Below are positions 1-64,000 of a stretch of 64,000 nt of DNA, in pieces. The stretch's first letter is position 1; each line of letters starts with the position of its first letter. This stretch comes from Dryomyza anilis (Eukaryota > Arthropoda > Insecta > Diptera > Dryomyzidae): contig OX638133.1 of NCBI GenBank assembly GCA_951804985.1, forward strand, positions 56,190,028 through 56,254,027. Reading direction: 5' to 3'. The notes under the pieces are model-generated. The model saw nothing but the letters and a program-made list of their open reading frames with translations. It was not told where the DNA came from and ran no database searches. A program made the translations under genes and the position numbers.

Positions 1-371
1 TTTGGTTTTATAAGTTAAATGAAACATAGAACTTAGCTTAAGAAAACTTCATGATTTTACAATTAACTAAAAAACTATGTATAAAAGTAAAACAAAAATA
101 ATAATGTGCATAGTACAGTGCATATGCACAATCGATGTAATCTCTAGCGTAGCGTAGAAAAAAAATAAAAACATTGTTTTGTCTATTTTATCTTTTTGAA
201 GCGACTTTGGAAGCACTTTTGAATGTATTTACCGCTTCAAAAGTGCTTCACATACCTTATTTTAATATGTTTATATTCTTTAGCCTTGCAAAGCAAAACA
301 AATAATTAAAAACACACATCTTCATTAATGTTCACGTTCATATATATTTTGCACGTTTTCCATTGTTACTT
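1..371. repeat. Left part of duplicated repeat U (copy U1)
   Basis: This AT-rich stretch matches 17809-18175 nearly base for base and, over its first 160 bases, also matches 37150-37319. It contains no coding region. It is the left flank of the LTR element that begins at 372; the same repeat resumes at 13917. A perfect 14-bp inverted repeat at about 210-249 (GAAGCACTTTTGAA, 12-base loop, TTCAAAAGTGCTTC) is its most structured part and is conserved in the second copy. Confidence 0.8.
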
Positions 372-1467
372 TGTAACGAGCCGGTTTCCGGGTTCAGAGC
401 TGGGATAGCTTAGCGGGCTCCAGTGGTCCGTACGTTACAAAATTTATAGTTGACAGGGGACCCCTCAAGACCCCTTTTCAAATAAATGCGCCGTACACCG
501 AGATTTTAATAATAGATAGTAGTTCTTTATTCATATAATTCCTTATTATATAATTATGGTTATAGGCTGCCTCTGCAGCTTAATTCATGCGTTTTGAATA
601 TGGCCGCATGTGGAACTTTCTTGTAGATTTCAGTATTCTGCTGGCCGCATGTGGCCGTTTTCTTCTGGGTTTCAATTATGCGGTGGCCGCATGTCTGGTT
701 ATAGGCTGCGTCTGCAGCTCAATTCATGCGTTTTGGATATGTCCGCATGTGGCACTTTCTGCTGGCCGCATGTGGCTGCTTTTGGTAATTGAGTAGTATG
801 TTTTTCAACCAAACTTACTCCTTGCTGGGGTTGTATTTCCGGTATGCTGCTAGTCCTGCGTGGTGTTGTACTTCTGGTATTGCTCTAACTGTCGGTACCC
901 ATGACCTGGGCGGGAAACTGGGTCAGTCGTTAGTGATTTTTCGTGTGGTCCCGTAGAATCCGGGGCCACTTGCTAGTCCACAGTATATCCTGTAGAAGCC
1001 GAGGATATACTGCCACTAGTCACTGTCGTCCGGGTCGAAGATCTATCGAAGAGAGCAGAGTAGAGAGAGACCGATTTTCACTTGTGCATCGCCTTTTATA
1101 GGCGAGCACTTGGTTGCCCAACTAGTTTGTAGCTTTGGCATGTTGGTGTGCCAAAGCTCGCTCACCACTGCGCATGTGTTAGCGATCTCCATGTCGCTTC
1201 GCTCACTAGCGCTTGTATAGTGGTGAGGCACACAGTGGTGATTTCTCTCGTTCGCTCACCACCGTGTGTGTGTAAACGACATACGTTGTAGCTTTGTTGG
1301 TGAGCTTTTGCTCCTCTGCGCCGCGTTGTTTCGGACGGCGTTGCTAGCGCCGTCGATTGGTGTCGTTCTCGCCGATATTGCGCGCCGATATTGCGCGCCG
1401 ATATTGCGCGCCGATATTGCGCACCGATATTGTGCGATTACATTTGCCGCCAAATGTGATCGTCACA
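372..1467 (-). repeat. 3' LTR of the Ulp1-carrying element
   Basis: This is about 1.1 kb and matches 12779-13916 along its length. Its ends are TGTAACGAGC on the left and GATCGTCACA on the right. Relative to the other LTR it lacks about 29 bases near 694 and about 38 bases near 1107, and it carries five rather than three copies of a 13-bp tandem unit (CCGATATTGCGCG) at 1372-1436. The motif GGCCGCATGTGG recurs in its left half. It contains no supported gene. Confidence 0.92.
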
Positions 1468-1477
1468 CCCCCCGCTT
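1468..1477 (-). promoter_or_regulatory. Polypurine tract next to the 3' LTR
   Basis: On the minus strand the sequence AAGCGGGGGG ends exactly where the LTR begins with TGTGACG. A purine run in this position is the usual primer for plus-strand DNA synthesis in LTR elements. Confidence 0.75.
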
Positions 1478-1775
1478 ACTCCGGGGTGCGAAAAGATGGC
1501 CGCGACAGTCGGGTGATGGTGACGTCCCCGGTGCGGCTGATGCGGATCCGGTACGTATAGCCGTCCACGGTACGTCTACAGGAAATCTCCTTGCCAGGCT
1601 TCTGTTGACGTATAGTCCTCGCCAGTTCCACCAATTCTGCTGGCATTGCCGTGATGTCATTAGTGTCCACGATCCGTGGTAGCTCGACCGCCTGCTTCTC
1701 ATCGTGCCGTGTTGCTGTCGTTGTTGGAGCGACCTCCCTCGCTGTCAACGTCGTGTGTACACCACCCTGCGGTGC
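1478..1775 (-). pseudogene. 3'-terminal coding remnant of the Ulp1-carrying element
   Basis: A minus-strand frame stays open from the LINE insertion point (about 1787) down to 1476, next to the purine tract. Its C-terminal ~85 residues look protein-like, with the segment DITAMPAELVELARTIRQQ and a basic segment YTYRIRISRTGDVTITRL. The N-terminal part is low complexity and resembles the repeat-rich sequence at 6830-6960 on the other side of the LINE, so the two were continuous before the LINE inserted. The first part of the frame as it stands now is translated from LINE tail and poly(A). I do not recognise a family. It may be the end of a longer accessory protein or a 3' untranslated region that happens to be open. 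Confidence 0.4.
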
Positions 1776-1788
1776 CACATGCAACAGT
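1776..1788. repeat. Target site duplication of the R1-like LINE (3' side)
   Basis: The 13 bases CACATGCAACAGT occur here, immediately before the poly(T) run, and again at 6815-6827 at the other end of the LINE. They mark a target-primed insertion into the host LTR element. Confidence 0.85.
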
Positions 1789-1812
1789 TTTTTTTTTTTT
1801 TTTTTTTTTTTT
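1788..1812 (-). other. Poly(A) tail of the LINE
   Basis: There are twenty-five uninterrupted T on the plus strand, the 3' poly(A) of the minus-strand LINE, abutting its target duplication. Confidence 0.9.
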
Positions 1813-1977
1813 GCATGGTAGCCGAGAGGTGTAATCTTCCAAAGATACGTATTAAAAATATTACGCATGCACGATTCGCTTCCATAGCGCCTACGTACTA
1901 AGCACCCCTCCCACTCGCTTCCTGTGTTTCCCTGCGGAACCGCCAGTTAAGGCATTACTTCGCAGGGCAGGATAGAG

Positions 1978-3360
1978 TCAGATATTCATCTGACTTCGTT
2001 CTTGTTGTTTCGTATATCGCCTCTGTTGGCTTTGATGCGTTTGTTCGTCATGTCGGACTCGTTGCATAATTTGGGTTATTATGCTGCCCGCGGCTTCCCA
2101 CGCATTTAAGGAGGTAAGCATGTACGCGATTACTCCTTCTGGAGACAGTACTCCGCTTGTGAGCTCCTCTATCTGGAGTCGGTCGCTGCCGAATCTCACG
2201 CAATCCATGAGCACATGCTCTGCATTCTCCACTTTCCCTACGCAGAATATGCAGTAGGGGTCGTCTGCGTGTTGGTACTTGTGGAGGTACTCTCTGAAGC
2301 ATCCGTGGCCGGAGAAGAACTGCGTTAGGTGGTAGCTGGTGTCGCCGTGTTTCCTTTCTACCCAGGTTCTCACATCGGGGATTAGCCTATGTGTCCATCG
2401 GCCTTTTGGCGAGGCGAGGCCTTCTATCGCCTGCATTATTGCAGGAGAGACTATGCCGTGTGTTTTATGGATGTTGCAGGCGTCTGCAGCCATGTTCGCC
2501 AGAATATCAATGGGGGTTCTACTAGCAATTATGTTTGCTACATCCTCCGATATTGTTCTGAATCCACAGCAGACTCGCAGTGATGTCAGCCTGTACGCTG
2601 ATTTGACTCCCTTCATGTACGATTGGCATTTTGTTGCCGGGGCCCATATTGGCGCTGCGTACATGATCGTCGACGTGTTTACGCTGGCCAGCAGTTTCCG
2701 GATAGGCTGTTTGGGGCCTCCGATGTTGGGCATCAACCTTGCTAGGGCGGCTCCTACTCGGGCGGCCTTGCTTCCACTCTGTGCCAGATGTTCTCTGAAG
2801 TTCAGCGTGTGGTCGAGCTGGGCTCCCAGGTATTTCAGTTGCGGCGAGGATTGGATAGTGTGTCCTCCGACCCGTATTTCGAAGCGTTCCACCTTTTTGC
2901 GACTGCTGATGAGTACGGCTTCGGTCTTGTGTTCTGCCAGTTGTAGGCCTGCGGTTCGTAGCCAAGACTTGATGCTTCCGATCGTAGCATTGCAGTTTTG
3001 GGCTACATCGCTGAGCATTTTGGCGACTACAACTATCGCAACATCATCCGCGTATCCGACGATGTGTACCCCTGCTGGCTTCTCGATTTTGAAGACTCCA
3101 TCGTACATGGTGTTCCACAGGACCGGGCCAAGGACTGAGCCTTGTGGCACTCCACCGGTTACCTTGTACTGTTTGGGGCCTGCGTCTGTGTCGTATGAGA
3201 GTGTCCTTTGCTGGAAATATTGGGATATTATCCTTAGCAAGTAATCTGGAGCTCCCATATTGCTTAATGCCATTAGGGTGTAGCTCCAGTTAGCAGAGTT
3301 GAACGCGTTTTTGATGTCTAAGGTCACCACTGCGCAATATTGTTTGTCGCCCCCAGCCAT
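1978..3360 (-). pseudogene. LINE ORF2, RT fingers/palm to C-terminus
   Basis: This 460-residue frame holds the reverse transcriptase palm: TLDIKNAFNSANW near residue 14 (motif A with its Asp), GGVPQGSVLGPVLWN near 68, and VGYADDVAIVV near 100, the catalytic YADD box. After the RT come a thumb region and a C-terminal Cys/His cluster (CIFCVGKVENAEHVLMDC), as in R1 and Jockey LINEs. The endonuclease and the first RT motifs lie upstream in other frames (3290-3961 and 3999-4952), so the ORF is broken by at least two frameshifts. The conserved residues visible in this segment look intact. Confidence 0.85.
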
Positions 3361-3961
3361 CTTTCGCCGGCAATGGCTTTGCTGGCGATGTCACACACTC
3401 TGGCGATAGCATCAACGGTGCTGCGCTACTTCTGAAGCCGAACTGCCATTCAGATAGGCCTGTCGGTCCCTCTGTGAGGCATTCGAGGCGGGTGCATATT
3501 ATTCGCTCGAGAACTTTCCCAGCTGTGTCGAGCATACAGAGTGGCCGGTGTGAGGACGGTTCCTCTGGAGGTTTGTCGCCTTTTGGTATGAGAACCAGTC
3601 GCTGGCGTTTCCAACGTTGTGGGAAGGTTCCTTCCTCTAGGCAAGTCGTATACAGTCGGCGGTAGATTTCTGGTTTCTTCTGCAGCGCCCTTTTCAGGAC
3701 ACAGTTCGGAATACCATCTAAGCCGGGAGTTTTGTTGATTTTGAGCCGATTGGCTGCATCTAGCACCTCAGTGGTGGTCACTGGAGGTATCGTTCCAATT
3801 TCGCAGCTAAGGCTTCTTGGGATGCTGAAGGGTTCGTGTTGCGGGAAGAGGCCTTCCACAATTTTGCCCATAATTTCCGGGCACATTGGTGCATTCCCTG
3901 CTTTCCCGTTAAGCTTTTTTAGCACAATTTTGTACGCGCTACCCCACGGGTTGCTCTGCAC
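3290..3961 (-). pseudogene. LINE ORF2, N-terminal part of RT domain
   Basis: This 223-residue frame carries the beginning of the RT domain, including NRLKINKTPGLDGIPN near residue 71, QRLVLIPKGDKPPEEPSSHR near 120 and the segment LTEGPTGLSEWQFGFR. These correspond to RT motifs before the palm in R1/Jockey elements. The reading frame shifts just upstream, where it leaves the endonuclease frame, and again near 3400, where it leaves the palm frame. The last ~40 residues are out of register and meaningless. Confidence 0.8.
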
Positions 3962-3998
3962 CTCTTCTCTAAGAGAGATAAAGGAGTCGCTTTTGCTT

Positions 3999-4952
3999 TT
4001 AGCAATGGCTTTTCGCAGCTGTTTCCTCTTCTCCTTGAAGTTGGCTTGGAGTTGTGCATGTCCAGCTCTTCCTCTCGAGCGTTGTTGTCACCTTCGTAGC
4101 TTGTGGCATTCTGCACGGATTTTGGCAATGACCATTCTTTTTCGTTTTTCGCGACATGGATGTGAAGCAGGCATTTGCAAGGTATCGCATAGTGTGTTCC
4201 GTTTGCAGTTCGGCATTTCCTTCCGTTCCTGTCATGTGTTCAATCATGTATTCTAGCACGTCGGCGTCTAGCTTCTTGATGTTCCAGCCATTCTGTTGCA
4301 CTTTCCTTTTAGGGTTGCGCAGAGTTGGGCCGTCGGGGTGTTTTGGTAGGATTGCAATCGCTTGGTGGTCGCTGTTTGTATACGCATCCATGACCTTCCA
4401 TTGTATGCATTTCGAGAGAGTCCTGCTGGCGAATGTTAGGTCAACAATCGATCCACCTCTCCCGTTGCAGAAGGTAAGGGTGTTGCCATGGTTCAGCAGT
4501 ACTAGGTCCAGTGATGCGAAGGCTTCCAGGAGGATTGTTCCTCTCCGGTTGGTTCGGACACTGCCCCATTCTGCTGCCCATGCGTTGAAGTCGCCTGCAA
4601 TTATGGCTGGTGACTTTCCTCTGGCATCGATAACTAGCCGGTCCAGCATGTCCTCGAAGTCATTTGTGCTCATACTTGGCACAGCATAGCAGCTGTAGAA
4701 GTGAATTCCTTTCACCTTAGCGTGTACGAAGCGATCGTGTTGTTTGATGTTTCTGCGTTCGAAGGCTGTTTTGCCACAAGTCCAGATTGACGCTTTTTCG
4801 GTCTTGTCTTCCGCCCATTTCGCGCTTCCGTTTGGGATTTTATATGGCTCACATATGAGGGCCACATCTATTCTATGTTCTGCAACTGTTTTTGACAGAA
4901 TGGCCTGCGCTGCCTCGCAGTGGTTCAGATTTATTTGTAGGCATCTAATCAT
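3999..4952 (-). pseudogene. LINE ORF2, apurinic-type endonuclease domain
   Basis: This frame opens ORF2 with MIRCLQINLNHCEAAQAI, the endonuclease-exonuclease-phosphatase start of R1-type LINEs. Key residues follow: LICEPYKIP (catalytic Glu), IIAGDFNAWAAEWGS (the Asp-Asn pair), GSIVDLTFAS and TNSDHQAI (Asp-His). The domain nicks target DNA to prime reverse transcription. The ATG overlaps the ORF1 stop in an ATGATTAG arrangement at 4945-4952. The frame runs out about 100 residues after the endonuclease because of a frameshift near 4000. Confidence 0.88.
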
Positions 4953-6255
4953 TCCGCTTGGCTCTCGAGCGGTACGCCGCCTTGTACGCTAGGCATCTGT
5001 AGCTGCCTGTGGGGTGCTCGTTGCCACCGCTACATCCTGGTTCACAGATGGCGCATTTTGGTTTGGCTTCGCATGTTTTTGCTTTGTGCCCCTTGTTGCC
5101 GCATCTGAAGCATAGGTCTTGTCGGTCTTCTTTATTCTGACATTGCCTCGATATGTGTCCGAATTCAAGGCACCTGTAGCATCGGGTCGGGTTGAAGTAC
5201 TCCCGTAGGCGACATCTTACCCAGCCAATGCGTACTCTTCCAGCTTTTAATAGCGCGTTCGCTGCCTCTGCTGGCAGGCTTATCTGTGCCGTTTGTGTGC
5301 CGTCTCGCATGGATCTGAGCGTCTTGATGGCGATGCGATCCGGCTCAGTTGCATCGGGAAACTGTTTTGCAATCGCACTACCGATTTCTTCTGGGGTGGT
5401 AGATTCGTCGATGTCCCGGCACTCTACCACTTCCATGTGGCAGAGGGTTCGGATGGTTGCCGAAGTTTTGAGCGTTCGCATCATTTCCTCCCTGTACTCA
5501 TCAACTTTGCTCACTCCATTGCTTTTCAGCTGAAGTATGAGCTCGCCTTTAGCTGTTCGCCGTATGGTTTTCACATTATCGCCGAGTTCCTTCAGCTCGG
5601 GTTGCGCCTTTATATGTTTCAGCATGTCGGCGTATGACCAGTCTCCTGTCTTGGCGATGACGATTGCATCTGGGCGTGTTGGGGGCCGCTTTGGAGGCTG
5701 CCTGGGTCCACCGTTTGCCCTTGGTTTTCTGCCCACGTTCTTCCACTCTCCCTCTGGTTTTCCAGATTGCCTGTTCGGGGCTGTGGTATTTTCTTTATTT
5801 TCGCTTCGCTTGTTCCCGCCTGTCAGGCCTGGAGGATCTATCGGTTTTTCTTGCCTCGGCGTTTCGCTTGCCTTTGTGGCCTCCCTCTTCCTCTTCGGGG
5901 GGGTTTGCCTAGGCTGTAGCAGTCCTTCTCGCTGGCGCTTGCCTTCGGCCGAGTGATTTTTTCGCGGTGTGGTTTGTTCTGGTCGGTTGGCCACTTCGCG
6001 CAATACTCTGCTGTGCAGTTGCTTAGATTCGAGCAGTAGGTCCCGCATCTGTTGGGTTATGTGGCGTCTCTTTTTGTCGCACATCAGCTCTATTAGTGTC
6101 TGTATGTTCAGACCAATTTGAGCGAGTGGGTCTCTGCCAGTCGCGGTATCTACTGTGGCTGTTCTCCTCTTGTGGTTCATCGAGTGTCTCCCCATCAGTA
6201 TCAGTTGCCACTGATAAGGCTCTTGGGGTGCCATACACTTCTGGCGAGCGAGCAA
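4945..6255 (-). pseudogene. LINE ORF1, gag-like RNA-binding protein with CCHC knuckles
   Basis: The protein is 436 residues in this frame. The middle is basic and proline-rich. The C-terminal third has zinc knuckles, CYRCLEFGHISRQC and CFRCGNKGHKAKTC, followed by a third Cys-rich segment (CAICEPGCSGGNEH), the usual three-knuckle arrangement of R1/Jockey ORF1 proteins. ORF1 proteins coat the LINE RNA. The true start is probably the ATG at 6478: another frame from 6478 to about 6150 reads as plausible ORF1 N-terminus, and a one-base shift near 6150 would connect the two. The stop overlaps the ORF2 start. Confidence 0.8.
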
Positions 6256-6478
6256 TCCTCGAAGTCCTTTTGAAGGGATTCACGTAGCTCACTTCGTTCA
6301 GCGTAGTTGTAGCTAGATCTGCTGCGGTGGCCAAGTGTGCCACTACCGTAGCATTGCGGTCGTTGGATAACGACGGCTGGGAGCCCGCTTGCTCACTCCC
6401 GATAGCCGCCGGCACTGGGGTTTTTAGGTCAACCTGCGCCGTAACATTTTTCTGTAAGTAACTTTCCATTAAAAACAT
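6150..6478 (-). pseudogene. LINE ORF1 N-terminal part, out of frame with the rest
   Basis: From the ATG at 6478 a frame gives an N-terminus rich in Ser, Thr and acidic residues (MFLMESYLQKNVTAQ...), which ends in sense near 6150, where the CCHC-bearing frame takes over. Such Ser/Thr-rich N-termini are common in R1/Jockey ORF1 proteins. The shift point is inferred from the change in composition, not proven. Confidence 0.5.
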
Positions 6479-6814
6479 TCTCCTCCTCCTTGCATTTTAA
6501 ACCTTCTGCCAGGTTTGTAAGCTGCCGCCCCTCTGGGGTCAGACGCAGACCAGGGAGCCGCCCATTCTGGGTCAGACGCTCCTGGGTTTTTTTTTTTTTT
6601 GTGAACACTTATTGAAGGGCGGTGTCATTTCGCCCTGTCACGCGAGCATCCTTGGGCCTATGCTGACTTTTATGTCGCACCCTCCGATCGCGTCGTCAAT
6701 GGTCGGGGACTGCTTATTTATCCACGGACTTATTCGCAGCTGGCCTACATATCTGTGCCGTTCAGCTATCCGCCACCTGCTGACCCCCACGATAGCCTAT
6801 GGCCTGGCCCCGTG
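6479..6814 (-). promoter_or_regulatory. LINE 5' leader
   Basis: This GC-richer non-coding stretch lies between the 5' target duplication and ORF1. It includes a 13-base A run (T at 6588-6600 on the plus strand) and two similar segments with TCAGACGC at about 6539 and 6572. R1/Jockey LINEs carry internal promoters here, but I see no specific motif. The A run could alternatively be the tail of a second small LINE fragment. Confidence 0.5.
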
Positions 6815-6827
6815 CACATGCAACAGT

Positions 6828-7069
6828 GTAGGTGCAGCCATCTGCCGCGCTGCTGTCGTCGTCTTTGTCGCTGGAGCGATCTCCCTCGCTGCTGTCGCCG
6901 TCTTCGTCGTCAACGTTGCTGGAGCGATCTCCCTCGCTGCTGTCGCCATCACGTTGCTGGAGCCATTCGTTGAAACGCCCGTTGCGCTGGCCGCTTTGCC
7001 AGATCAGGCCATACTGGGACCGCTGTCCCTTCCTCAGTTGCCAAAAGGCGGATCTGTCACGCTATGATC
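6828..7069 (-). pseudogene. Acidic Ser-rich repeat region after the Ulp1-like gene
   Basis: On the minus strand one frame reads a Trp/Gln/Arg segment followed by repeated acidic blocks of the type DGDSSEGDRSS and SDKDDDSS. Two near-identical 54-base DNA units lie at about 6856-6960, and a related piece lies beyond the LINE at 1700-1760. This frame is closed off from the Ulp1-like gene by its TAG stop and an 8-bp direct duplication (GATCATAG twice) at about 7054-7070. It may be a former acidic tail of the protease or a separate product. The function is unknown. Confidence 0.35.
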
Positions 7070-8041
7070 CTATGATCTACTCCGTTCCATCGGCGGATAC
7101 AGGTACCGCTGTGGGTCTCGTCGTAGGCACTCCACGTTCCGGAGCAAATATGCACCGCAGTCACACATATTTGGTTGCTGCGGGACGCTGACCTCATGGT
7201 AAGGCGTGTTGACCTCGGTGAACTCGTGGCCTACCTTGCCATCCTTGCGCGAAACTGCTGTCAGGAACTCACGCAGCCTCACTGACACGTGGCGACGGGT
7301 CTGTGTTGCCAGCGAATCCATCACTAGGATACACGGGCCCGTTGTGCGCGGTTCGATGCCTTGCGCGGCTCGCCACGCTGGATTATCCGGTGTCGCGCCA
7401 TTCATGCACAAAACTGCCAGGTACCAATGGTTCTGCTCGTTCACAGGCACCACCATTATGTCATGCGCGAACGGGTCCACACGCTTGGTCCATGTTCGCA
7501 CACATCTATCCACTCCGTTGGACAGACTGGCATGGAAAAATGTGTCGTACACGTGCATGCGACGTCCTGGTACCGCGTCTTCTACGTTCTGCTGCAACCA
7601 CTGCACCCAGAAGTTTATGATGGTGTCGTTGAGGAAGCGGCCATATGCCAGGCGGCGGTAATCCCCAACGGTTATAGGCACTCCTCGTATACCCGGCGGG
7701 TATTTACATAACTGGTGTGCATCACCTAGGTGGCTGGGTGCCGTGTCGCTTGGTGCCACTAGCGTCGTCTGGTCCGTCTGCTGCTCAGCCCGGAACCGTT
7801 TGCTTGCCTGTGCTTCGGCGTCTAATGTGGACGGTGTCGCTTGCAGGTTGCTCCCCTCTGCAAGGAAGTGCTGCGTTGCTGTCGACGATGTGCGCAATAT
7901 TGCGCGCAGCTCTTGGCGACTATCTTTGGTCAAGCCACCGTCGTCTAATGGTGCGCCATCTCCCTGGCGGAGCATCGCCAATAGTTGCAGCCGATATTCG
8001 CCCGCGTCCTGCTCTACATTCATCATCTTGCGTTGACTCAT
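7070..8041 (-). CDS. Ulp1/SENP-like cysteine protease (C48) carried by the LTR element
   Basis: This 323-residue ORF starts at an ATG at 8041 and is uninterrupted. Residues 1-110 are low-complexity and not recognised. Residues 115-310 match the Ulp1/SENP fold, which cleaves SUMO or related ubiquitin-like proteins: RRLAYGRFLNDTIINFWVQW (129-148) is the substrate-side signature, NEQNHWYLAVL (201-211) holds catalytic His205, VMDSL (240-244) Asp242, and PQQPNMCDCGAYLL (287-300) Gln288 and nucleophile Cys295. All four catalytic positions are present. It lies downstream of integrase, in the same orientation, inside the LTR element, where env would sit in env-bearing elements. A TTTTTCAAG/TAG stretch just upstream could be a splice acceptor for a subgenomic mRNA. 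No signal peptide or membrane segment is visible. I am confident of the family; the target and role in the element are unknown. Confidence 0.93.
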   Translation of the reverse strand: MSQRKMMNVEQDAGEYRLQLLAMLRQGDGAPLDDGGLTKDSRQELRAILRTSSTATQHFLAEGSNLQATPSTLDAEAQASKRFRAEQQTDQTTLVAPSDTAPSHLGDAHQLCKYPPGIRGVPITVGDYRRLAYGRFLNDTIINFWVQWLQQNVEDAVPGRRMHVYDTFFHASLSNGVDRCVRTWTKRVDPFAHDIMVVPVNEQNHWYLAVLCMNGATPDNPAWRAAQGIEPRTTGPCILVMDSLATQTRRHVSVRLREFLTAVSRKDGKVGHEFTEVNTPYHEVSVPQQPNMCDCGAYLLRNVECLRRDPQRYLYPPMERSRS

Positions 8042-8411
8042 CTTATCTACTTGAAAAACTTTTAATTATATCGTATTTACTTAAAGACTTTAAATTATTT
8101 GCGCTCCACACGTGTTGGTCGTTTGACTGTCGCGAAATTAATGTCGAACGTATTTGTGTGTTGGCTTCTTCGTGCCCCACACTTCGCGAATTGTTACGCC
8201 AAATTCCGCGAAACGCCAACGTTTGAATTTGTAACGTCCGCCGATCATGTACGAACGTTACGCACACCACCATTTTTGTATGTGTGTATCCGCGTCGTGT
8301 CTTTCTCGCCGAGAGCGCCTGCGCTTCGCCGTTGATTGTTTTCGCGGTGAGTTTTGCCACTCTCGACCATGGTGTATCTCTCTGTCACGGTTTGTGCGAT
8401 TTTCGGTGTAT
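8042..8411. other. Intergenic spacer between integrase tail and Ulp1-like gene
   Basis: This spacer of about 370 bp has no recognisable protein. The minus-strand frame at 8043-8360 has no family resemblance and biased composition. It is a plausible site for a splice acceptor or internal promoter serving the downstream protease gene. Confidence 0.4.
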
Positions 8412-8714
8412 TTAAGTTTTCGCCTCCGTCATATTTTTAATGGTTTCTAAAATGTTTGCGATCTTTTCAGCGCGACTTTCCATCTCCCATGGATTTAAAT
8501 TGCGCTGCACCGAGCGTTGTTGCCTCATGCGACTCTGACTCGAATTATGCTCCCTTGAGCGTTGATTTACCACGCGACATTTTAAATTATTATGCTCCAT
8601 TGAGCGTTGATTTTCCCCGCGACATTTTAGTTTATTATGCCCTTTTGAGCGTTGATTTTCCACGCGACAATTTAAATTATTATGCTCCCTTGGCGTTGAT
8701 TTTCTACGCGACAA
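8412..8714 (-). pseudogene. Integrase C-terminal tail, frameshifted continuation
   Basis: These 100 residues continue the 15-residue repeats (consensus NCRVENQRSREHNKL) of the integrase tail. They end in a unique segment, AEKIANILETIKNMTEAKT, that looks like a short amphipathic helix. The frame differs from the upstream integrase tail because the 45-bp unit beginning at 8679 has lost one base (TTGGCG for TTGAGCG). Without that loss the two frames would be one ORF. Confidence 0.6.
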
Positions 8715-8813
8715 TTTAATTTATTATGCTCCCTTGAGCGTTGATTTTCTACGCGACAATTTAATTTATTATGCTCCCTTGAGCGTTGATTTTCCACGCG
8801 ACATTGTAATTTG
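8544..8813 (-). repeat. 45-bp in-frame tandem repeat in the integrase tail
   Basis: Six units begin at 8544, 8589, 8634, 8679, 8723 and 8768, each marked by ATTATGCTCC; the spacing is 45 except for one 44. Each unit encodes 15 residues with Arg, Asn and Gln in excess. The period is a multiple of three, as expected if the repeat was expanded under coding constraint, and one unit carries a frame-breaking deletion. Confidence 0.93.
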
Positions 8814-9392
8814 TTCGTATAGCGGACGGGAATCGTCACCCCCGGTGGCGTCGGGACCCGAAACGGATTCAAAGGTTTTGCTGAATTATAACCGCGGTCG
8901 TTGCTGCTTTGACCACTCTGTGGTGCACTTGGCTGTTGCTGTCTACGTGTTGCGGTTACCGCCGTTGCTATTTGCACCTCCTGGCGCCGCTCGTCTTCGC
9001 CATCTCGATGAAACTGCTTCAGTTCCCCTACATGAACTGCTCGTGTCTTCGACTGCCCCAATCCTTTCACTCGTGCTATGACATGCGCGTCAAAGTTGAT
9101 TACCCGATACGGTCTGTCAAATTTCGGTGCTAATTTCGCCGCAAATCCGTCGGCCGCCTTAGACAGGTGGTGCTGCTTCACTAGTACCAGCTCACCCACT
9201 TCTGGTTTCCATGCTCTTCGCCGTAGATTGTAGTGGCGCGCTTGATCCTGCGCCGCCCGTGCTAGTTGCCTCTTCACTAGTCCAAATACCTCTCGTTGCT
9301 CGTTCATCCGGTGTCGGTGCCTCTGCCCCTGTCCCTATAGTAACCTCGTCGTACAGTGCCTTCGGGAGTCGTGGCTCCCGTCCTTGAGTCAA
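8672..9392 (-). pseudogene. Integrase C-terminal domain and repeat tail
   Basis: From 9307 a frame gives QARHYNLRRRAWKPEVGELV, then KFDRPYRVINFDAHVIARV, the C-terminal DNA-binding region typical of Ty3/gypsy integrases, followed by a Gln-rich stretch and the 15-residue repeats. The preceding segment (9192-9392) is in another frame and overlaps the end of the core domain, so there is a frameshift near 9300-9390. In this family the module binds the element ends and host chromatin. Confidence 0.75.
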
Positions 9393-10318
9393 ATATGCCG
9401 GACTGTAGTCTCAGACACACTTGTATTGATAGCCAATGCAATCTCCGGCAACTGCTCGTCCCATCTGTTCTGCCGGTGTCCTGCCAACTGCGCTATTATT
9501 GTCTTCAGTGTCCGGTTTGTCCTCTCAGTAGGGTTTTCCTGCGGCGTGTATGGAGCCGTGAACTGCTGTCTCACGCCCATGTCCTGAAGAAACCGCCTGA
9601 ATGCCTTGCTAGTAAATTGCGCTCCATTATCAGTAATGAGCACCTTAGGGACGCCATATCTCGCCAGAATACGCTCCCTAAACGCCCGCTGTAGGCTGTC
9701 ACTGGTTGCCTTGCGCAATGGCACCATCTCGGTCCATTTTGAAAATTTATCAAAAAATACCATCAGCATTGTGTTGCCGTGTTTGGAGCGTCGTATGGGA
9801 CCCACAAAATCTGCACACAGCCAGGACCATGGCTCCTGTGCGATCCTGGTCAACATTTTGCCTGCAGGTTTCTGCTGCGATCTTTGGCATGATTCACAAT
9901 TACGCACGTACCGTCGTATTGTCCAACTCATGCCCGGCCAGAAATATCGCTTTGCCACGCGTGCGATCGTTTTGCGGACACCCATGTGTCCCGCGGTGGC
10001 GTCAACGTGATTCTCGCGCATCACATGTGCGCGTCGCGGTGTTGGGACGCATAGCTTCCAAGCTACTCCCTCATTGTCTTCGGTGCGTTGCGGTAGGTTC
10101 CTATACAAATTACCATCCTCTATGGCATAGTCAGGAAACTTCTCCGGCTGTTCTCGTACCTCGTTCATGCGTCTGTCCGTCCATGGACAACGATCCTCGG
10201 TTGGTGTCTCCTCTCCGGTCTTCCTCAGTGTCTTCAACGCATTAGTTTTCTGCTCGCTGGGTATGTCGGGTCGCACCACTGTGCATATTGCCGGCTGTTG
10301 TTCTGATGACTGCGTCAC
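9389..10318 (-). pseudogene. Integrase: zinc-binding and catalytic core
   Basis: The 310-residue frame begins with about 95 residues of linker and then shows the HHCC module: HVDATAGHMGVRKTIARV with CESCQRS. The core has the three acidic residues: CADFVGPIRRS (Asp), VLITDNGAQFTSKAF (Asp) and YTPQENPTERTNRTLK (Glu). Integrase joins the reverse-transcribed DNA to target DNA. The frame ends near the core end at 9389 and the C-terminal domain follows in another frame. Upstream, only about 20 bases separate it from the protease ORF, although a complete pol would have about 1.8 kb of RT and RNase H there. Confidence 0.9.
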
Positions 10319-10339
10319 ATCTCCTAAGGTAACGCTCTG

Positions 10340-10645
10340 TCACCCGCAACTCAAAGTGGCTCCTGCCCGCTGCAGAAAGTCCATCCCGAGGATGATGTGG
10401 TCCACCACTGTGGGTAGCACCAGTAGTGTTAAAGGGCACTCTCTATCTCCGAGTCTGCCGATCGCCACTATCTCCTCGCTAACGTGCCTGGTGGCACCAT
10501 CCGCCATGCTCACCCTGACATCGGTGCTCCTACTATTAAATGGTGTGCGTATCATTTTTGCGCAAGCCTCGCTCACGAAACTCCTTGTTGCGCCTGTGTC
10601 AACTGTTGCGATTGCCAACTCGTTGTCGATGGCGATTGTAGCCAC
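10340..10645 (-). pseudogene. Retropepsin-like aspartic protease
   Basis: This 101-residue frame has AIATVDTGATRSFVSEA near the start (the DTGA active-site loop) and DHIILGMDFLQRAGATL near the end (the hydrophobic-Gly motif of retropepsins). It is about the right size for one subunit of the dimeric enzyme that cuts Gag and Pol. It follows gag with a short gap in a different frame, so expression by frameshift or a lesion is possible. It stops where an RT would be expected to start. Confidence 0.85.
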
Positions 10646-10716
10646 TATTCGGGTCGCTTCCTCTTAAAGCGCCACTGCTGGATACGGGGAGCTGTCTTTG
10701 GGACCGCCAGCCCTCG

Positions 10717-12303
10717 CTACTGACTGGTCGCCTGGTAGTTTCCCGAACGTCGTCGGCAGCAGTCAACGGTGCGTACGCCTCTGCGTCCGCAATCCCAACA
10801 AAATACTACCTCACCATTACGGCAATCTGCCTGGTAATGTCCGTCGCGTCCGCAACGCCTGCATGCGGTCTTCGTGTTGATGTTCGTCTTGGCTGCATCA
10901 TCTAGTCGCCGATTATGCTCCTCTCGTGGCCGTGTTGTGTGTTGTGCCGGTGCGTGCCCCATCTTCTGAATAAGATCATATTCATCTGCCAAATCCACCA
11001 ATTCCTCCACAGTGGAAAAGTCACGGCGCCGAATGTAGAGCTGGTACTCCTGGCGGCTATTCCTAAAAATTTTATCCAGCTCCGTCTGCTGATCATAGTG
11101 GGCATGCCTCATCATGTCCTTGATCCCGATGACATAGTCGCGAAATGTCTCCCGCGGCCGTTGTATTCGTTTGCTGATTCCAGCGTCGAGGTCCTCAAAG
11201 AAACGCGGTGGCAGGAAGAACCTCAAAAATCCTTTTTTGAATTCACTCCATACCCGCCACGGCGAGTAGTTGTTCCTGTACCATGTTAGCGCTCTTCCTT
11301 GTAGCAGATCCGCCAATCCGTATGGAACCCAATCGCAGTCAACCCCGTAGACTTGCGTCAGCTCCTCTATCCGCTCGATGAACACCAGCGGATCGCTGCT
11401 GCCATTAAAATGCACTGGCCACTTCCTCATTCGCTCCATAGCGATCTCGTATTTCACCTTTGCTCCTATATGAGCCGCTGGCCCTTGCTGATGGACTGGC
11501 GCCGCGCCTGTCGCCAATGCCCAAGTCCGTCCGTCCGATGGCCGTGGTCCCATGACCCTGTCATATGCCATATGCGCCTGTCGCGCCATATGCGCCTGTG
11601 GTGACTGCGGTGCCTGCTGCACCTGTGGTTGTTCCTGAAGTTTCTGCTGTTGCACCATTTGCGCCTGTTGAATTCGTTCCTCCCTGTGTATCAACTGCTG
11701 CGCCACTTGCGCCTGTTGTTGCTCCTGTTCCATCAATTGCTGCGCCAATTGTGCCTGTTGAGCCCGTTGCTGAGCCTGTTGCTCCATTTGCTGTCGTAGC
11801 TGCTGCGCCATTTGCGTGATTTGTGCCTGTTGTTGTTCCTGTTGTTTCAACTGTTGCGCCAGTTGAGTAAGTTGCGCCTGGTGCGCCATTGGTGCCTGTG
11901 CCCACGTCGTTGAAAATGTGTATGGTAACGTCGTCCCTACCGACATTACCGGCCTAGTGACGAACGTGGGCAGTGTCCACGTCTGCTCGCTCGTTGTAAA
12001 AAATATTTTTAACTCACCCGCAGGTAGTGTTGTTTCGCTCGTTGTCTGTCCAGTGAGTGGTACCCTCAATGATTCCTGTTCTACAGCTCCTGTCGTCGGC
12101 AATGGTGAGACACTCTTGCTGTGTCGCAGCTCCAGTTTCTTCAGCCTCTCCGTCTCATTGCTGCCATAATTCCCTTCGTTGATGAAGGCGACGAAGCTCT
12201 TCCGCACCTCCTCTACGGTGCCAGCGCCGTTGAATCCAAATTCTGCTGCGTACGTAGTTAGGTCCTCCTTCCGGAGACCATACACCCATGTCACCTTGAC
12301 CAT
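10717..12303 (-). CDS. Gag polyprotein
   Basis: The start is taken at the ATG at 12303, which has a good context (GCCATGG) and is followed by MVKVTWVYGLRKEDL; an in-frame ATG at 12342 adds only a Lys-rich leader. The N-terminus (LRKEDLTTYAAEFGFNG) resembles a SAP-type helix pair seen in some insect gypsy gags. A Gln-rich coiled region of about 140 residues follows (repeats such as QQLKQQEQQQAQ), then a capsid-like region with WPVHFNGSSDPLVFIERIEE and a retrotransposon gag motif (DYVIGIKDMMRHA). Near the C-terminus are a CCHC knuckle, CRRCGRDGHYQADC, and a second Cys-rich motif, CWDCGRRGVRTVDC. The frame is fully open. Gag forms the particle that packages element RNA. Confidence 0.9.
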   Translation of the reverse strand: MVKVTWVYGLRKEDLTTYAAEFGFNGAGTVEEVRKSFVAFINEGNYGSNETERLKKLELRHSKSVSPLPTTGAVEQESLRVPLTGQTTSETTLPAGELKIFFTTSEQTWTLPTFVTRPVMSVGTTLPYTFSTTWAQAPMAHQAQLTQLAQQLKQQEQQQAQITQMAQQLRQQMEQQAQQRAQQAQLAQQLMEQEQQQAQVAQQLIHREERIQQAQMVQQQKLQEQPQVQQAPQSPQAHMARQAHMAYDRVMGPRPSDGRTWALATGAAPVHQQGPAAHIGAKVKYEIAMERMRKWPVHFNGSSDPLVFIERIEELTQVYGVDCDWVPYGLADLLQGRALTWYRNNYSPWRVWSEFKKGFLRFFLPPRFFEDLDAGISKRIQRPRETFRDYVIGIKDMMRHAHYDQQTELDKIFRNSRQEYQLYIRRRDFSTVEELVDLADEYDLIQKMGHAPAQHTTRPREEHNRRLDDAAKTNINTKTACRRCGRDGHYQADCRNGEVVFCWDCGRRGVRTVDCCRRRSGNYQATSQ

Positions 12304-12760
12304 GGCTGTTCTATTCACCTTTTTTTTCCTCCTTTTTTTCACTTATTCACTCACTGTTTTTTCCCCTTTTTGGTTTTTCATTCTCTTTTTTTTCAATTGT
12401 TTTCATTTGGGATTTTCTCACTTTTATTCAGGCTTTTTTTTCTGTTTCTTTTATCGTTCGCGGGGTTTTCTTTTCACTGCCTGTTCTCTTTTTTTTCACT
12501 TTTCATTCGTTTATTTTTTTTTCAAAGTTTCTTTCTCTATTTTTTTTTCACTGTCTATGTTCACTGTTCACTTTATTCACTACTGCGACGATCGTTGCTC
12601 TGCTTATTTTCCGCGGCTTTACTTATTTTTCGACGCTCTGCTTATTTTTCGCTGCTTTGGTTATTTTCGACGCTCTGCTTATTTTTCGCTGCTTTGGTTA
12701 TTTTCGACGCTCTGCTTATTTTTCGCTGCTTTGGTTATTTTCGACGCGTTGTACTGAGGG
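12304..12760 (-). promoter_or_regulatory. 5' leader of the LTR element
   Basis: This non-coding leader lies between the primer site and gag. It is purine-rich on the element's strand (long T tracts on the plus strand, 12320-12560). Next to the primer site is a 37-bp tandem repeat (12631-12741; CGACGCTCTG at 12631, 12668, 12705 and, partly, 12742). It may hold packaging signals; no particular motif is recognised. Confidence 0.6.
12631..12741 (-). repeat. 37-bp tandem repeat in the leader
   Basis: There are three exact-period units of 37 bases (CGACGCTCTGCTTATTTTTC... and so on) with the start of a fourth at 12742, located between the gag start and the primer binding site. Confidence 0.9.
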
Positions 12761-12778
12761 GTCCCTGCTCGGGCGCCA
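12761..12778 (-). promoter_or_regulatory. Primer binding site, tRNA-Lys type
   Basis: On the minus strand TGGCGCCCGAGCAGGGAC directly follows the 5' LTR. It is complementary to the 3' end of a lysine tRNA of the type used by several retroviruses, with one difference in 18 from the pattern I know. It sets the orientation of the element and the LTR boundary. Confidence 0.85.
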
Positions 12779-13916
12779 TGTAACGAGCCGGTTTCCGGGT
12801 TCAGAGCTGGGATAGCTTAGCGGGCTCCAGTGGTCCGTACGTTACAAAATTTATAGTTGACAGGGGACCCCTCAAGACCCCTTTTCAAATAAATACGCCG
12901 TACACCGAGATTTTAATAATAGATAGTAGTTCTTTATTCATATAATTCCTTATTATATAATTATGGTTATAGGCTGCCTCTGCAGCTTAATTCATGCGTT
13001 TTGAATATGGCCGCATGTGGCACTTTCTTGTAGATTTCAGTATTCTGCTGGCCGCATGTGGCCGTTTTCTTCTGGGTTTCAATTATGCGGTGGCCGCATG
13101 TGGCTGCTTTTGAGTAATTAAGTAGGATGTCTGGTTATAGGCTGCGTCTGCAGCTCAATTCATGCGTTTTGGATATGGCCGCATGTGGCACTTTCTGCTG
13201 GCCGCATGTGGCTGCTTTTGGTAATTGAGTAGTATGTTTTTCAACCAAACTTACTCCTTGCTGGGGTTGTATTTCCGGTATGCTGCTAGTCCTGCGTGGT
13301 GTTGTACTTCTGGTATTGCTCTAACTGTCGGTACCCATGACCAGGGCGGGAAACTGGGTCAGTCGTTAGTGATTTTTCGTGTGGTCCCGTAGAATCCGGG
13401 GCCACATGCTAGTCCACAGTATATCCTGTAGAAGCCGAGGATATACTGCCACTAGTCACTATCGTCCGGGTCGAAGATCTATCGAAGAGAGCAGAGTAGA
13501 GAGAGACCGATTTTCACTTGTGCATCGCCTTTTATAGGCGAGCACTTGGTGAAGCGTTGGTGCATTGTAGCACGTCGTTGGTTCTTTGTTGCCCAACTAT
13601 TTTGTAGCTTTGGCATGTTGGTGTGCCAAAGCTCGCTCACCACTGCGCATGTGTTAGCGATCTACATGTCGCTTCGCTCACTAGCGCTTGTATAGTGGTG
13701 AGGCACACAGTGGTGACTTCTCTCGTTCGCTCACCACCGTGTGTGTGTAAACGACATACGTTGTAGCTTTGTTGGTGAGCTTTTGCTCCTCTGCGCCTCG
13801 TTGTTTCGGACGGCGTTGCTAGCGCCGTCGATTGGTGTCGTTCTCGCCGATATTGCGCGCCGATATAGCGCACCGATATTGTGCGATTACATTTGCCGCC
13901 AAATGTGATCGTCACA
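12779..13916 (-). repeat. 5' LTR of the Ulp1-carrying element
   Basis: This LTR is 1138 bases, starts TGTAACGAGC and ends GATCGTCACA on the plus strand. It should contain the promoter and start of the element transcript. It has three copies of the 13-bp unit CCGATATTGCGCG (13856-13892, degenerate) where the other LTR has five. Confidence 0.92.
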
Positions 13917-14457
13917 ACTTGTTGTTCAATATTTAGTAATATCATGAATTCTTTTCTTTTTTTCGTTATTACCTTAAAAACATAAAAAATACATTAAAAT
14001 GATAAAAAAAACGCTCTTCTTGAATTTCTTCCATTGTTAGTGTTGCACTGGCTCTTGTTCTAGCATTTCTTATTTTGCTCTTGTTCTTGCAAGAAAATCT
14101 CGATATTGTTCTCGCCCTTGTTCTTGCAAAAAATGCAAGAACAAGAACTAATGTAAACAAATATCTGCCTTATACTTGAAATGTCGAATTTGCACTTCAT
14201 TTTTCGTATTTCCTTAAATAGTTACTGACATGTTAATAACTCGAAACTTTATTTTAATTTTTTCTTGAATTGCCATTTGTTTATGTCCTTAATTGAGCTG
14301 TTTTAAAAAAATCACTCAAAAATCAATTAAAAGACTTATAAATGGTAATCTATTCAATAGATCCTTTAAAAGAATTTAAAAATATTCAAATGAACTTTTC
14401 CAAACTTGTCCCACTTTACCCCAAGCTCCTCTATACACTTACTATATATTTGTGAAT
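13917..14457. repeat. Right part of duplicated repeat U, copy U1
   Basis: This AT-rich sequence matches 18176-18705. It begins with the second copy of the ACTT target duplication. At 14121-14149 a perfect inverted repeat, CTTGTTCTTGCA with a five-base loop, lies in a cluster of CTTGTTCTTGC-like words. No coding signal is seen. Confidence 0.75.
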
Positions 14458-16638
14458 GTTCAGAATGGTGTAGTGCACGCGCAAGTCAGTAACAGACTTC
14501 TGTTAGTTGACATAGCCTCTCCTACACAATTCCTAGTCTCACCTTCGCGTTGATGAACCCCGTTAACCTGAGCAACCAGCTGAAGATCAGGTTTCAACCC
14601 CGGTGGGAGGTCTGGTCGGGGACAAACGAGACAGGGATATTGGCCCTCCAAAATGGGGGTTGTGCGTTGGGCTTGTGACCCGCCATATAAAAAAGCTGAT
14701 TCAACGACAACAGAAAAAATGCCTCAGATATCGACCCGAAAACACGATGACAACCTACGCAAACGTATAAAGGACCATGATTTACTGATGCACCTGGATG
14801 TCCGAACCCTTTATAGGGAAGGTGCCACTATCCAGCTGGTTGATGTCCTCGAAATATACAAGGCTGACATCACCACAATCCAGGAAATGCGATGGACAGG
14901 ACAGGGCTGCTCTAAACAGGCATCCTGTGACATTTACTACAGCTGCCATGAGGAGAGGCATGAATTTGGTTGTGGATTTGTAGTCGGCAAGAGACTCCGC
15001 CACCTTGTCTCTAGGTTCACACCCGTGAACGAACGACTAGCAACAATACGCATCAAGGCTAAATACTTCTACATCAGCCTAATTTGTGCGCATGCTCCGA
15101 CGAATGAGAAGGACGATGAAAGAGACTTTCTATGAGCGCATCGACGAAGCCTATGAGCGCTGCCCCCGTCACGACATCAAAATTGTGATTGGCGACTTTA
15201 ATGCAGAGGTGGGCCATGAGAGTATCTTTGATTCAACGGTTCAACAATTCAGCCACCACGACAACACCTCCGACAATGGAATGAGGCGGATCGACTTCGC
15301 CGCAGCACGAAACATGTTAATTAGTGGTACTAGATTCAAGTATCTCAATATTCACAAGGCCACGTGGCTGTCACCCGATCAGAACACGCGCAACCAAATT
15401 GATCATGTTGTGATCGACGGAAGGCACGCTTCTAGTGTGATGGATGTACGCTCGATCCGAAATGCCAACATCGACTCCTTGTAGCAGCCAAGGTTTGCAC
15501 ACGCTTATGCGCTGCGAAAAACGCACGGAAACCCACGCAAAAAAAGCTAGACGTCAGTAAGCTGCACACACAACAGACCGAACAAGCCAATGCCGCTCGA
15601 CTCTCACACCTGCTTGCCCAAGGCACTCCCCCTCTCGATAATGTATGCGCGCAGTGGACACATGTCTCCCGCTCAATGCGTACGGCTGCCGAAGAGGTGC
15701 TTGGATTCCAACGCCCACTACGGAACAAGTGGTATGACGAAGAGTGTCGCGCAGCCACTGCAGATAAATACGCTGCATATAGAACCACCCAGCAGTCGGT
15801 AATTACGCGAGCCGCGAACGAGCGGAACAGAGAGTAGAGGAAGAAGGAGAGACATCTTTTTAGGCGCCAGAAAAAAGAAATAGCAAGACGCGAGTGTGAA
15901 GAGATTGAGATGCATGGTGGCAGGAACGAATAAGACGCCTGACCGGAGGTTTAAAGACCGGACCCTCTTCCAGTCAGGACGATGACTTGAATCTAGTAAC
16001 AGATGTTCAGGGTACGCTGAGATTATGGAGAGAGCACTTCTCTGATCTTCTAGCAGGCGATTATGACAACTATTCCGCTGATAGAGAAGACAGCTTGACA
16101 ACCCCAAGTTGCTGACGACGGCGTTGACATACCGCCGCCTGACTGTGAAGAGGTCTGCACAGCCATCATCAGGCTGAAAAACAACAAAGCCGCAGGATCG
16201 GATGGTCTGCCTGCTGAGTTGTTAAAGACCGGAGTCGATGAGCTCATAACGAGCATGCACCAGCTCATCAGCAGAATATGGTCAGAAGAAAGCATGCCTA
16301 GCGAATGGAATCTCAGTATACTCTGCCCAATCCTTAAGAAGGGGGATCCCACGATACGTGCCAACTATCGTGGAGTAAGTCTCCTCAACATCGCATATAA
16401 AGGTCTAACGAGCGTATTATGTGAAAGACTGAAGCCCATCGTCAACAGACTGATTTGATCTTATTAGTGCGGCTTCAGACGTGGCAAGTCCACCATAGAA
16501 CCGATTTTCACATTGCGCCAAATCCTGGAAAAGACCAAAGAGAGGCAGATCGACACCCACCACTTCTTCGTCGACTACAAAGCTGCCTTCGACAGTCCGA
16601 TCGACAGCCTATACGCCACCATGCCTGAGTTCGGTATA
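14458..16638 (+). pseudogene. RTE-like LINE, copy 1, decayed and 3'-truncated
   Basis: Plus-strand frames show an endonuclease (IQEMRWTGQGCSKQ near 14880, then IKIVIGDFNAEVGHES at 15177-15220 and NQIDHVVIDGRHASSV near 15394) and the start of an RT (NNKAAGSDGLPAELLKTG near 16180, GDPTIRANYRGVSLLN near 16343). The endonuclease resembles the proteins often annotated as craniofacial development protein 2-like, which are RTE-type LINE ORFs. Frames change near 15100, and stop codons follow RLI at 16456. The copy ends abruptly at 16638, where the second copy goes on; there the sequence switches to unrelated AT-rich DNA. It is clearly non-functional. Confidence 0.8.
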
Positions 16639-17778
16639 TGCAGTAATATTGCTACATTGCATTATTTTATATTGCGCATTGAATATTTCTGAAATATTGT
16701 AGCAATATATAAAACGCAATATTGTACAAAAAATCTCTCCAGCAAGACAAAGTGTTTATTTGAAAAATTATTAAGACATATTTTACCAATTACTTAAAAA
16801 TATAAAAAAATACCAAATATACATATAAAAAATAATAGATTTAATTTTGTTACATTTTATTAACAATATGAGACGTTACCTACTATAAAAGTTAAAAAAA
16901 AAAATAAGCAAATAAAAAAAAATATAAAAAATTGTATGCACGAGTGGGGTTCGAACTCGCATTGCCGGATTGCAAGTCCCGAGTTCTCATCATTACGCTA
17001 TCAGTCTCATTTTTCACAATGCATATATTCACAATAGCAATACAAATAATATATTTGAGTTGAAACGGCAAGAAAATAGAAAATGCCACAGTACATGACA
17101 CAGGGCTGCAGTAATAAATTCCACATTATCTGAAAAAGGCCCATAAATTCATTTGTATACAATAATACTATAAATTCGTAAAAACATTGAACATTGCTAG
17201 CTCTTCACCTGAATTGAATTCGCTTTGAATGTCACAATCAAGCGAATGATAAATCAATTTTTTGTTCAATAAATTAATGAAAAAACGACTATTTTTTATT
17301 AACCCAAAATAATTTCTAAATTTTGCTTAAAAAAAATGCTCGACTTTAAATTGTTTTTATAAAACATTTTAGTAGGGGCATTGTGGGATTAATGTGGGAA
17401 ATCGCAACTCTTCTTGTGTTTATGTTGTTAATATTTTATTTTTATTTTTGATTTAAATAACTTGAATAAAATGAATTAATACTCGCAATTTTTTGATATT
17501 TGATACAATTTGCAAATTTCCCAAAAAATATAAATTATAATATAAAATCCCCAAAATGCAATGCAAAGAAATAGTAATCATCGCAAAATACAATATTGTA
17601 TTGTAATGCCACAATTAACAAATCTATCGAATAGAGAAGAAAATTTAATAATGGTGTAAATTAATAAATTAATTTACTTAATTTAATTCAATATTGCTTC
17701 AGAAAAACATTAAGTTTTAATTTCAATCCTAAAAAAAGATGTACATAAACTTGTAGAAGAATTGTTCCAAATAGTCAA
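16639..17778. other. AT-rich spacer between the two U copies
   Basis: There is no coding region. The words GCAATATTGTA and ACAATATTGTAT recur near both ends (about 16700 and 17590), suggesting a decayed element with inverted ends. A tRNA-like segment lies at 16935-17010. The frame at 16892-17101 is a by-product of low-complexity sequence. Confidence 0.45.
16935..17010 (-). repeat. tRNA-derived segment
   Basis: On the minus strand GAGTTCGAACCCC matches an internal B box. Upstream, an anticodon arm of four pairs encloses the loop CTTGCAA (anticodon position TGC), and TGATAGCGTAATGATGAG resembles an A box region. The T stem does not pair well and the acceptor stem is not evident. It is more likely a tRNA pseudogene or SINE head than a working tRNA. 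Confidence 0.4.
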
Positions 17779-18705
17779 AACTGTGAAAATGTTCATATAT
17801 TTTTTTTTTGGTTTTATAAGTTAAATGAAATAATGCACATGGAACTTAGCTTAAGAAAACTTCTTGATTTTACAATTAACTAAAAAACTATGTATAAAAG
17901 TAAAACAAAAATAATAATGTGCATAGCACAGTGCATATGCACAATCGATGTAATCTCTAGCGTAGCGAAGAAAAAAAATAAAAACATTGTTTTGTCTATT
18001 TTATCTTTTTGAAGCGACTTTGGAAGCACTTTTGAAGCTATTTACCGCTTCAAAAGTGCTTCACATACCTTTTTTTAAGATGTTTATATTCTTTAGCCTT
18101 GAAAAGCAAAACAAATAAATAAAAACACACATCTTCATTAATGTTCACGTTCATATATATTTTGCACGTTTTTTGTTGTTCAATATTTAGTAATATCATG
18201 AATTCTTTTCTTTTTTTCGTTATTACCTTAAAAACATAAAAAATACATTAAAATGATAAAAAACGCTCTTCTTGAATTTCTTCCAGTGTTAGTCTTGCAC
18301 TGGCTCTTGTTCTAGCATTTCTTATCTTGCTCTTGTTCTTGCAAAAAAATCTCGATATTGTTCTCGCTCTTGTTCTTGCAAAAAATGTAAGAACAAGAAC
18401 TAATGTAAACAAATATCTGCCTTATACTTGAAATGTCGAATTTGCACTTCATTTTTCGTATTTCCTTAAATAGTTACTGAGATGTTAATAATTTGAAACT
18501 TTTTTTTAATTTTTTCTTGAATTGCCATTTGTTTATGTCCTTAATTGAGCTGTTTTAAAAAAATCACTCAAAAATCAATTAAAAGACTTATAAATGGTAT
18601 TCTATTCAATAGATCCTTTAAAAGAATTTAAAAATATTCAAATGAACTTTTCCAAACTTGTCCCACTTTACCCCAAGCTCCTCTATACATTTACTATATA
18701 TTTGT
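17779..18705. repeat. Duplicated repeat U, copy U2 (uninterrupted)
   Basis: This matches 1-371 joined to 13917-14457 and represents the site without the LTR element (junction at about 18175). It starts at ACTGTGAAAATGTTC, the same word at which the third, short copy (37128-37319) begins, so this is a likely true repeat end. The 14-bp hairpin recurs at 18023-18062 and the CTTGTTCTTGC cluster at 18300-18400. Confidence 0.8.
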
Positions 18706-21700
18706 GAATGTTCAGAATGGTGTAGTGCACGCGCAAGTCAGTAACAGACTTCTGTTAGTTGCCATAGCCTCTCCTACACAATTCCTAGTCTCACCTTCGC
18801 GTTGATGAACCCCGTTAACCTGAGCAACCAGCTGAAGATCGGGTTTCAACCCCGATGGGAGGTCTGGTCGGGGACAAACGAGACAGGCATATTGGCCCTC
18901 CAAAATGGGGGTTGTGCGTTGGGTTTGTGACCCGCCATATAAAAAAGCTGATTCAACGACAACAGAAAAAATGCCTCAAAAAGGACCATGATTTACTGAT
19001 GCACCTGGATGTCCGAACCCTTTATAGGGAAGGTGCCACTATCCAGCTGGTTGATGTCCTCGAAAGATACAAGGCTGACATCACCACAATCCAGGAAATG
19101 CGATGGACAGGACAGGGCTGCTCTAAACAGGCATCCTGTGACATTTACTACAGCTGCCATGAGTAGAGGCATGAATTTGGTTGTGGATTTGTAGTCAGCA
19201 AGAGACTCCGCCACCTTGTCTCTAGGTTCACACCCGTGAACGAACGACTAGCAACAATCCGCATCAAGGCTAAATACTTCTACATCAGCCTAATTTGTGC
19301 GCATGCTCCGACGAATGAGAAGGACGATGAAAGAGACTTTCTATGAGCGCATCGACGAAGCCTATGAGCGCTGCCCCCGTCACGACATCAAAATTGTGAT
19401 TGGCGACTTGCCAAGGTGGGCCTTGAGAGTATCTTTGATTCAACGGTTGAACAATTCAGCCACCACGACAACACCTCCGACAATGGAATGAGGCGGATCG
19501 ACTTCGCCGCAGCACGAAATATGTTAATTAGTGGTACTAGATTCAAGTATCTCAATATTCACAAGGCCACGTGGCGGTCACCCGATCAGAACACGCGCAA
19601 CCAAATTGATCATGTTGTGATCGACGGAAGGCACGCTTCTAGTGTGATGGATGTACGCTCGATCCGAAATGCCAACATCGACTCCTTGTAGCAGCCAAGG
19701 TTTGCACACGCTTATGCGCTGCGAAAAACGCACAGAAACCCACGCAAAAAAAGCTAGACGTCAGTAAGCTGCACACACAACAGACCGAACAAGTCAATTC
19801 CGCTCGACTCTCACACCTGCTTGCCCAAGGCGCTCCCCCTCTCGATGTTATATGCGCGCAGTGGACACACGTCTCCCGCTCAATGCGAACGGATGCCGAA
19901 GAGGTGCTTGGATTCCAACGTCCACTACGGAACAAGTGGTATGACGAAGAGTGTCGCGCAGCTACTGCAGAGAAAGATGCTGCATGTAGAACCACCCTGC
20001 AGTCGCTGCATATAGAACCACCCTACAAAGAGAAGAGGAAGGAGGAGAGACATCTTCTTAGGCGCAAGAAAAGAGAATTAGAAAGACGCGAGTGTGAAAA
20101 TATTGAGATGCATGGTGACAGGAACGAGACTCGAAAATTCTTTCAGAAGATAAGACGACTGACCGGAGGTTTAAAGACCGGACCCTCTTCTTGTCAGGAC
20201 GATGACTTGAATCTAGTAACAGATGTCCAGGGTACACTGAGATTATGGAGAGAGCACTTCTCTGATCTTCTAGCAGGCGATTATGACAACTATTCCGCTG
20301 AAAGAGAAGACAGCTTGACAACCCCAGTTGCTGACGACGGCGTTGACATACCGCCGCCTGACTGTGAAGAGGTCTGCACAGCCATCAGGCTGAAAAACAA
20401 CAAAGCCGCAGGATCGGATGGTCTGCCTGCTGAGTTGTTAAAGACCGGAGTCGATGAGCTCATAACGAGCATGCGCCAGCTCATCAGCAGAATATGGTCA
20501 GAAGAAAGCATGCCTAGCGAATGGAATCTCAGTATACTCTGCCCAATCCTTAAGAAGGGGGATCCCACGATACGCGCCAACTACCGTGGAGTAAGTCTTC
20601 TCAACATCGCATATAAAGGTCTAACGAGCGTATTATGTGAAAGACTGAAGCCCATCGTCAACAGACTGATTTGATCTTATTAGTGCGGCTTCAAACGTGG
20701 CAAGTCCACCATAGAACCGATTTTCACATTGCGTCAAAATCCTGGAAAAGACCAAAGAGAGGCAGATCGGCACCCACCACTTCTTCTTCGACTACAAAGC
20801 TGCCTTCGACAGTCCGATAAGAAGTCGCCTATACGCCACCATGCCTGAGTTCGGTATACCTGCGAAACTTATAAGGCTTTGCAGGATGACCCTGGGCGAC
20901 ACACGTTGCTCAGTGAGAATTGGGAACAACCTCACCGATACATTTAATATCGAACGAGGTTTCAGACAAGGCGATTCCCTATCGTGTAACCTTTTTCAAC
21001 CTAATAATGGAGAAGATTGTAAGAGCTGAACAACTCCATCACAATGGCACTATCTTCAACAAGAGTTCCATGCTGCTCGGGTACGCTGATGATATCGACA
21101 ACATTGGGCAGAGCGTACGAGCCGCAGTCAGTGCAGCATTCTCTAGTTTAGAGAGGGAATCGCGTCGAATGGGTCTTACAGTAAACGAGGACAAGACGAA
21201 GTACCTAGTGTCAACATACAAAAAGTCCCGGCGTCTTGGACAACACGTCACTATTGACAACCACAACTTCGAAGTTATGAAGGACCTCGTATACCTCCAG
21301 CATCAACAAGAAAAACAATGTCAGCCTGGAGATTAGCCGAAGAATAACTCTTGCCAACAGGTGTTACTTTGGGCTCAGTAGGCAATAGAGGACCAGAGCC
21401 CTCTCGACGGACAAAAATTACGCTCTATAAGTCGCTCATCATGTCAGTCCCCTCTATGGCGTTGAGGCATGGACGCTTGCCAACTTTAGGAGCGTTCGAG
21501 AGAAAGATTCTTCGGAAAATCTATGGCCCGATATGCGTTGAAAACGAGTACAGAATCAGATGGAACAACGAGCTGTACGCCGACATTAACATAGTCAGGC
21601 GCATTAAGATCCAACGCCTACACTGGCTTGGACATGTCGAGCGTATGGATGAAAGCGGTCCAGCAAAAAAGGTGTTCAATTCTGTACCCAGTGGTGGTCA

Positions 21701-21866
21701 ACGTAGGATAGGGCGAACGAATCTCCGGTGGAGCGACCACGTGCGAGACAACCTGACAACACTTGGAGTGCAAAACTGGCGCCATCGCGCGCAATGCAGA
21801 AGCGACTGGCGAAGGGTGATTGCTGCGGCCGAAACCCATCATGGGTTGTAATGGCCAAATAAGTAA
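18706..21866 (+). pseudogene. RTE-like LINE, copy 2, decayed but longer
   Basis: Frames at 18855-19166 and 19416-19691 hold the endonuclease (IQEMRWTGQGC, NQIDHVVIDGRH). The frame at 19883-20674 holds an acidic/basic linker and the first RT motifs (KNNKAAGSDGLPAEL, RANYRGVSLLNIAYKG). 20690-20850 contains FVDYKAAFDS-like palm sequence out of frame, and 20920-21336 has the palm with LGYADDIDNIGQSV. 21351-21851 has the C-terminal region (HWLGHVERMDESGPAKKV, RRIGRTNLRWSDHVRDNL) typical of RTE-like elements. At least four frameshifts and the stops after RLI, which copy 1 shares, make it dead. The end at about 21866 runs into a GTAAGTATGTATG tail. Confidence 0.82.
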
Positions 21867-22210
21867 GTATGTATGTCCTTATGTTCCGTAAAGACGTCGA
21901 AACGGCTGAACCGAATTGAACCAAATTTTGCCACAATATGTATGTTGGGTCCGGGCAGAGTATAGGCTATATCTCGGTGAGTTTGGTGGACTGGGCGTGG
22001 CACCTCCCATATAACCCAAAAATTAAAAACACGTTATATCAGGAATTAGGAAAGAAAATTTAATGAAATTTTGGTCAGCGTTATATTTAACCATTCTAAA
22101 CGGTCTCCCGGAATGTGGGCTAGATTGGACCACTGGGCGTGGCACCCTCCATAGAAGGTACATGTCAACAGTTATTATAGTAATAACGTGATATTTCACA
22201 CCAGGGTATC

Positions 22211-22335
22211 AACCACCACAATTTTTACTCACTACACCGAAATTCACCACTCCAAAATTCACCACACTTAAACTCACCACACTAAAATTCACCACACTAA
22301 AACTCACCACACCAAAATTCACCACACTAAAAATT
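22211..22335. repeat. 15-bp tandem array 1 inside the Helitron-like element
   Basis: There are about eight degenerate units of the type AAAATTCACCACACT. DINE/Helentron elements often carry such minisatellites. Confidence 0.85.
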
Positions 22336-22337
22336 CT

Positions 22338-22435
22338 ACTGGGAAAAACTCTACGGGTAATAATTCTGTCGGGAAGAATTCTACCGGGAAGAATTCTACG
22401 GGAAAGCCTTCTACGGGGAAGAATTTTACGAGGAA
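22338..22435. repeat. 15-bp tandem array 2 inside the Helitron-like element
   Basis: There are about six degenerate units of the type GGGAAGAATTCTACC, directly after array 1 and with the same period but a different sequence. Confidence 0.8.
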
Positions 22436-22520
22436 GATATAAATAATAATTATTAATAAAATCACTCCATATCCTTGCATTCACAAAATCTTGGCACGAA
22501 TCGTGCACGGGTCCAGCTAG

Positions 22521-24104
22521 TTTTACTAATAAAATAAATAAAAAACCAATATTATTAAAATTTGAACCATTTTTTAACATAAAAATTGTGCTTGGAGTTG
22601 CTGGTGTTTTGTTGTCAATTCGATTAATGAAACAAAACAAAAAAATTAAACCAAAGATCGTTGTTTTGGAAATATCGTAACATGTGAATTTTTGTACAAC
22701 CAAAAATGTTTATTTTGGGAACTCCAAATTTTATTAAATGTTATTTTACTTTAGATCTTCTATATAAAATAAAATATGTTTTTTGTTTCTTTTTATACTT
22801 TTTTAAAAACCGTTTTAAACCGGTATAAAACCGAAACCGTTTACATCGGTCATGTGACTTTCTAAATAAATATCGGAATAAAATATAGAAAGTCACATGA
22901 ATGTTTTTTAAATGTTTAATTAGTATTAAATTAAATTTCATGAATTCGGATTGCATGGAGTGCATCTTCTGCTAGATTTTTCCTCATGTTTCGTCCAAGA
23001 GCTTAAGTGCTGTAGGTCAGGTACATGAAGGGCTGTTTGCTGACATCCAGCTTTTTTATTTCGTATAATTTTTTTTTTTTTATATAATTATATATGTATA
23101 TAGATTATATTGTACATTAAATATATTGTATATACATATATTTATTATCAAAAATTGTTGAATTAATTATTTATGTATATATATATATTTTTTTAATCTG
23201 ATTAAATTTTTTTTTTTTTCATTTATTTAGTTTCGCATACAAATTTGTATATCTCTTTTTTAAAAATAAAATGTATATAATATATAATATATAATTATAT
23301 ATATATATATATCTTTTTTTTATTCTTTAAAAATGTAATTGTTAATATTATTTTTTTGTCTTCTTTTTTTTTCTTCTCTTTTTTTTCTTTTTAATAAAAA
23401 TTTGTATCCCTCTTTTTTTATTTAACTTTTAATTCTAAATTTTTCTTAATTTTTTTTTTGTTTTTCATATTTTTCTCTTTTTTTCATCTCTTCTTATTAT
23501 ATTTTTTTTTCACTTTTTTTTCTTTAAAATTTAAAAATTCTTTTTAAAAAAAAATAATATTTAATACCTATATATATATTTTCTCCATTTTATTTATTTT
23601 ACTAATATGTTTCCTCTTTTTTTCCGATTCAATTATTAAAACTTTTTTTAATTTTAACTGCACTAAATATTTTAATGCATAAATCGCTTTTTTTTAATTT
23701 TAAATTCTTTGCTTTCATTTATTACCTGTTTTTTTACATATTATTTATTCTACTAATATATATATTTTTTTCGTTCCTTTTTTTTAATTTTAACTGTACT
23801 ACTTAAATATTTATATATCTCTCTTTTTTTTAATTTAACAGATATTTTTCTTCTTCTTTAAGAAATTTAAATTCTTCAAATTCATTTAAAATTTATTTGT
23901 TATATTCAAACTTATTTAAATTAAATTATATTAATATACAAAAGTAGCTATAATTTCTCTGCATGTAAGTAAATATAATTAGAGTTGTGATTTATTTTCT
24001 AAACATGTTTAATATTTTATTATATTATTTTTGTAATAATAATATTATATTATATATTGTAATAATAATATTATATAAGTCACATTATACAGAGTTCGGA
24101 TTTG
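22521..24104. other. AT-rich, T-tract-rich spacer
   Basis: I see no gene. 23040-23880 is dominated by long T runs and TATATA stretches. At 22813-22896 the words AAAGTCACATGA and TCATGTGACTTTCT form a short inverted pair. It is probably degenerate repeat DNA. Confidence 0.6.
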
Positions 24105-25290
24105 CACGCTAGCGCACGCCCTTGCCCTTCTTCCAATGAGAAGTAAATTTGTTTACCCAGACACTGCACTCGGGCATCACATTTTTTTTAAAACACAACC
24201 CGTCGCAACGAGTAATGCTTTTCACTATTCTCGGTACCTGCCTCGTGCGGGCTACGAAAATTAAGAAACCGAGCTGCAGCCAAAGGCCGAAAATAAAAAC
24301 TGCAGTCCGCGCAGACGTGGAATGAGAAAATAAACAAGCATATCGCGCAAGTGCTATGGTATTTATTTCGCGGGGCAACTCCGTGCAACAGCGAAAACAG
24401 GCTGCCCCGGGCAGCACGCAAATTTTCACAGCCAGTTAGTTTTGGTGTTGTATGACATGCTTATGTGGCGCAAGAGTTCGGCACTGATATAATAGACTGC
24501 GCAATGTCTTAATAGTTTTTATATTAAAATATTGATTATACAGAAAAGTTCAGAAAAATTCAAATACACTTTTAATCGCTGTTTTAATTTTTATTCAAAT
24601 ACATTAATTATTACGAGTAAAAATCTATTTTAAATAAAAACGCTCTGTTTAAATTGCAGCTACTTCCCATATAAATAAAATTTGTTTGTTATTCATTGCT
24701 CTTTGAGTACAAATATAACACACACAGAGAGAACTCGGCCTAAGTTCTTATAGGACTGTAGTGCCAAACTATTATATTATAGTAACGCAATACAATGTAT
24801 TTAAATTTGATTTATATACTTTTATAATAAAAAAAACGTTACATTCCATACAAAAAAATTTACACTCGTATTTAATTTCAGATTAAGAAGTTGTCCGATA
24901 AAATTAAAAAATTTACCAAAACATTTCAGATACCCAAATTTAACCAAAATCCAAAATTTGTTTTTTTTTGATTTTGGAATGACTCGGTTAACAATTTTAT
25001 TATTTAAAGGAGTTTTTTTTATCGATCACAATTTTATTATTTCTGTTTAAATTTCAATAATTTTGAAAAGGCGGACTGCAGTTTTAATTTTCGGCCCTTG
25101 GCTGCAGCTCGGTTTCTTAATTTTCGTAGCCCGCACGAGGCAGGTACCGAGAATAGTGAAAAGCATTACTCGTTGCGACGAGTTGTGTTGTTAAAAAAAA
25201 ATGTGATGCCCGAGTGCAGTGTCTGCGTACAACAAATTTTCGCGTCATTGGATGAAGAAAAGGGCATGTGCGGGCGCACGCACACGGGCA
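24105..25290. repeat. Foldback structure with ~205-bp inverted arms
   Basis: The segment at 24110-24315 is the near-exact reverse complement of 25072-25285. Shared words include CTGCAGTTTTAATTTTCGGCC and GGCAGGTACCGAGAATAGTG. The arms are far more GC-rich than the surroundings and the ~755-bp loop is AT-rich and carries a SINE fragment. No transposase is present. It may be a MITE or foldback element, or two inverted copies of a longer repeat. Confidence 0.75.
24701..24780 (+). repeat. SINE 3' fragment
   Basis: CTTTGAGTACAAATATAACA through GGACTGTAGTGCCAAACTATTAT matches, in opposite orientation, the 3' part of the complete SINE at 54133-54440. The tail again turns into an ATT-rich run. The tRNA head is missing. 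Confidence 0.8.
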
Positions 25291-26076
<786 letters not shown>

Positions 26077-26405
26077 TTACTTTTTCCCGGTTTATAATGA
26101 ATTTCGAAATCATATTCCGATAATTTGTGTCGGAAACGCGCAAGACGTGATGTCTGATCTTTTATGTTTGCTATACCCTTTAGGGGCTGATGATCTGTAT
26201 AAATTTTAAATGGTCTTCCCAAAAGATATGCCCTAAATTTTTTTGTTGCCCATAAAATTGCCAAAATTTCTTTTTCTATAGTAGAATAGCGTGTTTCCGC
26301 ATCCTTAAGAGACCTACTGGCAAACGCGATCGGACGGTCGCTTCCAACTTCACCTTGCGAAAGAACCGCGCCAATTGCTTCGTTGCTGGCGTCTGTCGTG
26401 AGCAA
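26077..26405 (-). pseudogene. RNase H of element A1, truncated
   Basis: The frame shows [37 protein letters not shown] and [13 protein letters not shown], the Ty3/gypsy RNase H, which removes RNA from the RNA/DNA hybrid. It ends in the segment [13 protein letters not shown] at the truncation point. A 27-base stretch present in A2 is missing just upstream, near 26408. Confidence 0.88.
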
Positions 26406-26587
26406 AAAGTATGGGTGGTGACATAATTGCCTCCTTAAGTTTTAAAAACGAATTCTGACAATTGTGATTCCATGTGAACTTAGCGTCCGTTTTAAGCAAA
26501 CAGTTTATTGGTAATGACAGTTTCGCCATACCTCCTATAAATTTTCTGTAATAATTAATTAAGCCTAAAAATGCTTGAACTTCCTTC

Positions 26588-27700
26588 CTATTTTTCGGAA
26601 CTGGAATATTTTTTACACTCTCTACTTTGGCTGGGTCTGGTAGGGCACCTAACTCGGAACACTTGTGTTCTAAATATATAACATTTTTCTGTATTTAATT
26701 TTAAATTATGTTCTCTCAGCTTTTGCAAAACTTTGCATAGCTTATGCCCGTGTTCTGCTAAATTATTTCCATAAACCACTATGTCATCTAAATAAACGAA
26801 ACAGTCAATACCCTGTAAACCTGTTAGTATGTGGTTCATTATCCTTTGAAAAGTGGCAGATGCCCCCGTTAGACCGAATGGCATTCTGTTAAATTCGAAA
26901 TGACCAAGTCCTGTACTGAAAGCAGTTTTATCTTTGTCACTATCTTCAACTAGAACCTGATGGTAACAACTTGCTAAATCTAGTGTTGAAAAATACCGAC
27001 TATGACCTAACTGGTCTAAAATCTCATCTATTCGTGGTATCGGAAACACCTGTTTGATGGTGACGTCATTTAATTTTCGGAAATCTATAACCAGTCTCCA
27101 TTTCTTATTGCCATCTTTATCGAACTTTTTAGGTACCAATAATAATGGGGAATTCCAAGGCGACATGCTTGGTGAAATAATTCCATCGTCTAACATCTTT
27201 GATACTTGTCTATTAATCTCATTTCTATGCATATGAGGAAGTTTATACTGTTTCTGATTTATTGGTGGCTGATTCCATTGTGTGGGTATTTCATGTTTTA
27301 ATATCGGAGTGAATGTTAATTCATCCCCTTCCAAATGAAAAACGTCATGATATGACAAGCAAATATTTTGCAAAGATACAACTTCTTCTTTATTTAATGA
27401 TTCATCGATCTTTACATTCCCTAATAATCTATCAATTCTATTTTTTATATTAACTGAGTTTATTGTATTTATTGTAGAACTCGCCTTTGATGTTTCTTTA
27501 TATTTGTTAAAATTTGAAAATTGTGGCTTGAAATTGCTATCAATGGTCACCTTCCTATCGGTCGCATTTAAAATTGATGCATATACTCTATTTTTTCTAA
27601 CGTTTGTTAAACTCTCTCCCAAATATACTCCTGGCTGAATTTCCTGTTTGTGCAACAAAACTATAGGAATTCTTGTTCTTAACGGCAGTGATACAATCAT
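26588..27700 (-). pseudogene. Reverse transcriptase of element A1
   Basis: This 370-residue frame includes an N-terminal linker and the RT: NSPLLLVPKKFDKDGNKK and RLVIDFRKLN (fingers), YFSTLDLASCYHQV (motif A Asp), NRMPFGLTGASATFQRIM (motif B) and CFVYLDDIVVYGNNL (catalytic YLDD). The active-site residues are intact. The frame shifts near 26680, at the RT/RNase H link, where about 25 bases present in A2 are missing. RT copies element RNA into DNA. Confidence 0.9.
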
Positions 27701-27765
27701 GGCTGTTCTGGGCTGTACCCTGATTTGTTGATTAAAATTAATATCTTCTATGTCTTGTAATGATT

Positions 27766-28140
27766 TTAATGGAAATATAACAAGATGATATTTGTCTTCA
27801 GGCTGGTCTCAGCTCCAGAATCCACTAACAGAGTAAGTTTTCCATTTTTTGTTGCCTCGCAAGGTACTTCAATGAACACATCACTCGTATCGGATATCTT
27901 GAAACACTCTCCATGCCGGTTAAATATTTTACGATGCATGCCTAATTGTGAAGTTAATTTTATTTTTCTCGACATAAATTTACTCTTAAAATTATTAGCA
28001 ATTGAAGATAATTTAATTTTACAAATAGTGAATTTATTATACATTTCTGACGATAAAACGCACATAACGCTAATAATAAAAAGAAATATGGAAATTACTT
28101 CATTACAAATTATACTCGCCCCTGTACAGAATGCATCCAC
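27766..28140 (-). pseudogene. Protease region of element A1, internally deleted
   Basis: The frame contains an aspartic protease start, LTLLVDSGAETSL, with the catalytic Asp-Ser-Gly. The second half, present in A2 as ADGIVGRDNLW, is missing because about 190 bases differ between the copies here. Upstream residues form a hydrophobic stretch (VISIFLFIISVMCVL). The enzyme would be inactive. Confidence 0.75.
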
Positions 28141-28764
28141 AGTCTTGCCAGACGTTTGATCTATAATTCGCAGATTTTCAGGGCAGTTAATTACGACTTT
28201 CTTTTTATTTGATTTACTTTTGATTTTATTATTTTTGATTTTAATATTTTTAACTTCCGATTCAATTGGTTTTACTTTCTTTACTTTATTTGTTTTTTTT
28301 TTTATAATTTGTTTATTTTTAATTTCCTTAATTCCTATATTCTGTTCATTATTCGTTTCAAGTTGTGTATGATTACAATTTAGTTCATTATATGTTTTTG
28401 TTGGAAGATCTTCATTAATATGTATTTTTACTTTTTGTTCTACATTTTCTGCGTTAATAATATTCGCTGTTTTATTTTGTTATAGTGTGCTATTTGGAAC
28501 TTCTACAACTACTGGCCTTACTACACTATTTGCTAAGGGTCCCCAGTTTAGTGGTCTTGACTGGGCCCCTGGTAGTTTCCCTGCGGAGTGCTATTATTGT
28601 ACCATGCATCATATTTGCGTTTGGCATAACAATTCATAATAACATGTCCGTCCTTTCTGCACCAAGTGCAGTATTTAGCAGGCCTGTTTGCAAAATTCCC
28701 ATTACCATTATTTCCTTGAAAAACTTGTGTATCTCGTTTAACTCGACAATCCCCCTCTATCGCA
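28141..28764 (-). other. Gag-protease linker of element A1
   Basis: This low-complexity, Lys/Asn/Ile-rich stretch on the minus strand separates gag from protease, with no open frame over its length. The matching part of A2 is 54451-55166. It probably encoded a linker now shifted out of frame. Confidence 0.5.
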
Positions 28765-30012
28765 TCAATCGCATCTCAATCTTGGAGCACCTCCGCCTTG
28801 GTTCTGGATACCACCTTGACCATTTACCTGAGGTACGGGAGGCTGACTTCCTTGGGGAGCAGTATGTCCTGGAAAAACATTCCGACCCAAACGATCTGCA
28901 CACTGTTCATGTCCATAAGTACGACAGTCACTGCAATACGGAGTGTTTCTCCGTGTACGACATTCATCCCTCAGACGTCCCTTCTTCTTGCAAAAAGAAC
29001 ATGTAGGTGTAGGCTGCTTCATACCTACATTTTGTGTTTTCTCTTCCGTCTCCTTTTTTTCATTGTCTTGGCCACATGATGCATTACGATTATTTGGCAT
29101 GAAGGCCGATGATGGCTCATTAAAATGGACTCCAAACTTGTCTATGCCGGTTAACTTGCTGACTCTTGCTGCCTCTTCCACCAATTTCTCCAGTGTTGTT
29201 TGCTTACTGCTCAATATGAGCATTCGCAAAGTGTAATCCCGAAGTCCTAACTTAAATGAGCCTTTAACTAAATTATTCAATTCATTAACGAACACTTCGT
29301 CTTTCGTATCATTATATTTACATTTAATCGTGCTTAATGCTGCCGACTGCAGGTTAACCAAACGCCTCGAGAAAAATCTAATACTTTCCCCGGGATACTG
29401 AGATGCCCTTCTTATGTCATATTGAATGGCATCTACTGACCTACATTCCAAGTACGTATTTCTTAATAGATTGTATAAATCATCTATTGTGTCAAACTCC
29501 CTTGAACTTACTAAATCAAAAGCATCTCCCTGTAAACGAACCCTAACGCCTTTAATAAACTCCTTCATTTGTTCAGGCTTCAGTTCTGCTTCACATTCTT
29601 CAATAAAACGGTGAAGATCCGTCCTCAGCGATGATGAGTCTGCACCTGCAAAATCTGGCACCGCATTTTTAACGAATTTCGCGACTTCGCCTAATCCCAT
29701 GTTGCCCTGTGTTGTGATGTCGTCACTTTCTATGGTATCCTTGTGATATAGGGATGTCTCGTGCGCTGTCTTAACCTCCTCGTTCAAATATCTAATACGC
29801 GCGTTCAACTCCTGTATTTTGTTGTTCGCTTCCTCCAACGTCGCGTACTCCTCCCTTGCCTGGCGTCTGACAGAATTATTTATTGATTCCTCAAAAATAT
29901 TCTTTTCTTTCAATAAATTTCTTAATTTTATGTTTTCCTCATCTATTTTAGCTGTTTCTTCCAACTCTGCTGTACGTTTTAAACAATAATCGTTTAAACG
30001 TTTTCTCAACAC
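28765..30012 (-). CDS. Gag of element A1
   Basis: This open 415-residue frame has a Lys/Glu-rich coiled N-terminus (about residues 1-90), a capsid-like region (FVKNAVPDFAGADSSSLRTD, then ASQYPGESIRFFSRRLVNLQ) and a C-terminal Cys/His-rich part, CSFCKKKGRLRDEC with CSDCRTYGHEQC, resembling zinc knuckles. The end is Gly/Pro/Gln-rich. Gag builds the particle. The equivalent in A2 is broken in three pieces, so this copy is the better representative. Confidence 0.85.
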   Translation of the reverse strand: MLRKRLNDYCLKRTAELEETAKIDEENIKLRNLLKEKNIFEESINNSVRRQAREEYATLEEANNKIQELNARIRYLNEEVKTAHETSLYHKDTIESDDITTQGNMGLGEVAKFVKNAVPDFAGADSSSLRTDLHRFIEECEAELKPEQMKEFIKGVRVRLQGDAFDLVSSREFDTIDDLYNLLRNTYLECRSVDAIQYDIRRASQYPGESIRFFSRRLVNLQSAALSTIKCKYNDTKDEVFVNELNNLVKGSFKLGLRDYTLRMLILSSKQTTLEKLVEEAARVSKLTGIDKFGVHFNEPSSAFMPNNRNASCGQDNEKKETEEKTQNVGMKQPTPTCSFCKKKGRLRDECRTRRNTPYCSDCRTYGHEQCADRLGRNVFPGHTAPQGSQPPVPQVNGQGGIQNQGGGAPRLRCD

Positions 30013-30130
30013 GTCAACTAATCTTTCTAATTCACCATTTTCAATTTGGGTTTTTTACGTATTTCGTCCTCCTCCCTTCGTTCTACGTCCTCCTTCCCAG
30101 TCTCGGTCCTTGAGAAGTTGGTAACGACGT

Positions 30131-30143
30131 ACCGGCTGCGCCA
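30131..30143 (-). promoter_or_regulatory. Primer binding site of element A1, tRNA-Ser type
   Basis: On the minus strand TGGCGCAGCCGGT lies two bases after the LTR. It is close to the serine-tRNA primer sites of the Drosophila 297/17.6 group as I remember them. The same sequence is at about 57226-57238 in A2. Confidence 0.65.
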
Positions 30144-30145
30144 AA

Positions 30146-30766
30146 TGTTGTAAAGTTTAGAGTTGTAAAGTTAGAGTTGATTTATTTTACATTTATTTAT
30201 TTTACAATTCAATAAATCAAAAGACACTTTTTTATTTTTAGATTTGCAAAGACACTTTTATTAAATTTACTATTGAAAAGACACTTTTACTATTTTAGTA
30301 CCTCCACTTAAGGTTGGTTAAACTACAATCTTTTAAATTGCAAGGAAAGGTATTAACAATACCTTCGTTGCAAGCTTTTCTCAAATTATATTCTCACTAT
30401 GTTCTAGTGAGTTTCCACTTTCACTCAATTTTGGTGTACGTGACTTTTGCAGAAAGTCCGACTTGCAGTTTTGGCTGACACCAATTGCAAAATATCAGAA
30501 TTGTTGGCAATCGCTGCTTTGCTTATTTTAACATAGACCCAATATTATGCACTGGAAAATTGTACATAGCTTTAGCGCTTGCCAAATTATTATCATTGTT
30601 TCCAACGTGAAGCGTTGGGACAATGCTATGAACATGTTGCTGTACAACATGAGTACAACATGATATAAAAACATGATGCGCTCAACATATGTACAGAAAC
30701 ATCTAAAACTGAATGAATAGTGAAGAACCATAAAGAAAAGAAAAATGTATGCGCTAATTCACAACA
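30146..30766 (-). repeat. LTR of element A (copy 1)
   Basis: This 621-bp LTR starts TGTTGTAAAG and ends TTCACAACA on the plus strand. It matches 57242-57947 along its length and the partial copies 33196-33559 and 60260-60623. Confidence 0.9.
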
Positions 30767-33195
30767 TTCCCCCCCTCTTATGAAAAAAAATTATTATTAA
30801 TATTAGGATTAATGATAAGTTTTTACAAAATGTCTTAAATATATTGTTTAATATATAGAAATGATGTTTTCTTAGAGTTAATAACTCATAGGTGTAGAGT
30901 ATAAATATTAATAAAGTTGCAATAATCATTTAATAATAAAATTAATAAATTATAACTTACATTTTGTTTACCTTTTAAATTTTTTAAAGTCAACAACAAA
31001 ATAAATTTGGCATGTTTTGGAATGCCAGAATCATGTACCTAATCACTATATAATGAAATGACAATCTCATATTGTTAAAAAGCAACAATATATTTTTGAA
31101 AGTGCAACAAAAAAAATTATGCAATGAACAGTTTTGTAAATAAAGTATAAATTTGTTTAAAGTATATATTCTTGAATATATATGACCTTTTATTAGTAAA
31201 GCTTTTTTTAATTTCCTCAATACGTTTTAAAATCAATAAAATATTGTTAAAAAAAGAATAGAGTAAAGATAATATAAGTTCACAAATGAGATACTTTTAT
31301 CAACTTTATCACTTTTTTGCTCTTATTTTTTTTTTTTACTTTTAGAAAATACTGTTTCGTTTTTACTCTAAAAATTACGATACATTTTTTTTATAAATAT
31401 AAAATATTTACTGCTTTTTCGTGTTTTTATTGCAAAATTTTGATATTGCAATTGTAGTATTTTTTAATTATTTTTTTAACAACCCTTACAGAACGAAAAT
31501 ATTGCAGCAACGTTGCTGGGACATTGCACTGCAAGATAAGAAGACGGACAAATTCTAAATACGTTGCTGTACTCTAAGAAAAATTGACCATAATAAAAGT
31601 AGGAAACCGGTTTCCTCTTATTAATGTAGTAAATTCCAACGAATGTGTAAAAATGGAATTTAAACACAAAAGTATGTAAAAGTAGCACACATCTGTAGTG
31701 TCAAAATACATTTTTATGTCTGTAAAATATTCAAATAATGTGTGTTAAAAAAAGCACAACAGAACGGGTATATTATAGTAAATTCATTAAATTCTAAATT
31801 AGTTTTTTAAGGTTAAATATTATAAGAAAACTTCATATCATCGTCGACGGGGGCGGATTCAGCAAATGTGAAAAAAACCTGTACACAAAATGAAAAAGTT
31901 CACAACGGATTAACAAATGTCCGCAACATGAATGTACACCTTAGGATATGTCATTTTAATTGCACGAAAATTAACTACATAATTTATGCACCAATAATCC
32001 GCCCCCTTGCATATTTTATTTAAAATATGTAAGTTATCTTTTTTTTAGAGTCTTCTAAAATGGCGCAACCAAGAGCGTTCGCGTCAGCTAATGATCTTTT
32101 TACACATATATGTATGTGCTAAACGTAATTTTTGCACATTTCCATGTGTTTAAATACAAAACATTGCAGCATCTGTAAATTTTACCATTTTAAAAGTGAG
32201 ATTCTTCTAAAAACAGTTCATTTGTTTAAAATAACATATTGTTCATGAAAAAGACGTCAGATGTTTATTTTTACGAACGTATTAGTGTTTTTATTTGAAA
32301 AAATAAGTAAATTAACTGCGATAAATGTAGCAAATTCACTACTCCTAAATCAGATTTATTAGAGTGTGATAGATATGAGGCGGACATAAATAGATTGCTG
32401 GAACATTGCAGCAATATTTCTGGCAAAATTTCAGACTTGCAGTGCAATATCCCAGCAACGTTGCTGCAATATTTTCGTGCTGTATGGGTTGTTAAAAAAA
32501 ATAATTAAAGAATACTACAATTGCAATATCAAAATTTTGCAATAAAAACATGAAAAAGCAGTGAATATTTTATATTTATAAAAAAATTGATCGTAATTTT
32601 TAGAGTAAAAATGAAACAGTATTTTCTAAAAGTAAAAATAAAATAAAAGAAAAGCAAAAAAGTGATAAAGTTGTATCTCATTTGTGAACATATATTATCT
32701 TTACTCTATTCTTATTCTAACAAAATTTTATTGATTTTAAAACGTATTGAGGAAATTAAAAAATAAAATAATTTTATTATTAATTGACTTTACTTTATTA
32801 ATATTTATACCCTACACCTATGAGGTACAGGGTATATTAACTTTGTGCATATATTGTAACGTCACTTAGGAGAAGTGTAGGGTATGGAAAAGTATATATA
32901 AATATCTTGATCAGCATCACTACTCGAGTCCGTTTAGCTATGTCCGTCTGTCTTGCTGTCTGACCGGATACAAGGTAACTTGAAAAATAATAGTCAGAAT
33001 GCATTGAAATTTGGTTTCAATCAAGGATTGAATAACGGTTTCGGTATTATGGTTTTATAACGAAACGGTTTCTGTATACCGGTTCCATGTTACGTTTTCG
33101 GTTTCGATTTCGGTTTTTGTTTAAATTTTCTTTTTTTTTCCATATTTTTCAAATTATTTAACAATACTGTACCTCATAGGTGTAGGGTATAAATA
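30767..33195. repeat. Non-coding foldback unit X, copy X1
   Basis: The unit begins at a purine tract (TTCCCCCCCTCTT on the plus strand) beside the LTR. It contains long inverted arms (31205-31542 against 32432-32764) around a ~890-bp AT-rich loop, in which a smaller inverted pair (GGGGGCGGATT near 31848 and AATCCGCCCCC near 31990) marks a nested insert. It ends with an INE-1-like element at 32806-33191. It is repeated at 33560-35938, 57948-60259 and 60624-62990. No frame is recognisable as a protein. Confidence 0.8.
32806..33191. mobile_element. INE-1/DINE-like short element
   Basis: It begins TATACCCTACACCTATGAGG and ends with the inverted copy CCTCATAGGTGTAGGGTATA. Inside are AAAAGTATATATAAATATCTTGATCAGCATC and ATGTCCGTCTGTC-type words characteristic of Drosophila INE-1/DINE-1. 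It is non-coding. Copies are at 35583-35938 (right end lost), 59870-60255 and 62634-62990 (right end lost); a related, longer one is at 55447-56135. Confidence 0.6.
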
Positions 33196-33559
33196 CTAGT
33201 GAGTTTTCACTTTCACTCAATTTTGGTGTACGTGACTTTTGCAGAAAGTCCGACTTGCAGTTTTTGGCTGACACCAATTGCGAAATATCAGAATTGTTGG
33301 CAATCGCTGCTTTGCTTATTTTAACATAGACCCAATATTATGCAATGGAAAATTGTATATAGCTTTAGCGCTTGCCAAATTATTATCATTGTTTCCAACG
33401 TGAAGCGTTGGGACAATGCTATGAACATGTTGCTGTACAACATGAGTACAACATGATATAAAAACATGATGCGCTCAACATATGTACAGAAACATCTAAA
33501 ACTGAATGAATAGTGAAGAACCATAAAGAAAAGATAAATGTATGCGCTAATTCACAACA
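33196..33559 (-). repeat. Partial LTR of element A between two X units
   Basis: These 364 bases correspond to the right 59% of the 30146-30766 LTR, starting at CTAGTGAG and ending TTCACAACA, again followed by the purine tract. The left break falls on the shared word CTAGTGAG and is identical in the second composite (60260). Confidence 0.88.
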
Positions 33560-35938
33560 TTCCTCCCCCCTTATGAAAAAAAATTGTTATTAATATTAGG
33601 ATTAATGATAATTTTTTACAAAATGTCTTAAATATATTGTTGAATATATAGAAATGATGTTTTCTTAGAGTTAATAACTCATAGGTGTAGAGTATAAATA
33701 TTAATAAAGTTGCAATAATCAATTAATAAATTATAACTTACATTTTGTTTACCTTTTTAAATTTTTTAAAGTCAACAACAAAATAAATTTGGCATGTTTT
33801 GGAATGCCAGAATCATGTACCTAATCACTATATAATGAAATGACAATCTCATATTGTTAAAAAGCAACAATATATTTTTGAAAGTGCAACAAAAAAATTA
33901 TGCAATGAACAGTTTTGTAAATAAAGTATAAATTTGTTTAAAGTATATATTCTTGAATATATATGACCTTTTATTAGTAAAGCTTTTTTTAATTTCCTCA
34001 ATACGTTTTAAAATCAATAAAATATTGTTAGAAAAAGAATAGAGTAAAGATAATATAAGTTCACAAATGAGATACTTTTATCAACTTTATCACTTTTTTG
34101 CTCTTATTTTTTTTTTTACTTTTAGAAAATACTGTTTCGTTTTTACTCTAAAAATTACGATACATTTTTTTTATAAATATAAAATATTTACTGCTTTTTC
34201 GTGTTTTTATTGCAAAATTTTGATATTGCAATTGTAGTATTTTTTAATTATTTTTTTAACAACCCTTACAGAACGAAAATATTGCAGCAACGTTGCTGGG
34301 ACATTGCACTGCAAGATAAGAAGACGGACAAATTCTAAATACGTTGCTGTACTCCAAGAAAAATTTACCATAATAAAAGTAGGAAACCGGTTTCCTCTTA
34401 TTAATGTAGTAAATTCCAACGAATGTGTAAAAATGGAATTTAAACACAAAAGTATGTAAAAGTAGCACACATCTGTAGTGTCAAAATACATTTTTATGTC
34501 TGTAAAATATTCAAATAATGTGTGTTAAAAAAAGCACAACAGAACGGGTATACTATAGTAAATTCATTAAATTCTAAATTAGTTTTTTAAGGTTAAATAT
34601 TATAAGAAAACTTCATATCATCGTCGACGGGGCGGATTCAGCTAATGTGAAAAAAACCTGTACACAAAATGAAAAAGTTCACAACGGATTAACAAATGTC
34701 CGCAACATGAATGTACACCTTAGGATATGTCATTTTAATTGCACGAAAATTAACTACATAATTTATGCACCAATAATCCGCCCCCTTGCATATTTTATTT
34801 AAAATATGTAAGTTATCTTTTTTTTAGAGTCTTCTAAAATGGCGCAACCAAGAGCGTTCGCGTCAGCTAATGATCTTTTTACACATATATGTATGTGCTA
34901 AACGTAATTTTTGCACATTTCCATGTGTTTAAATACAAAACATTGCAGCATCTGTAAATTTTACCATTTTAAAAGTGAGATTCTTCTAAAAACAGTTCAT
35001 TTGTTTAAAATAACATATTGTTCATGAAAAAGACGTCAGATGTTTATTTTTACGAACGTATTAGTGTTTTTATTTGAAAAAATAAGTAAATTAACTGCGA
35101 TAAATGTAGCAAATTCACTACTCCTAAATCATATTTCTTAGAGTGTGATAGATATGAGGCGGACATAAATAGATTGCTGGAACATTGCAGCAATATTTCT
35201 GGCAAAATTTCAGTCTTGCAGTGCAATATCCCAGAACGTTGCTGCAATATTTTCGTGCTGTATGGGTTGTTAAAAAAATAATTAAAGAATACTACAATTG
35301 CAATATCAAAATTTTGCAATAAAAACATGAAAAAGCAGTGAATATTTTATGTTTATACAAAAATTGATCGTAATTTTTAGAGTAAAAATGAAACAGTATT
35401 TTCTAAAAGTAAAAATAAAATAAAAGAAAAGCAAAAAAGTGATAAAGTTGTATCTCATTTGTGAACTTATATTATCTTTACTCTATTCTTATTCTAACAA
35501 AATTTTATTGATTTTAAAACGTATTGAGGAAATTAAAAAATAAAATAATTTTATTATTAATTGACTTTACTTTATTAATATTTATACCCTACACCTATGA
35601 GGTACAGGGTATATTAACTTTGTGCATATATTGTAACGTCACTTAGGAGAAGTGTAGGGTATGGAAAAGTATATATAAATATCTTGATCAGCATCACTAC
35701 CCGAGTCCGTTTAGCCATGTCCGTCTGTCTTGCTGTCTGACCGGATACAAGGTAACTTGAAAAATAATAGTCAGAATGTATTGAAATTAGGTTTCAATCA
35801 AGGATTGAATAACCTTTTCGGTGTTAAGGTTTTTTAACGAAACGGTTTCTGTATACCGGTTCCATGTTACGTTTTCGGTTTTGATTTCGGTTTTTGTATA
35901 AATTTTCTTTTTTTTTCCATATTTTTCAAATTATTTAA
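33560..35938. repeat. Foldback unit X, copy X2
   Basis: It is nearly identical to X1, including both inverted arms (about 33978-34314 and 35205-35535) and the nested GGGGCGGATT pair. Its INE-like end stops at TTATTTAACA, where unrelated sequence begins. It has no coding content. Confidence 0.85.
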
Positions 35939-37127
35939 CATTGTTATGTTGAAATTATGATATTGGGGTAAAGTGGGAAACGTAATTTAAACAGTGTTTG
36001 TTGTTATTTTAGTTAAAATATTGTGTTATATGAATTATTTAATTGATTTCGCCAAGAAAAAATTTTAATTTAAAATTTCGTGACCACAAACCAATGAAAA
36101 GCAACATTTTGACTTCACCTGAGATATGATCTGAATTGCAAAGAAAAAGAATTTTATACAATTTCCATCCATAAAAGCCAAAGAAATTAAATTTCAACAA
36201 TTCAGTGAACTGCAATATATGTAAACTAGTGATGATCATTTGCAAGAGCATGGCAAGAAATGGTAATCTTGTTCTTGCAGAGGTACATATGATCTTGTTT
36301 TGGCAATACCTTTCTTGTTCTTGCTTGCAATAATCTTGCAAAATTATAAATTTTAAATAAAAGATCGAAGACAAATATCTTAAACTGAATATTAATTTTG
36401 AAAACGAATAGAATTTGAACACTAGTTGTATTTAAGTTAATTACTTTTCATATTTTCAATTTCTTTAACAAAAAATAAATTATTATACTAACAAAAAAAA
36501 ATCCAATAACAAATAAATATGAATTATATTTTAAAGAGAATTAACTAATAAAAAATAATTGTATAAATCAAGTGATGTTGATGAGACAATTCAAAAATCT
36601 CAAGGCCGTAATACGAAAAGTCACCAAATTTTCAAAATGCTAAATATTCATTTACAAACATTTTTATGTATCTGTCAATTTTGAATCGATGATCTCAATA
36701 TTTTTTACCACATGATAAGAAAATGTAAATCTATCAATTGATATTTCAACTTTAAAAATGCATCATTTACTTCTTATAATATTAATCAACAAACTCGAAA
36801 TTTAAGTTTTTCATAAAAATAAATTTCGTTCTACAACGATAATAATAATAAATATAAGGAATATTTCGTATAGAGATTAAAAAATGCTTATGCTACATGT
36901 ATATCTTGCAGGGTAACATTACTAACAGAAAGAAGAGAATAGAACAACTAGTACATCTATCTAGTTGGCAACAACAACGAGTTTTCTTTATACAAACAAT
37001 TTCCCGCCAAAAATTCCATTAAAAGCTTGAATGTTGCTTTATTCGCATTTTTGTTGTTGCACTTTCAAACAAATCAGCGGATTTGTGAAAAAAAGAAAAA
37101 CACAAAAAGCAATATATCAGCTAAATG
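35939..37127. other. AT-rich flank shared by both composites
   Basis: This flank is non-coding and repeated at 62991-64000 with small differences. It contains a CTTGTTCTTGC-like cluster at 36240-36345, as in repeat U. It has GAAAAAAAGAAAAA-type runs near 37080. No gene is supported. Confidence 0.6.
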
Positions 37128-37319
37128 AGACTGTGAAAATGTTCATATATTTTTATTTTTGGTTTTATAAGTTAAATGAAATAATGCACATAGAACTTAT
37201 CTTAAGAAAACTTCATGATTTTACAATTAACTAAAAAACTATGTATAAAAGTAAAACAAAAATAATAATGTGCATAGTACAGTGCATATGCACAATCGAT
37301 GTAACAACTAGCGTAGCGT
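37128..37319. repeat. Third, truncated copy of repeat U
   Basis: From ACTGTGAAAATGTTCATATA onward it matches 17779-17970 and 1-160. It is cut at GCGTAGCGTG, where the integrase remnant of element A2 begins. Confidence 0.8.
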
Positions 37320-37491
37320 GTCTAACTTATTCTTCGTAGTTTGGTTTTTCATTAAAATCATGTCGTGTGGTTTGAATTGTATAGGGTTGAGGTTCTTGTC
37401 GTATTGTTTTTTCGACACCTCCTTGGCCCTACATTGATTTTGCCTGACGATGTCGTGTGATCGCTGTATTTGGTACTTTAATACCTTACTG
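37320..37491 (-). pseudogene. Integrase C-terminal part of element A2
   Basis: About 57 residues remain (SKVLKYQIQRSHDIVRQNQ, then KKQYDKNLNPIQFKPHDMI), the region before the GPY/F module of Ty3/gypsy integrases. The end is lost at 37320, where repeat U abuts. It continues, across the MITE at 37494-38374, the integrase core at 38377-38930. Confidence 0.8.
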
Positions 37492-37493
37492 TA

Positions 37494-38374
37494 CACCCAG
37501 AAAAAAAATCATGGTAAATTAATAGTATTTCAATAGAAAAACAAAAATTTATACTATTAAAATTCGTCTATAGGAAGCGTACCATTAGTTTAATAATATT
37601 CAAATTTTTAATACAATATGATGTTGTACCATACATTTTATAATGTATTCTTTTAATTGCAATAAGCAAGACCAATAAATATTTAATTGATACGTATTAT
37701 TACATTTATGGTATAGTCGAATTAAATTTTCCTAATAATTTATTAAAACAAAAATGGATTTTAGTTAATTTATTGTATATTTTATTTTGTTTATATATGT
37801 CGAAATAGAAATTCACTTTTATAAATCACACACATAAAAGGACAGTTCTCGTTGCAAAAGATTATAACACATTTATTGTTCGCCTCAGTTTCCAATAATT
37901 GATTGTAATATTTGAGTCTGCATATATTTTTGAGTCCGTTGCTATAACAGAAATTCGATGTATTATTTATTTTCTGTAATAAATAAAACAAAAAGTTTAA
38001 ATATAATGAAATTACATTAAATACATTGAGTTCTTACCAATTATAAACGCGTCATAATGTCGATTATTACAAAAAATGCATGCGACCAATTTGAGCAAAC
38101 ATGCAGAATGACGCACAAAACGAACATGTTTTTATTCGTTTTTATGTATTTTTTTGACACCTTTACTATTATAGGAGGAAACCAATGAAATAATAGTATT
38201 TATTTTATTAAAAATAGTAATATTGAAATTTTTAAATTTATGGTGCTGAATATTTCGAATACTGTCAAATTAATAAGAAAACTTTTGATTTAAAAAGAAA
38301 AAACTACTAATACATGAACCATAAGATCAATGGTCCTACCATTTAGTACTTAATGGTACATTTTCTTCTGAGTG
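37494..38374. mobile_element. MITE-like DNA element with TA target duplication
   Basis: The ends are CACCCAGAAAAAAAAT and, inverted, CACTCAGAAGAAAATG, flanked on both sides by TA (37492-37493 and 38375-38376). Removing the element and one TA puts the two integrase pieces back in one frame. It has no transposase; the 66-residue frame at 37791-37991 is not recognised. The 881-bp size and TA duplication suggest a Tc1/mariner-type non-autonomous element. Confidence 0.75.
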
Positions 38375-38376
38375 TA

Positions 38377-38930
38377 GTCTTCTGCGTTATATAAGGGTGA
38401 ACATTTACGCTTTAAATTCGTAGGCATGTCGAAATCAAACCCGTACAATGTACGGAATGGTGTTTGACCCGTCGACGTATGCACCGTGTTATTATGAACA
38501 AGCATTGCAGAATTTAACCATTGGTCCCAGTTTGACCCATCCTCTTTAGCAAAACTACGTAAATATTCAGCTAGTGGACGATGACTTCGTTCCAATGACC
38601 CATTAGCCTGTGGATGGTAGGGTGTTATATGTAATTTTTTAATTCCTAACAATTTACATGTATCCGAAAATAGTTTGGAAACGAAAATCGATCCATTGTC
38701 TGTTACCAATACTTTGGGTATATTGTGGCGTGTAACTATTTCGTTGAAGAATGCTTTTGCTACGGTGTTGGCTTCCGCATCGAGTATAGCCACACAGCAC
38801 ATAAATTTAGAAAAATCGTCCTGAAACGTTAAGATGTATTTATTCCCTGAAATGGTTTCAGGCAGAATACCCACCAGGTCCATGTACACTTTGTCAAAGG
38901 GTCTGACTGGCGTATCAGTTAAAACCATTA
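38377..38930 (-). pseudogene. Integrase core of element A2
   Basis: This frame holds VYMDLVGILPETISGNKY (Asp), KVLVTDNGSIFVSKLF (Asp) and YHPQANGSLERSHRPL (Glu), the DDE triad of retroviral-type integrases. The N-terminal zinc-binding part is at 51541-51700, beyond element B, and the C-terminal part is at 37320-37491, beyond the MITE. The core itself looks intact. Confidence 0.9.
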
Positions 38931-39571
38931 TGTAATATATGTTGGTCGTGCCCTATTCTCTTTTCTAATATGTTCCTATTTTTGCAGGGTGACCAGCATT
39001 ACTGCCACAGGTCAAGAGGCGCGCTAAGTGTTTAATTCAAAACACAGCAGCTCTTAGGGGTTTTGGTTGCTTAGCTTGTTTAAAAGCAGCAAGAGAAGAG
39101 AAAGCATTTGATGCTGATTTCATTCTGCTTTATTTGTAAATTTGCATTATCTTTTATACTTAAAATATCTTAAAACTAACAATATTTCGATTCCTTAAAT
39201 TCCTATGTAACTATCGTTCTTTTGCCATGCATTGCCTATTTTGTTATTGTTATTATATTTTGCGCGCAGCGCTGCTTATTAGTTGTTTCATATTTATGTA
39301 TTCGTGGCAAGTTCAATGCTCGCGCTTATTAGTTGTTGCATATTTCGGCAATCGCGGCAAGTTCAATGCTCGCGTGTGCATACAATTGTTATTGTAGCGA
39401 TCGTAATAATAACGAGTCAAAGCAGTGCTTGAAACAAAGCAGCGACGCATCGTTGTTATTTACATTGCGTGCATTAGAATAGTTAAAGCTTTAAAAAGAG
39501 CTTTTATGCAACGAATGACAATACAGTGGGAAAATATTATAATAATGTGTGTAAAATATAATTACACTACA
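38931..39571 (-). repeat. 3' LTR of element B
   Basis: This 641-bp LTR starts TGTAATATATG and ends TTACACTACA on the plus strand, and matches the two pieces of the right LTR. On the minus strand it is preceded by the purine tract AGGGTAAGGG (39572-39581). Confidence 0.9.
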
Positions 39572-39684
39572 CCCTTACCCTAAAAGATAAAATTTATACA
39601 TTTTTGAATTTATAAATTTTTATAACGTAATACATTATTATAATGTTTTGTTTAATTACTTATTACTTAATATTAAGTATATAT

Positions 39685-40038
39685 TTACATTATTTCATTT
39701 GTTCTTTTTAAATTATTGTTGTGAAATTCTTTATATTTTCCATTAATATTTACAACTGAATTTACTCCATTACATTGTATAATTTCATATGGTCCTTTAT
39801 ATGGACTTTCATGCTTTTTTCTACTTTCTAGTTTTATATATACGAATTCTCCAATTTTCAAATTTATTGGTTTTACATTTTTATCATAGCTCTCTTTTCT
39901 ATGTTGTTTTGCGATATTAATTAAATTTTTAGCTTTTTCTGTTGATATTTGTATTCGTTTTTTTAGTTCTTTTGCGTATTGGTCGTAATTGTAAATCGGT
40001 TCGTTGTCGTGTATTGTGTCATTCGATAATTGTGTCAA
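39685..40038 (-). pseudogene. Integrase C-terminal domain of element B
   Basis: This 117-residue frame has a Lys-rich helix (YAKELKKRIQISTEKAKN), KIGEFVYIKLESRKK and SPYKGPYEIIQCNG, the GPY/F module of Ty3/gypsy integrases, thought to bind DNA. It overlaps the core frame by four bases in a different phase, so a frameshift separates them. Confidence 0.85.
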
Positions 40039-40382
40039 TTTGCCAAATACAAGTTCGTAGGGTGTATAATAGTATCAACATGCGGTGTTGTGTTATAAGA
40101 GAAAGTATAATATGATATCCACTTATCCCATCCATTATCTTGTGAAAAATTAAGTAAAAATTCGTTTAAAACTCTATGGTTTCTTTCAATCGTGCCTACA
40201 GTTTGATGACGATATGGTGTTGAAAAGATCTGTCTAATATCTAATATTTTACAAACTTGTTTCATAGTTTCGTTAACAAATTCTGTACCTCTATCTGATT
40301 TAAGTGATTTAAAACAACCGTATTTCAAAATAAATTGTTCTACTATAGTTGATGCAAATGTATTTGCGTCTTTAGTTTCCAT
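40035..40382 (-). pseudogene. Integrase core of element B, partial
   Basis: This frame contains KSLKSDRGTEFVNETM (second Asp) and YRHQTVGTIERNHRVL (Glu). The first Asp and the zinc-binding part lie upstream (40383-40780) in shifted frames; plus-strand words such as CATAGATGACATTGTGA correspond to the His/Cys module. The core is incomplete in any one frame. Confidence 0.8.
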
Positions 40383-40815
40383 TGGATATGCTTCTACGAA
40401 TTTCGATAGCTCGCATTATATTGTTAATATGTATCGGTATCCATTGGACATACGCAACGGTCCAACGGTGTCGATTGTTGTTCAAAAGTTTTACTTGGAG
40501 TTTCAATGATTACTAATTTTTCTTTAGTATGTGTTATTTGTTTATTTTTATTGCATAGATGACATTGTGATATGTACTTTTTTACCATTTTATTCATATT
40601 TTTCCAAATATATCTTTGTTTTAATTTTATAATTGTTTTTCTTATTCCAAAATGTCCTGAATAAGGCGCATAGTGGAATTCTTCGATTAATTTATATTGT
40701 GTTATAGTGTCGGTTATATTTTTCGGTGGTTTATATATTAATATTGATAATTTTGAACGCGTTTTATTTTGTTAGCCATTATATTTTTCTTGCTGCAGCT
40801 TATTGTATTTTTCTT

Positions 40816-41520
40816 TTAATACATCTTTTTTATAATATCGAAGATTGAATCTTCTGCGCTCATCTTCTTTCGTATTTGTGATAATAGTTTCTCCAGTGTA
40901 CAATCTAGATTGTGCGGATTATCGCTACATTTTACGAATATTGTATTTAGATTTTTATCTATAAAAATTGTACACTTTTTACGATTGCGTTCTATAATAA
41001 ATTTTAATTTGTTAATTTTATTGACGTCATTGTTGGATGTGCATTCCCACATGTGAAGTTGATCAGGCTCCTGTTGAGAAGTGCATTTATCCTTTTCTGC
41101 TTTATCTTTAGCAGACATTTTTCTTGTAATTGCTAACACATTTGTTGTTGATTTGATTTCAGTAGATACTGGAATCATTTGTTTCAAAATTTCTGAATCT
41201 ATTTTAATTCGCGATAATGCATCTGCATTCGTATTCATTTTGCCTTGCTTGTATATGATTTCAAAATCATAGCTTGATAGGTCAAGTCTTATTCTTGTTA
41301 ATTTTGAGGATGGGTTTTTATGTGTAAATAGTGAAACTAAAGGTCTGTGGTCTGTTACCACAATAAATTTTTGACCAAAAAGGTAGGGTCTGAAAAAATT
41401 TATACCCCAATGTATAGCTAGTAATTCTTTTTCGATTATTGGTTTGTTTACTTCGTGTTTGTTTAATGATTTGCTGGCAAATGAGATTGGTAAATCTGTA
41501 CCGATGTCTCCTTGAGACAA
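40816..41520 (-). pseudogene. RNase H and following linker of element B
   Basis: The frame starts inside RNase H (MSQGDIGTDLPISFASKSL), continues through IIEKELLAIHWGINFFRPYL, VVTDHRPLVSLFTHKNPSSK and GKMNTNADALSRI, and then a linker rich in Lys and Asn. It fits a Ty3/gypsy RNase H. The link to RT is broken near 41800. Confidence 0.88.
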
Positions 41521-41941
41521 AATTGCAACCAGCGCGTAGTCAAATGCGTCCGTTGTAAGAATGAATGTTTTGTTAAAATCAGGATATTGTAATATTGGTG
41601 GATTTATTAATTTAGATTTTAGTGTTTCGAATGCTTCTTGGCATTCTTTTGACCAGATGAATGGTTGATTCTTTTTTAAAAGTGTATTTAAACATTTCGC
41701 AATGTTTGCAAAATTTGCTATAAATCTACGATAGTAATTGCAAAAAGCTACAAATCTACGTACTTCATCAGCGTTTTTCGGAATTGGAATTGGACGGGTT
41801 TAATTTTAAATTATACTTTTGTAATCTTTCTAAAACTTTAATTAAATTTTCATTGTGGTTGGAAAAACTACAACCAAATATTATAATATCGTATAAAAAT
41901 GCATTGTAATCTAATCCTGTTAATGCTATCGTGAGCATTCT

Positions 41942-43735
41942 TTAAAAGCTGTTTGATGATATTTTTAAACCAAAAGGTAATCTTTTAAACTGGTAATGTC
42001 CGTTATTTGTTGAAAATGCAGTCAATTGTCTTGACGCTTTGTTTAAACTTATTTGATGAAATGAACTTGTCATATCTAAGGTGGAAAAATATTTTGCGCG
42101 ACCTAATTTGTCTAACATATCTTCAATACGTGTTAATGGAAATTTGTCATTAACAATTTTTGTGTTTAATTTTCTAAAATCTACAACTAAACGCCATTTT
42201 ATTGTATCTTTCGAATTTTTTGGTACTAGTAAAAGTGGTGAATTGTATGGACTAACTGAGTCTTCAATAATGTTATCAATATATAGTTTCTGTACTTGAG
42301 TATTAATCTCATCATTCTGTGTATGCGGAAGTCTATAATTTTTTATATAAACAGGTGTATTGTCTGATAATGTTATATTCTGATTATAGAAATTGTTTGA
42401 GGTCAGAGGCTCATCTTCTAAATGAAACACATTTTGAAATTCATCAAAAAATTTTAGAAGTTGTTTTTTGGCACTATCATCATTTCCTTCAATGTTAAGC
42501 AATTTCATTAACCTTTTAAAACGTGTGTCATTGTTATTTGTTCTTTGTGTGGCGAGTATTCTATAATCAGATAATGGTTCTGTTTTTATTGTTATATCTG
42601 AGATAACGACAGTTTCATCTGTTGTGTTTAAAATTTTAATATGGCATATGCCTTTGCATGGTACTATTGTATTAGCTACATACACTCCCTTTGCTATTTC
42701 ATCATTAAGGATTACGCTGTCTTCCTTAAGATTTAAATTTAAATGGTGTATTACCTCTGATCGTGGTGATACCTTAATACATTTTACTTCTTCTAAATTG
42801 GTTTTTAATGGTAGCACCAGCTCATTGTTTTTTGTATTAACAGTCATTGTGAATGTTTCATAATCGAGTATGCACATATGTTTTATTAAAAAATCTCTTC
42901 CTAAAATGCCGTCTAAAGATATTGGAAAATTTGAATCTACGACATGAAATTCATGCTGAAATATAAAACCTGTACTTTGCAATGTTAATTCTGTTGTTCC
43001 TAACGAATAAATTTCTTCTTTTGTAATACCTGTTAGTTTGCAACTATTTTCTGTGTTTATATATTTTATGTTTTTATTTTTACATAACGAAATGTCTAAA
43101 AATTTGAGTGCATTATTATTACCATTAAGTTCGAATGTTACGTAATTTGTTAAATCATTTGAAACTTTATATATTCTTAATTCTCGCCCTGCGGTGGAAA
43201 ATGGTTCGGATCCTCCTCCGGGCTTTCCTCGCTTTTTTTGTAATATTCTAATGTTATTATTTCTGTAATTATTATTATTGTTATTATAGTGAGAATTTTG
43301 CTTTCTGTTGTATTGATGGTTTTGATTTTGACTATTGTTTTGTGAATGATTGTTGTTTCTATAATTATTATTATTATTATAGTGAGCATTTTGGTTTCTG
43401 TTGTTTTGATTTTGATTATTGTGCATCCCATTTTGACTCTGATTATTGTTATATCGTTGATTTTGTGTATTATTATTGTATCTGCTATTGTTGTTATTAT
43501 TATGGTTATTATTATTTCTATTACCATGATTGTTGTATCTGCCATTATTATTATTATTATTATTGTTATTATAATTGTTGTTTTGATTGTTTAAATTATT
43601 GTTCGAACGTCTACCTGTATTGTTGTAATTATTTCTCCTGTTCATGTAAAAAATATTGTTTGTATTCTGAGATGTTTCTAGTTCTAATGCTAAATTTGTT
43701 GCTTCTGTTAAAGATTTTGGTTGAGCTGCAAACAC
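41942..43735 (-). pseudogene. Gag end, protease and RT start of element B
   Basis: This 597-residue frame begins in gag. Residues ~20-165 are an Asn-rich tract with many NNNN and NYNN words from ATT/GTT repeats. A retropepsin-like region follows (SLDGILGRDFLIKH), then a long linker and the RT fingers and palm: NSPLLLVPKNSKDTI, RLVVDFRKLNTK, YFSTLDMTSSFHQISL and FKRLPFGLKISSNSF. The frame ends at a TAA that replaces a conserved Gln codon after SNSF. The same frame continues beyond the stop to about 41800, where the catalytic box reads FLYDII instead of YLDD, so one catalytic Asp is gone. Confidence 0.88.
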
Positions 43736-43848
43736 TGTTTGCTTTATTTCGTCTCGAAGACCATTTTTAAAAATATTGAATGCATAATTTTCATTTATTT
43801 TTATAACAACTGATTTTTCAATTGTTGTAGGATTCGCGCCTAATTCTT

Positions 43849-44340
43849 CTATTGGTTTAAATCAGATATTATTGTCATAAGCTGTTCTTTAAATAACGTT
43901 ATCGACTCATTTTTCTGTGTAAAGTTAGAAAGTTTTGTATATATTTGTGGAATTGTTGTATTTATTTTGTAACGTTCTTTTAAAAGTGATTTTAGTTCTT
44001 CGAAATTTGTTGGCTGAATTGTCGCAATGAATGAGGTTCTGACATTTGTACTTAATTTTACATGGTAGACAAATTCAATTAATTTTATTTTACTTGGATC
44101 ATTTAGTGTATCATATATAATTTCTGTTATTCTTAAAAATGTTTCAAGTTCTTTAAAAATGCCATTAAATTTTGGTTTTGCCTTCATCACCGTTTCAATA
44201 TTGAAATTCGACATGTTTATATTTAATTGTATACCCTCTGAATCTTGATTATCTGATTGGATCTGTCCTGTCAACGTATCTGTATTTGTTATGAGTTCTT
44301 CTGATATATTCTTTATTTTTAATTTTTCTAAAAATTCCAA
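43849..44340 (-). pseudogene. Gag N-terminal part of element B
   Basis: These 163 residues include a segment MKAKPKFNGIFKELETFLRI and RTSFIATIQPTNFEELKSLL, compatible with a Ty3/gypsy capsid. It ends near 43850, and gag resumes in another frame at 43735. A plausible start region lies further right (44340-44550) in shifted frames. Confidence 0.7.
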
Positions 44341-45381
44341 TAATTCGCAATAAGTTTCTTCAAAATTTGTTGAAATCCTTTCTGCTTCTATTTTTTCTAT
44401 ATATTCTAAATTTTTTTCGAATATTATTTTATGAGTTTCAAGTTCCTCAAAATTTCTTATTTATAGATTCTAATGAGAGTTTTCTATTGACAGATTTTTT
44501 TAAATTCTTTAATATTTGATTTAAAAGTTCGAGTATATTTTTGCATATTTCCATACTTAAAATTTATATACATTTTGTTTTGTTAATACATAACTTAATC
44601 TAATAATTTAAATACATATGTACATGATATTCATGTTGGTTTTCTACTGTTGTTGTTTTTTTTTTTTTGTTCTTTTTTTTCTTTTTCTTTTTTTCTTTTT
44701 CTTTTACTTTTTCTATAGAATATACATATATATTAATGTTTACTTTTATGTTTCCTCATCTGATTCATTTTCGGCAAACCAAAATAAAATTATTTCGTTG
44801 CACGAAGGACAATTTGCATGCTTATTTAAATATTCATTGAAGCACTTAATATGAAATGATTTGATTTTGCAGTTGCATTTACTGCAAGCATTGTAATCCA
44901 TTTTTTTTTTATATATATATTCTATTAAATAAAAATATTTTATTTATTTTTTTTTTTTCATTTATTATTTTTTTTTTTTTAAATATTTATTTTTTTAAAA
45001 TTTATTTTATATAAAAAGTTTTTTTTTTTTTGTTTTTATTTATTTTTATTTTTGTTTTTTTTTTTCAATTCGGCTTCAATTTCGTCGATGGAAGAGTCGC
45101 CTCCGTTTTCACAAGTTGCTTGAGGTGGCCCAGCCGCTTCAAACTTTTCTGCAGTTTCCCGCTTCTCTTCTTTATATTCTTGGTGGTTGCTACTTCTTGC
45201 TGAGGTATTGCCGTCAGCTGCTCCTCTTTATGTATCAGTTGCCTTGCACGATACTCTTCAATAGTCAGCTTCGGCCCTTGTTGTGTTGTTGTTGTTGCTG
45301 CTTGGCTCAGTGTTGTTCAAAATTTTGTTGTGTCTACTCGACTTGCGCGTCAGAATTCGACTGATTTTTGCAGGATCGCCA
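44341..45381 (-). promoter_or_regulatory. 5' leader of element B
   Basis: This is T-rich on the plus strand, with runs up to 13 T, between gag and the right LTR. At 45065-45310 a minus-strand frame without an ATG reads a protein-like segment (GPKLTIEEYRARQLIHKEEQ, then Lys-rich), perhaps a displaced coding exon. TGGCGATCCTGCAAAAATCA directly follows the LTR on the minus strand and may be the primer site; I do not recognise its tRNA. Confidence 0.5.
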
Positions 45382-45619
45382 TGTAATATATGTTGGTCGT
45401 GCCCTATTCTATTTTCTAATATGTTCCTATTTTTGCAGGGTGACCAGCATTACTGCCACAGGTCAAGAGGCGCGCTAAGTGTTTAATTCAAAACACAGCA
45501 GCTCTTAGGGGTTTTGGTTGCTTAGCTTATTTAAAAGCAGCAAGAGAAGAGAAAGCATTTGATGCTAATTTCATTCTGCTTTATTTGTAAATTTACATTG
45601 TCTTTTATACTTAAAATAT
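45382..45619 (-). repeat. 5' LTR of element B, left piece
   Basis: This matches 38931-39168 and stops at AAAATAT, where element C is inserted. The rest of the LTR resumes at 51134. Confidence 0.9.
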
Positions 45620-45649
45620 TGTTACGAAAATTCAGTCTACGGAAAACTA
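45620..45649 (-). repeat. Remnant of the 3' LTR of element C
   Basis: TGTTACGAAA is followed by ATTCAGTCTACGGAAAACT. The second part equals the first 19 bases of the right LTR (50609-50627). The first part is the inverse of that LTR's other end (TTTCGTAACA). The remaining ~500 bases and the purine tract are missing. Confidence 0.75.
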
Positions 45650-45888
45650 ACGCCTGCAGTATTCTGAATCCGATACACGACATCCTTAATTCTTTTAATT
45701 ATCTTGTATGGTCCTTCCCAGTGTGTTTTTAGCTTAGGGGATAAGCCTTTCTTCCTTTGTGGGTTATAGAGCAAAACAAGCTCTCCTTCCGTAAATCCCT
45801 CTGAATTTGTGCGCAAGTCGTATCCGGCCTTCATCTTATCACTCGCAAATTGTGTACGCTGTCTTACAAACTGATGCACATCGTTCAT
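45637..45888 (-). pseudogene. Integrase C-terminal domain of element C
   Basis: These 83 residues include SEGFTEGELVLLYNPQRKKG and THWEGPYKIIKRIKDVVYRI, the GPY/F module. The stop lies within the LTR remnant, so the native C-terminus was probably lost with the 3' LTR. A short gap and frame change separate it from the core. Confidence 0.85.
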
Positions 45889-46268
45889 TTCATCACTTTT
45901 TCTGAAAACATAAATGTGTACAGGAATTCCAGCTGAAGGACTCGCACCAAACTTTAAATCCGCAGGTAATCTTAAGTCTGTTCCAAAAACAATTTTAGAT
46001 GGTGAAGCTGCTGTGGTATCATGAACCGCCGTTCAATGAGCCATGAGGAATAGTGGTATGTGTGTATCCCAATCTTTTTGATTTTTATCAACCACTTTTC
46101 TGAGATACTCTTCCAAAGTACGATTGAATCTCTCCACCATGCTGTCAGATTGCGGGTGCAAAGGCGTTGTTCGTGTTTTGTGTATGTTGAGGACTTTGCA
46201 TACTTCTTTAAATACAGCAGATTCAAAATTTCTTCCTTGATCTGAATGCAATTCCAACGGTACTGCAA
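45889..46268 (-). pseudogene. Integrase core of element C, second half
   Basis: The frame at 46033-46257 reads ELHSDQGRNFESAVFKEV (Asp) and PLHPQSDSMVERFNRTL (Glu). A TAG replaces a Trp codon at about 46279, cutting it from the upstream part. Another frameshift near 46035 separates it from 45888. Confidence 0.85.
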
Positions 46269-46278
46269 AACGGCTTAC

Positions 46279-47184
46279 CTAGTTGTTAACTAATGCATCT
46301 GCAACTGCTGTGGCTTCTTGATTCGGCATGGGATACACTTCAGGCCACTTGCTGAAGTAGTCAATGACGACAAGCACATACTTATTCCCCGCATCACTGA
46401 TTGGAAACGGCCCGGCGACATCCATGGCAATACGCTCGAATGGTGCTCCCACGTTGTATTTATGCATCCTGCCGCGACTTCTGACTGTTGGTCCTTTTGC
46501 TGGTACACATTGCGGGCAACTGCGAATCCAATCGGCGACTGACTCTTGGCACCCAATCCAATAAAAACGTTTATTCACCTTCTTGACCGTTTTATTAATG
46601 CCCAAATGACCACCACTAGATCCACCATGGTATTCCGCTAATATCTCTTTTATTTTTGACTTGGGAACAACAATCAAACTTCGAGCGGATGTGCCATCTT
46701 CATTTACCCATACACGATATAAGCAACCATCTTGCAGCTTTAAGCTCTGCCACTGTGCCCAGTAAGCTTTAGTTATTGGACTGTCCGCAGCTATATCTTC
46801 CCATGATGGTTTTCTTTGCTGTTCCTTGAACATCATGATTTTTGTGAGGTCGGGATCACTCTTTTGATCAATTTGAATTTGTTCCGGAGTCCATTTTTCA
46901 TCGGGCAAAACATTTAGCAAACGATTATCAATTATGTTTTCTTTTCCTTCCGCTCTTGAACAATGTCTGCATTCAAGTTTACAAGGACGCCGTGACAGAC
47001 CATCTGCATTTCCATGATTTACTCCTTTACGATGTTCGATTGAGAAATCGTAGCTCTGTAATCGTTCTATCCAACGCGCAATTTGGCCTTCCGGATCTTT
47101 GAACTGAAGTAACCATCGTAGTGCTGCGTGATCGGTTCTCAAGTGAAACTGTTGTCCGTATAGATACTTATGGAAAATGTTCAC
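46279..47184 (-). pseudogene. RNase H end and integrase N-terminal half of element C
   Basis: The frame has RTDHAALRWLLQFKDPEG and GNADGLSRRPCKLECRHC (end of RNase H and linker), then the integrase zinc module (EYHGGSSGGHLGINKTVKKV with CPQC) and the first core motif, RIAMDVAGPFPISDAGNKYV. It is separated by a frameshift from the RT frame near 47190 and by a nonsense codon from the rest of integrase. Confidence 0.9.
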
Positions 47185-47192
47185 ACTTTCAA

Positions 47193-48170
47193 TTACAGCA
47201 AGAAGCTCCCTCCTGGTACACAGTAATTTCGCTCGGGCTTGGACAATGTTTTACTGTAGTATGCGATCACTTTTTCTTGCCCATTGATCACTTGAGAGAG
47301 AACTCCGCCTATTCCGTATCCACTTGCATCCGTATCAAGTATAAATTTCTCACCTGGAATTGGATACGCAAGAATTGGTGCCGAGCACAGTAGATCTTTT
47401 AATTTCAAAAATGCCCTTTCTTGATCATCACCCCATTGAAATGAGCGGTTCTTTCTTGTCAACTCATGAAGACTGCTTGCAACATTGGCAAAACCTGGAA
47501 CAAATCGTCTGTAGTATGTACATAGCCCCAAGAAACTTCGTAGGTCATGTAGATTTTGCGGTCTGGGCCACTCCTTGACTGCAGCTATTTTATCCTCATC
47601 GGTATGCACTCCTTCCGTGGTAACTCGATGACCCAGATACTTGACTTCTTTCTTGAAAAGTGAGCATTTCTTTGGGCTAAGTTGTAGACCCGCATTTTTT
47701 AATCGAAGGAATACTTCCTCTAGATTTCTCAGATGTTCGTTGAAATCCTTGCCCATAACAATTATGTCATCTAGGTATACTAGGCATGTTTTCCAGTGTA
47801 AACATTTTAATACGTGCTCCATTAACCGCTCGAATGTTGCTGGGGCATTGCATAGTCCAAACGGCATTACCAAAAATTGCCATAGTCCATCTCCAGTACT
47901 GAATGCGCTCTTCTCTCGATCTTTCTTATCGATTTCTACTTGCCAGTAACCGCTTTGCAAGTCCAACGTTGAAAACCACTTAGCATTAGATAGTGTATCC
48001 AAGGTGTCATCGATTCTGGGCAGTGGATAACTATCTTTCTTGGTGACATCATTTCGGTAATCAACGCAGAACCGAGTACTACCGTCCTTCTTTTTCACCA
48101 ATACTACTGGTGAACTCCATGGACTCTCAGATGGTTCCACCACGCCATTTGTGTTCATTTCTTCAACCAA
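47193..48170 (-). pseudogene. Reverse transcriptase and start of RNase H of element C
   Basis: These 325 residues include SSPVVLVKKKDGSTRFCVDY, WFSTLDLQSGYWQVEIDKKD (motif A), MPFGLCNAPATFERLM (motif B) and CLVYLDDIIVMGKDF (catalytic YLDD), then the RNase H start, KFILDTDASGYGIGGVLSQV. All catalytic residues look intact. It overlaps the protease/linker frame by 16 bases in a different phase, which could be a lesion. Confidence 0.93.
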
Positions 48171-49045
48171 ATGAGATACTTCGTCTCTTTTCGCAAGTGG
48201 ACCCTTCTTGGTGCTTGACGAATTGGGTTAGAATCACCAGTGTCTATACGATGTTTTACAATGGCAGTTCTGCCATCCTTTTGGCCCTTTTCAGCAAATA
48301 TACACCGATATTTATCAATTAACTTTTGCACTTGACTCTTTTCTTTGGCAGCCAAATCCTTCGTCCACTCATTTATAAACCTGTGAGTAGATTGTTTGTT
48401 TATTTGCGATGTGCCGTAGTCCCTTGATGGATTTGACTCACAATTTATAATCGCTGATGCCTCTTGACACTGGCCTATAACTGTTCCCTTTTTAATTAAT
48501 TTGGACGAGTTTTCCATGTTGAGAACTCTTATTGGAACTACTTTGTCTTTTGTCGCTTCTACTAATGTTCTTCCGACAACAATATTACTTCTGCTCATTT
48601 GCTCATCATTCGCTTCTATAACCCACAACTTGCTTATCCCACAATCTCCATTTAATTTCGCCCACACAATTGCTTCTGAATTAGGTGGTATTTTTCTATT
48701 TTTATGAGCGATAACTTGTTTAATTTTCGAGCTCTGGTCACAATCAATGTTTCGTTGGATCTCTGTGTTGGCATAACTCAAAATTTTTCTTGTTAGATCT
48801 AGTGTGAAACCGTTCCTTATCATGAAGTCCATGCCAAGTATTATTTCGTCTACTATTTCCGCCACTATAAAACCATGCTTAACTGTCGTAGTGCCAATAG
48901 TGATTTCCTTGGTAATTTTTCCTCTGATTGGAGCCTCTTCACCTGTCGCTGTTTGCATTCTTATACCGATAAGCGGCTCTATATCGTCCCAAACAAGGTT
49001 ACTTCTTATAATTGAGTGTGAAGCTCCTGTATCCAACGTTACCAT
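48155..49045 (-). pseudogene. Protease and linker of element C
   Basis: The frame starts at the active site, MVTLDTGASHSIIRSNLVWD, continues with EIVDEIILGMDFMIRNGFTL (retropepsin flap and C-terminal motif), and then a linker leading to RT with KSQVQKLIDKYRCIFAEKGQ. The upstream end of the protease is in the gag-linked frame near 49100. It is a complete-looking retropepsin. Confidence 0.88.
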
Positions 49046-49170
49046 ATATGCTACATAATCAATTATCCCCTTGACAGTTAAACTATTTGACTTTCGAGCA
49101 ATTTGTGAAATGGAGATTCTGGGGCAATCGGTTATGGGAGTCAGATAGTGCCCCGCAGATCTGACTCGTT

Positions 49171-49800
49171 TTAGTTTAAAGCTTGATTGAAATTTACGCT
49201 ATTTTGGACATGATCCTGGGTTTCTTCATGTCGGGGTTCATTTGCAAATGGATTCATTGAGCGCTTGCGTTTTTTACGACAATCACGTGCCATATGCCCA
49301 TATGTATCACAGTTGTAGCATTTACCTTTAAATTGGGTATCTCGGTTGGCAGCAGTGTAATCTGGATTAGCTCCACTTTTTAACGCTTGGCAAATTACCT
49401 GAAGTAGGTCTTCATTCTCCACATCTAGTTTACGGACCTTTGGCGTTGGGCGGCACAACGTAGTTGCTGTCTCCTGTGTTAGCGCTATGGTTACAGTTTC
49501 CGTAAATGTCACTTTCGGCATTGTCACTGTGGCACGTCTTATTTCCGGATCAAGTATACCGTCAACGAAGGCTTCGATCTTGCACTTTTTTAAGAAATCA
49601 CTCGTTGAATCTGCATACGACAAATGCGCAAGCCTCTCGACGTCCGCTGCATACGCCTGCAATGTTTCACCATTTCTTTGCATTCGGCACTTTATTTCCA
49701 TTCTGCAGATTTGCTTCATGTGATCACTGCCGTATTTTCGTTGCAGTGCAGACATAACCGCTGTGTAACTGTTTCTATCGCTTTCTGGAACTGTCTGCAA
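49171..49800 (-). pseudogene. Gag C-terminal half of element C with CCHC knuckle
   Basis: These 209 residues have a capsid-like segment (RNGETLQAYAADVERLAHLS), FVDGILDPEIRRATVTMPKV and one canonical knuckle, CYNCDTYGHMARDC, followed by a Lys/Arg tail. The N-terminal gag region lies upstream (49936-50579) in another frame; the link near 49850-49935 contains a stop or shift. Confidence 0.88.
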
Positions 49801-49935
49801 TACTTCGGCTGCACCTCCTTTTAGTGCCTCGATAAGTGCGGCTACGCTGTCTTCATTGTTCCATAGATTACTTACAGCCGTTGTCTCAAATTGCAGCTTG
49901 AAAATGTTGAACGCTGTGGTTCCATCGTAAATCGC

Positions 49936-50579
49936 CTATTTTAGCCTCGTACCACTAACAACATGTGTAGGTCCATTTATCTGCAACACGTGCAAATCTT
50001 TTTTTATTTCCTGGATTTCTTTGTCTATACCATTTTCCAATCTTTGAATTTTATCATCAACATCATTTATATGCGCTTCAAGTTCATTTACTTTGCCATG
50101 TAGTGTATTAGAAACTTCCAGAAGCTGCTTAGAATGTTCTTCAAGCTGTTCAGAATTTTCCTGAAGTTTCTGTTCTATTTTGTTAGCATTTTCTACAAGT
50201 TCGTGCTTCATGTCTAATTTGAGCTGATTTGAATTTTCTTGAAGTTTCTGTTCCATTCTAGTCGAATTTTCTTGCAGCTGTTTTGAATTTTCTAGAAGTT
50301 TCTGTTCCATTTTGTTGGCATTTTCTTGGAGCTGATTTGAATTTTCTAGAAGTTGTTGCTGTATTGCTCCGAGCAACTGGCTCATATCAAAACTTTGGGA
50401 CTGTAATTTTTGCTCCGTGTCCACACTTTTCGATGACGCTGTTGCAGCTTCCACTTCAAACTCATGCTCTGCGAGGTCAATGCCTTGGTTCTCTAATTCT
50501 TCCATTAGACGCTTTTGTAGCTTATGAATCGCCACTCCTTCTTTAGCTGGTCGACTTTAAGTTGTTCGAATTTAACCAT
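49936..50579 (-). pseudogene. Gag N-terminal coiled-coil region of element C
   Basis: The likely start is the ATG at 50579 (MVKFEQLKVDQLKKE); a one-base shift at about 50535 then leads into the long frame. That frame is a heptad-rich coiled coil with repeated EQKLLENSKQLQENS-type units of about 18 residues, echoing the ~54-base DNA repeats at 50130-50360, and ends in GTRLK. Such N-terminal coils may help particle assembly. Confidence 0.75.
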
Positions 50580-50588
50580 TTTGTATCA

Positions 50589-50608
50589 CAATCCCACTTC
50601 TGACACCA
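50589..50608 (-). promoter_or_regulatory. Primer binding site of element C, tRNA-Leu type
   Basis: On the minus strand TGGTGTCAGAAGTGGGATTG directly follows the LTR. It looks like the complement of a leucine tRNA 3' end, as in some Drosophila gypsy-like elements. Confidence 0.7.
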
Positions 50609-51133
50609 ATTCAGTCTACGGAAAACTGTTCTACGAGTTCGTATCGCTGGATTGTGTACAAAATAAAAACGCACTTATATTTGGTTTTAACTAGTATTAT
50701 TTCAACTAGTATTAATTAACTTTATTAATTTAAATAACAACTTAAAGAATAATCACTTATATCAACTGATGAATTACTACAATTTATCTTTACAATGTTC
50801 ACTCACGAGACGCTCTAGTTCACTATTAAATCACAACTGAAGTACAGTGCCTCAGATGCGCGGCCTTATATACTGCAGGCACCAGTTCGACACGTTTCGA
50901 CTTGTTTCGAGAACCTTCTACTCGTTTCGTGAATGACGCATGCTATTGGCATCTCCTTCGCACTCATGTGTTTTAATGTGCTGATCTTCCATCTCTTTCT
51001 CGCACAATGCATAGTGCGCTGAATGATCTTCCGTCTCTTTCTAACACATTGCTTAGTGCGCTGAATTGTCTTGCGTCTCATTTATTATTGTTGATTGCTT
51101 GCACAGTGGAGCAAATTACCTCTTTTCGTAACA
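50609..51133 (-). repeat. 5' LTR of element C
   Basis: This 525-bp LTR runs from ATTCAGTCTACGG to TTTTCGTAACA on the plus strand. It includes two similar ~50-base units near 50985-51085 (CTTTCTCGCACAATGC and CTTTCTAACACATTGC). Confidence 0.8.
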
Positions 51134-51540
51134 ATATCTTAAAACTAACAATATTTCGATTCCTTAAATTCCTATGTAACTATCGTTCTTTTGCCATGCA
51201 TTGCCTAATTTGTTATTGTTATTATATTTTGCACGCAGCGCTGCTTATTATTTGTTTTATATTTCTGTATTCGTGGCAAGTTCAATGCTCGCGCTTATTA
51301 GTTGATGCATATTTTGGCAATCGCGGCAAGTTCAATGCTCGCGTGTGCATACAATTGTTATTGTAGCGATCGTAATAATAACGAGTCAAAGCAGTGCTTG
51401 AAACAAAGCAGCGACGCATCGTTGTTATTTACATTGAGTGCATTAGAATAGTTAAAGCTTTAAAAAGAGCTTTTATGCAACGCATGACAATACAGTGAGC
51501 AAATATTATAATAATGTGTGTAAAATATAATTACACTACA
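51134..51540 (-). repeat. 5' LTR of element B, right piece
   Basis: This continues the LTR interrupted at 45619, starting with the ATAT duplication, and ends TTACACTACA. It matches 39163-39571. Confidence 0.9.
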
Positions 51541-51584
51541 ATTGGCATCTTCGTCAGCCTTGAACTCATGTTTACCTGGCATTT

Positions 51585-52094
51585 TTAACAATTTTTCACA
51601 TAATCCTTTATTTGCTTCTGCATACCCTTCCATCGGTACTGTTGCCGAATTCTTAAAAATGTTTTTACGCCACCCTGGTGACCACCTAACGGTGAATCGT
51701 GAAAATCCTTAATTACCGTATCAATGTCCCGAGGTTCAGTTAGAATTATTATATTGTCATTTTCCTTTGTTATCAAATCGTCAGGATCGCATTCTGACTG
51801 TTTCTTATCCCCTTCCTTGTCTCTTTTCATGGTTTTCGAACGTGTTTGTACTACAACTACCTTTTCAGTATTATTCGGTATGAAGCTAAGCGCATCAGCG
51901 TTTAAATTACTTTTTCCCGGTTTATAATGAATTTCGAAATCATATTCCGATAATTTGTGTCGGAAACGCGTAAGACGTGATGTCTGATCTTTTATGTTTG
52001 CTATACCCTTTAGGGGCTGATGATCTGTATAAATTTTAAATGGTCTTCCCAAAAGATATGCCCTAAATTTTTTTGTTGCCCATAAAATTGCCAA
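51585..52094 (-). pseudogene. RNase H end, linker and integrase zinc module of A2
   Basis: The frame reads [18 protein letters not shown] and [18 protein letters not shown] (RNase H end), an acidic linker, then [20 protein letters not shown] (His-His) and YVKNC (first Cys). A stop at 51583 replaces the residue after the first Cys of the zinc module; the second Cys follows beyond it. The first part of RNase H is upstream in another frame. Confidence 0.88.
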
Positions 52095-52526
52095 AATTTC
52101 TTTTTCTATAGTAGAATAGCGTGTTTCCGCATCCTTAAGAGACCTACTAGCCTACGCGATCGGACGGTCGCTTCCAACTTCACCTTGCGAAAGAACCGCG
52201 CCAATTGCTTCGTTGCTGGCGTCTGTCGTGAGCAAAAAGGGTTCGTTAAAATCCGGATACGCTAGTATGGGTGGTGACATAATTGCCTCCTTAAGTTTTA
52301 AAAACGAATTCTAACAATTGTCATTCCATGTGAACTTAGCGTCCGTTTTAAGCAAACAGTTTATTGGTAATGATAGTTTCGCCATACCTCCTATAAATTT
52401 TCTGTAATAATTAATTAAGCCTAAAAATGCTTGAACTTCCTTCCTATTTTTCGGAACTGGAATTTTTTTTACACACTCTACTTTGGCTGGGTCTGGTAGG
52501 GCACCTAACTCAGAACACTTGTGTCC

Positions 52527-52715
52527 TTAATATATAACATCGCGTCGCAAAAACTGACATTTTTCTGTATTTAATTTTAAATTATGTTCTCTCAGCTTTT
52601 GCAAAACTTTGCATCGCTTATGCTCGTGTTCTGCTAAATTATTTCCATAAACCACTATGTCATCTAAATAAACGAAACAGTCAATACCCTGTAAACCTGT
52701 TAGTATGTGGTTCAT
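52527..52715 (-). pseudogene. RT of A2, part with the catalytic box
   Basis: The frame contains CFVYLDDIVVYGNNLAEHEH. It is separated from the rest of RT by a TAA at about 52719 that replaces the Gln codon that A1 still has at the same place. Otherwise it is nearly identical to A1. Confidence 0.9.
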
Positions 52716-52721
52716 TATCCT

Positions 52722-53249
52722 TTAAAAAGTGGCAGATGCCCCCGTTAGACCGAATGGCATTCTGTTAAATTTGAAATGACCAAGTCCTGTACTGAAAGCA
52801 GTTTTTTCTTTGTCACTATCTTCAACTAGAACCTGATGGTAACCACTTGCTAAATCTAGTGTTGAAAAATACCGACTATGACCTAACTGGTCTAAAATCT
52901 CATCTATTCGTGGTATCGGAAACACCTGTTTGATGGTGACGTCATTTAATTTTCGGAAATCTATAACCAGTCTCCATTTCTTATTGCCATCTTTATCGCC
53001 CTTTTTAGGCACCAATAATAATGGGGAATTCCAAGGCGACATGCTTGGTGCAATAATTCCATCGTCTAACATCTTTGATACTTGTCTATTAATCTCATTT
53101 CTATGCATATGAGGAAGTTTATACTGTTTCTGATTTATTGGTGGCTGATTCCATTGTGTGGGTATTTCATGTTTTAATATCGGAGTGAATGTTAATTCAT
53201 CCCCTTCCAAATGAAAAACGTCATGATATGACAAGCAAATATTTTGCAA
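52722..53249 (-). pseudogene. RT of A2, fingers and palm
   Basis: These 175 residues are almost identical to A1: NSPLLLVPKKGDKDGNKK, RLVIDFRKLN, YFSTLDLASGYHQVLVED and FNRMPFGLTGASATF. They end at the nonsense codon. The Gly in ASGYHQ, altered to Cys in A1, is conserved here. Confidence 0.9.
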
Positions 53250-53265
53250 AGATGCAACTTCTTCT

Positions 53266-54130
53266 TTATCGACTTCTTCTTTTCCCTAAGAATCTATCAA
53301 TTCTATTTTTTATATTAACCGAGTTTATTGTATTTATTGTAGAACTCGTCTTTGTTGCTTCTTTATATTTGTTAAAATTTGAAAATTGTGGCTTGAAATT
53401 GCTATCAATGGTTACCCCCTTATCGTTGGCATTTAAAATTGATGCATATACTCTAATTTTTCTAACGTTTGTTAAACTCTCTCCCAAATATACTCCTGGC
53501 TGAATTTCCTGTTTGTGCAACAAAACTATAGGAATTCTTGTTCTTAACGGCAGTGATACAACCATGGCTGATCTGGGATGTACCCTGATTTGTTGATTAA
53601 AATGTAAAATAAAAAAATGTAATTTTTTTATTTAACGCATTTATTATAGATCTGTTCCAGAGATTGTCGCGCCCGACTATTCCATCTGCTGGTACCCCTT
53701 GTTCAAGTGACACAACTTGTAGCGTAAAACTCAGGTTTTCTATGTTTGTGTGCTGAATCTTAGTGGAGCCTAAGGTTCTAACGCATCCACCAAAAGCACC
53801 ACTCAGATCCTTCTGAATATTTTTATTAAAATTCGGCAAATCTGCCATCCTATTTTCTTTAATCAGGCTGGCCTCAGCTCCAGAATCCACTAACAGAGTA
53901 AGTTTTCCATTTTTTGCTGCCTTGCAAGGTACTTCAATGAACACATCACTCGTATCGGATATCTTGAAACACTCTCCATGCCGGTTAAATATTTTACGAT
54001 GCATGCCTAATTGTGAAGTTAATTTTATTTTTCTCGACATAAATTTACTCTTAAAATTATTAGTAATTGAAGACAATTTAATTTTACAAATCGTGAATTT
54101 ATTATACATTTCTGACGATAAAACGCACAT
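53266..54130 (-). pseudogene. Protease and linker of A2
   Basis: The frame at 53597-54130 has LTLLVDSGAEASLIKENRM (active site) and PADGIVGRDNLWNRSI (C-terminal motif), so unlike A1 the retropepsin is complete. The linker to RT at 53266-53565 is in another frame. The upstream end is interrupted by the SINE. Confidence 0.85.
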
Positions 54131-54132
54131 AA

Positions 54133-54440
54133 TAATAATAATAGTTTGGCGCTACAGTCCTGTATAGAACTTCGGCCGAGCTCTCTCACCATTTGGAGCT
54201 GTGCGTGTTATATTTGTACTCAAAGTGGTGGGACCTGCAGTTTATTGCCGAATCCGAACGGCGGGTGAGAGCTTTTTCATAGGAATAGTTTTACTCTCGT
54301 AGATTTGCCATTTACTGACGAGAGGTAGCGCGGTATAGAAAAATGTTTCTATGAAAAGATGTTGTTAGCCCCAGTCCAGGCTTGAACCGGGGACCTTTCG
54401 GCTCGCAGTCCAACGCACTAACCACTGAGCTACCGCGGCT
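54133..54440 (-). mobile_element. tRNA-derived SINE, complete, with 10-bp target duplication
   Basis: ACGCACATAA occurs on both sides (54123-54132 and 54441-54450), and the empty site is seen in A1 at about 28060-28069. On the minus strand the element has a 72-base tRNA-like head (54369-54440), a ~220-base body and an ATT-repeat tail. The tRNA-like part has good A and B boxes (TAGCTCAGTGG and GGTTCAAGCC), so it can act as an RNA polymerase III promoter. A fragment of the same family is at 24701-24780. Confidence 0.92.
54369..54440 (-). promoter_or_regulatory. tRNA-like head of the SINE (pol III promoter)
   Basis: The sequence AGCCGCGGTAGCTCAGTGG begins a tRNA-like fold with a loop CTGCGAG at the anticodon position and the T loop GGTTCAAGCC. 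It is not a working tRNA: the acceptor stem is imperfect and it is fused to the SINE body. Confidence 0.8.
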
Positions 54441-54450
54441 ACGCACATAA

Positions 54451-55166
54451 CGCTAATAATAAAAAGAAATATTGAAATTACTTCATTACAAATTATACTC
54501 GCCCCTGTACGGAATGCATCCACAGTCTTGCCAGACGTTTGATCTACAATTCCCAGATTTTCAGGGCAGTTAATTACGACTTTCTTTTTATTTGATTTAC
54601 TTTTGATTTTATTATTTTTGATTTTAATATTTTTAACTTCCGATTCAATTGGTTTTACTTTCTTTACTTTATTTGTTTTTTTTTTATAATTTGTTTATTT
54701 TGAATTTCCTTAATTCCTATATTCTGTTCATTATTCGTTTCAAGTTGTGTATGATTACAATTTAGTTCATTATATGTTTTTGTTGGAAGATTTCTATCTT
54801 CATTAATATGTATTTTTATTTTTTGTTCTACATTTTCTGCGTTAATAATATTCGCTGTTTTATTTTGTTGTAGTGTGCTATTTGGAACTTCTACAACTAC
54901 TGGCCTTACTACACTATTTGCTAAGGGTCCCCAGTTTAGTGGTCTTGACTGGGCCCCTGGTAGTTTCCCTGCGGAGTGCTATTATTGTACCATGCATCAT
55001 ATTTGCGTTTGGCATAACAATTCATAATAACATATCCGTCCTTTCTGCACCAAGTGCAGAATTTAGCAGGCCTGTTTGCAAAATTCCCATTACCATTATT
55101 TCCTTGAAAAACTTGTGTATCACGTTTAACACGACAATCCCCCTCGACGTGTCCCCAACTATCGCA
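54451..55166 (-). other. Gag-protease linker of A2
   Basis: It matches 28070-28764 of A1. It is Lys/Asn/Ile-rich without a continuous frame. Confidence 0.5.
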
Positions 55167-55502
55167 TCAACCGCATCTCAATCCTGGAGCACTCCCGCCT
55201 TGGTTCTGGATACCACCATTTACCTGAGGTACGGGTGGCTGATTTCCTTGGGGAGCAGTATGTCCTGGAAAAACATTCCGACCCGAACGATCTGCACACT
55301 GTTCATGTCCATAAGTACGACAGTCACTGCAATACGGAGTGTTTCTCCGTGTATGACATTCATCCCTCTGATGTAACTTCTTATTGCAAAAAGAACATGT
55401 AGGCTGCTTCATACCTACATTTTGTGTTCTCTTCCGTCTCCTTTTTATACCCTGCACTAAGAATGAAAGGGTATATTCAGTTTGGTACGCCGTTTGTAAC
55501 AA
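55167..55502 (-). pseudogene. Gag C-terminus of A2 with Cys/His motifs
   Basis: The frame includes CSFCNKKLHQRDECHTRRNT and CSDCRTYGHEQCADRSGRNV, then the Gly/Pro/Gln-rich end. Its first ~18 residues are translated from the inserted INE-like element and are not gag. Confidence 0.85.
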
Positions 55503-56135
55503 CCAGAAGGAAGCATCTCCGGTATGGAAAAGTATATATATTCTTGATCAGCAGGACCTCCTGAGTCGATTTAGCGATGTCCGTCTGTCCGTCTGTCCGT
55601 CTGTCTGTCTGTCTGTTGAAATACCTACTACTTTTAAAATTGAAGAGCTAGATAAATGAAACTTATAACTTAGATTACTAACATACATACGCTGTATGTG
55701 CGAGATCGGTCCATTGAGACCTATGATCCGACCACTTATGTTCAAATACCTCATATAAAATGTACATGTAAAGATCAATTTTTATGTATACGTGCTTAGG
55801 TAAACTTTTTTGGTCAAATATATATTAACATAATGCTCAAATACATGATAATAAAGTTTTCCGGCGAAAAGACTTGTGGTTCACAAAAAAAAAATCGAAA
55901 TCGGTACACATACCCATTTGTAAATATGGGTATCAAATGAATGGAAATTCCTCAGTGATTGAATGTTTGTAGTTATTTTCAGGATTCGTATACCCTGGTG
56001 ACCTATATATCACTTTGAATGGTAACCACACATATTTATAGTCGGCTTAGACCGACTATAATTTTGATAATCCTAACTATCATAATTACACCTACTTTAA
56101 AATTTCCCATGTGATCTAACCTTCCCAACTGGTTT
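55447..56135. mobile_element. INE-1/DINE-like insertion in gag of A2
   Basis: The insertion is absent from A1, whose sequence runs on between the flanks at about 29053. It begins TATACCCTGCACTAAGAATG and has AAAAGTATATATATTCTTGATCAG and a CCGTCTGT repeat tract (55579-55617) typical of Drosophila INE-1-like elements. Near the right end GTATACCCTGGTGACC and a small palindrome, ATAGTCGGCTTAGACCGACTAT, occur (56038-56060). It is non-coding. Confidence 0.75.
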
Positions 56136-57114
56136 TCATTGTCTTGGCCACATGATGCATTACGATTATTTGGCATGAAGGCCGATGAGGGCTCATTGAA
56201 ATGGACTTCAAACTTGTCTATTCCGGTTAACTCTGCTGACTCCCTTTGTATCGTCCCATGGTCCAATGCCTCTTCCACCAATTTCTCCAGTGTTGTTTGC
56301 TTACTGCTCAACATGAGTATTCGCAAAGTGTAATCCCGAAGTCCTAACTTAAATGAGCTTTTAACTAATTTATTCAATTCATTAACGAACACGTCGTCTT
56401 TCGTATCATTATATTTACATTTAATCGTGCTTAATGCTGCCGACTGCAGGTTAACCAAACGCCTCGAGATAAATCTAATACTTTCCCCGGGATACTGAGA
56501 TGCCTTTCTAATGTCATATTGAATGGCATCTACTGACCTACATTCCAAGTACGTATTTCTTAATAGATTGTATAAATCATCTATTGTGTCAAACTCCCTT
56601 GAACTTACTAAATCAAAAGCATCTCCCTGTAAACGAACCCTAACGCCTTTAATAAACTCCTTCATTTGTTCAGGCTTCAGTTCTGCCCTCACCACTTCAC
56701 ATCCTTCAATAAAACAGTGAAGATCCATCCTGATGATGAGTCTGCACCTGCAAAATCTGGCACCGCATTTTTAACGAATTTCGCGACTTCGCCTAATCCC
56801 ATGTTGCCCTGTATTGTGATGTCGTCACTTTCTATGGTATCCTTGTGATATAAGGATGTCTCGTGTGGTGTCTTAACCTCCTCGTTCAAATATATAATAC
56901 GCGCGTTCAACTCCTGTATTTTGTTGTTCGCTTCCTCCAACGTCGCGTACTCCTCCCTTGCCTGGCGTCTGACAGAATTATTTATTGATTCCTCAAAAAT
57001 ATTCTTTTCTTTCAATAAATTTCTTAATTTTATGTTTTCCTCATCTATTTTAGCTGTTTCTTCTAACTCTGCTGTACGTTTTAAACAATAATCGTTTAAA
57101 CGTTTTCTCAACAC
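56136..57114 (-). pseudogene. Gag N-terminal and middle part of A2
   Basis: Frames 56689-57114 (coiled N-terminus, FVKNAVPDFAGADSSS) and 56036-56728 (ASQYPGESIRFISRRLVNLQ, LTGIDKFEVHFNEPSSAFMP) match A1 gag. They are separated by a short insertion/deletion near 56720, and the second runs into the INE-like insertion at about 56135. Confidence 0.88.
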
Positions 57115-57241
57115 GTCAACTAATCTTTCTAATTCACCATTTTCAATTTGGGTTTTTTACGTATTTCGTCCTCCTCCCTTCGTTCTACGTCCTCCTTCTC
57201 GGTCCTTGAGAAGTTGGTAACGACGTACCGGCTGCGCCAAA

Positions 57242-57947
57242 TGTTGTAAAGTTTAGAGTTGTAAAGTTAGAGTTGATTTATTTTACATTTATTTATTTTA
57301 CAATTCAATAAATCAAAAGACACTTTTTTATTTTTAGATTTGCACAGACACTTTTATTAAATTTACTATTGAAAAGACCTCCACTTAAGGTTGGTTAAAC
57401 TACAATCTTTTAAATTGCAACGAAAGGTATTAACAATGCCTTCGTTGCAAGCTTTTCTTAAATTCTATTCTCACTATGTTCTAGTGAGTTTTCACTTTCA
57501 CTCAATTTTGGTGTACGTGACTTTTGCAGAAAGTCCGACTTGCAGGTTTTGGCTGACACCAATTGCGAAATATTAGAATTGTTGGCAATCGCTGCTTTGC
57601 TTATTTTAACATAGACCCAATATTATGCAATGGAAAATTGTATTGCAAGCCTCTTAAAAGAGGTGTGGTCTAACTAAAGCTTTAGCGCTTTGCCAAATTA
57701 TTGCCAGCTTCTGTTAACTGTGCAAGCTAACCTGAAAGAGGTGTGGTCTAAGCATAGCTTTAGCGCTTGCCAAATTATTATCATTGTTGCCAACGTGAAG
57801 CGTTGGGACAATGCTATGAACATGTTGCTGTACAACATGAGTACAACATGATATAAAAACACGATGCGCTCAACATATGTACAGAAATATCTAAAACTGA
57901 ATGAAGAACCATAAAGAAAAGAAAAATGTATGCGCTAATTCACAACA
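57242..57947 (-). repeat. LTR of element A (copy 2)
   Basis: This is 706 bp, longer than copy 1 because of a partial internal tandem duplication at about 57645-57775 (AAAGAGGTGTGGTCTAA and AGCTTTAGCGCTT each twice). The ends match 30146-30766. Confidence 0.9.
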
Positions 57948-60259
57948 TTCCTCCCCCCTTATGGAAAAAAAATTATTATTAATATTAGGATTAATGATAA
58001 TTTTTTACAAAATGTCTTAAATATATTGTTGAATATATAGAAATGATGTTTTCTTAGAGTTAATACCTCATAGGTGTAGAGTATAAATATTAATAAAGTT
58101 GCAATAATCAATTAATAATAAAATTATTAAATTATAACTTACATTTTGTTTGCCTTTTTAAATTTTTTAAAGTCAACAACAAAATAAATTTGGCATGTTT
58201 TGGAATGCCAGAATCATGTACCTAATCATTATATAATGAAATGACAATCTCATATTGTTAAAAAGCAACAATATATTTTTGAAAGTGCAACAAAAAAATT
58301 ATGCAATGAACAGTTTTGTAAATAAATTATAAATTTTTTTAAAGTATATATTTTTGAATATATATGACCTTTTATTAGTACAGCATTTTTTAATTTCCTC
58401 AATACGTTTTAAAATCAATAACATTTTGTTAGAAAAAGAATAGAGTAAAGATAATATAAGTTCATAAATGAGATACTTTTATCAACTTTATCACTTTTTT
58501 GCTTTTATTTTTTTTTTACTTTTAGAAAATACTGTTTCGTTTTTACTCTAAAAATTACGATCAATTTTTTTATAAATATAAAATATTTACTGCTTTTTCA
58601 TGTTTTTATTGCAACATTTTGATATTGCAATTGTAGTATTTTTTAATTATTTTTTTAACAACCCCTACAGCACGAAAATATTGCAGCAACGTTGCTGGGA
58701 CATTGCACTGCAAGATAAGAAGACGGAAAAATTCTAAATACGTTGCTGTACTCTAAGAAAAATTTACCATAATAAATGTAGGAAACCGGTTTCCTCTTAT
58801 TAATGTAGTAAATTCCAACGAATGTGTAAAAATGAAATTTACACACAAAAGTATGTAAAAGTAGCACACATCTGTAGTGTCAAAATACATTTTTATGTCT
58901 GTAAAATATTCAAATAATGTGTGTTAAAAAAAGCACAACAGAACGGGTATATTATAGTAAATTCATTAAATTCTAAATTTATTGTTTAAAGTTAAATATT
59001 ATAAGAAAACTTTATATCATCGTCGACGGGGGCGGATTCAGCAAATGTGAAAAAACCTGTACACAAAATGAAAAAGTTCACAACGGATTAACAAAGTTAT
59101 CTTTTTTAGAGTCTTCTAAAATGGCGCAACCAAGAGCGTTCGCGTCAGCTAATGATCTTTTTACACATATATGTATGTGCTAAACGTAATTTTTGCACAT
59201 TTCAATGTGTTTAAATACAAAACATTGCAGCATCTGTAAATTTACCATTTTAAAAGTGAGATTCTTCTAAAAACAGTTCATTTGTTTAAAATAACATATT
59301 GTTCATGAAAAAGACGTCAGATGTTTATTTTTACGAACGTATTAGTGTTTTTATTTGAAAAAATAAGTAAATTAACTGCGATAAATGTAGCAAATTCACT
59401 ACTCCTAAATCAGATTTCTTAGAGTGTGATAGATATGAGGCGGACATAGATAGATTGCTGGAACATTGCAGCAATATTTCTGGCAAAATTTCAGTCTTGC
59501 AGTGCAATATCCCAGCAACGTTGCTGCAATATTTTCGTGCTGTATGGGTTGTTAAAAAAATAATTAAAGAATACTACAATTGCAATATCAAAATTTTGCA
59601 ATAAAAACATGAAAAAGCAGTGAATATTTTATATTTATAAAAAAATTGATCGTAATTTTTAGAGTAAAAATGAAACAGTATTTTCTAAAAGTAAAAATAA
59701 AATAAAAGAAAAGAAAAGCAAAAAAGTGATAAAGTTGTATCTCATTTGTGAACTTATATTATCTTTACTCTATTCTTATTCTAACAAAATTTTATTGATT
59801 TTAAAACGTATTGAGGAAATTAAAAAATAAAATAATTTTATTATTAATTGACTTTACTTTATTAATATTTATACCCTACACCTATGAGGTACAGGGTATA
59901 TTAACTTTGTGCATATATTGTAACGTCACTTAGGAGAAGTGTAGGGTATGGAAAAGTATATATAAATATCTTGATCAGCATCACTACCCGAGTCCGTTTA
60001 GCTATGTCCGTCTGTCTTGCTGTCTGACCGGATACAAGGTAACTTGAAAAATAATAGTCAGAATGCATTGAAATTTGGTTTCAATCAAGGATTGAATAAC
60101 GGTTTCGGTATTATGGTTTTATAACGAAACGGTTTCTGTATACCGGTTCCATGTTACGTTTTCGGTTTCGATTTCGGTTTTTGTATAAATTTTCTTTTTT
60201 TTTCCATATTTTTCAAATTATTTAACAATACTGTACCTCATAGGTGTAGGGTATAAATA
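57948..60259. repeat. Foldback unit X, copy X3
   Basis: It matches X1 (30767-33195) but lacks about 108 bases after 59096 (GATTAACAAA joined to GTTATC), which removes the right half of the nested GGGGGCGGATT insert. The INE-like end is at 59870-60255. Confidence 0.85.
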
Positions 60260-60623
60260 CTAGTGAGTTTTCACTTTCACTAAATTTTGGTGTACGTGAC
60301 TTTTGCAGAAAGTCCGACTTGCAGTTTTTGGCTGACACCAATTGCGAAATATCAGAATTGTTGGCAATCGCTGCTTTGCTTATTTTAACATAGACCCAAT
60401 ATTATGCAATGGAAAATTGTATATAGCTTTAGCGCTTGTCAAATTATTATCATTGTTTCCAACGTGAAGCGTTGGGACAATGCTATGAACATGTTGCTGT
60501 ACAACATGAGTACAACATGATATAAAAACATGATGCGCTCAACATATGTACTGAAACATCTAAAACTGAATGAATAGTGAAGAACCATAAAGAAAAGAAA
60601 AATGTATGCGCTAATTCACAACA
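60260..60623 (-). repeat. Partial LTR of element A between X3 and X4
   Basis: It corresponds to 33196-33559 with the same left break (CTAGTGAG) and right purine tract. Confidence 0.88.
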
Positions 60624-62990
60624 TTCCTCCCCCCTTATGGAAAAAAATTATTATTAATATTAGGATTAATGATAATTTTTTAAAAAATGTCTTAAATATA
60701 TTGTTGAATATATAGAAATGATGTTTTCTTAGAGTTAATACCTCATAGGTGTAGAGTATTAATATTATTAAAGTTGCAATAATCAATTAATAATAAAATT
60801 ATTAAATTATAACTTACATTTTGTTTGCCTTTTTAAATTTTTTAAAGTCAACAACAAAATAAATTTGGCATGTTTTGGAAATGAAATGACAATCTCATAT
60901 TGTTAAAAAGCTACAATATATTTTTGAAAGTGCAACAAAAAAAAATTATGTAATGAACAGTTTAGTAAATAAAGTATAAATTTGTTTAAAGTATATATTT
61001 TTATATAATAAGTATATATATATGACCTTTTATTAGTACAGCATTTTTTAATTTCCTCAATACGTTTTAAAACCAATAAAATTTTGTTAGAAAAAGAATA
61101 GAGTAAAGATAATATAAGTTCACAAATGAGATACTTTTATCAACTTTATCACTTTTTTGCTTTTATTTTTTTTTTACTTTTAGAAAATACTGTTTCGTTT
61201 TTACTCTAAAAATTACGATCAATTTTTTTATAAATATAAAATATTTACTGCTTTTTCATGTTTTTATTGCAACATTTTGATATTGCAATTGTAGTATTTT
61301 TTAATTATTTTTTTAACAACCCCTACAGCACGAAAATATTGCAGCAACGTTGCTTTGACATTGCTCTGCAAGATAAGAAGACGGAAAAATTCTAAATACG
61401 TTGCTGTACTCTAAGAAAAATGTACCATAATAAATGTAGGAAACCGGTTTCCTTTTATTAATGTAGTAAATTCCAACGAATGTGTAAAAATGAAATTTAC
61501 ACACAAAAGTATGTAAAAGTAGCACACATCTGTAGTGTCAAAATACATTTTTATGTCTGTAAAATATTCAAATAATGTGTGTTAAAAAAAGCACAACAGA
61601 ACGGGTATATTATAGTAAATTCATTAAATTCTAAATTAATTGTTTAAAGTTAAATATTATAAGAAAACTTTATATCATCGTCGAAGGGGGCGGATTCAGC
61701 AAATGTGAAAAAATCTGTACACAAAATGAAAAAGTTCACAACGAATTAACAAATGTCCGCAACATGAATGTACACCTTAGGATATGTCATTTTAATTGCA
61801 CGAAAATTAACTACATACTTTTATTCACCAATAATCCGCCCCCTTGCATATTTTATTTAAAATATGTAAGTTATCTTTTTTTAGAGTCTTCTAAAATGGC
61901 GCAACCAAGAGCGTTCGCGTCAGCTAATGATCTTTTTACACATATATGTATGTGCTAAACGTAATTTTTGCACATTTCAATGTGTTTAAATACAAAACAT
62001 TGCAGCATCTGTAAATTTACCATTTTAAAAGTGAGATTCTTCTAAAAACAGTTCATTTGTTTAAAATAACATATTGTTCATGAAAAAGACGTCAGATGTT
62101 TATTTTTACGAACGTATTAGTGTTTTTATTTGAAAAAATAAGTAAATTAACTGCGATAAATGTAGCAAATTCACTACTCCTAAATCAGATTTATTAGAGT
62201 GTGATAGGTATGAGGCGGACATAGATAGATTGCTGGAACATTGCAGCAATATTTCTGGCAAAATTTCAGTCTTGCAGTGCAATATCCCAGCAACGTTGCT
62301 GCAATATTTTCGTGCTGTATGGGTTGTTAAAAAAATAATTAAAACAATTGCAATATCAAAATTTTGCAATAAAAACATGAAAAAGCAGTGAATATTTTAT
62401 ATTTATAAAAAAATTGATCGTAATTTTTAGAGTAAAAATGAAACAGTATTTTCTAAAAGTAAAAATAAAATAAAAGAAAAGCAAAAAAAGTGATAAAGTT
62501 GTATCTCATTTGTGAACTTATATTATCTTTACTCCATTCTTATTCTAACAAAATTTTATTGATTTTAAAACGTATTGAGGAAATTAAAAAATAAAATAAT
62601 TTTATTATTAATTGACTTTACTTTATTAATATTTATACCCTACACCTATGAGGTACAGGGTATATTAACTTTGTGCATATATTGTAACGTCACTTAGGAG
62701 AAGTGTAGGGTATGGAAAAGTATATATAAATATCTTGATCAGCATCACTACCCGAGTCCGTTTAGCCATGTCCGTCTGTCTTGCTGTCTGACCGGATACA
62801 AGGTAACTTGAAAAATAATAGTCAGAATGTATTGAAATTAGGTTTCAATCAAGGATTGAATAACCTATTCGGTATTAAGGTTTTATAACGAAACGGTTTC
62901 TGTATACCGGTTCCATGTTACGTTTTCGGTTTTGATTTCGGTTTTTGTATAAATTTTCTTTTTTTTCCATATTTTTCAAATTATTTAACA
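60624..62990. repeat. Foldback unit X, copy X4
   Basis: It matches X2, including the inverted arms (about 61040-61370 and 62275-62590), the nested GGGGGCGGATT/AATCCGCCCCC pair and the INE-like start at 62634. The right end is the same TTATTTAACA break as X2. Confidence 0.85.
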
Positions 62991-64000
62991 TTGTTATGTT
63001 GAAATTATGATATTGAGGTAAAGTGGGAAACGTAATTTAAACAATGTTTGTTGTTATTTTAGTTAAAATATTGTATTATATGAATTATTTAATTGATTTC
63101 GCCAAGAAAAAATTTTAATTTAAAATTTCGTGACCACAAACCAATGAAAAGCAACATTTTGACTTCACCTGAGATATGATCTGAATTGCAAAGAAAAAGA
63201 ATTTTATACAATTTCCATCCATAAAAGCCAAAGAAATTAAATTTCAACAATTCAGTGAACTGCAATATATGTAAACTAGTGATGATCATTTGCAAGAGCA
63301 AGGCAAGAAATGGTAATCTTGTTCTTGCAGAGGTACATATGATCTTGTTCTTGGTCCTGTTTTTGCAATACCTTTCTTGTTCTTGCTTGCAATAATCTTG
63401 CAAAATTTTAAATAAAAGATCGAAGACAAATATCTTAAACTGAATATTAATTTTGAAAACGAATAGAATTTGAACACTAGTTGTATTTAAGTTACTTACT
63501 TTTCATATTTTCAATTTCTTTAACAAAAAATAAATTATTTTACTAACAAAAAAAAATCCAATAACAAAAAAATTTGAATTATATTTTAAAGAGAATTAAC
63601 TAATAAAAAATAAATGTATAAATCAAGTGATGTTGACGAGACAATTCAAAAATCTCAAGAACATAATACGAAAAGTCACCAAATACATTTTCAAAATGCT
63701 AAATATTCATTTACAAACATTTTTATGTATCTGTCAGTTTTGAATCGATGATCTCAATATTTTTTACCACATGATAAGAAAATGTAAATCTATCAATTGA
63801 TATTTCAACTTTAAAAATGCATCTATTACTTCTTATAATATTAATCAACAAACTCGAAATTTAAGTTTTTCATAAAAATGTATTTGGTGACTTTTCGTTC
63901 TACAACGATAATAATAATAAATATAAGGAATATTTCGTATAGACATATTTCTGTTTTCGTCAGAGATTAAAAAATGCGTATGCTACACGTATATCTTGCA
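62991..64000. other. AT-rich flank, second copy, running off the window
   Basis: It matches 35939-36915, so the composite duplication extends to the window edge. It has the CTTGTTCTTGC-like cluster at 63285-63400. No gene is seen. Confidence 0.6.

Follow-up and report, generated by a model that had tools for sequence, protein, structure and literature searches.

The window analysed here is a 64,000-nucleotide stretch of the Dryomyza anilis genome. On its minus strand lies an LTR retrotransposon with an ORF for a C48 (Ulp1/SENP-type) protease. Read in the sense of the element, the order is gag, protease, integrase, 45-bp repeats, C48 ORF, LINE, C-terminal remnant and 3' LTR, at the following window coordinates.

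372..13916, minus strand: Ty3/gypsy LTR element of the RT-less subfamily A, with a third ORF (ORF3) carrying C48; target site duplication ACTT on both sides
12779..13916, minus strand: 5' LTR, 1138 bp
10717..12342, minus strand: gag ORF, 541 aa, with a weak zinc-knuckle match; homologue of gag in dipteran gypsy proteins
10340..10645, minus strand: aspartic protease
9389..10318, minus strand: integrase, H2C2 zinc domain and rve core, directly after the protease; RT/RNase H absent
8861..9307, minus strand: integrase C-terminal region with a GPY/F-like motif; frame damage between core and tail
8469..8860, minus strand: 45-bp tandem repeats, the spacer between pol and ORF3
7070..8041, minus strand: ORF3 N-terminal region and most of a SENP6/7-type C48 domain; catalytic residues present, domain end lost
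1788..6814, minus strand: nested LINE with endonuclease and RT ORFs and a 3' poly-A, splitting ORF3; 12-bp target site duplication copies at 1776-1787 and 6815-6826
1476..1790, minus strand: remnant of the ORF3 C terminus with the conserved terminal motif, adjoining the 3' LTR
372..1467, minus strand: 3' LTR, 1096 bp; 11 substitutions relative to the 5' LTR

The two LTRs and the 4-bp target site duplication (ACTT/ACTT) place this copy among the Ty3/gypsy elements (Metaviridae). The LTR pair differs at 11 of 1070 aligned sites (K 0.010), with three gap runs, and a paralogue of the insertion site at approximately 17807-20858 of the window has no element at the insertion point. Reverse transcriptase is absent between protease and integrase, a GPY/F-like motif is present in the C-terminal region of the integrase, and the integrase reading frame is broken between 9389 and 9307, much as the first-pass annotation had described (a frameshifted integrase near an open C48 ORF). 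LTR and domain mapping also agreed with its placement of that ORF in the element's own orientation, between integrase and 3' LTR. The gag ORF (10717-12342) weakly resembles the Arc capsid domain (E 0.012). Outside the element, extended direct and inverted repeats that are nearly identical (mostly 90-98%) occupy 26071-36910 and 51901-64000; they look like further gypsy elements and their tandem or segmental duplicates.

The C48 ORF (323 aa; 7070-8041, minus strand) matches Peptidase_C48 (Pfam PF02902) at E 5.7e-21, and its best relative in the PDB is SENP7 (E 2e-26), with the best SENP2 at E 2.5e-17. The catalytic residues listed in the annotation, His205, Asp242, Gln288 and Cys295, are all in place, as is FLNDTIINFW; in a five-sequence alignment His, Gln and Cys are invariant and Asp is replaced by Asn in one relative. 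Codon usage of the ORF compared with the element's gag and integrase gives a cosine of 0.90 in its own frame and no more than 0.77 in any of the other five. Judged by its sequence, the ORF is a genuine member of the C48 peptidase family, in the SENP6/7 (Ulp2) group. A structure model built from six sequences is of low quality (mean pLDDT 55.5), and its top fold matches are still SENP7. A viral structure library gave no match to the model at E 0.001 or better and viral_contigs scans found no relative; searches with the C48 protein returned four and one proteins, of which none is named as insect and none has listed domains that would make it an LTR element.

The annotation had called this a complete SENP-type gene within an LTR element. 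The C48 domain with its four catalytic residues stands; completeness does not, as the end of the domain is lost, the frame is broken and a LINE has inserted. When the three frames behind the ORF were compared with cellular SENPs to locate the missing end, nothing significant emerged. In subfamilies A, B and C the domain extends beyond the window ORF's stop (a WFSG... segment) and is followed by a linker and a C-terminal motif; this continuation in relatives settles the truncation. The window ORF is the damaged front part of a larger ORF3 gene.

A search of the genome with the window C48 gave at least 127 matches in 656.6 Mb (124 of 261 candidates scored). Their identity to the window C48 sorts them into subfamilies A (89-96%), B (∼73%), C (∼51%, over a longer match) and D (43-46%), with intermediates; the letters are our own. 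Ten copies, picked from the C48 matches and hence chosen for having C48, were read with their flanks. Each of them carries C48 together with gag, protease and some pol sequence, flanked by a pair of direct repeats (98.3-100% identity) that we read as LTRs. In A2, B1 and C2 the pairs are 100% identical, which marks the family as recently mobile. The seven copies of B, C, D and E show gag followed by the order PR-RT-RNase H-INT, as in Ty3/gypsy elements. ORF3 and pol are separate frames in the copies read, with a spacer between them. The flanks of A2 and A3 also contain matches to the window's 45-bp spacer repeats.

In 8 of the 10 relatives read, ORF3 is a separate frame of 614-896 aa that comprises an N-terminal region, the SENP6/7 (Ulp2)-type C48 protease, a low-complexity linker and a C-terminal motif. 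Its stop-to-stop frames measure 883, 806, 879, 896, 832, 832, 614 and 662 aa in eight of the ten copies and are shorter (501 and 485 aa) in the remaining two. C48 was the sole Pfam domain in the four ORF3s scanned, above cut-off in each; no env of the kind that occupies ORF3 in Errantivirus was found in these. Across the 47 loci read, which are mostly best matches and hence biased to intact copies, all four catalytic residues are kept by pattern in 40, and 34 of these also lack a stop in the domain. In one C-like copy, E1 (L049/L050, G000:C7:12857201-12873201), the C48 domain is partly duplicated in tandem within a single open frame. The two D copies read (L045-L048) have unusually long LTR-like repeats of 2.6-2.8 kb with much internal repetition.

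Subfamily A has lost RT/RNase H in 4 of 4 copies (the window copy, at the junction at 10318-10340, and three others; L031, L033, L035). The distance from protease to integrase anchor is 192-205 bp in the three measurable A copies versus 1546-1738 bp in the seven B, C, D and E copies. With no RT and with LTR pairs up to 100% identical, subfamily A is best described, from its sequences, as a non-autonomous family that moved recently. Copy A2 (L005) has also lost most of its integrase, of which only the ends are kept, and retains gag, protease and ORF3. The integrase tail was undetected in 9 of 24 A loci, of which six show both ends of the deletion, and these ends coincide; one locus, L016, was counted without a tail in another tally (10 of 30 loci) and not in this one, which used a longer query. 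All six copies that share this deletion of most of integrase (L005, L012-L015, L018) keep the C48 domain open. The flank of L005 alone shows gag and protease and the loss of RT; the flanks of the other five are too short for this.

Is the protease a feature of the lineage or of a few copies? We searched the genome with the integrase (128 scored matches out of 8794 candidates) and counted a C48 as associated when it lay within 5 kb downstream on the same strand. At 79% or more identity to the window integrase, 57 integrases were scored: C48 lies downstream of 49 and was undetected for 8. By integrase identity, the association is 14/14 at 92-100%, 16/17 at 86-91%, 19/26 at 79-85% and 2/3 at 72-78%; among scored matches at lower identity it is 2/24 at 69-71%, 0/32 at 66-68% and 0/12 at 60-65%. 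Starting from C48 instead, a scored integrase lies upstream of 53 of the 114 merged loci, and of none after a 1-Mb shift. The annotation's suggestion of a gypsy lineage with a SENP-type protease is upheld by these counts and by the ten flanked copies, which speak against a one-off event. Integrase matches with no detected C48 may reflect absence, a diverged C48 or unscored matches; in one copy at 71%, the 1.2 kb covered where C48 would be expected gave only weak matches (E 0.011). The more distant integrase subgroups seem to do without C48. Matches at 67-71% (e.g., C4:21650822 and C4:71762809) are present in many copies with long open pol frames, often of 1227 or 1298 aa, and C48 is undetected in most of these related gypsy subgroups.

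The C48 domains of the elements in this genome form one clade (support 97/95; 99/96 on the N-terminal half), which falls on the SENP6/7 side of the tree and not with SENP1/2 (100/99 and 98/99). Within it, A branches with B, then C, then D, the same order as by integrase identity. Could the fold nonetheless have been turned to another modifier, such as ubiquitin or NEDD8, or serve as a binding module? The fold search also lists C48-fold relatives solved with ubiquitin or NEDD8 (XopD, NopD and a NEDD8 protease); with the sequence and the 100/99 placement pointing to SENP6/7 and the catalytic residues kept, we think this distinctly unlikely.

A genome search with fish SENP7b (53 of 519 candidates scored) gave one match that, by its place, is not in an element, C5:83352112-83352501 (46% identity). 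A gap separates this match from the next coding piece, and there is an acidic insert behind. Such a layout would be expected of an intron-bearing gene, and we presume the match to be an exon of the host SENP6/7. This presumed exon is 33-36% identical to the element domains and 44-45% to fish and coral SENP6/7, and it is placed as sister to the element clade with support (88/92) that is not decisive. Because its identity to the element domains is only 33-36%, the capture of C48 would be old. Read most simply, the sequences point to a single, old capture from the SENP6/7 gene of an insect, which preceded the A-D split and was followed by faster evolution. The annotation had also raised a recent host capture. 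We rejected this, as the presumed exon is interrupted and nearer to coral and fish SENP6/7 than to the element, and no near-identical host gene was seen among the scored candidates. Two other origins were set aside as well. For a nested DNA transposon carrying C48, 6800-9420 has one 12-nt palindrome and no inverted-repeat arms, and the spacing between C48 and integrase is similar in many copies. For a processed host retrogene, no poly-A of its own was seen, and the poly-A tracts behind the ORF probably lie in the nested LINE.

The dN/dS comparison that the annotation had proposed gave values well below 1 in most cases. Between A and B, C48 has dN 0.114 and dS 1.20 (ratio 0.095), and integrase has dN 0.018 and dS 0.95 (ratio 0.019), so that dN of C48 is ∼6 times that of integrase. 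Between D and D2, C48 has dN 0.254 with dS saturated (a nominal ratio of 0.089), and RT-RH has dN 0.031 with dS 0.96. In the remaining comparisons between families dS is saturated. The ratio is 0.23 for a close pair in C and 0.30 for one in D. Within subfamilies, pN/pS of C48 is 0.18 in A (15 open copies, leaving out stop-carrying and not fully covered ones), 0.21 in C (8 copies) and 0.63 in B (6 copies with very few differences). For a set of 23 copies including broken ones it is 0.22 (codon bootstrap 0.16-0.31), and for seven with a stop in the domain, a set that omits L022 (scores listed as identical to those of L021), it is 0.27 (0.18-0.39). C48 is also the best conserved part of ORF3 (A-B 79%, A-C 58%, A-D 43%), exceeding the N-terminal part in all ten pairs.

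This pattern indicates that purifying selection has kept the C48 sequence, which is hard to read as a dead passenger. It is true that many copies are damaged, the window's included, and that captured fragments mostly end as pseudogenes (PMC13317346). However, the domain is still open in four subfamilies, at 40-79% identity to one another, His, Asp, Gln and Cys persist in 40 of 47 loci, and dN/dS is ∼0.09-0.30 where computable, apart from the low-difference B set. A functionless host fragment that was captured once and amplified with the element is thus disfavoured and, in our judgement, very improbable.

The copies with deletions bear on a different proposal, that C48 helps integration or subsequent repair. 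Such a role was suggested for the Ulp1/OTU domains of Ginger1 by its discoverers (PMC2836005). The six copies that share the integrase deletion have a C48 pN/pS of 0.15 (codon bootstrap 0.05-0.32), and seven copies with an integrase tail have 0.17 (0.09-0.31); the bootstrap ignores the relatedness of copies, and the open copies were selected ones. Selection on C48 is therefore equally strong in open copies that share the deletion, in a subfamily where 9 of 24 loci have no detected tail. Other copies could supply integrase to the deleted ones, and template switching between co-packaged RNAs could carry a selected C48 into them. On balance, we consider a role in integration or repair unlikely.

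Relatives outside this genome add to the picture. A search with the window integrase returned 100 proteins. Flies account for the majority of those with a named source (Drosophila, Eurosta, Musca, Calliphora and Lucilia), and the weaker matches include a few other insects, plants, fungi and one fish. One of the 100, P0022 (1483 aa, from an ENA contig of 6.4 kb), is a Pol protein with PR-RT-RH-INT-GPY/F followed by a fused C48 (residues 1104-1273, E 5e-21), nearest to SENP7 (74.9 bits versus 39 for SENP2). The annotation had asked whether homologues sit between LTRs beside integrase elsewhere; they do in other copies here, and P0022 provides a related Pol with C48 from another source. It is the sole C48 match among the 100 integrase relatives, in a type of search to which a C48 in a separate ORF is invisible. 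An integrase tree of the window and those 76 of the 100 hits with sufficient length puts P0022 in the same 41-row group as the window (SH-aLRT 98), though not as its sister. An AU test on whether the P0022 C48 shares the capture of the element clade gave p 0.28 and 0.31.

The fusion in P0022 bears on whether C48 acts on the element's own proteins, deSUMOylating Gag, integrase or pre-integration complexes or trimming the polyprotein, and so aiding assembly or nuclear entry. Fused directly behind integrase, C48 would travel with Pol, and A2, with most of its integrase deleted, keeps gag, protease and ORF3 together. In this genome, however, ORF3 is separate from pol and follows a spacer, the element already has an aspartic protease, and C48 diverges much faster than integrase and RT, which fits a changing host target better. 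We regard action on the element's own proteins as possible and rather doubtful.

To our knowledge, few transposon-encoded counter-measures to silencing are known in animals. Our full-text searches of open-licence PMC papers turned up no description of an insect LTR retrotransposon with a C48 ORF. One paper that came up, on whitefly piRNA clusters, treats a SENP1-annotated gene as a target (PMC6413925). The nearest known systems are Ginger1 and the plant KIU/VANC elements. Ginger1, as described in PMC2836005, resembles this family, and P0022 in particular, in the order of a gypsy-type integrase with GPY/F and then an Ulp1 (C48) domain. However, Ginger1 is a cut-and-paste DNA transposon with terminal inverted repeats and no gag, RT or LTR. 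The family described here instead has LTRs, gag, protease, RT (in the B, C, D and E copies) and C48 in its own ORF. The Ulp1-carrying VANDAL MULEs of the KIU/VANC type also keep a captured Ulp1 within a transposon family, and VANC is an anti-silencing system; these are plant DNA transposons, and the precise function of their Ulp1 is stated as unknown in PMC13317346.

Among LTR elements, the bdelloid Vesta and Juno retrotransposons carry a host-type enzyme (GDSL esterase or DEDDy exonuclease) in an ORF3 behind pol; the enzymes are different, and the word SUMO is absent from the text searched (PMC5408684). An orchid Ty3/Gypsy lineage has likewise added a modification-removing enzyme, an AlkB-type m6A demethylase ORF, although its target is RNA methylation and its hosts are plants (PMC9289625). 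The cellular SENP6/7 (Ulp2) proteins share the catalytic domain, the motifs and the side of the tree. They differ in that the presumed host gene is interrupted, with an acidic insert after the exon, whereas in the elements a single open frame encodes a compact domain.

What might such an enzyme do for the element? SENP6/7 and Ulp2 act on poly-SUMO chains. The retention of an intact enzyme suggests, as far as sequence can, a use against or upon the host. With roughly even confidence, we propose a Ty3/gypsy lineage with a captured SENP6/7-type protease in ORF3 that strips SUMO from host silencing proteins. Under this explanation, the SENP6/7 (Ulp2)-type catalytic domain would have been captured, most simply once, before the A-D split and carried since then in the third ORF, between pol and the 3' LTR. 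From its family membership, the protein would cleave SUMO, probably as poly-SUMO chains. With less certainty than SUMO cleavage itself, it may remove SUMO from host proteins responsible for silencing the element (the piRNA/Su(var)2-10/SetDB1 route). DeSUMOylation would act best for the copy that encodes the protease, and because the benefit would fall on that copy, C48 would be kept in copies without RT or most of integrase. SUMO takes part in transposon silencing in flies (PMC7272611), and opposing SUMO-dependent silencing is our leading hypothesis. Against a SUMO-specific role, C48 relatives can act on ubiquitin or NEDD8. A gypsy lineage that keeps an apparently selected deSUMOylase-like gene, beside sister subgroups apparently without it, makes the contest between retroelements and SUMO-dependent silencing directly testable, and derivatives stripped of RT and, in part, integrase add to this.

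The region between pol and the 3' LTR may have a wider connection with SUMO. A profile of Pol C termini, built from P0028, P0031, P0033 and P0097 with the window and P0022 left out, was run against the window in six frames (1493 fragments of at least 25 aa). The one significant match (E 8e-6) is the remnant beside the 3' LTR; because of this match, the window ORF3 ends like the Pol extensions of those four relatives, in which no C48 was detected. The C terminus of P0022 matches the same profile at E 0.07. Some Pol C-terminal extensions also contain stretches that resemble SUMO-interacting motifs (SIMs), such as IIVISDAESD in P0097 (Musca autumnalis) and IIVISDEEMP in P0087 (Drosophila palustris). 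Under a stricter SIM pattern, 3 of the 22 extensions have one motif each, a total equalled or exceeded in 23 of 5000 shuffles. A looser pattern, partly shaped after seeing the sequences, finds 6 motifs in 5 of 22 extensions, one of them in the C48-bearing P0022 (1 of 3000 shuffles as high), and 18 in the 77 Pol bodies, a count reached in 4 of 60 shuffles; the composite protein P0018 was dropped from these pooled tests. A search of the ten ORF3s found no SIM-like stretch in eight; of the matches in D1, one lies inside the catalytic domain. We treat the SIM-like stretches as a lead only.

More tentatively than the proposal above, and as the less probable of the two, we suggest that the region between pol and the 3' LTR could be a standing SUMO interface, with a protease in some subfamilies, SIM-like Pol extensions in others and a shared C-terminal motif. 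It would then be an anti-silencing cassette acting mainly for its own copy, hence kept by RT-less and integrase-deleted derivatives, and an animal retroelement counterpart of plant VANC/KIU.
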